Shown here piece by piece: positions 1 to 64,000 of a stretch of DNA of 64,000 nucleotides (position 1 is its first letter; every line of letters starts with the position of its first letter). Below the pieces are notes generated by a model. The model did no database searches, had not been told where the DNA came from, and saw only the letters and a list, made by a program, of their open reading frames with translations. The DNA is from Streptacidiphilus sp. P02-A3a (lineage in GTDB: Bacteria > Actinomycetota > Actinomycetes > Streptomycetales > Streptomycetaceae). The stretch covers positions 4,039,922 through 4,103,921 of the forward strand of contig NZ_CP048289.1 in assembly GCF_014084105.1 (NCBI RefSeq), read 5' to 3'. The translations under genes were made by a program, and so were the position numbers.

Positions 1-1
1 A

Positions 2-17899
<17,898 letters not shown>

Positions 17900-17918
17900 C
17901 GTCCGCAGTCGTGACGTC

Positions 17919-17942
17919 CACGGCCCGGACCACGGCCCGGAC
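17919..17942 (+). repeat. 12-nt tandem duplication between PKS genes
   Basis: CACGGCCCGGAC occurs twice in a row in the 87-base gap after the first PKS stop. TGACGTCC, which begins at the stop codon (17897), is also repeated at 17912. No promoter or terminator is evident in this gap. Confidence 0.9.
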
Positions 17943-17975
17943 CACCCCCGTCAACCCACGTCAGCAAGACTGAAC

Positions 17976-17980
17976 AGGAG
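17976..17980 (+). promoter_or_regulatory. Ribosome binding site for a GTG start at 17987
   Basis: AGGAG lies six bases before GTG at 17987. Translation from there gives a standard PKS N-terminal docking coil before the KS, so this site fixes a non-ATG start. Confidence 0.85.
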
Positions 17981-17986
17981 CCCACC

Positions 17987-20900
17987 GTGGCATCGGATAC
18001 GGAAGAGCTGGTCGCGGCGCTGCGGGGCTCGCTGGTGGACAACGAGCGGCTGCGGCGGCAGAACAAGCGCTTCATGGCGTCGCTGAGCGAGCCGATCGCG
18101 ATCGTCGGGATGGGCTGCCGCTTCCCGGGCGGGGTGCGCGGTCCGGAGCAGTTCTGGGAGCTGCTGGCCGCGGGCACGGACGCGGTCTCCGGCTTCCCGG
18201 TGGACCGGGGCTGGGACACCGGGATGCTGGGCGCGCTCGGGCTCGACGGGGTCACCTCGACGGCGGCCCAGGGCGGGTTCATCCACGACGCGGGCGACTT
18301 CGACCCGGCGTTCTTCGGGATCTCGCCGCGTGAGGCGCTGGCGATGGACCCGCAGCAGCGGCTGCTGCTGGAGACCTCCTGGGAGGCCCTGGAGCGCGCC
18401 GGGATCGACCCGCGCTCGCTGCGCGGCAGCCGGACCGGGGTGTTCGCCGGGGGCAGCTTCCTCGGCTACGGCACCGGCCTGGAGGGCAGCGGCTCGGAGG
18501 GCTACCTGCTCACCGGCACCGCCGCCAGCGTGATCTCCGGCCGGGTGTCGTACACGCTGGGCCTGGAGGGCCCGGCGGTGACCGTGGACACCGCCTGCTC
18601 GTCCTCGCTGGTGGCGCTGCACCTGGCGATCCAGGCGCTGCGCTCCGGCGAGTGCACGCTGGCGCTGGCGGGCGGGGTGACCGTGATGGCCACCCCGGGC
18701 TCGTTCGTCGGCTTCGCACTCCAGCAGGGCCTGGCGTCCGACGGCCGCTGCAAGTCCTTCGGGGCCGGCGCGAACGGCACCGGCTGGGGCGAGGGCGCGG
18801 CGGTGCTGGCGGTGGAGCGGCTGTCCGACGCGCGCCGCCACGGGCACCGGGTACTGGCGGTGGTGCGCGGCAGCGCGGTGAACCAGGACGGCGCCTCGAA
18901 CGGCCTGTCCGCGCCGAACGGCCCCTCGCAGCAGCGGGTGATCCGGGCCGCGCTGGAGAGCGCCCGGCTGTCGGCGGCGGACGTGGACGTGGTGGAGGCG
19001 CACGGCACCGGCACCACCCTGGGCGACCCGATCGAGGCGCAGGCGCTGCTGGCGACGTACGGTCAGGACCGGCCGGAGGGAAGGCCGTTGTGGCTCGGGT
19101 CGGTGAAGTCGAACATCGCGCACACCCAGGCGGCGGCGGGCGCGGCCGGGATCATCAAGATGGTGCTGGCCCTGCGCCACGGCCTGCTGCCGCAGTCCCT
19201 GTACGCGGGGGAGCCCTCGCCGCACGTGGACTGGAGCGCCGGTGAGGTCCGGCTGCTGGCCGAGCAGCAGCCCTGGCCGGCGGGCGAGCAGCCGAGGCGG
19301 GCGGGGGTGTCCGCGTTCGGGATCAGCGGTACCAACGCCCACGTGATCATCGAGGAGGCGCCCACCGGGGGCGCCGAGCAGCAGTCGGAGGGCGCGGCCG
19401 AGCCGGTCGCGGTGGCGCGGCGGGTCCTGGTCGGCGCCCCGACGGCGTGGCTGCTGTCCGGGCACACCGAGGCCGCGCTGGCGGCCCAGGCCGGACGGCT
19501 GGTCGGCGCCGGGCGCGGACCAGCCGGGCTCGACCCGGCCGATGTGGCCTGGTCGCTGGCGACCACCCGCGCGGTGTTCGGCCACCGCGCGGTGGTGCTC
19601 GGCGCCGGTACCGACGAACTGCTTCCGGGCGTGGCCGCGTTGGCCGGAGGCCAGACGGCGGCCGGAGTGGTCACCGGGACGGTTCCGGCGGGCCGGACGG
19701 CCAAGGTCGGCTTCCTGTTCGCCGGTCAGGGCGCGCAGCGCGCCGGGATGGGCCGCGAGCTGTACGCCGCCTCGCCGGTGTTCGCGGCGGCCTTCGACCG
19801 GGCCTGCGCGCTGCTGGAGGCGGAACTCGGGCTGCCGATCCGGGAGGTGGTGCTCGGCGACGGCGCGGACGACCCGCGCGCGGACCGGACGGTGTTCGCG
19901 CAGACCGGGCTGTTCGCGGTCGAGGTCGGCCTGCTGGCGCTGCTGGCGGCGGCCGGGGTGGTCCCGGACGCGGTGGCGGGGCACTCGGTCGGCGAGATCA
20001 CGGCGGCGCACGCGGCCGGGGTGCTCACCCTGGCCGACGCCTGCCGCCTGGTCGCGACCCGGGCCCGGCTGATGCAGGCGCTGCCCGAGGGCGGCGCGAT
20101 GGGCGCGATCGCGGCCACCGAGGCCGAGCTGCTGCCCGGACTGGCCGAGGCGGACGGGGTGTCGCTGGCGGCGGTGAACGGCCCGTCGTCGGTGGTGGTC
20201 TCCGGCGACGAGTCAGCCGTCGACCAGCTGCTCGCCCACTGGCGGGAGCAGGGCCGACGGGTACGGCGGCTGCGGGTCAGCCACGCCTTCCACTCCGCCC
20301 GGATGGACCCGGTGCTGGACGAACTGGGCGCACTGGCAGCGCAGTTGCCGCACGCGACGCCGACCGTGGCCTGGGTCGGCGCGCTGTCCGGAGCATCGAT
20401 GACCGCGCCGGAGCCCGGCTACTGGCCGGAGCAGGCCCGCGCCGCCGTCCGCTTCGCGGACGCGGTGACCACCATGGCCGGTCTCGGCGTGACGGTGTTC
20501 CTGGAGATCGGCCCGGACACGACCCTGTCCGCACTGGGCGCGGCCACCCTCACCGAGGGCGCGCAGTTCGTCCCGCTGCTGAACCCGGCGCTGCCCGCCG
20601 CCGAGGCGGCACTGACCGGACTGGCCAAGGCCCACGCGCACGGGGCGACCGTGGACTGGGCGGCGGTGCTGGAACCCGGGCAGCGGATCGACCTGCCCAC
20701 CTACGCGTTCCAGCACCAGTGGTTCTGGCCGCAGGGCTCGCAGGCGGCGCCGACCGGCGGACCGGCGGCGGGCAGCGGCACCGAGGCCGAGGCGCGGTTC
20801 TGGGCCGCCGTCGAGCACGGCGACCTGGCCGGACTGGCCGGGGCGCTGGAGGTCGACGGAGAGCGGCCGTTCAGCGAGGTACTGCCGGTACTGGCGTCCT

Positions 20901-22918
20901 GGCGGCAGCGCGACCGGGAGGAGGCGGCGGTCGCCGACTGGCGCTACCGGATCTCCTGGGCGCCGCTGCGCGACCCGGAACCGGCACCGCTGCCCGGCAC
21001 CTGGCTGCTGGTCACCGGCAAGGCCGGACAGGACCAGGCCGAGGACATCGCCCGGCTGCTGACCGCGCGGGGCGGTCGGACCGTGCTGCTGCCGGTCGAC
21101 CCGGCGGAGGTCTCCCGGGAGGCGCTGGCCGCCCGCGTCGGCGCGGCGCTGACCGAGGCCACCGAGGTGGCGGGGGTGCTGTCGCTGCTGGCCCTGGACG
21201 AGTCCCCGCTGGCCGGCTGCCCCGAGGTGACCGTGGGCCTGGCCGCGACCACGGGCCTGGTCCAGGCCGTGGGCGACGCCGGGTTGGCCGCGCCGCTGTG
21301 GGTGGCCACCCAGGGCGCGGTCACGGTCGGCGCCCAGGAGGCACTGGCCCGGCCGGTCCAGGCGCAGGTGTGGGGCCTGGGCCGGGTGGTCGGCCTGGAG
21401 CAGCCCGACCGCTGGGGCGGGCTGATCGACCTGCCGCCGGTGCTGGACGAGCGGACCGGCGCGCGGCTGGCCGCGGTACTGGCCGGACAGGGCGAGGACC
21501 AGGTGGCGATCCGGTCGGCCGGGATCCTCGGCCGCCGACTGGTCCGCGCCCGGCGGCCGGTGCCGCGGCCCGACGAGTCGGCCGTGCTGGAGCGCTTCGC
21601 GCGCGGCACGGTGCTGGTCACCGGCGGAACCGGCGCCATCGGCGGGCAACTGGCCGACTGGCTGGCCGAACGCGGCACCGCCCGGGTGGCGCTGACCAGC
21701 CGCTCCGGACCGGGCGCCGCCGGGGTTCCGGCGCTGGCCGCCCGGCTGGCCGAAGCGGGCACCGAGGTCGCGGTACTGGCCGGAGACGTGGCCCAACGGG
21801 ACGAGGTGGCCGGGCTGCTCGGCCGGATCGCCGCCGGAGGACCGGCGCTGGCCGGGGTGATGCACACCGCCGGGGTGCTCGACGACGGCGTGCTCGACCG
21901 GATGACCCCGGCCCGGCTGGCCGGGGTACTCGCCCCGAAGGCCGGTGGCGCGACCCACCTCGACGAACTGACGTCCGGTCTGGACCTGGCGGCGTTCGTG
22001 CTGTTCTCCTCGGCGGCGGCCACCCTCGGCGGCGGCGGCCAGGGCAACTACGCGGCGGCCAACGCCTACCTGGACGCCCTGGCCGAGCACCGGCGCGGGC
22101 GCGGCCTGCCCGGCACCGCGCTGGCCTGGGGCCCGTGGGCCGGGGGCGGCATGGCCGACTCCGCCGAGAGCGTCCGGCAGCGGCTGGACGGCGGCCCGAT
22201 GCGCCCGATGGACCCGCGGGCGGCGCTGCGGGTCATCGGCCAGGCACTGGACGACGCCGAGACCGCGCTGGCGGTGATGGACGTCGACTGGCCGCAGATC
22301 TCGGCCGCGCTCGGCGACGTCCGGCAGGTCCCGCTGCTGCGCGAGCTGACCGACGTCCACGCGCTGCTCCCGGCCCCCGGCGCGGGCCCCGGGCCGGAGA
22401 GCGGCCCGGCCGCGGCGGCGGTGCTGGCCGAACTCGCCGGGCTGTCCGCCGAGGAGCAGGACCGCAGGCTGCGCGGGCTGGTCCGGGGCCAGGTGGCGCG
22501 GGTGCTCGGCCACACCGGCGACGACCAGGTCGGCGACCGGACCCCGCTGCGGGAACTGGGCTTCGACTCGCTCACGGCGGTGGAGTTCCGCAACACGCTG
22601 GCCGCGCTGACCGGTCTGGCCCTGCCCAGCACGCTGATCTACGACCACCCCACCACCGCCGCGCTGGCCGCCCACCTGGTCGCCGAGCTGGCGCCGCCGA
22701 CCGTCGACCCGCTCGCCCGGCTGGCCGAGGACATCGACCGGATCGAGACCGAGCTGACCGCGCTGCCCGCCGGAACCGGGCAGCGGGACCAGCTGGTGGA
22801 GCGGCTGCGGGCGGCGCTCTCCCGGCTGGGCGAGACCGGACCGCGGACCGCGGGCGCCGAGCTGGCCGAAGCCGGAGCGGACGAGCTCTACGACTTCATC
22901 GACAAGTTGGGACTGTGA
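17987..22918 (+). CDS. Modular type I polyketide synthase, one module: KS-AT(malonyl)-KR-ACP
   Basis: 1643 residues, starting at GTG with AGGAG six bases upstream. The N-terminus (about 35 residues, [18 protein letters not shown]) is a docking coiled coil. Then come KS (from 18088; Cys codon 18596-18598 in DTACSSS), AT (about 19703-20620; GHSVGE and HAFH, malonyl type), KR (about 21610-22370; [16 protein letters not shown]) and ACP (LGFDSL, about 22550). The C-terminal docking region has two dimerising helices and ends [12 protein letters not shown]. It performs the penultimate extension and leaves a hydroxyl. It lies 87 bases after the previous PKS and 35 bases before the terminal one, probably in one transcript. 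The KS-to-KR arrangement closely matches the last module of the upstream gene, suggesting duplication. Confidence 0.97.
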
Positions 22919-22953
22919 CCGGTGGGACCGGGCGAGCGTTCGCGGAGGATGTC

Positions 22954-25900
22954 ATGACCGACAACAAGATGCTCGGCTACCTGAAGAAGGTCACCGCGGA
23001 GCTCCAGGACACCCGGCAGCGGCTGGACGAGGTCCGGGCCGAGGCGCGGGAGCCGATCGCCATCGTCGGCACCGCCTGCCGGTTCCCCGGCGGGGTGGAC
23101 TCCTCGGCGGCGCTGTGGCGGCTGGTGGCCGACGGCGTCGACGCGATGACCGACTTCCCGGACGACCGGGGCTGGGACCTGGAGGCGTTCGCCGCGTTCG
23201 GACCGCTGCCGGTCGGCGGCTTCCTGGACGACGCCGCCGGGTTCGACCCCGGCTTCTTCGGGATCTCGCCGCGCGAGGCCTACGCCATGGACCCGCAGCA
23301 GCGGCTGGTACTGGAGTGCTGCTACCAGGCGCTGGAGCACGCCGGTCTGGACGTCTCCCGGCTGCACGGCTCGGACACCGCCGTCTACCTGGGCACCAAC
23401 GGCCAGGACTACCCGGTGCTGCTCAGCGCCGCGGCCGACGGCGCCGACACCGAGGGCCACGTGGCGACCGGCAACATCGCCTCGGTGCTGTCCGGGCGGG
23501 TGTCCTACGCGCTCGGCCTGGAGGGCCCGGCGGTCTCGGTGGACACCGCCTGCTCCTCCTCGCTGGTCGCGCTGCACCTGGCGGCCCGGGCGCTGCGCGC
23601 CGGGGAGTGCTCGCTGGCGCTGGTCGGCGGGGTCACCGTGATGTCCACCCCGGGCGCGTTCGTGGAGTTCCAGCGGCAGGGCGGGCTCGCCTCCGACGGC
23701 CGGTGCAAGGCGTTCGCCGAGACCGCGGACGGCACCGGCTGGGGGGAGGGCGCCGGGGTGCTGGTCCTGGAACGGCTCTCGGACGCGCGGCGGCTGGGCC
23801 ACCGGGTGCTGGCCGTGGTCCGCGGCAGCGCGGTGAACTCCGACGGCGCGTCCAACGGCCTGACCGCCCCGAACGGCCCCTCGCAGCGGCGGGTGATCGC
23901 CCGGGCGCTGGCCGACGCCGGACTCAGGGCCGCCGACGTCGACGTGGTCGAGGCACACGGCACCGGCACCGCGCTGGGCGACCCGATCGAGGCGCAGGCG
24001 CTGATCGCCGGCTACGGCGGCGACCGCGCCGAACCGCTGTACCTCGGCTCGGTCAAGTCCAACATCGGGCACACCCAGGCCGCCGCCGGGGTGGCCGGGG
24101 TGCTCAAGATGGTCGAGGCGCTGCGCCACGCCGAGATCCCGCGCACGCTGCACGTCGAGCGGCGCAGCTCGCACGTGGACTGGTCGGCCGGGGCGGTGGA
24201 GCTGGCCACCGAGCACCGGGACTGGCCGCGGACCGGTCGGCCGCGCCGGGCCGGGATCTCCGCGTTCGGGATCAGCGGGACCAACGCGCACGTGATCGTG
24301 GAGCAGGCACCGGAGCCCGAGGCCGAGCCGCTCCCGGCGCGGCCGTCGGGCGTCCTGGTGCCGTGGGTGGTCTCCGGCGCCGACCCGGGCGCGGTCACCG
24401 CGAACCTGGCCCGGCTGGCCGGGGCGGACCGCGACCCGGTGGACACCGGCTGGGCGCTGGCCACCACCCGGGCGACGCTGGCCGAACGGGCGGTGCTGGT
24501 CGGCGGTTCGGCGGCGGAGCTGACCGGGGCCGCGCCGGTACGCGGCCGGGCCGCCCGGGAGCGCCGGGTCGGCGTGGTCTTCTCCGGCCAGGGGGCGCAG
24601 CGCCCGGGGATGGGCCGGGCACTGGCGGCCAGGTTCCCGGTGTTCGCGGCGGCCTTCGAGGAGGTACTGGCCGAGTTCGGCCCGGACCTGCGGGAGGCCC
24701 TCGCCGACGAGCGGGTGCACCGGACCGAGTTCGCCCAGCCCGGTCTGTTCGCCTTCGAGGTGGCCCAGTACCGGCTGCTGGAGTCCTGGGGGGTGCGCCC
24801 GGAGCTGCTGGCCGGCCACTCGATCGGCGAGCTGACCGCCGCCCACCTGGCCGGAGTGTGGTCGCTGGCGGACGCCTGCCGCCTGGTGGCGGCGCGGGCC
24901 CGGCTGATGGGTGCCCTGCCCGAGGGCGGCGCGATGGTCGCGCTGGACGGCGCCGAGGCCGACGTACGGGCGGCGCTGACCGGGGGGGTGTCGATCGCGG
25001 CGGTGAACGGCCCGAACGCGGTGGTGGTCTCCGGCGACGAGGCCGAGGTGCTGGCGATCGCCGACGCCTGGCCCGGCCGGACCAGCCGACTGCGGGTCAG
25101 CCGCGCCTTCCACTCGGCGCTGATGGACCCGATGCTGGCGGAGTTCGGCGCGGTGGCCCGCCAACTGCGCTACGCCCAGCCGACCCTGCCGGTGGTCTCC
25201 AACGTGACCGGGCTGATCGCCCAGCGGCTGACCGACCCCGCGTACTGGGTCGAGCAGGTACGCGCGGCGGTCCGGTTCGCGGACGGGGTGGCCACCGTGC
25301 TCGACGCCGGGGTGGACGCGATCGCCGAGGTGGGGCCGCGGGCGGCGCTGTCCGGCGCGGTCACCGGGATCGTCGGCGAGCGGGGGACCGTCGGCGACCG
25401 GCCGGTGCCGGTGGCGCCGCTGGGCCGGGACGAGGACGAGGTGCGCGCGGTACTGACCGGGGCCGCCCGGCTGTGGGTGTCCGGGGTGGACGTCGACTGG
25501 GCCGCCACCTTCACCGGCCTCCAGCCCCGGCGGGCGGAGCTGCCCGGCTACGCCTTCCAGCGCGAGCGGTTCTGGCCGACCGCGCCGACCGCGCGGGTGG
25601 GCGACATGTCCGCCGCCGGTCTGGCCCGCGCCGACCACCCGCTGTTGGGCGCGGTGGTGGGCCTGGCCGACGGCGGCTGGGTGCTGTCCGGGCGGCTGAG
25701 CCGCGACGCCCAGCCGTGGCTGGCCGACCACGCGGTGCTCGGCGCGGTGCTGTTCCCCGGCACCGGCTTCGTGGAACTGGCTTTGCGAGCGGGAGAGTTG
25801 GTCGGCTGCGACGGGCTGGAGGAGCTGACCCTGGCGGCCCCGCTGCTCCTGCCCGAGCGCGGCGGGGTCACCGTGCAGGTGGTGGTCCGGGACCGCGAGG

Positions 25901-28900
25901 TCCGGATCTACTCCAGCCCGGAGCAGCACGCCGGTCCCGACGGCGCCGGACCGGACGAGTGGATCCCGCACGCCACCGGCCTGCTCAGCGACAGCCGGGC
26001 TGCCGTCGACACCGACTGGGCGGCAAGTTGGCCGCCGCCGCAGGCCGAGCCGGTCGACGTCACCGGCTTCTACGAGGGCTTCGCCCTCGGCGGCTTCGAC
26101 TACGGCCCGGCATTCCGCGGCCTTGCCGCCGCCTGGCGCGGCCCGGCGGACAGCGGTGAGCTGTTCGTCGAGGTCGAGCTGCCCGAGGCGGCGGGCACGG
26201 CCGAGGACTTCGGGATGCACCCGGCGCTGCTGGACGTGGTGCTGCAGAGCATCGGCCTGCTCGCGCAGGGCGGCAGCCGGGTCCCGTTCTCCTGGGAGGG
26301 CGTGCGGCTGGCGGCCACCGGCGCGCGCCGGATCCGGGCCCGGATCCGGCTGCGCGAGGGCGGCCTGGACGGCGGGATCGGGCTGACCGTGGTCGACGCC
26401 GCCGGAGGCCCGGTGCTCAGCGCGGAGCGGGTGACCGTCCGCGAGGTGAACCGGGAGCAGCTGTCCCCGGCCGCCGGTCCCGGCGCCCGCGCGCTGCTGG
26501 AACTGGAGTGGAGCCCGCTGGAGCTGCCGGAGCCGACCGCGGCGGTCGCCGGGGCGCGCGGGGTGCTGCTCGGCGCGGACGCGTTCGGGCTGTCGGTGGC
26601 CGCGCCGCCGCCGGGCGAGCCGCCCGCGTTCGCGGTGCTGACCGTGGCCGGGGGCGACCCGGCCGAGCAGCTGGTCCGGGTACTGGGCGAGGTGCAGCGG
26701 TGGCTGGCCGACGAGGCGCTGGCCTCGGCGCGGCTGCTGGTGGTCACCCGGGACGCGGTGCTGCCGGACGCCACCGGGGCGGGCCAGGTGGACGTGGCCG
26801 GGGCGGCCGTGTGGGGCCTGGTCCGCTCGGTCGCCTCGGAGAACCCCGGACGGGTCGTCCTGGTCGACGTCGACCAGGACTCGCTGCCGCGGTGGCGGGC
26901 GGCGGTGGCCAGCGGCGCGCCGCAGGTCGCGCTGCGCGGCGGCCGGGGCTGGACCCCGGCGCTGGCCCGCGCCGCCGCCGAGCCGACCCTCCCGGACGGG
27001 GACTGGCGGGCCCACTGGTCCGACACCGGGTCCGAGGTGCGGCTGCTGCCGGCCGAGGCGGCGCGGCCGCTGGCCGCCGGGCAGGTGCGGCTGGCGGTCC
27101 GCGCCGTGGCGCTGCACCCGGAGGACCTGCGGGCCGAGCCGGGCGCGCCGCTCGGCCGCGAAGGCGCCGGCGTGGTCACCGAACTGGGCCCCGAGGTGGC
27201 CGGGTTCGCGCTCGGCGACCGGGTACGGGGGCTGTTCCCGGCGGCGTTGGGCACCTCGGCGGTGGCGGAGGCGCGGCTGCTCGCGCCGGTGCCGCCGGGC
27301 CGGTCGTTCGCCGAGGCGGCGCTGCCGATCGCGGGCGCGCTGCCGATGGCGGTGTTCGAGGCCGGACGGCTGCGGGAGGCGCTCCGCCGCCTGGCCGAAA
27401 CGCAGACCGAAGCGGAGACCGAAGCGGAGACCGAAGCGGAGACCGGGACCGGGGGCCGGGTGGTCGTCCGGCTGCCGAGGCCGGTCAGCGGGCCGGTGCT
27501 GATCACCGGCGGGACCGGCGGCCTGGGCTCGCTGGTGGCCCGGCACCTGGTGGCCGCGCACGGCGTCCGCGAACTGGTACTGCTCAGCCGCTCCGGCCGG
27601 GCGCCGGAGCTGCGGCAGGAGCTGGAGGCGGCCGGGGCCCGGGTCCGGATCGCCGCCTGCGACGTCACCGACCGGGCCGCGCTGGCCCGGGTGGTCGCCG
27701 AGGCGGGGGAGCTGGGCGCGGTGATCCACACCGCCGGGGTGCTCGACGACGCCACCGTCGAGAAGCTGACCCCGGAGCGGCTGGACCGGGTGCTGGCGCC
27801 GAAACTGCGCGGCGCGGAACTGCTCGACGAGCTGACCCGCGACCACGACCTGAGCCACTTCGTGGTGTTCTCCTCCATCTCCGGCGTGGTCGGCACCGCC
27901 GGGCAGGGCAACTACGCCGCCGCCAACACCGCGTTGGACGCGTTGGTGCTGCGGCGGCGGGCGGCCGGACACCCCGGGACCTCGCTCGCCTGGGGCCCGT
28001 GGAGCACCAGCTTCGGGATGACCAGCGGACTGTCGCAGGCCGACATCCAGCGGATGCGTCGCGGCGGGGTGGTGCCGTTCACCGAGGCCACCGGCACCGC
28101 CGCGCTGGACGCCGGGCTGCGGGCGGGCGCGGCGCTGCTGGTGCCGGTGCTGACCGCCCCGGCCGGGGCCGCGGTGGAGGTGCCGCCGATGCTGGCCGGG
28201 GTGGTCAGGCCCGCGCGCCGGGCCGCCGCCGGGGCCGACAGCGGCGTCGTCCTGGCCGAGCGGCTGCGGGCGCTGCCGCCCGAGCAGCGCGCCGAGCTGG
28301 TGACCGACCACGTCCGGGCCGAGGTGGCCACCGTCCTCGGCCACGGCTCCGCCGACCGGGTCGATCCGCAGCGCTCGTTCAGCGAGCTCGGGTTCGACTC
28401 GCTGACGGCGGTGGAGTTGCGCAACCGGCTCGGCGGGGCCGGCGGCGTCCGGCTGGCGAGCACCGTGGTGTTCGACTACCCGACGGTCACCGCGCTGGCG
28501 CAGCACCTGCTCGACCAGCTCGGACCGGACGGCGCCAGCCGGCCCGACGAGTACCGCTACCGGCTGCGGCCCGCGCCCGAGTCGCGGACCGGCGGCGACG
28601 CGGTCTCCGGGCTCGACCTCGGCGCGCTGTACCGGCAGGCGGCCGGTGCGGGCCGGGCCGAGGAGGCGATGGCACTGATCACCGGACTCGCGGCGTTCCG
28701 GCCGACGTTCTCCGACACGGCCGAACTCGCGGACCTGCCCAAGGCATTGACGGTCGCTCAAGGCACCTCCCCGGTACGGGTGTTCTGTTTGCCCTCGTTC
28801 TTCGGCCGGTCCGGTCCGCAGGAGTACGTCCGGCTGGCCGGGCGGTTCCAGGGCAGGCGGCCGATGTCGGTGCTCGCCCAACCCGGGTTCCGCCAGGGCG

Positions 28901-29427
28901 AACCGCTGCCGGAACGGCTCTCCGACCTGGTCCGGGTACAGGCGGACATCTTGAGTCAATCAATGGATCATGTGCCGGTCATCCTGCTGGGGCATTCCAG
29001 TGGTGGACTGGTCGCCCACGCCCTGGCACGGCATCTGGAGGACAACGGCAACCCTCCCGCCGGACTCGTCCTGCTCGACACGTTCCCCCCGCCGAAGAAG
29101 GGACTCACCGATTTCCACTGGTCCGACTTCCTCGATGTCGCGTTGGAGCACAACTCCCACGACGTCGACGATGACGCCTGGTTGACCGCGATGGCCCACT
29201 ACTTCCTGTTCGACTGGCAGGAAATCGGCCCATCGGACGTCCCGACCCTCCAGGTCTGGGCGAACGACTCGATCCCGGGCGCGCTGGAACCCACCAGCCA
29301 GATGTCGGCGTGGGTGTTCTCCAGCCGGTCCACGGCGGTCGAGGTGCCCGGCAACCACTTCTCGATGCTGGGGGAGCACGTGGACACCACCGCCGCCGTG
29401 GTCGAGCAGTGGCTCACCGAGCTGTGA
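22954..29427 (+). CDS. Terminal type I polyketide synthase: KS-AT-DH-[truncated ER]-KR-ACP-TE
   Basis: 2157 residues. ATG at 22954 is preceded by GGAGGA (22944-22949). An N-terminal docking coil (MLGYLKKVTAELQDTRQRL) leads to KS (Cys codon 23551-23553), AT (about 24566-25420; GHSIGE), DH (25630-26450; HAVLGAVLFP and HPALLDVVL intact), an ER remnant (27001-27485), KR (from 27490; GGTGGLGS, LDD, GNYAAANTALDAL), ACP (LGFDSL, about 28390) and thioesterase (28771-29427). The protein makes the last extension, probably to a 2,3-alkene, and releases the chain as lactone or acid. Oddities: the AT specificity motif reads RAFH instead of HAFH; the ER lacks its nucleotide-binding core and carries a 12-nt tandem repeat. 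The TE shows that this gene ends the assembly line although it lies before the loading gene on the DNA. Confidence 0.97.
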   Translation: MTDNKMLGYLKKVTAELQDTRQRLDEVRAEAREPIAIVGTACRFPGGVDSSAALWRLVADGVDAMTDFPDDRGWDLEAFAAFGPLPVGGFLDDAAGFDPGFFGISPREAYAMDPQQRLVLECCYQALEHAGLDVSRLHGSDTAVYLGTNGQDYPVLLSAAADGADTEGHVATGNIASVLSGRVSYALGLEGPAVSVDTACSSSLVALHLAARALRAGECSLALVGGVTVMSTPGAFVEFQRQGGLASDGRCKAFAETADGTGWGEGAGVLVLERLSDARRLGHRVLAVVRGSAVNSDGASNGLTAPNGPSQRRVIARALADAGLRAADVDVVEAHGTGTALGDPIEAQALIAGYGGDRAEPLYLGSVKSNIGHTQAAAGVAGVLKMVEALRHAEIPRTLHVERRSSHVDWSAGAVELATEHRDWPRTGRPRRAGISAFGISGTNAHVIVEQAPEPEAEPLPARPSGVLVPWVVSGADPGAVTANLARLAGADRDPVDTGWALATTRATLAERAVLVGGSAAELTGAAPVRGRAARERRVGVVFSGQGAQRPGMGRALAARFPVFAAAFEEVLAEFGPDLREALADERVHRTEFAQPGLFAFEVAQYRLLESWGVRPELLAGHSIGELTAAHLAGVWSLADACRLVAARARLMGALPEGGAMVALDGAEADVRAALTGGVSIAAVNGPNAVVVSGDEAEVLAIADAWPGRTSRLRVSRAFHSALMDPMLAEFGAVARQLRYAQPTLPVVSNVTGLIAQRLTDPAYWVEQVRAAVRFADGVATVLDAGVDAIAEVGPRAALSGAVTGIVGERGTVGDRPVPVAPLGRDEDEVRAVLTGAARLWVSGVDVDWAATFTGLQPRRAELPGYAFQRERFWPTAPTARVGDMSAAGLARADHPLLGAVVGLADGGWVLSGRLSRDAQPWLADHAVLGAVLFPGTGFVELALRAGELVGCDGLEELTLAAPLLLPERGGVTVQVVVRDREVRIYSSPEQHAGPDGAGPDEWIPHATGLLSDSRAAVDTDWAASWPPPQAEPVDVTGFYEGFALGGFDYGPAFRGLAAAWRGPADSGELFVEVELPEAAGTAEDFGMHPALLDVVLQSIGLLAQGGSRVPFSWEGVRLAATGARRIRARIRLREGGLDGGIGLTVVDAAGGPVLSAERVTVREVNREQLSPAAGPGARALLELEWSPLELPEPTAAVAGARGVLLGADAFGLSVAAPPPGEPPAFAVLTVAGGDPAEQLVRVLGEVQRWLADEALASARLLVVTRDAVLPDATGAGQVDVAGAAVWGLVRSVASENPGRVVLVDVDQDSLPRWRAAVASGAPQVALRGGRGWTPALARAAAEPTLPDGDWRAHWSDTGSEVRLLPAEAARPLAAGQVRLAVRAVALHPEDLRAEPGAPLGREGAGVVTELGPEVAGFALGDRVRGLFPAALGTSAVAEARLLAPVPPGRSFAEAALPIAGALPMAVFEAGRLREALRRLAETQTEAETEAETEAETGTGGRVVVRLPRPVSGPVLITGGTGGLGSLVARHLVAAHGVRELVLLSRSGRAPELRQELEAAGARVRIAACDVTDRAALARVVAEAGELGAVIHTAGVLDDATVEKLTPERLDRVLAPKLRGAELLDELTRDHDLSHFVVFSSISGVVGTAGQGNYAAANTALDALVLRRRAAGHPGTSLAWGPWSTSFGMTSGLSQADIQRMRRGGVVPFTEATGTAALDAGLRAGAALLVPVLTAPAGAAVEVPPMLAGVVRPARRAAAGADSGVVLAERLRALPPEQRAELVTDHVRAEVATVLGHGSADRVDPQRSFSELGFDSLTAVELRNRLGGAGGVRLASTVVFDYPTVTALAQHLLDQLGPDGASRPDEYRYRLRPAPESRTGGDAVSGLDLGALYRQAAGAGRAEEAMALITGLAAFRPTFSDTAELADLPKALTVAQGTSPVRVFCLPSFFGRSGPQEYVRLAGRFQGRRPMSVLAQPGFRQGEPLPERLSDLVRVQADILSQSMDHVPVILLGHSSGGLVAHALARHLEDNGNPPAGLVLLDTFPPPKKGLTDFHWSDFLDVALEHNSHDVDDDAWLTAMAHYFLFDWQEIGPSDVPTLQVWANDSIPGALEPTSQMSAWVFSSRSTAVEVPGNHFSMLGEHVDTTAAVVEQWLTEL
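27001..27485 (+). other. Vestigial enoylreductase with internal deletion
   Basis: About 160 residues against about 312 for the complete ERs elsewhere in the window. The N-terminal ER half is recognisable (PLAAGQVRLAVRAVALHPEDL, GREGAGVVTELGPEVAGF). The [13 protein letters not shown] loop and the rest of the Rossmann fold are missing. The sequence jumps from AEAALPIAGALPM to a REALRRLAE tail resembling the normal ER end. It should be catalytically dead. Confidence 0.88.
27397..27444 (+). repeat. 12-nt in-frame tandem repeat in the ER remnant
   Basis: Three exact copies of GAAGCGGAGACC (27409-27444) follow one diverged copy (27397-27408). They encode ETQT then EAET three times. The repeat sits at the junction where the ER remnant leads into the KR. 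Confidence 0.95.
28771..29427 (+). other. C-terminal type I thioesterase domain
   Basis: Alpha/beta hydrolase fold with nucleophile motif GHSSGG (Ser2015, codon 28996-28998), a probable catalytic Asp2042 in LLDTFPP and His2135 in GNHFSML. It releases the finished polyketide by cyclisation or hydrolysis; which one cannot be read from sequence. The domain's DNA is slightly less GC-biased than the modules. Confidence 0.93.
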
Positions 29428-29506
29428 ACCGCACCTCTCGCGGCTGCCGCAACTCTCGCAACCATCACAACTGTCGTAACTGCCTTAACTGCCAAGGAGC
29501 TGAAGC

Positions 29507-30373
29507 ATGAGCACCGATCCACGTGACCACCGCCTGGCCGTCGTGGGCGGCGGGGTGATGGGGACCAACATCGCCGCCCTGGCCCTCGGCCACGGGGTGC
29601 CCGTCGTGCTGGTCGACGTCAGCGAGGCAGTGCTGGCCGAGGCGGAGCAGACCGTCGCCCTGAAGCTGCGGCACGCCCAGCTGATGGGCAAGCTGCCCGC
29701 CGGGCGCACCCCGGCGAAGCTGGTCACCAGCGTGTCGCTGGCGGACGCGGCCGACGCCACCACCGTGATCGAGGCGGTCACCGAACTCCCCGAGACCAAG
29801 GCCAAGGTGCTCAGCGAGGTCTCCCAGATCGTCAGGCCCGGGACGCTGCTGATCTCCAACACCTCGTGCATCCCGATCGACGAGATGGCGTCCTCGGTGG
29901 CCCGGCCGGAGGAGCTGGTCGGCGTCCACTTCATGAACCCGGCCTACATGATCGTCATGGTCGAGGTCATCCGTGGCCCGCGCAGCAGCGACGCCACCCT
30001 GACGGCGGTCACCGACCTGCTGGAGACCCTGGGCCGCAAGGGCCTGGTGGTGAACGACGCCCCGGGTTTCGTGATCAACCAGGTGCTGCACCCGCTGATC
30101 AACAGCGCGGCCAAGCTGGTCCAGGACGGCGTCGCCACGGTCGAGGTGGTCGACGGACTGCTCGAAGGCTGCCTCGGGCACGCGACCGGACCGCTGCGCA
30201 CCGCCGACCTCATCGGCCTGGACAACCTGGTCGACTCACTCAACGTGCTCTTCGAGCGTACCGGCGACAGCAGTTGCCGCCCCTGTGACTACCTGCTCGA
30301 CCTGGTGCGGGCGGGGAAGTTCGGCCGGAAGACCGGCGAAGGTTTCTACGACTACGGAAAGGTGGCGTCATGA
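29507..30373 (+). CDS. fkbK: 3-hydroxyacyl dehydrogenase of hydroxymalonyl-ACP synthesis (FkbK type)
   Basis: 288 residues, a normal length for this family. AAGGAG at 29494-29499 supports the ATG at 29507. The N-terminal Rossmann motif is GGGVMG (Gly14, Gly16, Gly19). His141 in GVHFMNPA matches the catalytic His of 3-hydroxyacyl-CoA dehydrogenases, and NTSCIPI and FVINQVLHP are further family motifs. In known clusters (FK520 FkbK, ansamitocin Asm13) this enzyme oxidises the glyceryl-ACP hydroxyl on the way to hydroxymalonyl-ACP. Its stop overlaps the next start (ATGA), so it is translationally coupled to the ACP gene. A primary fatty-acid dehydrogenase is possible from sequence alone, but the three partner genes decide the assignment. 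The 79-base gap before it contains several AACT-rich short repeats. Confidence 0.93.
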   Translation: MSTDPRDHRLAVVGGGVMGTNIAALALGHGVPVVLVDVSEAVLAEAEQTVALKLRHAQLMGKLPAGRTPAKLVTSVSLADAADATTVIEAVTELPETKAKVLSEVSQIVRPGTLLISNTSCIPIDEMASSVARPEELVGVHFMNPAYMIVMVEVIRGPRSSDATLTAVTDLLETLGRKGLVVNDAPGFVINQVLHPLINSAAKLVQDGVATVEVVDGLLEGCLGHATGPLRTADLIGLDNLVDSLNVLFERTGDSSCRPCDYLLDLVRAGKFGRKTGEGFYDYGKVAS

Positions 30374-30660
30374 CCGAGCAGACCGCCGCGACGAGCCCGC
30401 TGACGGCCGAGGTCATCGAGGGCGAGCTGACCAGCTACCTCAGCGAGAAGATCAAGACCGAGATCAAGCCCGAGGACGACATCTTCGCCTCCGGTCTTGC
30501 CTCGTCGATGTTCACCATGCAACTGGTCGTCCACCTTGAGTCGACCTACGACATCGCGATCATCGGTCCCGAGCTGAAGCTCGACAACTTCCGCACCGCC
30601 CAGGTGATGGCCGCACTGGTGCTGCGCCTGTCCGAGGACGGCGTGGCCGCCGATGCCTGA
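30370..30660 (+). CDS. fkbJ: Free acyl carrier protein for the hydroxymalonyl extender (FkbJ type)
   Basis: 96 residues, the size of a discrete ACP. The likely phosphopantetheine site is Ser46 in GLASSMFTMQL, where SSM replaces the usual DSL; related extender-unit ACPs also diverge from DSL. By family knowledge it carries the C3 unit loaded by FkbH while FkbK and FkbI oxidise it, and then donates hydroxymalonyl (or methoxymalonyl) to a PKS AT. It overlaps fkbK by 4 bases and fkbI by 8 bases, consistent with tight coupling. It is not a PKS-module ACP fragment, since it has its own start and lies far from any module. Confidence 0.92.
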   Translation: MTEQTAATSPLTAEVIEGELTSYLSEKIKTEIKPEDDIFASGLASSMFTMQLVVHLESTYDIAIIGPELKLDNFRTAQVMAALVLRLSEDGVAADA

Positions 30661-31774
30661 GCCGTCCGCACTCCTGGACGACGAGCGGGCCCTGGTCACC
30701 GAGCTGATCGGTGACCAGGCCGAGCAGTGGGATCTGGCCGGCGAACTGCCGATCGACCTGCTGCGCAAGCTCGGTGCCCGGGGGCTGCTCTGCGCCGAGG
30801 TCCCCAGCACCTTCGGGGGCCTCGGCCTCGACAGCGGCCGGAGCGGCGAACTCACCGCCCACGTCGGCAGTCTGTGCAGCTCCACCCGGAGCATCATGAC
30901 CTCGCACGGGATGGCCGCGTGGATGGTGTCCCGGTTCGGCGACAAGGCCCAACGCCGGGAATTCCTGGCCGAGTTGACCAGTGGTCGGCTGGCCGCGGTG
31001 GGCTTCAGCGAACCGGACGCGGGCAGCGACCTGGCCGCGATGCGGACCAGCATCCGGCGCGACGGCGACAGCGTCGTGGTCAGCGGCGAGAAGAAGTGGG
31101 TGACCGGCACCCGGTACGCCGACTACCTGCTGATCCTCGGCCGGGACGGGGACGAGGCGGGCGTGGTCGTGGTGCCCGCCACCGCCCCCGGCGTGGAGCT
31201 GGTGCCGATCGCCACTCCGGTGCTCGGCTGCCGGGCCGCCGGACACTGGAACATCCGACTGAACGACGTCCGGCTGCCGGTCGGCCACCTGCTCGGCGGC
31301 GGCGGCCAGGACCTGTCCATGCTGTTCACCACCGCCCTGTCCTACGGCCGGATCTCGGTCGCCTGGGGCTGTACCGGGATCGTCCGGGCCTGCCTGTCGG
31401 CGGCCACCCGACACGCCCGGCAGCGTGAGCAGTTCGGCAAGCCCATCGGCGAACACCAGCTGGTCGCCCGGCACCTGGCCGAACTCGTCGTCGCCGAACA
31501 GGTCGCCACCCGGGTGTGCGAGCACGCGAGCGCCGCCTGGCAGTCGCTCTCGCCGGAGATGGTGATCGCGACCGTGCTCGCCAAGCACGTCAGCGCCGGT
31601 GAGGCCGCCCGCAGCGCGGCCACCGCGGTCCAGGTCCTCGGCTCGGCCGGGGCGACCGACGGGCACGTGGTCGCCCGCGCGTACCGCGACGCCAAGCTGA
31701 TGGAGATCATCGAGGGAAGCAACGAGATCTGCCAACTCATCCTGGCCGAACACGCCCTGAAGACCACGCCCTGA
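30653..31774 (+). CDS. fkbI: Acyl-CoA dehydrogenase-like flavoenzyme of hydroxymalonyl-ACP synthesis (FkbI type)
   Basis: 373 residues, typical of the acyl-CoA dehydrogenase superfamily. GFSEPDAGSD near residue 120 is the flavin/substrate loop, and IIEGSNEI near the C-terminus holds the likely catalytic base Glu354. In methoxymalonyl pathways this enzyme follows FkbK in oxidising the ACP-bound C3 unit to hydroxymalonyl-ACP. The start overlaps fkbJ by 8 bases. The C-terminus (HALKTTP) is encoded by the first copy of a 14-nt tandem repeat that continues past the stop, so the present end of the gene may have been shaped by repeat expansion. A general fatty-acid acyl-CoA dehydrogenase is the alternative; the gene context argues against it. 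Confidence 0.93.
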   Translation: MPEPSALLDDERALVTELIGDQAEQWDLAGELPIDLLRKLGARGLLCAEVPSTFGGLGLDSGRSGELTAHVGSLCSSTRSIMTSHGMAAWMVSRFGDKAQRREFLAELTSGRLAAVGFSEPDAGSDLAAMRTSIRRDGDSVVVSGEKKWVTGTRYADYLLILGRDGDEAGVVVVPATAPGVELVPIATPVLGCRAAGHWNIRLNDVRLPVGHLLGGGGQDLSMLFTTALSYGRISVAWGCTGIVRACLSAATRHARQREQFGKPIGEHQLVARHLAELVVAEQVATRVCEHASAAWQSLSPEMVIATVLAKHVSAGEAARSAATAVQVLGSAGATDGHVVARAYRDAKLMEIIEGSNEICQLILAEHALKTTP

Positions 31775-31817
31775 AGACCACGCCCTGAAGACCACGCCCT
31801 GAAGACCACGCGCTGAC
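31751..31817 (+). repeat. 14-nt tandem repeat spanning the fkbI stop codon
   Basis: CACGCCCTGAAGAC occurs four times (31751, 31765, 31779, 31793), followed by a partial, mutated fifth copy from 31807. Each copy contains TGA. Because 14 is not a multiple of three, successive stops fall in different frames. Confidence 0.95.
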
Positions 31818-31868
31818 CCAGCGCCGTTCCCGGTCCATCGAATTCCGGTCCCGTACGGAGGCCCTCGC

Positions 31869-32951
31869 ATGCCCGAAAAGCCCACTCTCGTCAAATGCCT
31901 GGTCTGGGACCTCGACAACACCCTCTGGCAGGGCACCCTGCTGGAGGACGCCGAGGTCCGGCTGCCGGACGAGGTCCGCGCCGTCATCGTGGAACTCGAC
32001 TCCCGGGGCATCCTGCAGTCCGTTGCCAGCAAGAACGACCACGACCTGGCCTGGAAGCGGCTGGAGGAGCTCGGCGTGGCCGAGTACTTCCTGGTGCCGC
32101 AGATCAGTTGGGGCCGCAAGTCCGACGCGGTGACCACGATCGCGAAGGAGTTGCAGTTCGCGCCCACCACCATCGCCTTCGTCGACGACACGCCCACCGA
32201 ACGGGCCGAGGTCGCCTACCACGTGCCCGAGGTCCGCTGCTACACCGAGCAGGACGTGCTGACGCTGGTCGACCGGCCCGAGTTCAGCCCGGAGACGGTC
32301 ACCGAGGACGCCCGCCGCCGCCGCGAGATGTACCAGGCCAACGCCCGCCGCACGGTGGAGAAGGACTCCTTCAACGGCCCGGACGAGGACTTCCTGCGCT
32401 CGCTCGACCTGGTCATGGAGATCAAGCGGGCCGACCAGGAGGACCTCACCCGGGTCGAGGAACTGACGCTGCGCACCAGCCAGATGAACGCCACCGGGGT
32501 GCACTACTCGGACTCCGCGCTGCGCGGACTGCTGGCCGATCCCGACCACGAGGTGCTGACCATCACCCTCACCGACCGGTTCGGGCCGCACGGCGCGGTC
32601 GGCGTGCTGCTGCTGGAACGCCACCCCGGCGTCTGGCACCTCAAGCTGCTCGCCACCTCCTGCCGGGTGGTCACCTTCGGCGCCGGGACCGTGCTGCTGA
32701 ACTGGCTGGTCGACCAGGCCGCCCGGGCCGGGGTGCACCTCGCCGCCGACTTCCGGCCGACCGACCGCAACCGGATGATGGAGATCGCCTACCGCTTCGC
32801 CGGGTTCACCCAGGACGCCTGCGACTGCCTGAACGGGATCGCCGGCAACACCGACGGCGACGACATCCAGTGCCTGCACCTGGTCACCGCCCGGCGCGAG
32901 GGCCCGACCACGATGCGGCTGGTCTCGCCCGATCTCACCCCGGCCAGTTGA
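31869..32951 (+). CDS. fkbH: HAD-family glyceryl-ACP synthase/phosphatase (FkbH type)
   Basis: 360 residues. GGAGG at 31857-31861 is seven bases before the ATG. The N-terminal HAD motif WDLDNTLW has Asp14 and Asp16; the C-terminal half has a GNAT-like region (MNATGVHYSD, FGAGTVLLNWLVDQA, FRPTDRNRMMEIAYRF), as in FkbH proteins. By family knowledge it captures 1,3-bisphosphoglycerate, dephosphorylates it and loads a glyceryl group on the free ACP. FkbH homologues with only an ACP serve tetronate formation; here fkbK and fkbI indicate the hydroxymalonyl route. The order K-J-I-H matches ansamitocin asm13-asm16, but the methyltransferase that would follow is missing and a PKS loading gene begins 107 bases later. 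Confidence 0.94.
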   Translation: MPEKPTLVKCLVWDLDNTLWQGTLLEDAEVRLPDEVRAVIVELDSRGILQSVASKNDHDLAWKRLEELGVAEYFLVPQISWGRKSDAVTTIAKELQFAPTTIAFVDDTPTERAEVAYHVPEVRCYTEQDVLTLVDRPEFSPETVTEDARRRREMYQANARRTVEKDSFNGPDEDFLRSLDLVMEIKRADQEDLTRVEELTLRTSQMNATGVHYSDSALRGLLADPDHEVLTITLTDRFGPHGAVGVLLLERHPGVWHLKLLATSCRVVTFGAGTVLLNWLVDQAARAGVHLAADFRPTDRNRMMEIAYRFAGFTQDACDCLNGIAGNTDGDDIQCLHLVTARREGPTTMRLVSPDLTPAS

Positions 32952-32988
32952 ACAGCGGCCAGTTGAACAGTGGCCAGCTGAACTGAGT
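32944..32988 (+). repeat. 15-nt tandem repeat spanning the fkbH stop codon
   Basis: Three near-copies of CCAGTTGAACAGCGG (the third altered) begin inside the last codons of fkbH and run into the gap before the loading PKS. Each copy repeats the TGA stop in the same frame. Confidence 0.88.
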
Positions 32989-33048
32989 GGCGTCACGATC
33001 CAGAACGACCGCCACGGCGGACCGTCATCCGCTTCGGCCAGGGAATGT

Positions 33049-33052
33049 GGAG
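33049..33052 (+). promoter_or_regulatory. Ribosome binding site choosing ATG 33059 for the loading PKS
   Basis: GGAG lies six bases upstream of ATG 33059. An in-frame GTG at 32987 would add 24 residues with no family resemblance and has no Shine-Dalgarno sequence, so 33059 is preferred. Confidence 0.75.
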
Positions 33053-33058
33053 CACACC

Positions 33059-36000
33059 ATGAGCGAGTCCGATCACCTGCCACTCGCCGTCGTCGGCATG
33101 GCCTGCCGCTACCCCGGCGGAGTCCGGTCGCCGGAGGACCTGTGGCAGGTCGCGGTCACCGGGCGCGAGGTACTGTCGCCCTTCCCCGGTGACCGCGGCT
33201 GGAACCTCGACTCCCTGCACGACGACGACCCCGGCCACCCGGCGACCAGCTACGTCGACCGGGGCGGCTTCCTGGACGACGTCGCGGGCTTCGACCCCGG
33301 CTTCTTCGGGATCTCGCCGCGTGAGGCGCTGGCCATGGACCCGCAGCAGCGGCAGCTGCTGGAGGTCGCCTGGGAGGCGGTGGAGCGGGCCGGACTCGAC
33401 CCGCTCAGCCTGCGCGGCAGCCGCACCGGGGTCTTCGTCGGCGGCGAGCCCCGCGAGTACGGCCCGCGCCTGTACCAGGCACCGGACGGCATCGAGGCGC
33501 ACCTGCTCACCGGCACCACGACCAGCGTGATGTCCGGCCGGATCGCCTACTCCCTGGGACTGCACGGCCCGGCCCTGACCGTCGACACCTCCGCCTCCAG
33601 CTCCCTGGTCGCGCTGCACCTCGCCGCCCAGGCGCTGCGCCACGGCGAGTGCTCGCTGGCGCTGGCGGGCGGGGTGTCGGTGATGGCCACCCCGGGCAAC
33701 TTCGTCGCCTTCAGCCGACTGCGGGGCCTGGCCCCGGACGGCCGCTGCAAGGTGTTCTCCGCCGACGCCGACGGCACCGCCTGGTCCGAGGGCGTCGGCC
33801 TGCTCGTCCTGGAACGGCTGTCCGACGCGCTGCGCAACGGCCACCAGGTGCTCGCCGTGGTGCGCGGCACCGCGATCAACTCCGACGGCGCCAGCGACGG
33901 CCTCACCGCGCCCAACGGCGCGGCCCAGGCCGCCGTCATCGCACAGGCGCTCGCCAACAGCGGGCTGACCAGCGACGACATCGACGCGGTGGAGGCCCAC
34001 GGCACTGGCACCCCGCTCGGGGACCGCACCGAGGCCCGCGCCCTGGCCACCGGCTACGGCAGCGGACGGCCGACCGAACGCCCGCTGCTGATCGGCTCGG
34101 TGAAGTCCAACATCGGACACACCCAGGCCGCCGCCGGGGTGGCCGGAGTGATCAAGACGGTCATGGCGCTGCGGCACGGCCTGCTTCCGGCCTCGCTCCA
34201 CATCGGCGACCCCAACCCGCACGTCGACTGGGCCGCCTCCGGACTGCGGCTGCTGACCGACGCCCAGCCGTGGCCCGAGACCGGCCGGGCCCGCCGGGCC
34301 GGGGTGTCGTCCTTCGGACTCAGCGGCACCAACGCCCACGCGGTGCTGGAACAGGCCCCCGCCACGGACACCGCCGCCGATACCGCCGCACCGGCGGACG
34401 GGCCGACCGCCTGGCTGCTCTCCGGCCGCTCCGCGACCGCGCTGGCCGGCCAGGCCGCCCGCCTGGCCGCCCGGGTCGCGGCCGCACCCGAGGCCGCCCA
34501 CCTGGCGGACCTCGCCTGGTCGCTGGCCACCACCCGGACCGCGTTCGACCACCGCGCGGTCATCGTCGGCACCGGCCCGGACGCACTGACTGCGGGCCTG
34601 GACGCGCTGGCCACCGGCCGCCCCGCGGCCGGAGTGGTCACCGGCACCGCCGAACCCGCCGCCGCGCCCGGCCGCAAGGTCGTGTTCGTCTTCCCCGGCC
34701 AGGGCACCCAGTGGCTGGCCATGGGCCGCGAACTGGCCGAGACGTCACCGGTGTTCGCTGCCCGGCTGGCCGAGTGCGAGCAGGCGCTGGCGCCGTACCT
34801 GGACTGGAACCTGCACGAGGTGCTCACCGGCGCCGACGGCGCACCCGGCCTCGACCGGGACGACGTGGTCCAGCCCGCCCTGTTCGCGATGATGGTCTCG
34901 CTGGCCGCCGTCTGGCAGGCCGCCGGGGTCGCCCCCACCGCCGTGGTCGGCCACAGCCAGGGCGAACTCGCGGCGGCCTGCGTCGCCGGGATCCTCACCC
35001 TGGAGGACGCGGCCAAGGCGACCGCGCTGCGCAGCCGCCTGGTGCGGACCCTGGCCGGGTGCGGCGGCATGCTCTCGATCGCCGAGCCGTCCGAGGCCGT
35101 CGCCGCCCGCCTGGAGCCGTACCCGGACCAGGCCGTGATCGGTGTCGTCAACAGCCCCGAGGCCACCGTCATCAGCGGCGACCACGCCGTGCTGGAGCGG
35201 ATCGCCGCCGACTGCGAGCGCGACGGCGTCCGGACCAGGACCGTTCCGATCGACTACGCCTCGCACAGCCCGAGGATGGACGCGGTCCGCGAGCAACTGC
35301 TCGACGCCCTCGGCGGGATCGTCCCCGCCGCCGGTGCCGTGGCGATGGTCTCCGCGGTCACCGGCGAGTTCATCGACGGCACCGAGGTCGACGCCGAGTA
35401 CTGGCACGCCAACCTGCGTCGGCCGGTCCGGTTCGCGCAGGCCGTCGGCACGCTGGACCGGGCCGGGTACGACGTCTTCGTCGAGGTCTCCCCGCATCCG
35501 GTGCTGACCGGCGCCATCAACGCCACGCTGGAGCACACCCGGCGCCAGGCCGAGGCCGACACCGGCGCTGCCGCTGACACCGGCAGCGCGCTGCTGCGCT
35601 CGGCCCCGGTGGTCACCGGAACGCTCCGCCGGGACGCGGGCGGCCAGGACCGGATCCTCACCGCGCTGGCCGAGGTCCACGTCCAGGGAGTACCGGTGGA
35701 CTGGGCGGCGGTGCTGCCTGCCGCCCGCCGTGTCGACCTGCCCACTTACGCCTTCGAGCACCAGCGCTTCTGGCTCGACTCCGGCAGCGGCCCGGTCGCC
35801 GCCGCCGGACCGCTGGCACAGGCGTCCAGTACCGCTGCCGTCGGTGCGGGCGGCCTGCGCGAGCGGATCGCCGGCCGACCGGCCGCGGAGCAGGTCCAGC
35901 TGCTGCTGGAGCTGATCCAGGCGCACGCCGCCGCCGTCCTCGGCGAGCCCACGCCCGAGGCCGTGCAGCCGGGCCGCACCTTCAAGGAGACCGGCTTCGA

Positions 36001-39000
36001 CTCGCTGGCCGGGGTGGAACTGCGCACCCGGCTGAACACCGCGACCGGGCTGCGGCTGCCGACCACACTGATCTTCGACTACCCGACTCCGGCCGCGCTC
36101 ACCGGCTTCGTCCGGGCCGAACTGCTCGGCGCCGCCGACGCCCCGACCGCTCCGGCGGTCACCGCCGCGCCCGCCGACGAACCGATCGCGATCGTCGCCA
36201 TGAGCTGCCGCCTCCCCGGCGGCGTGGACGACCCGGAGAGCCTGTGGGAGCTGCTGGCCGCCGGTGGGGACGCGATCGGGGACGTCCCGACCGACCGTGG
36301 CTGGGACCTCGGCGACGACGCCACCGCCGCACTGCGCGGCGGATACCTCTCCCACGCCGCCGACTTCGACCCGGCGTTCTTCGGGATCTCGCCGCGTGAG
36401 GCGCTGGCGATGGACCCGCAGCAGCGGCTGCTGCTGGAAACCTCGTGGGAGGTGCTGGAACGCGCCGGGATCGACGTCGAGCGGCTGCGCGGCTCGGCGA
36501 CCGGCGTCTTCATCGGCGCCGCCGCCTCCGGCTACGGCGACGGCGGACCCCGGGAACTGGAGGGGCACCTGCAGACCGGGCGCGCCACCAGCGTGCTCTC
36601 CGGCCGGGTCGCCTACACCTTCGGCCTCGAAGGCCCGGCGGTCACCGTCGACACCGCCTGCTCCTCCTCCCTGGTGGCGCTGCACCTGGCCGCGCAGTCC
36701 CTGCGCGGCGGGGAGTGCACACTGGCGCTCGCCGGTGGCGTCACCGTGCACGCCACCACCTCCTGGCTGACCTGGTTCACCCGGCAGCAGGGGCTGGCCT
36801 CGGACGGCCGCTGCAAGGCCTTCTCCGCCGACGCCGACGGCATGGGCATGGCCGAGGGCGCGGGCGTGGTCCTGCTGGAGCGGCTCTCGGACGCCCGTCG
36901 CAACGGGCACCGGGTGCTTGCCGTGGTGGCCGGGACAGCGGTGAACCAGGACGGCGCGTCCAACGGCCTGACCGCCCCGAACGGCCCCTCCCAGCAGCGC
37001 GTCATCCGGGCCGCCCTGGCCAGCGCCCGGCTCGACGCCGCCGACGTGGACGCGGTCGAGGCCCACGGCACCGGAACCATGCTCGGTGACCCGATCGAGG
37101 CCCAGGCCCTGCTCGCCACCTACGGACAACAGCGCGACACCGAGCGGCCGTTGTGGCTCGGCACGGTGAAGTCCAACATCGGGCACACCCAGTGGGCGGC
37201 CGGAGCCGCCGGGATCATCAAGATGGTGCTGGCACTGCAACACGCCCAGCTCCCGCGCACCCTGCACGCCGACGCGCCCTCCCCGCACGTGGACTGGTCC
37301 TCCGGCGCGGTCCGTCTCCTGACCGAGTCGACGCCCTGGCCGGAGACCGGCCGTCCGCGCCGGGCCGGGGTCTCCGCGTTCGGGATCTCCGGTACCAATG
37401 CCCATGTGATTCTGGAGCAGGCGCCGGTGGAGGTTTCTGCGGTTGTGGGTGGGGGTGTGGAGTCGCCGGTGGTGCCGTGGTTGTTGTCGGCGCGGGATGG
37501 TTCGGGGTTGGTGGCGCAGGCGGGTCGGTTGCGTGAGTTCTTGTTGGCGCGGCCCGAGTTGGGTCCGGTGGATGTGGGTTGGTCGCTCGCCACGACCCGT
37601 ACCGTCCTGCCCGAGCGGGCGGTGCTGGTGGGTGCCGGTCGGGATGAACTCCTTTCTCAGCTTGGGGAGTTGTCGGGGGCCTCGGTGGTTGGTTCGGTTG
37701 GTCGGGTTGGGTTTGTGTTTGCTGGTCAGGGTGCGCAGCGGGTGGGGATGGGGCGGGGGTTGTATGCGGCGTATCCGGTGTTCGCGGAGGCGTTTGATGC
37801 GGTGTGTGCGGGGTTGGAGGAGCATCTTGGTGGTTCGGTGAGTGCGGTGGTGGATGGTGGTGTTGGTTTGGATGACACGGTGTGGGCGCAGGCGGGGTTG
37901 TTTGCGGTGGAGGTGGCGTTGTTTCGGTTGTTGGAGTCGTGGGGTGTGGTTCCGGGGGTGGTGGCTGGTCATTCGATTGGTGAGTTGGCGGCTGCGTTTG
38001 TGGCGGGGGTGTGGTCGCTTTCGGATGCGTGTGCGGTGGTGGCGGCGCGTGGGCGGTTGATGCAGGGGTTGCCGTTGGGTGGGGCGATGTTGTCGGTGGG
38101 GGCGGGTGAGGGTGTGGTGCGTGAGGTGGTGGCGGGGTTTGAGGGTGTGGGTGTGGCGGCGGTGAATGGTGTGGATGCGGTGGTGGTGTCGGGGGTGGAG
38201 TTGGGGGTTGCGGGTGTGGAGGCGGTGTTTGTGGGGCGTGGGGTGCGGGTGCGGCGGTTGCGGGTGTCGCATGCGTTTCATTCGGTGTTGATGGAGCCGA
38301 TGTTGGCGGAGTTTGCGGGGGTGTTGGGGTCGGTGTCGTTTGGTCGGCCGGTGATTCCGTTGGTGTCGACGTTGACGGGTGGGTTGGTGGTTGATGAGTT
38401 GTTGGATCCGGGGTATTGGGTGCGGCAGGTGCGTGAGGCGGTGCGGTTTGGTGATGCGGTGGGGGTGTTGCGTGGGGGTGGTGTGCGTACGTTTGTGGAG
38501 TTGGGTCCGGATGGGGTGTTGTCGGGGTTGGGTTCGGTGGGTGCTGGTGAGGGTGAGGTGTGGTTGCCGTTGTTGCGGCGGGGTCGTGATGAGGTGGGGT
38601 CGTTGGTTGCGGCGGTGGGTGAGTTGGGTGCGCGTGGTGGTGAGGTGGATTGGTCGCGGTTCTTCGCGGGGACCGGTGCGCGGCGGGTGGACCTGCCCAC
38701 GTACGCCTTCACCCGCCAGCGCTACTGGCTGGACGCCGCCGTCGGCGGGCAGCCCCGGGACATCGGGCTGACCGCGTCCGGGCATCCGCTGCTCGGCACC
38801 GTGGTCGAACTGCCCGCGAGCGGCGGCCTGGTGCTCACCGGACGGCTGTCGCTGGCCGCCCAGCCGTGGCTCGCCGACCACGTCGTCGCCGGGCAGATCG
38901 TCGTCCCCGGGGCCGCCCTGGTCGAGATGGCTATCCGGGCCGGGGACGAGACCGGCTCCGCCCGCTTGGCCGAGCTGGTCATCCAGGTGCCGATGGTGCT

Positions 39001-42000
39001 TCCGGCACGCGGTGGGATCCAGGTCCGGTTCACGGTCGGCGAACCCGACCCGCAGGGGGACCGGGAGTTGGCCGTCCACTCCCGGCCCGAGGACGGCACA
39101 GGACCGTGGACCAGCCACGCCACCGGCGTACTGGCCCCGGCCGAGGCCCCCGCGCCGACCGAGGTCGACGCCGCCGCGGCGCTGCTGGCCTGGCCGCCTT
39201 CCGGGGCGGTCACCGAGGAACTGACCGACCTCTACCCGGCGTTGGCCCGGACCGGACTGCCGTACGGACCGGCGTTCCAGGGGGTGCGCCGGGCCTGGCG
39301 GCGCGGCGAGGAGATCCTGGTCGAGGTCGGGCTCGGCGAGGGCACCGAGGTCGCGGGCTTCGGCCTGCACCCGGCCCTGCTCGACGCCGCGTTGCAGCTG
39401 CTCGCCGCCCCCACCGGTGACGGCGCCCCCGGGCCGCTGCTGCCGTTCGCCTGGACCGACGTGGTGGTCCACGCCACCGGTGCCTCCACGGCCCGGGTCC
39501 GGATCGCCCCCGCCGCCAGCGGCGAGGGGATGTCGCTGCTGCTGGCCGACGAGAGCGGCGGCCTGATCGCGACCGCCGGATCGCTGGTACTGCGCCCGCT
39601 TCCGGCGGCGGTACCGGGCGCGTCCGTGGCCGCGGAGGCGCTGTTCGAGCTCGACTGGGTCCCGGCACCCGCCGCCACCACCGCCGCCACCGCGCCGGGC
39701 CGCTGGGCTGTGCTCGGCGGCGACCACCGGGCCGCCCCGACCGGGGCGACCGGCTACGCCGACGTGGCGGCCCTGGTCGCGGCCGTCGCCGCAGGGGCTC
39801 CGGTCCCCGACGCTGTCCTCTTCCGGCCCCGGTACGACGCCGACCCGTCCGACCTGGCCGCGGGCGTCCGGGGGACCACCCTGGACGCCCTGCCGGTGGT
39901 CCAGGAGTTCCTGCTGGCCGAGGAGTTGACCGGGTCCCGGCTGCTGGTGGCGACCGAGCGGGCGGTGGATGCCGGGGCCGTGGACGTCGACGTCACCGCC
40001 GCCGGGGTGTGGGGACTGGTCCGCGTGGCCCAGTCCGAGCAGCCGGACCGCCTCGTCCTGATCGACCTCGACGAGTCCGCCGACGCGGACACCCTGACCG
40101 GCGCCGTGGCCTGCGGCGAGCCGCAACTCGCGCTGCGAGCCGGGCAGTTGCTGGTACCGCGACTGACCCGGACCGGCTCCGGCCTGACCATCCCGGACGG
40201 CCTGACGCCGCAGGACAGCTGGCGGCTGGAGTGGACCGAGCGCGGCACCCTGGAGAACGTCGTGCTGGCGGCCACCGGATCCGGCCGCCGACCGCTGGCG
40301 GCCAACGAGGTCAGGGTCGGCCTGCGCGCGGCCGGAGTGAACTTCCGGGACGTGCTGAACGTCCTCGGCATGTACCCCGGTGACCCCGGCCTGCTCGGCC
40401 TGGAGGGCGCGGGCGTGGTGCTGGAGACCGGCCCGGAGGTCACCGGGCTGCGCCCCGGCGAGCTGGTGATGGGCCTGTTCTCCGGTGCCTTCGGCCCGGT
40501 CGCGGTCACTGACGCGCGGCTGCTGGCACCGGTACCGGCCGGATGGACGCCGGCCGAGGCCGCCGCCGCCCCGGTGGTCTACCTCACCGCGTGGCACGCC
40601 CTGGTGGGCCTGGCCGGGCTGCGGGCCGGTGAGTCGGTACTGATCCACGCCGCCGCCGGTGGAGTCGGCTCGGCCGCCGTACAACTGGCCCGGTACCTGG
40701 GCGCCGAGGTGTTCGGCACCGCCAGCCCGGCGAAGTGGCCGCTGCTGCGTGCGGCCGGACTGGACGACGCGCATCTGGCCTCCTCGCGCACGACCGAGTT
40801 CGAAGCGTCCTTCGCGTCCGGCATCGACGTGGTGCTGGACTCGCTGGCGGGCGAGTTCGTGGACGCGTCGCTGCGCCTGGCCGCCGGTGCCGGTGGCCGG
40901 TTCATCGAGATCGGCAAGACCGATATCCGGGACGCCGAGCAGGTCGCCCGCGACCACCAGGGGCTGGCCTACCAGGCGTTCGACCTGCTGGAACTCGACC
41001 CGGAGCAGATCGCGGAGATGTTCGCCGCGCTGTCCGGGCTGTTCGCCACCGGGGTACTGGCGCCGCTGCCGGTGTCCTGCTGGGACGTCCGCCGGGCCCC
41101 TGAGGCGTTCCGCTACCTGAGCCAGGCCCGCAACATCGGCAAGGTCGTGCTGACCATGCCCGCCCCGGCTCTCGCCGCCGCCGAATCCCGGGGGACCACG
41201 CTGGTGACCGGGGCCTCCGGAGCCCTGGGCGGACTGATTGCCCGTCATCTCGCAGCAGAAGAAGGCGAGTTGCTGCTGCTGTCCCGGCGTGGACCGGCGG
41301 CTCCGGGGATGGGCGCGCTCGCCGCCGTGCTGGCCGGTCTCGGCGCGGGGGTGCGCCTGGTCGCCGCCGACGCGGCCGACCACGACGGACTCGCCGCCGT
41401 GCTCGCGGCCGTGCCCGCCGAGGCGCCGCTGCGCGCGGTCGTGCACGCCGCCGGGGTCCTGGACGACGGCGTCATCCAGGCGCTGACCCCGGCCCGGATC
41501 GACGCGGTGATGCGGCCCAAGGTCGACGGTGCCTGGAACCTGCACCGGCTCACCCGCCACCTCGACCTGGACCGGTTCCTGCTCTTCTCCTCGGTGTCCG
41601 GGCTGTGGGGCAACCCCGGCCAGGCCGGGTACGCCGCCGCGAACACCTTCCTGGACGCCCTGGCGGGGTACCGGCGCCGGGCCGGTCTGCCCGGTACCTC
41701 ACTGGCGTGGGGCCCGTGGCAGCTCGGCGAGGCCGCCACCGGCGGCATGGCGGCGACCATGGCCGAGGCCGACTGGCAGCGGATGGCCCGGCAGGGCCTG
41801 GCCCCGCACACCGGCGCCGACGGCCTGGCCCTGCTGGACGCCGTCGCCACCCTCGGCCAGGCGCTGCTCGTCCCGGCCCGGCTCGACCTGCGCTCCGGCG
41901 CCGGGCACCCCGCGCTGCTGTCCGGCCTGACCGCCCCGGCCGCCGCCGGACGCGCCCGCCGCGCCGTCGGCTCCGCTCGGGCGGAGGGCCGGGGCGGCTT

Positions 42001-45000
42001 CGCCGAACGGCTGGCCGCGCTGCCCGAGGCCGACCGCGACGAGGCCGTCCGCGACCTGGTCCGGGCCCAGACCGCGCTGGTCCTGGGCATGGCCGGGCCG
42101 GAAGCGGTGGTGGCCACCCGCACCTTCCGCGACCTCGGCATCGACTCGCTGACGGCGGTCGAACTGCGCAACCGGCTGCACACGGTCACCGCACTGCGGC
42201 TGCCGGCCGGCGTCGTCTTCGACTACCCGACCCCGACCCTGCTCGCCGCCTTCCTGGGCACGACCCTGCTGGGAACCGCCGCCGCTCCCGGCGCGGCGAC
42301 GGTCCACCCCCGGGCCGGGCTGACCGACGACGACCAACTGGTGATCGTCGGCATCGGCTGCCGGTTCCCGGGCGGGATCAACTCCGCCGGGGAGTTCTGG
42401 GACCTGGTCGCCTCCGGCACCGACGCGGTCGGGCAGTTCCCGCAGGACCGAGGTCCGCTCTGGGAGGGCGTCTTCGACCAGGAGCCGCACGGCGACCAGC
42501 ACGCGCAGATGGGCGCCTTCCTCTACGACGCCGGGGACTTCGACGCGCAGTTCTTCGGGATCTCGCCGCGTGAGGCACTGGCCATGGACCCGCAGCAGCG
42601 GCTGCTGCTGGAGGCGTCCTGGGAGGCACTGGAGGACGCCGGGATCGACCCCGGCACCCTGAACGGCAGCTCGACCGGCGTGTTCGCCGGGCTGATCTAC
42701 CACGACTACGGCACCGGCGCGGCACTGCCGGACGAGGTCCAGGGGTACCTGAGCACCGGCGGCTCCGGCGGCGTCGCCTCCGGACGGGTGGCGTACGCGC
42801 TGGGCCTGGAAGGCCCCGCCGTGACCGTGGACACGGCCTGCTCCTCGTCGCTGGTGGCGCTGCACCTGGCCGCGCAGGCGCTGCGGTCGGGGGAGTGCAG
42901 CCTGGCCCTGGCCGGGGGCGTCACGGTGATGGCGACCCCCAGCACCTTCCAGGAGTTCGCCCGGCAGCGCGGTCTGTCCGCCGACGGCCGGTGCAAGGCG
43001 TACGCGCAGTCCGCCGACGGCACCGGCTGGGGCGAGGGCGTCGGCGTCCTGGTCGTCGAGCGGCTCTCGGACGCCCGTCGCAACGGGCACCGGGTGCTTG
43101 CCGTGGTGGCCGGGACAGCGGTGAACCAGGACGGCGCGTCCAACGGCCTGACCGCCCCGAACGGCCCCTCCCAGCAGCGGGTGATCCGCACCGCGCTGGC
43201 CGGTGCCGGACTGCGCCCGACCGACGTGGACGTGGTCGAGGGCCACGGCACCGGCACCCGACTGGGTGACCCGATCGAGGCCGAGGCGCTGATCGCGACC
43301 TACGGTCAGGGCCGGGAGACCGATCGCCCGGTGCTGCTGGGTTCGGTGAAGTCGAACATCGGCCACACCCAGGCGGCGGCCGGGGTGGCCGGGATCATCA
43401 AGATGGTGCAGGCGATGGCGCACGGCGTGGTCCCGGCCACGCTGCACGTGGACGCCCCGTCGTCCCAGGTGGACTGGGAGGCAGGCGCGGTCCGACTGGT
43501 GACCGAGTCGACGCCCTGGCCGGAGACCGGCCGTCCGCGCCGGGCCGGGGTCTCCTCCTTCGGTTTCTCCGGTACCAATGCCCATGTGATTTTGGAGCAG
43601 GCGCCGGTGGAGGTTTCTGCGGTTGTGGGTGTGGGTGGGGGTGTGGAGTCGCCGGTGGTGCCGTGGTTGTTGTCGGCGCGGGATGGTTCGGGGTTGGTGG
43701 CGCAGGCGGGTCGGTTGCGTGAGTTCTTGTTGGCGCGGCCCGAGTTGGGTCCGGTGGATGTGGGTTGGTCGCTGGTCACGGCGCGGTCGGCGCTGTCGGA
43801 GCGGGCGGTGTTGGTGGGTGCCGGTCGGGATGAACTGCTGTCCCAGCTTGGGGAGGTGGTGAGTGGTTCGGTGGTTGGTTCGGTTGGTCGGGTTGGGTTT
43901 GTGTTTGCTGGTCAGGGTGCGCAGCGGGTGGGGATGGGGCGGGGGTTGTATGCGGCGTATCCGGTGTTCGCGGAGGCGTTTGATGCGGTGTGTGCGGGGT
44001 TGGAGGAGCATCTTGGTGGTTCGGTGAGTGCGGTGGTGGATGGTGGTGTTGGTTTGGATGACACGGTGTGGGCGCAGGCGGGGTTGTTTGCGGTGGAGGT
44101 GGCGTTGTTTCGGTTGTTGGAGTCGTGGGGTGTGGTTCCGGGGGTGGTGGCTGGTCATTCGATTGGTGAGTTGGCGGCTGCGTTTGTGGCGGGGGTGTGG
44201 TCGCTTTCGGATGCGTGTGCGGTGGTGGCGGCGCGTGGGCGGTTGATGCAGGGGTTGCCGTTGGGTGGGGCGATGTTGTCGGTGGGGGCGGGTGAGGGTG
44301 TGGTGCGTGAGGTGGTGGCGGGGTTTGAGGGTGTGGGTGTGGCGGCGGTGAATGGTGTGGATGCGGTGGTGGTGTCGGGGGTGGAGTTGGGGGTTGCGGG
44401 TGTGGAGGCGGTGTTTGTGGGGCGTGGGGTGCGGGTGCGGCGGTTGCGGGTGTCGCATGCGTTTCATTCGGTGTTGATGGAGCCGATGTTGGCGGAGTTT
44501 GCGGGGGTGTTGGGGTCGGTGTCGTTTGGTCGGCCGGTGATTCCGTTGGTGTCGACGTTGACGGGTGGGTTGGTGGTTGATGAGTTGTTGGATCCGGGGT
44601 ATTGGGTGCGGCAGGTGCGTGAGGCGGTGCGGTTTGGTGATGCGGTGGGGGTGTTGCGTGGGGGTGGTGTGCGTACGTTTGTGGAGTTGGGTCCGGATGG
44701 GGTGTTGTCGGGGTTGGGTTCGGTGGGTGCTGGTGAGGGTGAGGTGTGGTTGCCGTTGTTGCGGCGGGGTCGTGATGAGGTGGGGTCGTTGGTTGCGGCG
44801 GTGGGTGAGTTGGGTGCGCGTGGTGGTGAGGTGGATTGGTCGCGGTTCTTCGCGGGGACGGGTGCGCGGCGGGTGGAGCTGCCCACGTACGCCTTCACCC
44901 GCCAGCGCTACTGGCTGGACGCCGCCGTCGGCGGGCTCGACCCGGCTGGTCTCGGCCAGTCCAGGGCCGCGCACCCGCTGCTCGGAGCGAGTACGACCAT

Positions 45001-48000
45001 GGCTGCCGGTGGCCTGATGCTCACCGGTCGGCTGTCACTGCGGTCCACGCCGTGGCTGGGCGAGCACGTGGTGGCCGGACGGGTCGTCGTCCCCGGCACC
45101 GCCCTGGTCGAGATGGCGATCCGGGCCGGGGACGAGACCGGGCAGACCCGGCTCGCCGAGCTGGTGATCGAGGCGCCGCTGCTGCTGCCCGCCGACGGCG
45201 GGACCAGGATCCAGGTCACCGTCGAGGCGGCCGACGAGGCCGGGCGCAGCGCCGTCAGCATCTACTCCCAGCCGGAGGCTTCGACCACGCTCAACGGTCC
45301 GGTCCGGTGGACCCGGCACGCCACCGGCGTCCTGGCCGCTGCCGCTGGCGCCGCCGTAGCCGGGGAGCGGACGGCGGACAACGCCGTGCCGAGCGAGTGG
45401 CCCCCGGCCGGGGCGGTCGAGCAGCAACTCGACGGATTTTACCCGGCGCTGGCCGAGGCCGGTCTCGGCTACGGTCCGACGTTCCGCGCGGTACGCCGGG
45501 GCTGGAGGCGCGGCGACGAGGTCTTCGCCGAGGTGGCGCTCGGCGAGGGCACGGCCGTCGCCGGGTTCGGCATCCACCCGGCGCTGCTGGACGCCTGCCT
45601 GCACCTGGTCGGCCTGCCGTCGGACGCGGCGGCGACCGGCAGCGGTCCGCTGGTCCCGTTCGCCTGGACCGACGTCGTCGTCCACGCCACCCACGCCGAC
45701 ACCGTCCGGGTCCGGCTGGCCCCCGCCGAGGCGGGTGACGGACTGTCGGTCACCCTGGCCGATGCGTCCGGCGCGCCGGTGGCGTCCGTGGGCTCGCTGG
45801 TGCTGCGGGCGCTTCCGGCCGCCGGGTTCGACGGTGATCCGGCGTTCGACACGGAGGCGCTGTTCGAGGTCGGCTGGCTCCCGGTCCGCCTCGACGACGT
45901 CAACGAGCCCGAAACGCCGGCCCGTTGGGCGGTGCTGGGTACCGCGCCGAAGCTGGACCTGGACCTGCCCGGTGCGGCCCGCTACGCCGACCTGGCCGGG
46001 CTGCGGGCGGCGGTCGCGGCCGGGGCGGCGGCGCCCGAGGTGGTGCTGCTGCCGGTGGCGTCCGGGGCGGAGCAGGACCCGGCCGACGCGGCCCGCGCGC
46101 TGGCCACGGCCGTGCTCGGCTCGGTGCAGGACTGGCTGGCCGCCGACGACCTGGCCGAGGCCCGGCTGCTGGTGGTCACCCGGCGGGCGGTGGACGCCGG
46201 TCCCGGCGCGGTGCCGGACCCGGCCTCGGCGACGGTGCAGGGGCTGCTGCGGGTGGCCACGGCGGAGAACCCTGGCCGTTTCGTGCTGGCCGACATCGAC
46301 GAGCCGATCGGCGCCCCCGCCCTGCTGGCCGCCGGAATGGGCCTGGGCGAGCCGGAGTTCGCCGTCCGGCAGGGCGAGCTGCGGCTGCCCAGGCTGGGCC
46401 GCCCGGCCGCCGCGCTGCCGGTGCCCGCGCGGACCGGGGACTGGCGGCTCGACTTCACCGAGCGCGGCACCCTGGAGAACCTGGTGCTCACCCCGGCCGG
46501 GGACCGCCGGGCGCCGCTCGCACCCGGCGAGGTACGGGTGGGGCTGCGGGCGGCCGGGGTGAACTTCCGGGACGTGCTGAACGTCCTCGGCATGTACCCG
46601 GGCGACGCCGGGCAGCTGGGCCTGGAGGGCGCCGGTACCGTGCTGGAGACCGGCCCCGGGGTGACCGGGCTGAAGCCGGGCGACCGGGTGATGGGCCTGT
46701 TCACCGCCGCCTTCGGGCCGACGGCGGTCACTGACGCGCGGCTGCTGGCCCCGGTCCCGTCAGGCTGGACGCTGACCGAGGCGGCAGCGTCCCCGGTGGT
46801 CTTCCTGACCGCCTACTACGCCCTGGTGGACCTGGCCGGGCTGGCCGGGGGCGAGAGCATCCTGGTCCACGCCGCCGCCGGTGGTGTCGGCATGGCCGCC
46901 GTGCAACTGGCCCGGCACCTGGGCGCCGAGGTGTTCGGCACCGCCAGCCCGTCCAAGTGGCGGGTGCTGCGGGAGCTCGGCCTGCCGGACACGCACCTGG
47001 CCTCGTCCCGGACGCTGGACTTCGAGCAGGGTTTCCGGGCCGCGACCGGCGGCGCCGGAGTGGACGTGGTGCTCGACTCGCTGGCCGGGGAGTTCGTGGA
47101 CGCCTCGCTGCGGCTGGCGGCCGGTCCCGGCGGCCGGTTCGTGGAAATGGGCAAGACCGACATCCGCGAGCCGCGGCAGGTCGCCGCCGACCACGACGGC
47201 CTCGGCTACCAGGCCTTCGACCTGTTCGACACCAGCGCGGACCGGATCGCGGAGATGTTCGCGGTCCTCTCCGAGCTGTTCGCCGCCGAGGCGCTGCGTC
47301 CGCTGCCGGTGGCGGCCTGGGACGTCCGCCGGGCGCCTGAGGCGTTCCGCTACCTGAGCCAGGCCCGCCACATCGGCAAGGTGGTGCTGACCATCCCCGC
47401 GCCCGCCGAACCGGCCGGCACGGTGCTGGTCACCGGCGCGTCCGGGGCGCTGGGCGCGCTGGTCGCCCGGCACCTGGCCGACCGGCACGGCGTACGCTCG
47501 CTGGCGCTGCTCTCCCGGCGCGGACCGCAGGCCCCCGGCGCGGCCGCGCTGGCCGCCGACTTGGCCGGGCGCGGCGTCGCCGTCCGGGTCAGCGCCGCCG
47601 ACGTGGCCGACCGGGAGCAGCTGGCCGGGATACTGGCCGGGCTGCCGGTCACGGCCCCGCTGCGCGGGGTGGTGCACGCGGCCGGGCTGCTGGACGACGG
47701 CGTGGTCGGCTCGCTGACCCCGGAGCGGGTCGGCGCGGTGCTGCGGCCCAAGGTCGACGGCGCCTGGCAGCTGCACCAGCTGACCCGGGACCTGGACCTG
47801 GACCTGTTCGTGCTGTTCTCCTCGATCGCCGGGATCTGGGGCAACCCGGGGCAGGCCAACTACGCGGCGGCGAACACCTTCCTGGACGCGCTGGCCGCCC
47901 ACCGCCGGGCCCAGGGGCTGCCCGCGGTCGCGCTGGCCTGGGGCCCCTGGCAGCAGCGCGCGGGGATGACGGCGGCGCTGAACCAGGCCGACTGGGAACG

Positions 48001-51000
48001 GCTCAGCCGCTCCGGGACGCTGCCGCTGACCGAGAGCGAGGGACTGGCGCTGCTGGACGCCGCCGCCGCGACCGGCAAGGCGACACTGGTCCCGGTCCGG
48101 CTCGACCCGACGGCCCTGGCGGCGAGCGGTGAGACCGCTCCGCTGCTGTCGGCGCTGGTGCGCCGCGGCACCCGGCGCAAGGCCGGTGCGGTCGGCACCG
48201 CGAGCACCGCGAGCAGCGGGAGCAGCGGCAACGCGCTCGCCGGTCAGCTGTCGGCGCTGTCGGCGGCCGAGCAGGAGGCGGCGCTGCTGGACCTGGTGCA
48301 CGCGCAGGCGGTACTGGTGCTGGGACTGCCCGGAACCGAGGCGATCAACACCAGGGACACCTTCAAGGACCTGGGCGTGGACTCGCTGACCGCGCTGGAG
48401 CTGCGCAACCGCCTCAACAGCGTCACCGGCCTGCGGCTGCCCGCCACGCTGGTCTTCGACTACCCGACGCCGACCGACCTGGCCGGGCAGCTGCGGACCG
48501 AACTGGTCGGCGCGCCGCAGGCCGACCCCTCGGCCGTGGTCGGGGCGCCGCCCGCCGCCGCCTCCGCTTCCGTTTCCGGCGAGGACGAGTTGGTGATCGT
48601 GGGCATGGGCTGCCGGTTCCCCGGCGGTGTCGGCTCCGCCGCCGAGTTCTGGCAGCTGCTGGTCGACGGCACCGACACGGTGTCCGGCTTCCCGCAGGAC
48701 CGGGGCCCGCAGTGGAGCAGCGTGGTCGACCGGGACCCGGCCGCCACCGGCAAGAGCTACGCCTCCGAGGGCGCCTTCCTGTACGGCGCGGGCGAGTTCG
48801 ACGCGCAGTTCTTCGGGATCTCGCCGCGTGAGGCGCTGGCGATGGACCCGCAGCAGCGGCTGCTGCTGGAGACCTCCTGGGAGGCACTGGAGGACGCCGG
48901 GATCGACCCGGCCTCGCTGCACGGCAGCGACACCGGCGTGTTCGCCGGGCTGATCTACCACGACTACGGGATCGGCGGCGGGACGCCGGGCGAGGTCGAG
49001 GGGTACGTCAGCACCGGTACCTCCGGTGGCGTGGCCTCCGGCCGGGTGGCCTACGCACTGGGCCTGGAGGGCCCGGCGGTCACCGTCGACACCGCCTGCT
49101 CCTCCTCACTGGTGGCGGTGCACCTGGCGGCGCAGGCGCTGCGCTCCGGCGAGTGCACGCTGGCGCTGGCCAGCGGTGTGACGGTGATGGCGACCCCGGG
49201 CACCTTCGTGGAGTTCTCCCGGCAGCGCGGCCTGGCCGCCGACGGCCGCTGCAAGGCGTACGCGGAGGCGGCGGACGGTACCGGCTGGGGCGAGGGCGTC
49301 GGCGTCCTGGTGCTGGAGAAGCTGTCCGACGCGCGCCGCAACGGGCACCGGGTACTGGCGGTGCTGCGCGGCAGCGCGATGAACCAGGACGGCGCGTCCA
49401 ACGGCCTGACCGCCCCGAACGGTCCCGCGCAGCAGCGGGTGATCCGGTCGGCGCTGGCCGGCGCCGGACTGCGGCCGGGCGACGTGGACGTGGTCGAGGG
49501 CCACGGCACCGGCACCCGGCTCGGCGACCCGATCGAGGCGCAGGCGCTGCTCGCCACCTACGGCCAGGACCGCGAGGCCGGGCGTCCGGTGCTGCTGGGT
49601 TCGGTGAAGTCGAACATCGGTCACACCCAGGCGGCGGCCGGGGTGGCCGGGATCATCAAGATGGTGCAGGCGATGGCGCACGGTGTGGTCCCGGCCACGC
49701 TGCACGTGGACGCGCCCTCCTCGCACGTGGACTGGTCGACCGGCGCGGTGCGACTGGTCACCGAGCCGACGGCCTGGCCGGAGACCGGCCGCCCGCGCCG
49801 GGCCGGGGTGTCCTCCTTCGGCTTCTCCGGGACCAACGCCCACGTGATCCTGGAGCAGGCGCCGGAGCAGCCGGTCCCCGAGCGGGCGGCGACTCGGCCG
49901 CTGCCGGTGGTGCCCTGGCTGGTCTCCGCGCGCAGCCGGGCCGGACTGGCCGCCCAGGCCGCCCGGCTGGCCGCGTTCGTCTCGCACCCGGACACCGCAG
50001 GCCCGGACACCGCAGGCCCGGACACCGCCGACGCGCTCGATCCGGCCGACGTCGGGTGGTCGCTGGCGACCACCCGGTCCGGACTGTCGCACCGGGCCGT
50101 CGTCGTCGGCGGCAGCACGGACGAGCTCCGAACCGCACTCACCGGCCTGGCCGAGTCGCTCGCGGACGAGACGACGACACCGCTGCCACTGCCGCCGGGC
50201 GCGGTCACCGGGACCAGCGGTGCGCTCGGCAAGCTCGGCTTCGTGTTCACCGGCCAGGGCGCGCAGCGAGTGGGCATGGGGCGGGAGTTGTACGCCGCCT
50301 ATCCGCTGTTCGCGGAGGTGTTCGATGCGGTCTGTGCCGGGTTGGAGGAGCACCTGGACGGGTCGGTGAGTGCCGTGGTCCAGGGCACCGCCGGGTCCGT
50401 GGATGACACGGTGTGGGCGCAGGCGGGGTTGTTCGCGGTCGAGGTGGCGCTGTTCCGGCTGCTGGAGTCGTGGGGGGTTGCTCCGGCGGTGTTGGCCGGG
50501 CACTCCATCGGCGAGTTGGCCGCCGCGCACGTGGCCGGGGTCTGGTCGCTGGCCGACGCCTGCGCGGTGGTCGCGGCTCGGGGCCGGTTGATGCAGGCGC
50601 TGCCGACCGGCGGCGCGATGCTCGCGGTCTCCGCCGCCGAGGACGAGGTGCTGACCGCCCTCGCCCAGTACCCGGGGGTCGGGATCGCCGCCGTCAACGG
50701 CCCGGAGGCGGTCGTCGTGTCCGGCCCGGAGGCCGCCGTCGACGCGCTCGCCGAGCAACTGTCGGCCGAGGGCCTGCGGGTACGGCGGCTGCGGGTGTCG
50801 CACGCCTTCCACTCGGCGCTGATGGAACCGATGCTGGCCGACTTCGCGGCGGTGGCCCGGTCCGTCTCGTACGCCGCGCCGCGGATCCCCCTGGTGTCCA
50901 CCCTCACCGGCGCGCCGGTCAGCGGTGAGCTGCGGGATCCGGAGTACTGGGTGCGGCAGGTGCGCGAGCCGGTCCGGTTCGCCGACGCCGCCGCCGCGAT

Positions 51001-54000
51001 GCGGCAGGCAGGGGTGAGGACCTTCGTCGAGATCGGCCCGGACGGCGTCCTGTCCGCGCTCGGCCCGCAGTCCGCGCCGGACGCCGTGGACGCGGAACCC
51101 GCCTCGGCCGACGCCGAGTTGTGGGTCCCGGTGCTGCGCCGCAACCGGGGCGAGGCAGCCGCTCTGGTCACCGCCGTCGGCCAGCTGCACGCCCGCGGCG
51201 GGGCCGTCGCCTGGGCCGCGGTCTTCGCCGACAGCGGGGCCGACCGGGTGCCGCTGCCGAGCTACGCGTTCACCCGGCAGAGCTACTGGCTCAACCCCGG
51301 CAGCACCCTGGTCGACGCCGCCGGTCGGGGCTTCGAGTCCTCGGACCACCCGCTGCTGGGCGCCGCGCTGGACCTCTCCACCGGCGGCGGCCTGGTGCTC
51401 ACCGGACGGCTGTCGCTGGCCGCCCAGCCGTGGCTCGCCGACCACGTGGTGGCCGGACAGGTGGTGGTGCCCGGCGCGGCCCTGGTCGAGATGGCGATCC
51501 GAGCCGGTGACCAGGCCGGATGCGCCCGGGTCAGCGAACTGGTGATCCAGACCCCGCTGCTGCTCTCCGGTCAGGACGCGGTCCGGATCCAGGTCGCGGT
51601 GGCCGCGCCCGGACCCGAAGGCGACCGGGACGTCACCATCCACTCCCGCCGCGAGGACGACCCCGGGGCCTGGACCCCGCACGCTGCGGGCGTCCTCAGC
51701 GCCGGTCCGGAGCAGCCCCTGGCAGAGACCGCCGACCTGGCCGCCTGGCCGCCGCCGGACGCGGTCGCCGAGGAACTGGACGGCTTCTACCCGGCGCTGG
51801 CCGACACCGGGCTGGCCTACGGGCCGGTCTTCCGGGGCGTCCGCGCGGCCTGGCGCCGTGGCGACGAGGTCTTCGCCGAGGTCGCCCTCGGCGACGGCCT
51901 GCCGGTGGACGGCTTCGGCCTGCACCCGGCCCTGCTCGACGCCGCGCTGCACCTGATGGGGACGGCCTACCCGGCCGAGGACCGGCGCGGCCCGCTGCTC
52001 CCGTTCGCCTGGAGCGACGTCGACCTGTACTCCACCGGCGCGGTCGCGGCCCGGGTGCGGCTGGCCCCGGCCGCCACCGGCGAGGGCATGTCGGTGACCC
52101 TGGCCGACGGCGGCGGCGCGCTGGTCGCCTCGATCGGATCGCTGGTGCTGCGCGCGCTCCCGACCGGATCCGCCGACGGCGGCGCCCAGTTGGCGCAGGA
52201 GGCGCTGTTCGAGCTGGACTGGATCCCGGCCCCGGCCGGGCAGCTCGCGCCGGAGGCCGCCACCGAGGGCTGGGCGGTCCTCGGCAGCGCCCTGGACCTG
52301 CCCGGAGTGCCTTGCTACCGGGATGTCGAGGCCCTGGTGGCGGAGCTCGGCGAGGCCGCGCGAACGGTGATCCTGCCCTGCGGCCTCCGCACGGGCGAAG
52401 CCGAGAGCGACCACACGCTCGCCCCGGCCGAGACGGTCCGGGCGACCACGGTGGACGTGCTCGCCGTGGTCCGGGCCTGGCTGGCCGCGCCGGAACTCGC
52501 GGGCTCACGGCTGGTACTGGTCACCCGGCAGGCGGTCGACGCCGGGGCCACGGCCGTCGATCTCGCCGGGTCGGGCGTCTGGGGCCTGGGCCGGGTCGCC
52601 GCCGCCGAGAACCCCGACCGGATCGTGCTGGTGGACGTGGACCCGCAGACCGACGTCCGGGCGGCCCTGATGACGGCGCTCGCCGCCGGTGAGGGACAGG
52701 TCGCGGTCCGGGCCGGTCAGCCGCTGGTACCCCGGCTGACCCGGGCGACCACCGGCCTGGCACTGCCGGACGACCCCCAGCCGCAGGACAGTTGGCGGCT
52801 GGAGTGCACCGGCCGGGGCACCCTGGAGAACCTGGCGCTGGTCCCGGTCGACGCCGGTACCCGCCCGCTGGGCGCGGGTGAGGTGCGGGTGGGGTTGCGT
52901 GCGGGTGGGGTGAACTTCCGTGATGTGTTGAATGTGTTGGGGATGTATCCGGGGGATGCGGGTTTGTTGGGTCTTGAAGGTGCCGGGGTGGTGTTGGAGG
53001 TCGGTGCCGAGGTTTGCGGGTTGCGGCCCGGGGACCGGGTGATGGGTCTGTTCTCCGGTGCCTTCGGCCCGGTCGCGGTTACTGACGCGCGGTTGTTGGC
53101 GCTGGTTCCGGCGGGATGGACGTTGGCCGAGGCTGCGGCTGCGCCGGTGGTCTACCTCACTGCCTGGTATGCGTTGGTGGTGCTGGCGGAGCTGCGGCGG
53201 GGTGAGTCGGTGCTGATCCATGCTGCTGCCGGTGGTGTGGGTATCGCCGCTGTGCAACTGGCCCGGTACCTGGGCGCGGACGTGTTCGGCACGGCCAGCC
53301 CGGCGAAGTGGCCGGTGCTGCACCGGCTCGGGTTGTCCGGCGCGCGTGTGGCCTCCTCGCGGACGGTGGAGTTCGAGGAGGCGTTCCGGGCCGCGACCGG
53401 TGGTGCTGGGGTGGACGTGGTGCTCGACTCGTTGGCCGGGGAGTTCGTGGACGCTTCGCTGCGGCTCGCCGCTGGGGTGGGTGGCCGGTTCGTGGAGATG
53501 GGCAAGACCGACATCCGTGAGTCGCGGCAGGTGGCTGCTGATCATGACGGGCTGTCCTACCAGGCTTTCGATCTGCTCGACTGTCATCCGGACCTGATCG
53601 CCGGCATGTTCGCGGAGCTGACCGACCTGTTCGCGAAGGGCGTGCTGCGGCCGCTGCCGGTGGCGGCGTGGGATGTGCGCCGGGCGCCGGAGGCCTTCCG
53701 GTACCTGAGCCAGGCCCGCAACATCGGCAAGGTCGTACTCACCGTGCCGACCGCGCCCCGGGGCGGCACGGTGCTGGTGACCGGCGCGTCCGGGGCCCTC
53801 GGCGGGCTGCTGGCCAGGCGGTTGGCCGCCACCGGCAGCGCCGAATCGCTGCTGCTGCTCTCCCGCCGGGGACCGGACGCCCCCGGCGCGGCCCGGCTCG
53901 CGGCCGAGCTCGCCGAGTCCGGCGTCCAGGTCCGGGCCGTGGCCGCCGACGCCGCCGACCGGGCCGGACTGGCCGCGGTGATCGCCGCCGTCGGCGAGGA

Positions 54001-55153
54001 GGCACCGCTGCGCGGCGTGGTCCACGCGGCCGGGGTACTGGACGACGCGGTCATCGGCTCGCTCACCCCGGCGGCGGTCGAGCGGGTGCTGCGGCCGAAG
54101 GTGGACGGCGCCTGGAACCTGCACCAGCTCACCGCCGAAATGGAGCTGGACCTGTTCGCGCTCTTCTCCTCGATCGCCGGGATCTGGGGCAACCCGGGCC
54201 AGGGCAACTACGCGGCGGCCAACGCCGCGCTGGACGCCCTCGCCGCCACCCGCCGCCGCGCCGGGCTGGCCGCCACCTCACTGGCCTGGGGGCCGTGGGA
54301 GCTCGACCCGGCGGTCACCGGCACCACCGGCGGCATGGCCGGAACCCTGTCCGACGCCGACCGGCAGCGGCTGCGCCGCCAGGGCTTCGCGCCGCTGACC
54401 GCCGCCGACGGCCTGGCCCTGCTGGACCTGGTGACCGGCACGGCCACCACCGGCGGTCACACCCCGGGAGCCGGCCGGGCGCTGCTGGTCCCGGCCCGGA
54501 TCGACCGCGCCGCGCTGCGCGACCACGGCGGCGTGGGACTGCCGCCGGTGGCCGCCGGACTGGTCACCAAGGCCGCGTCCGGACCGGCGCGGCGGACCGC
54601 CGGTACCGGCGTCGGCGGTGCGGACGACAGCGTCGCGCGGCTCACCGCGCTGGCACCGGACGAACGGGAGAAGGCGGTTCGGGAGCTGGTGGTCGCCCAG
54701 GCGGCGCTGGTGCTCGGGCTGCCCGGAACCGACGCCGTCCAGATCGGCCGCTCCTTCCGGGAACTCGGCTTCGACTCGCTGACCGCGGTCGAACTGCGCA
54801 ACCGGCTCGGATCGGCGACCGGGCTGCGGCTCGGCGCGGCCGTGGTCTTCGACCACCCCACCCCGGACGCGCTGACCACCCACATCACCCGGCAGCTGGG
54901 CGGATCCGCCGCCGATGAGAACAGCGTGCTCCAGGCGTTCTCCGGCCTGGAGAAGATCGAATCCGCCCTGGCCCGGATCCTCCAGGACGACGCCGCGAGG
55001 AGCCGGGTGACGGCGCGGGTGCAGGACCTGCTCTCCGCGCTGCGCGTGGCCGACACCGTCGACACCGCCGAGGAGGTCTCGGTCGCCGACCGGCTGGAGA
55101 CGGCCGGTGACGACGACATCTTCGCCTTCATCGACCAAGAGCTTGGGCTTTAA
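33059..55153 (+). CDS. Modular type I polyketide synthase: loading module plus three fully reducing modules
   Basis: 7364 residues. Start ATG 33059. Loading module: KS with Cys replaced by Ala (33077-34360), AT (34677-35640), ACP (35850-36120). Module 1: KS 36176, AT 37700, DH 38778, ER 40225, KR 41190, ACP 42010. Module 2: KS 42328, AT 43885, DH 44968, ER 46440, KR 47415, ACP 48250. Module 3: KS 48581, AT 50230, DH 51340, ER 52780, KR 53760, ACP 54640. C-terminal docking 54910-55153. All three extender ATs have GHSIGE and HAFH (malonyl). Every DH (HxxxGxxxxP), ER (HAAAGGVG) and KR (LDD plus Tyr) looks intact, so three fully saturated unbranched C2 units are expected. There is no N-terminal docking coil, which fits a chain-initiating protein. 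It follows the hydroxymalonyl genes by 107 bases and precedes the next PKS by 40. The AT of modules 1 and 2 and the ER of module 3 sit in recent duplication tracts. Confidence 0.97.
33077..36120 (+). other. Loading module KS(Cys to Ala)-AT-ACP
   Basis: The KS keeps EAHGTGT and KSNIGHT histidines, but its active site reads [10 protein letters not shown]: the Cys codon is GCC (Ala) at 33593-33595. Such a KS cannot condense but could decarboxylate, like the KSQ loading domains that have Gln here. The AT has GHSQGE (Ser 34955-34957), the carboxylate-binding Arg in TALRSR, and YASH (35255-35266), implying methylmalonyl-CoA and hence a propionyl starter. ACP serine at 36002-36004 in GFDSLAG. Starter identity is inferred. 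Confidence 0.88.
36176..42270 (+). other. PKS module 1: KS-AT(malonyl)-DH-ER-KR-ACP, fully reducing
   Basis: KS Cys codon 36659-36661. AT with GHSIGE and HAFH in G/T-rich codons. [12 protein letters not shown] and [11 protein letters not shown] with [14 protein letters not shown] and HAAAGGVG (about 40647). KR with [12 protein letters not shown] and [21 protein letters not shown]. Predicted outcome: a saturated unbranched two-carbon unit. Its KS, which accepts the starter, has EAHGTGT and FGISGTNAH, unlike the later reducing-module KSs. Confidence 0.95.
37321..38749 (+). repeat. Near-identical AT tract, copy A (module 1)
   Basis: Matches 43501-44935 almost base for base over about 1.43 kb, with a 6-nt indel near 37450 and a diverged patch around 37591-37680. 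From 37682 to about 38671 I found no difference (offset 6186). Codon use is strongly G/T-rich compared with flanking DNA. Confidence 0.93.
42328..48510 (+). other. PKS module 2: KS-AT(malonyl)-DH-ER-KR-ACP, fully reducing
   Basis: KS with DRGP, IYHDYG, EGHGTGT and FGFSGTNAH signatures shared with modules 3-5. AT copy nearly identical to module 1 (HAFH, malonyl). [12 protein letters not shown] and [19 protein letters not shown] (about 46870). [11 protein letters not shown] with LDD. ACP GVDSL. Predicted outcome: a saturated unbranched two-carbon unit. Confidence 0.95.
43501..44935 (+). repeat. Near-identical AT tract, copy B (module 2)
   Basis: Partner of 37321-38749. The match ends after the AT-DH linker sequence encoding YWLDAAVGG, where the two modules diverge sharply at the start of their DH domains. 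Confidence 0.93.
49987..50031 (+). repeat. 15-nt in-frame tandem repeat in a KS-AT linker
   Basis: Three copies of CCCGGACACCGCAGG (the last slightly altered) encode [15 protein letters not shown] in the linker before the module 3 AT. Other modules lack this insertion. Confidence 0.93.
52871..53755 (+). repeat. Near-identical ER tract, copy A (module 3)
   Basis: Matches 59484-60368 (offset 6613) with scattered single-base differences, for example at 53047-53049 and 53341-53350. It covers almost the whole ER. The first half uses G/T-rich codons unlike the ERs of modules 1 and 2. Confidence 0.92.
54910..55153 (+). other. C-terminal docking domain of the 33059 PKS
   Basis: About 80 residues after the last ACP: dimerising helices ([28 protein letters not shown]), then a docking helix ending [13 protein letters not shown]. 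This class 1a style end suits the [19 protein letters not shown] coil that opens the gene at 55194. Confidence 0.8.
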
Positions 55154-55193
55154 AGAACTTAAGGGCTTGAGAGCCTAGGGAAAGGTGCGTCGC

Positions 55194-58100
55194 ATGACGA
55201 ACGAAGAGAAGCTTCGTGACTACCTCAAGCGGGTCACCGCCGACCTGCACCAGACTCGCGAGCGGCTGCGCAAGCTGGAGGACGAGCGGCTGGAGCCGAT
55301 GGCCGTCGTCGGCATGGCCTGCCGGTTCCCGGGCGGGGTGGCGTCACCGGACGACTTCTGGACCCTGCTGACCAAGGGCACGGACACGGTCGCGGAATTC
55401 CCGCAGGACCGCGGCCCGGAATGGGGCAGCGTCTTCGACCGCGACCCGGCGGCCGTCGGCAAGAGCTACGCCCGTGAGGGCGCCTTCCTCTACGAGGCCG
55501 GGGAGTTCGACGCGCAGTTCTTCGGGATCTCGCCGCGTGAGGCGTTGGCGATGGACCCGCAGCAGCGGTTGCTGCTGGAGTCCTCCTGGGAGGCGCTGGA
55601 GCACGCCGGGATCGACCCGACGTCCCTGCACGGCACGGCCACCGGCGTGTTCGCCGGGCTGATCTACCACGACTACGCGGCCGACGGCGTGGGCGACGTC
55701 GAGGGCTACGTCAGCACCGGGATCTCCGGCGGCGTCGCCTCCGGCCGGGTGGCCTACACCCTCGGCCTGGAGGGCCCGGCGGTCACCGTGGACACCGCCT
55801 GCTCCTCCTCGCTGGTGGCGATGCACCTGGCCGCCGCCGCGCTGCGCTCGGGGGAGTGCACGCTGGCACTGGCGGGCGGCGTCACCGTGATGGCCCGGCC
55901 GGGCACCTTCGTGGAGTTCTCCCGGCAGCGCGGTCTGGCCGCCGACGGCCGGTGCAAGGCGTACGCGGAGGCGGCGGACGGTACCGGCTGGGGCGAGGGC
56001 GTCGGCGTCCTGGTGCTGGAGAAGCTGTCCGACGCGCAGCGCAACGGGCACCGGGTGCTGGCGGTGCTGCGCGGCAGCGCGGTGAACCAGGACGGCGCCT
56101 CGAACGGCCTGACCGCGCCGAACGGCCCCGCGCAGCAGCGGGTGATCCAGACCGCGCTGGCCGGCGCCGGCCTGTCGGCCGGTGAGGTGGACGTGGTCGA
56201 GGGCCACGGCACCGGCACCCGGCTCGGCGACCCGATCGAGGCCGAGGCGCTGCTCGCCACCTACGGCCAGCAGCGGGACGCCGAACGTCCGTTGCTGCTG
56301 GGCTCGGTGAAGTCGAACATCGGCCACACCCAGGCCGCCGCCGGGGTGGCCGGGGTGATCAAGATGATCCAGGCGATGGCATACGGCCTGGTCCCGGCCA
56401 CGCTGCACGTGGACGCGCCGTCCTCGCACGTGGACTGGGCCGCGGGCGCGGTCGCGCTGGTGACCGAGCCGACGGCCTGGCCGGAGACCGGCCGTCCGCG
56501 TCGGGCCGGGATCTCGTCCTTCGGGTTCTCCGGGACCAACGCCCACGTCATCATCGAGCAGGCTCCGGAACAGCCGGTCCCCGAGCCTACCGAGGCCCGG
56601 CGGCTGCCGGTGGTGCCGTGGCTGCTCTCGGCCCGCAGCGGGACCGGGCTGGCCGCGCAGGCCGAGCGGCTGGCGTCGTTCGTCGGCCCGCGCCCGGAGC
56701 TGGACCCGGCCGACATCGGCCGGTCGCTCGCGGAGTCCCGGGCGAACCTGCCGCAGCGGGCGGTCGTCGTCGGCGCCGACCGGGACGAACTCCTCGCCGG
56801 GCTGGCCGGGTTGGCGGCCACGGCGGGCGAACCACCGGCCGCCGCGGCCGGGAGCCTCGGCAAGCTCGGCTTCGTGTTCACCGGCCAGGGCGCGCAACGG
56901 CTGGGCATGGGGCGTGAGTTGTACGCTGCCTACCCGGTCTTCGCGACCGCGTTCGACACCGCCTGCGCGGGCCTGGAGCAGCACCTCGGCCAACCCGGCC
57001 GCTCGCTGTCCGCCGTCCTGTGGGGGGACGCCGAGCTGCTGGACCAGACGATGTGGGCGCAGGCCGGACTGTTCGCGGTCGAGGTGGCGCTGTTCCGGCT
57101 GCTGGAGTCGTGGGGGGTGACCCCGGACGCGGTGGCCGGGCACTCCATCGGCGAGCTGGCCGCCGCGCACGTGGCCGGGGTCTGGTCGCTGGCCGACGCC
57201 TGCGCGGTGGTCGCGGCGCGGGGCCGGTTGATGCAGGCGCTGCCGACCGGCGGCGCGATGCTCGCCGTCCAGGCGTCGGAGGAGGAGGTCCGCCCGCTGC
57301 TCGACGCATCCGAAGGGGTCGGCCTGGCGGCGGTCAACGGCCCGGCCGCGGTGGTGCTCTCCGGCCCGGCCGGGGCGGTGGCCGCGCTGCGCGAGCAGTT
57401 CGAGGCCCAGCAGCTGCGGGTGCGGAACCTGCGGGTGTCGCACGCCTTCCACTCGTCCCTGATGGAGCCGATGCTGGCCGAGTTCGCGCAGGTCACCGCC
57501 TCGGTGACGTACCAGCGGCCGAATATCGTACTGGTGTCCACGGTGACCGGGCAGCCGGTCACCGACGAGGTCACCGACCCCGGGTACTGGGTCCGCCAGG
57601 TGCGCGAACCGGTCCGCTTCGCCGACGCGGTCACCGCCCTGCGCGCACGCGAGGTGCGCACCTTCGTGGAACTCGGACCGGACGGTGTGCTGTCCGGGCT
57701 CGGCGCGCAGAGCGCGACCGCCGACGAGGCGTCGGCTGAGGCCTGGCTGCCGACCCAACGCCGGGACCGGGCCGAGGCGTTGACCCTGGTGTCGGCGCTG
57801 GGGCAACTGCACGCCCGAGGCGGCGCGGTGGACTGGACCCGGTTCTACGAGGGCAGCGGCGCCCGCCGGGTGGATCTACCGACGTACGCCTTCGACCGCC
57901 AGCGGTTCTGGCTCAACCCCGGCGCCGGGAGCACCGACGTGATCGGCCTCGGCCAGTCGGTGGCCGGTCACCCGCTGCTGGGCGCCACCGTCAGCCTCGC
58001 GGCCAGCGGCGGCCTGATCCTCACCGGCCGCCTCGGCCTGAGCTCGCAGCCCTGGCTGGCGGACCACACGGTGGCCGGCCGGGTGATCGTCCCCGGCACG

Positions 58101-61100
58101 GCACTCGTCGAGATGGCGATCCGGGCCGGGGACGAGATCGGCGCGGCCCGCCTCGCCGAACTGGTCATCGAAGCACCGCTGGTGCTGCCCCCGGCGGCCT
58201 CCGGCGTCCGGGTGCAGGTGGTCCTCGACGCGCTGGACGGGGGACGCAGCGAGGTCGCGATCCACTCCCAGGCCGAGGACGACGAGGTCACCGGCGGCTG
58301 GACCAGGCACGCCGTGGGCATCCTGGAACCCGCCGCGCGCCCGACGGCCGACCGCGCCGACGAGCCCACGGCCTGGCCGCCCGCCGGGGCCGTGGAGACC
58401 CCGCTGGACGGCTTCTACCCGGCGCTGGCCGAGGCCGGGCTGGCCTACGGCCGGGTGTTCCAGGGCGTGCGTTCGCTGTGGCGGCGCGGCGACGAGACCT
58501 TCGCCGAGGTCGCCCTGGCCGACGGCGTGGACGTCGCCGGATTCGGGCTGCACCCGGCGCTGCTGGACGCCGCGCTGCACGGCATCGCGGCCGGGCGCGC
58601 CGAGTCCGCGCCGCTGCTGCCGTTCGCCTGGACCGACGTCGTCATCCACGCCACCGGCGCTGCCACCGCACGCGTCCGGATCGCCCCGGCCGCGAAGGGC
58701 GACGGCGTCACGGTGACCCTGACCGACGAGGCCGGGGAACTGATCGCCACGGTGGGCTCACTGGCGCTCCAGGCACTCCCGGCGGCGGACCTGGCCCAGG
58801 ACGCGACGCTGCTGCGCGAGGCCCTGTTCGGCCTGGACTGGATCCAGGCCGAACCCGCTCCGGCCGGTACGCCGCTGCCGCAGACACCGTGGGCCGTGAT
58901 CGGCCGCGACCACCTGCCGGGCCTGCCCGACGCCGTCCACCACGCCGACCTGGCCGAACTCCTGGCCGCCGTCGACGGCGGCGCCCCGATCCCGGACACC
59001 GCCGTCCTCTGCTGCCGACCCGCCCCGACCGACCAGGCGCTGCCGCTGGCCGCCCGGACGCTCGCGGTCGAGGTGCTGGGCGCGATCCAGGACTGGCTGG
59101 CCGCCGGCCCGCTCGCCGAGGCACGGCTGCTGGTGGTCACCGAACGCGCCGTCGACGCCGGTCCGGGGCTGGACCCGGGCGCCTCGACGGTGACCGGCCT
59201 GGTGCGCTCCGCCGCCGCCGAGAACCCCGGCCGGCTGGCCCTGGCCGACGTGGACGACCTGACCGCCGACCCGAGCGGCCTCGGCACGCTGCTGCGGGCC
59301 GGGGTCGCGCTGGGCGAACCCGAGTTCGCGGTACGCCAGGGACAGCTGCTGCTGCCCCGACTGGCCCGGCCCAGCGGCGCGTTGGCCGTACCGCAGGACA
59401 CGGCCGGCTGGCGGCTTGACTTCACCGAGCGCGGCACGCTGGAGAACCTGCTGCTGGCGCCGCTGGATGCTGGTGTTGCTCTGGGCGCGGGTGAGGTGCG
59501 GGTGGGGTTGCGTGCGGGTGGGGTGAACTTCCGTGATGTGTTGAATGTGTTGGGGATGTATCCGGGGGATGCGGGTTTGTTGGGTCTTGAAGGTGCCGGG
59601 GTGGTGTTGGAGGTCGGTGCCGAGGTTTGCGGGTTGCGGCCCGGGGACCGGGTGATGGGCTTGTTCTCCGGTGCCTTCGGCCCGGTCGCGGTTACTGACG
59701 CGCGGTTGTTGGCGCTGGTTCCGGCGGGGTGGACGTTGGCCGAGGCTGCGGCTGCGCCGGTGGTCTACCTCACTGCCTGGTATGCGTTGGTGGTGCTGGC
59801 GGAGCTGCGGCGGGGTGAGTCGGTGCTGATCCATGCTGCTGCCGGTGGTGTGGGTATCGCCGCTGTGCAACTGGCCCGGTACCTGGGCGCGGACGTGTTC
59901 GGCACGGCCAGCCCGGCGAAGTGGCCGGTGCTGCACCGGCTCGGGTTGTCCGGCGAGCGTGTCGCCTCCTCGCGGACGGTGGAGTTCGAGGAGGCGTTCC
60001 GGGCGGCGACCGGCGGCGCTGGGGTGGACGTGGTGCTCGACTCGTTGGCCGGGGAGTTCGTGGACGCCTCGCTGCGGCTCGCCGCTGGGGCGGGCGGCCG
60101 GTTCGTGGAGATGGGCAAGACCGACATCCGCGAGTCGCGGCAGGTGGCCGCTGACCATGACGGGCTGTCCTACCAGGCTTTCGATCTGCTCGACTGTCAT
60201 CCGGACCTGATCGCCGGCATGTTCGCGGAGCTGACCGACCTGTTCGCGAAGGGCGTGCTGCGGCCGCTGCCGGTGGCGGCGTGGGACGTCCGCCGGGCGC
60301 CGGAGGCGTTCCGGTACCTGAGCCAGGCCCGCAACATCGGCAAGGTCGTACTCACCATGCCCAGCACCCCGCTCAGCGGCACGGCGCTGGTGACCGGCGC
60401 GTCCGGGGCCCTCGGCGGCCTGGTCGCCCGGGAGTTGGCGGCCCGTCCCGAGGTGGCGAACCTGCTGCTGCTCTCCCGGCGCGGGCCCGAGGCCCCCGGC
60501 GTTGGCGGCCTGGCCGCCGAACTCGCCACCCGGGGCGTTCAGGTGCAACTGCGCGCCGCCGACGTCGCGGACCACGGCCAACTGGCGGCGCTGCTCGCCG
60601 GGATACCGGCCGAGGCGCCGCTGCGCGGCGTGGTGCACGCCGCCGGGGTACTGGACGACGGGCTGGTCGGTTCGCTGACACCGGCCAGGATGCATCAGGT
60701 ACTCCAGGTGAAGGTCGACGGCGCCTGGCACCTGCACCAGCTGACCCGAGGCCTGGACCTGAGCCTGTTCGTGGTCTTCTCCTCGATCGCGGGCATCTGG
60801 GGCAACCCCGGCCAGGCCAACTACGCGGCGGCGAACACCTTCCTGGACGCCCTGGCCGCCCACCGGCGCAACCAGGGCCTGCCCGCGGTGGCGCTGGCCT
60901 GGGGCCCGTGGCAACTCGACGGCACCGAACCGACGTTCGGCGGGATGACCGGGCACCTCAACGCCGCCGACTGGCAGCGGATGGCCGCCCAGGGCCTGCA
61001 ACCGCTCAGCGGCGCTGACGGCCTCGCCCTGCTCGCGGCGGTCACCGGTGGGCCGAACACGTCGGCGGACTCCGCCCGCGCGCTACTGGTCCCGGCCAGG

Positions 61101-64000
61101 TTCGACCGGGCGAGCCTGCGCCGTCGTGGCGCGGCAACACCCCCGCTGCTCACCGCCCTGCTCCCGGCCACCAGTACCCACGGCCCGGCCCGGCGTACCG
61201 CGCGGGCGATCGGCACCGGTGACAGCACCGGCCTCGCGGCCCGGCTGGCCACCCTGTCCTCAACCGAACGCGAGGAAACCGTAAGGGAGTTGGTACTGAG
61301 CCAGGCCGCGACAGTGCTCGGCATGGCCGGGCTGGCCGGGGTGGACGCGGGCCGGTCCTTCCGCGAGCTGGGCTTCGACTCGCTGACCGCCGTCGAACTG
61401 CGCAACCGGCTGGGCGAGGCGACCGGTCTGCGGCTTCCGGCGACGCTGGTCTTCGACTACCCGACGCCGTCCGTGCTGGTCGCCTTCGTCCTCACCGAAC
61501 TGCTCGGCGATGCCGCCTCGGTGGCGCTCCCCGCCGCGCGCACCGAAGCACAGAACGCCGACGATCCGGTGGTGATCGTCGGAATGGGCTGCCGCTTCCC
61601 CGGCGGCGTCGGCTCGCCGGACGAGTTCTGGGGCCTGCTCTCCTCCGAGACGGACGCGGTGACCGGATTCCCCCGGAACCGGGGACCGGCCTGGGAGGGT
61701 GTGGTCGACCCGGACCCGGCCGCGACCGGGAAGAGCTACGCCGACGCCGGTGGCTTCCTCCACGACGCGGGGGAGTTCGACGCGCAGTTCTTCGGGATCT
61801 CGCCGCGTGAGGCGTTGGCGATGGATCCGCAGCAGCGGTTGCTGCTGGAGACCTCGTGGGAGGCGCTGGAGGACGCCGGGATCGATCCGGGCCTGCTGCC
61901 CGGCAGCGACACCGGCGTGTTCACCGGACTGATCTACCACGACTACAGCACCGGTAGCTCCACCCCGGAGGAGGTCGAGGGCTACGTCAGCACCGGCAAC
62001 TCCGGTGGGGTGGCGTCGGGTCGGGTGTCGTATGCGCTGGGTCTTGAGGGTCCGGCGGTGACGGTGGATACGGCGTGTTCGTCGTCGTTGGTTGCGTTGC
62101 ACTTGGCGGTGCAGGCGTTGCGGTCCGGTGAGTGCAGCCTGGCTCTGGCCGGGGGCGCGACGGTGATGGCGACCCCGGGCACCTTCGTGGAGTTCTCCCG
62201 GCAGCGGGGGTTGGCTGTCGATGGCCGGTGCAAGGCGTATGCGGATGCGGCGGATGGTACGGGTTGGGGTGAGGGTGTTGGTGTGTTGGTGGTGGAGCGG
62301 TTGTCGGATGCGCGTCGGCATGGGCGTCGGGTGTTGGCGGTGGTGCGTGGGACGGCGGTGAATCAGGATGGTGCGTCGAATGGTTTGACTGCGCCGAATG
62401 GTCCGTCGCAGCAGCGGGTGATTCGGACGGCGTTGGCGGGTGCGGGGTTGTCGGCTGCTGAGGTTGATGTGGTTGAGGGGCATGGGACGGGTACGCGGTT
62501 GGGTGACCCGATCGAGGCGCAGGCGGTGCTGGCGACCTATGGTCAGGGTCGGGAGGCCGGGCGTCCGGTGTTGTTGGGTTCGGTGAAGTCGAACATCGGT
62601 CATACGCAGGCGGCGGCTGGTGTGGCTGGGATCATCAAGATGGTGCAGGCGATGGCGTACGGTGTGGTCCCGGCTACGTTGCACGTGGATGCGCCGTCGT
62701 CCCAGGTGGACTGGGAGGCGGGCGCGGTCGAGTTGGTGACCGAGCCGACGGCCTGGCCGGAGACCGGTCGTCCGCGTCGGGCGGGGATCTCGTCCTTCGG
62801 GTTCTCCGGGACCAACGCGCACGTGATCATCGAGCAGGCCCCCGAGCAGCCGGTCCCCGAGCCCACGGAGGCCCGACGGCTGCCGGTGGTGCCGTGGGTG
62901 ATCTCGGCCCGCAGTGGGTCCACGCTCGCCGCGCAGGCCACGCGACTGCGGGAGCACCTGGCCGCCCGGCCCGACCTCGACCCGGTCGACGTCGGCTGGT
63001 CGCTGGCCACGGCCCGGGCACAGCTCAACCACCGCGCCGTGGTCGTCGGCGCCGACCGCGCCGAGCTCACCGCCCGCCTGGCCGACCTGAGCGGCTCGGA
63101 GACCGCCGGATCGGTGGGCAAGGTGGCCTTCGTGTTCACCGGTCAGGGTGCGCAACGGGCGGGCATGGGGCGGGAGTTGTATGCCGCCTATCCGGTGTTC
63201 GCGGAGGTGTTCGATGCGGTCTGTGCCGGGTTGGAGGAGCATCTGGACGGGTCGGTGGGTGCGGTCGTTCGGGGTGTTGCTGGTGACGTGGATGACACGG
63301 TGTGGGCGCAGGCGGGGTTGTTCGCGGTCGAGGTGGCGTTGTTCCGGTTGCTGGAGTCGTGGGGGGTTGCTCCGGCGGTGTTGGCGGGGCATTCGATCGG
63401 TGAGTTGGCTGCCGCGCATGTGGCGGGGGTCTGGTCGTTGGCCGATGCCTGCGCGGTGGTCGCGGCTCGGGGCCGGTTGATGCAGGCGCTGCCGACCGGC
63501 GGCGCGATGCTCGCGGTTCAGGCCGGGGAGGCGGACGTCCGCCAGGTCCTGGCCCGGATCGACGGCGTCGGCATCGCGGCGGTCAACGGACCCACCGCAG
63601 TGGTGGTCTCCGGCACCGGGCAGGCCGTGGCGGCGGTGGCGGAGGCGTTCACCGCGCAGGGGGTCCGGGTGCGGAACCTGCGGGTGTCGCACGCCTTCCA
63701 CTCGGCCCTGATGGAGCCGATGCTGGCCGAGTTCGCGCAGGTCACCGCAACGGTGTCGTATGCCGCGCCGCGCATCCCGCTGGTCTCGACGCTGACCGGC
63801 CGCCTGGTCACGGACGAGCTGACCGACCCGGACTACTGGGTGCGCCAGGTCCGCGAGCCGGTCCGGTTCGCGGACGCGGTCACCACGCTGCGCGAGAGCG
63901 GAGTGCGCACCTTCGTCGAGCTCGGCCCGGACGGTGTCCTCTCCGCGCTCGGCCCGCAGACCGCCACCGGCGAGGACGACGAGACGTCGGCGGAGGCCTG
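55194..64000 (+). CDS. Modular type I polyketide synthase, 3'-truncated: fully reducing module 4 and start of module 5
   Basis: At least 2935 residues; open at the window end. ATG 55194 follows GGGAAAGG (55178-55185) and begins a docking coil ([18 protein letters not shown]). Module 4: KS 55293-56575, AT 56865-57740 (GHSIGE, HAFH), DH 57960-58800 ([19 protein letters not shown]), ER 59400-60360 (HAAAGGVG about 59833), KR 60370-61190 (LDD), ACP 61250-61510 (GFDSL). Module 5: KS from 61558 (DTACSSS) and AT from 63125 (GHSIGE, HAFH), cut at 64000. Both ATs look malonyl-specific. It should take the saturated chain from the 33059 protein and extend it further. It lies 40 bases downstream, probably co-transcribed. 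The ER and the module 5 KS are in G/T-rich codon patches, signs of recent exchange with other modules. Confidence 0.96.
55293..61510 (+). other. PKS module 4: KS-AT(malonyl)-DH-ER-KR-ACP, fully reducing
   Basis: All catalytic motifs are present: KS DTACSSS, AT GHSIGE/HAFH, DH HxxxGxxxxP and HPALLD, ER NADPH loop, KR LDD and [20 protein letters not shown]. It is the fourth consecutive module predicted to add a saturated, unbranched unit. Confidence 0.95.
59484..60368 (+). repeat. Near-identical ER tract, copy B (module 4)
   Basis: Partner of 52871-53755. The KR domains immediately downstream are clearly less similar, so the shared tract is confined to the ER. Confidence 0.92.
61558..64000 (+). 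other. PKS module 5, incomplete: KS-AT(malonyl)
   Basis: KS complete, with the [16 protein letters not shown] signature of KSs that follow a fully reducing module, and with G/T-rich codons from about 62010 to 62640. The AT has GHSIGE and HAFH; the window ends just after its core. Reductive domains are out of view. Confidence 0.92.

Follow-up and report, generated by a model that had tools for sequence, protein, structure and literature searches.

The window, a 64,000-nucleotide stretch of the Streptacidiphilus sp. P02-A3a genome, contains four genes whose product is very probably hydroxymalonyl-acyl carrier protein (ACP), a unit that two acyltransferase (AT) domains of the surrounding polyketide synthase (PKS) would insert, leaving free hydroxyls at two alpha carbons. 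Three tests, which like the gene identities rest on sequence, favour hydroxymalonyl-ACP over methoxymalonyl-ACP: the occurrence of relatives free of FkbG, the FkbI and FkbH clades, and two ATs with an MXW signature. The core reading of the initial annotation, a hydroxymalonyl-ACP set with a free alpha-hydroxyl as its outcome, is well supported in these respects, although the genome does encode an fkbG homologue outside the cluster.

The order fkbK-fkbJ-fkbI-fkbH proposed for positions 29507-32951 was borne out by four + strand open reading frames with family matches. The FkbK-type 3-hydroxyacyl dehydrogenase (29507..30373, 288 aa) matched PF02737 3HCDH_N (1e-46) and PF00725 3HCDH (2.4e-26), and shares 86-89% identity with its counterparts in related loci (L065-L068). 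The FkbJ-type discrete ACP (30370..30660, 96 aa) had no match in Pfam, and its NCBIfam ACP matches were weak and below cut-off (best 5.2e-7); its assignment draws also on alignment with the ACPs of related sets (L065-L071), which includes the Ser of the SSMF motif. The FkbI-type acyl-CoA dehydrogenase (30653..31774, 373 aa) contains the N, M, and C acyl-CoA dehydrogenase domains of Pfam, and its best solved relative in the PDB is FkbI itself (1r2j, E 4.4e-141). The FkbH-like glyceryl transferase/HAD protein (31869..32951, 360 aa) scored 351.6 bits against TIGR01686 FkbH (cut-off 146.65; E 3.7e-105). The FkbK, FkbJ, FkbI, and FkbH homologues of a methoxymalonyl-ACP set stand together here, while the FkbG/Asm17 O-methyltransferase that would complete such a set was not found in the cluster; FkbH, an ACP, and two dehydrogenases with no O-methyltransferase near by are the composition of a hydroxymalonyl set.

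These genes sit within an 11-gene, 175-kb PKS with 33 ketosynthase (KS) modules, all window genes of which are on the + strand. On their 5' side lie A7 (four modules; 1..17899, beginning at -3010 outside the window), A8 (one module; 17987..22918), and A9 (one module and a C-terminal thioesterase; 22954..29427), which ends 79 bases 5' of fkbK. On the 3' side lie A10 (32987..55153), with a loading module and three malonyl-type modules bearing DH, ER, and KR, and A11 (three modules; 55185..64000, running on to 73370 outside the window). As had been claimed, a PKS start, that of A10, occupies the place of fkbG/asm17, opening 35 bases past fkbH; the frame opens at a GTG at 32987, and the likelier true start is at 33047-33059. 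Since this frame starts directly 3' of fkbH, there is no space there for a methyltransferase gene. The layout is not an assembly accident, because K-J-I-H followed by a PKS gene recurs in relatives. The A10 loading module lacks an N-terminal docking helix and has the KS motif VDTSASSS, which was found again in five relatives, in one of them as VDTSASGS. An adenylation-PCP protein is encoded upstream of A1. The cluster is present in at least five genera, and no published account of its product was found in the open-access literature searched. PKS cluster 15 of S. carbonis, for which PMC7601586 gives 30% of genes similar to geldanamycin, is perhaps the same cluster.

The claimed absence of an FkbG/Asm17-type methyltransferase holds for the cluster: when FkbG of a second set in the same genome was used as query against 303,901 bases (304 kb) around the cluster, no match was better than E 1.7, which also rules out an FkbG lying just outside the window. 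Methyltransferase families were not found in modules A1.2, A1.3, and A2.1, and post-AT lengths match KR, DH-KR, or DH-ER-KR without an extra domain (A9.1 additionally has TE). The genome contains one real FkbG, intact, at C1:5440750-5441412, 1.37 Mb away in another cluster. It adjoins the second K-J-I-H set (C1:5440750-5445281), whose FkbI and FkbH are 65-67% identical to those of the window; the two sets share the K-J-I-H genes and differ in that only the second has FkbG beside it. In this one strain, the distant FkbG might methylate the ACP-bound unit in trans, giving methoxymalonyl-ACP and two methoxy groups in the product, and the same double arrangement of one set without FkbG and a second with it also occurs in G013 and Kineosporia rhizophila. 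The enzyme is, however, accounted for by its own bafilomycin-type cluster. The neighbours of the second set resemble SARP, type II thioesterase, and acyltransferase genes (identities by eye), and match the bafilomycin gene order of PMC3679948, with one extra gene between.

Relatives also argue against methylation in trans, as S. carbonis, Thermocatellispora tengchongensis, and Pseudonocardia spinosispora hold the same cluster and set with no FkbG found in their draft assemblies. Their best FkbG-like matches reach 45%, 45%, and 36%, respectively, and a match of 42-47% is present in each of 14 Streptacidiphilus genomes. The 45% match of Thermocatellispora, which sits beside serA- and leuB-like genes, and a 51% match of Herbidospora were rejected as FkbG, their neighbours resembling serA, leuB, and ilvE (translations by eye). 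Elsewhere in the genome, an FkbG does occur in G013, Kineosporia, and G384/L223, which also belong to the clade or to the cluster family.

Phylogeny sets the lineage apart from FkbG-containing sets, which likewise speaks against the distant enzyme. The window FkbI falls into a 15-row clade in which all 15 lack a neighbouring FkbG (support 100/98), and the window FkbH into a 16-row clade in which all 16 do (support 100/97; the bootstrap of this tree is not fully settled). Here, a neighbouring FkbG was scored as absent when none lay in the fetched stretch of up to ~10 kb per side, which is shorter on short contigs (e.g., L070, L071, L212). An earlier tree included all 80 census loci; the final FkbI and FkbH trees combined 45 of these 80, hand-picked for spread, with 18 and 23 later-fetched loci and three others, and the FkbH tree left out L111, L218, and L219, for which a usable FkbH was wanting. 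Taken with the relatives, we consider methylation in trans unlikely.

The first census relied on two peptide patterns, and of 169 loci only the best 80 were retained, which makes it biased. A 10-kb gap alone was discarded as proof that FkbG is absent, as 5 of the 12 first-census loci with such a gap have FkbG elsewhere: L085, L092, L093, L111, and L118 have an FkbG of 67-75% elsewhere in the genome, located 11-12 kb from FkbI in L092 (S. scabiei) and L093, and in other complete sets in L118. The initial annotation spoke of a rare outcome, but in a wider count sets without a neighbouring FkbG proved not to be rare: in 394 Streptomycetaceae genomes, 21 of 63 FkbI loci had no FkbG match (E<=1e-60) on their own contig at a distance of up to 20 kb. 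No FkbG match at E<=1e-60 at all was obtained in 11 of the 57 Streptomycetaceae genomes with an FkbI locus. For some of the 21 loci, the contig is short or FkbG is located at a greater distance. When the butyrolactol genes were sought in 392 genomes belonging to the genus of G390, there were 55 matches, and among the 19 contexts read, 5 were without FkbG in the stretch. Neither butyrolactol nor zwittermicin FkbH/FkbI was recognised among the loci found, and among plasmids FkbI was matched in 3 records and the AT in none.

Alternatively, the chain could be built with free alpha-hydroxyls and receive its methyl groups only once released, from an unlinked O-methyltransferase; the genome does encode other members of methyltransferase families, with 7 matches to PF13578 and 4 to PF01596, some genes matching both. 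Yet none of the 19 flanking proteins scanned by Pfam is a methyltransferase, and only two other genes match FkbG at E<=1e-8, with 43% and 32% identity and at distances from the cluster that exceed 0.5 Mb, making late methylation improbable.

The MXW signature, MRW/LRW before FVAH, occurs in 2 of the 33 AT domains, those of the second module of A1 (A1.2) and the first module of A2 (A2.1), placing hydrophobic residues at the RXR position as judged by motif. On the assumption that the assembly line begins with A10 and A11 and continues with A1 to A9, they would be extension modules 8 and 10. The AT pair was found at at least 70% identity in 7 of the 8 genomes searched, its own included (next best, 63%), and the motif is kept in all 12 ATs read out of the 14 in these seven genomes. 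MXW cannot tell hydroxy from methoxy because it marks ACP-borne extenders generally and is likewise seen next to sets that include FkbG (L080 and L084, with LRW...FAAH); as a discriminator on its own, the motif therefore failed. The link of the MXW type to ACP-borne extenders is that made in PMC4207774. Among seven later-fetched clade loci, of which 6-20 kb each was seen, an MXW AT was present in only two (L215 and L223), while ordinary ATs appeared in the fetched stretches of L211, L213, L214, and L220, and the L212 stretch contained no AT.

We infer the step chemistry, module order, starter, and free hydroxyls of the product as follows. FkbH would load a C3 unit (glycerate) from 1,3-bisphosphoglycerate onto the discrete ACP, FkbJ, which would bear the glyceryl and then the hydroxymalonyl unit. 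FkbK would convert glyceryl-ACP to 2-hydroxy-3-oxopropionyl-ACP, and FkbI would carry out the second oxidation, turning the terminal carbon into a carboxylate to give hydroxymalonyl-ACP; the methyltransferase step after this oxidation would be absent. The A1.2 and A2.1 ATs would then accept the ACP-borne unit for incorporation at modules 8 and 10, placing free hydroxyls at C46 and C50, numbered from the carboxyl end. With the KRs of modules 8-11 active, two triols are predicted, C45-C46-C47 and C49-C50-C51, in a chain of C67 if the starter is propionyl.

That the set instead supplies aminomalonyl-ACP, or glyceryl-ACP destined for a tetronate, is very improbable, even though FkbI-like dehydrogenases also serve aminomalonyl. 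FkbH-like proteins serve tetronates, as PMC7489565 records; here, however, the four-gene hydroxymalonyl route is complete, a seryl-activating enzyme is absent among the four genes, and the PKS terminates in a thioesterase. That the set is decaying or silent, with no ACP-borne unit reaching the product, is most improbable: G013 has many interrupted frames around the set, for which sequencing error may be the cause, but the window has four intact frames with conserved motifs, their counterparts in four other genera (L065, L067, L068, and L069) are 73-89% identical, and the two special ATs are kept along with the set.

Beyond the hydroxymalonyl route itself, we lean slightly towards a broader interpretation, in which a separate monophyletic actinobacterial hydroxymalonyl FkbH/FkbI lineage lost or never had FkbG and is fitted to the unmethylated intermediate. 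Its branch alone would predict a free hydroxyl, and the window member would feed two dedicated ATs in a 33-module PKS making a ~C67 chain with two triols. The lineage and its candidate cognate ATs, two per line in seven genomes, would offer a testable rule for calling hydroxy versus methoxy from sequence. Engineers seek ways to put a free and reactive hydroxyl onto polyketides, as hydroxymalonyl-ACP does, and few characterised systems offer this; an undescribed large polyketide is indicated in cultured strains such as S. carbonis NBRC 100919 and Thermocatellispora tengchongensis DSM 45615.

Among known systems, the ansamitocin asm13-17 and FK520 fkbGHIJK sets carry the Asm17/FkbG O-methyltransferase, and we take the window fkbK, fkbJ, fkbI, and fkbH homologues to follow the asm13-16 order of ansamitocin. 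It is from the methoxymalonyl sets that the nearest solved relative of the window FkbI, FkbI 1r2j, comes. The bafilomycin set (PMC3679948) carries an FkbG-type O-methyltransferase, and the tetromadurin mad11-15 set (PMC7489565) carries Mad15. Unlike these four sets, the window cluster yielded no FkbG/Asm17/Mad15 counterpart. Zwittermicin A (ZmaN, ZmaD, ZmaG, ZmaE) shares a hydroxymalonyl-ACP route without methylation, and its ZmaA-AT (4qbu) has hydrophobic residues at the RXR place as the window-cluster ATs do. It is, however, a Bacillus PKS/NRPS product, unlike the window cluster, and its AT shows only distant similarity (4.2e-35), with GYSFG, GAAH, and MCM (PMC4207774) against GHSQG, FVAH, and MRW/LRW here. 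The initial annotation regarded zwittermicin as the known case, but butyrolactol A of Streptomyces also uses hydroxymalonyl, as isotope feeding attests. In Streptomyces sp. TP-A0882, 13C feeding traced the hydroxylated carbons C-1 to C-8 of butyrolactol A to hydroxymalonyl, O-methyltransferase genes were not found near the cluster by its authors, and users of the unit are listed from Bacillus, Xenorhabdus, Paenibacillus, and Streptomyces (PMC5355916). The butyrolactol ACAD and FkbH are WP_055469553 and WP_055469554. Butyrolactol A builds four hydroxymalonyl units into a butyrolactone polyol, whereas only two are predicted for the 33-module PKS of the window; 3' of FkbH, a thioesterase and an MFS transporter stand in the former and the loading PKS gene in the latter. 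The likeness lies in the gene order HBDH-ACP-ACAD-FkbH behind a PKS gene, without an O-methyltransferase near the cluster (PMC5355916), as in the window set.

Four consecutive ORFs on the plus strand (29507-32951) encode a 3-hydroxyacyl dehydrogenase (FkbK), an ACP (FkbJ), an acyl-CoA dehydrogenase (FkbI), and FkbH; together with their family matches, they bear out the fkbK-fkbJ-fkbI-fkbH order read in the initial annotation, which is also the asm13-16 order. The PKS start noted directly after FkbH also held, with a frame beginning within 35 bases 3' of that gene. The window covers 4039922-4103921 of a 9.33-Mb single-contig genome, and the proposed lack of FkbG, the O-methyltransferase of methoxymalonyl-ACP sets, withstood a search of flanking DNA, which revealed none within 304 kb around the cluster. 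One FkbG was found elsewhere in the genome (5440750-5441412), adjoining a second K-J-I-H set outside the window (5433504-5470999 of the same contig; also in G012 and G013, two other genomes searched). By eye, the neighbors of this second set resemble SARP regulator, type II thioesterase, and acyltransferase-like genes, and their order, with one gene extra, is that listed for bafilomycin in a passage of PMC3679948; the distant FkbG is therefore probably part of a plecomacrolide-type cluster.

The strongest evidence on whether FkbG is truly missing comes from relatives. In a first census of 80 loci (the best 80 of 169 matches), FkbG lay inside the fetched flanks in 68 and in none of the other 12. 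Whole-genome searches for these 12 revealed an FkbG of 67-75% identity in five (L085, L092, L093, L111, L118) and one of 62% in Kineosporia (L069), within a second complete K-J-I-H-G set. The best match in the remaining six genomes (L065-L068, L070, L071) reached only 36-51%, the absence being weaker for L070 and L071, which are MAGs with short contigs; the two matches whose neighbors were viewed (45% and 51%) sit among apparent housekeeping genes. A second census of 394 Streptomycetaceae genomes yielded 63 FkbI loci in 57 genomes; at 21 loci, FkbG gave no match at E<=1e-60 closer than 20 kb, and in 11 of the 57 genomes none anywhere.

Our FkbI tree of 83 rows placed the window and seven other sets lacking a neighboring FkbG in one clade (100/97), with the remaining five such rows outside it. 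Later trees added 17 of the 21 FkbG-less loci and one FkbG-containing control; seven of the 17 joined the window's FkbI clade, and ten (L216-L219, L221, L222, L224-L227) were placed elsewhere. This clade comprised 15 rows in the 66-row FkbI tree, none with a neighboring FkbG (100/98), and the same members plus L229 formed 16 rows in the 68-row FkbH tree (100/97). Three members (the window, Kineosporia, and L223) carry FkbG elsewhere in the genome. Lack of a neighboring FkbG thus evolved on more than one occasion, the window's clade being the best-defined case. Six FkbG-less sets outside it (L216, L217, L221, L222, L243, L246), in Streptomycetaceae, lie beside NRPS- and PKS-like genes and are candidate zwittermicin-like systems.

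Gene calling over 304 kb revealed 11 PKS genes (A1-A11; 3937698 to 4113291), in which a motif scan counted 33 KS modules. A9 carries a C-terminal thioesterase and ends just 5' of fkbK. A10, just 3' of fkbH, lacks an N-terminal docking helix and has VDTSASSS as its first KS motif, making it the likely loading gene; the line would then probably run A10-A11-A1 to A9, giving 32 extension modules. In the loading module A10.1 (32987-36000), VDTSASSS places Ala at the position expected to hold the active-site Cys (or the Gln of KSQ), and this Ala is kept in five relatives (L065-L069; VDTSASGS in Herbidospora); the domain is possibly a decarboxylating 'KSA' starter. Near-identical AT pairs (A10.2/A10.3, A1.3/A7.4, A3.1/A7.1; window 32987-55153 and genes A1, A3, and A7) point to module duplication or gene conversion in the recent past. 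The gene for an adenylation-PCP protein (3933835-3937377) immediately precedes the first PKS gene, and the downstream flank encodes a thioesterase, an alpha/beta hydrolase, a protein matching P450, a pair of ABC transporters, and a histidine kinase. A small ORF (SREITDDESAIL or alike) with ABC-transporter-like genes also occurs downstream (79647-83881, beyond the window), and such an ORF and two such genes adjoin the sets of MAGs L070 and L071. Pfam scans found no methyltransferase among 19 flanking proteins (four without any match) or in modules A1.2, A1.3, and A2.1, which contain KS, AT, KR, and ACP families.

The motif VMRW/VLRW...DFVAHS occurs in two of the 33 ATs, those of A1.2 and A2.1 (modules 8 and 10). 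Malonyl-type ATs read HAFH (RAFH in A9.1) and methylmalonyl-type ATs RXR...YASH, with YAPH in three (A3.1, A6.2, and A7.1; A7 = window 1-17899). According to a passage of PMC4207774, citing Haydock, MXW before the YASH box accompanies ACP-borne extenders and RXR CoA-borne ones. With the A1.2 AT as query, two domains of at least 70% identity, 9-10 kb apart, were found in seven of eight genomes (its own, G013, Thermocatellispora, S. carbonis, P. spinosispora, Herbidospora, and Kineosporia), the next-best match being 63%; S. scabiei had none at this threshold. The [ML]RW...FVAHS pattern was kept in all 12 domains read of the 14 found. Among clade loci fetched later, MRW ATs lay within the fetched stretches of L215 and L223 and were not seen in those of L211, L213, L214, and L220.

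In the proposed route, FkbH would load glycerate from 1,3-bisphosphoglycerate onto the ACP, and FkbK and FkbI would oxidize it to hydroxymalonyl-ACP, as described up to the methyltransferase step in the relevant passages on tetromadurin and bafilomycin (PMC7489565, PMC3679948). Methylation may come before oxidation in methoxymalonyl routes (a passage of PMC7489565); if it does, this clade's dehydrogenases must take a substrate that carries no methyl group, a requirement that would be in keeping with the separate branch they form. Modules 8 and 10 would place hydroxyls on C50 and C46, and the KR motifs present in modules 8-11 predict further hydroxyls at C51, C49, C47, and C45, giving two triols separated by one CH2.

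Hydroxymalonyl sets are already known as a kind. Zwittermicin, named in the initial annotation as the known case, is joined by butyrolactol A in Streptomyces, for which the authors of PMC5355916 describe four homologues of zwittermicin enzymes and report an O-methyltransferase to be absent near the cluster. Our search of open-access papers found no description of the present cluster or lineage. Relative to these systems, the hosts are new, as are the large PKS, with its two candidate cognate ATs, and the well-supported FkbH/FkbI lineage without a neighboring FkbG.
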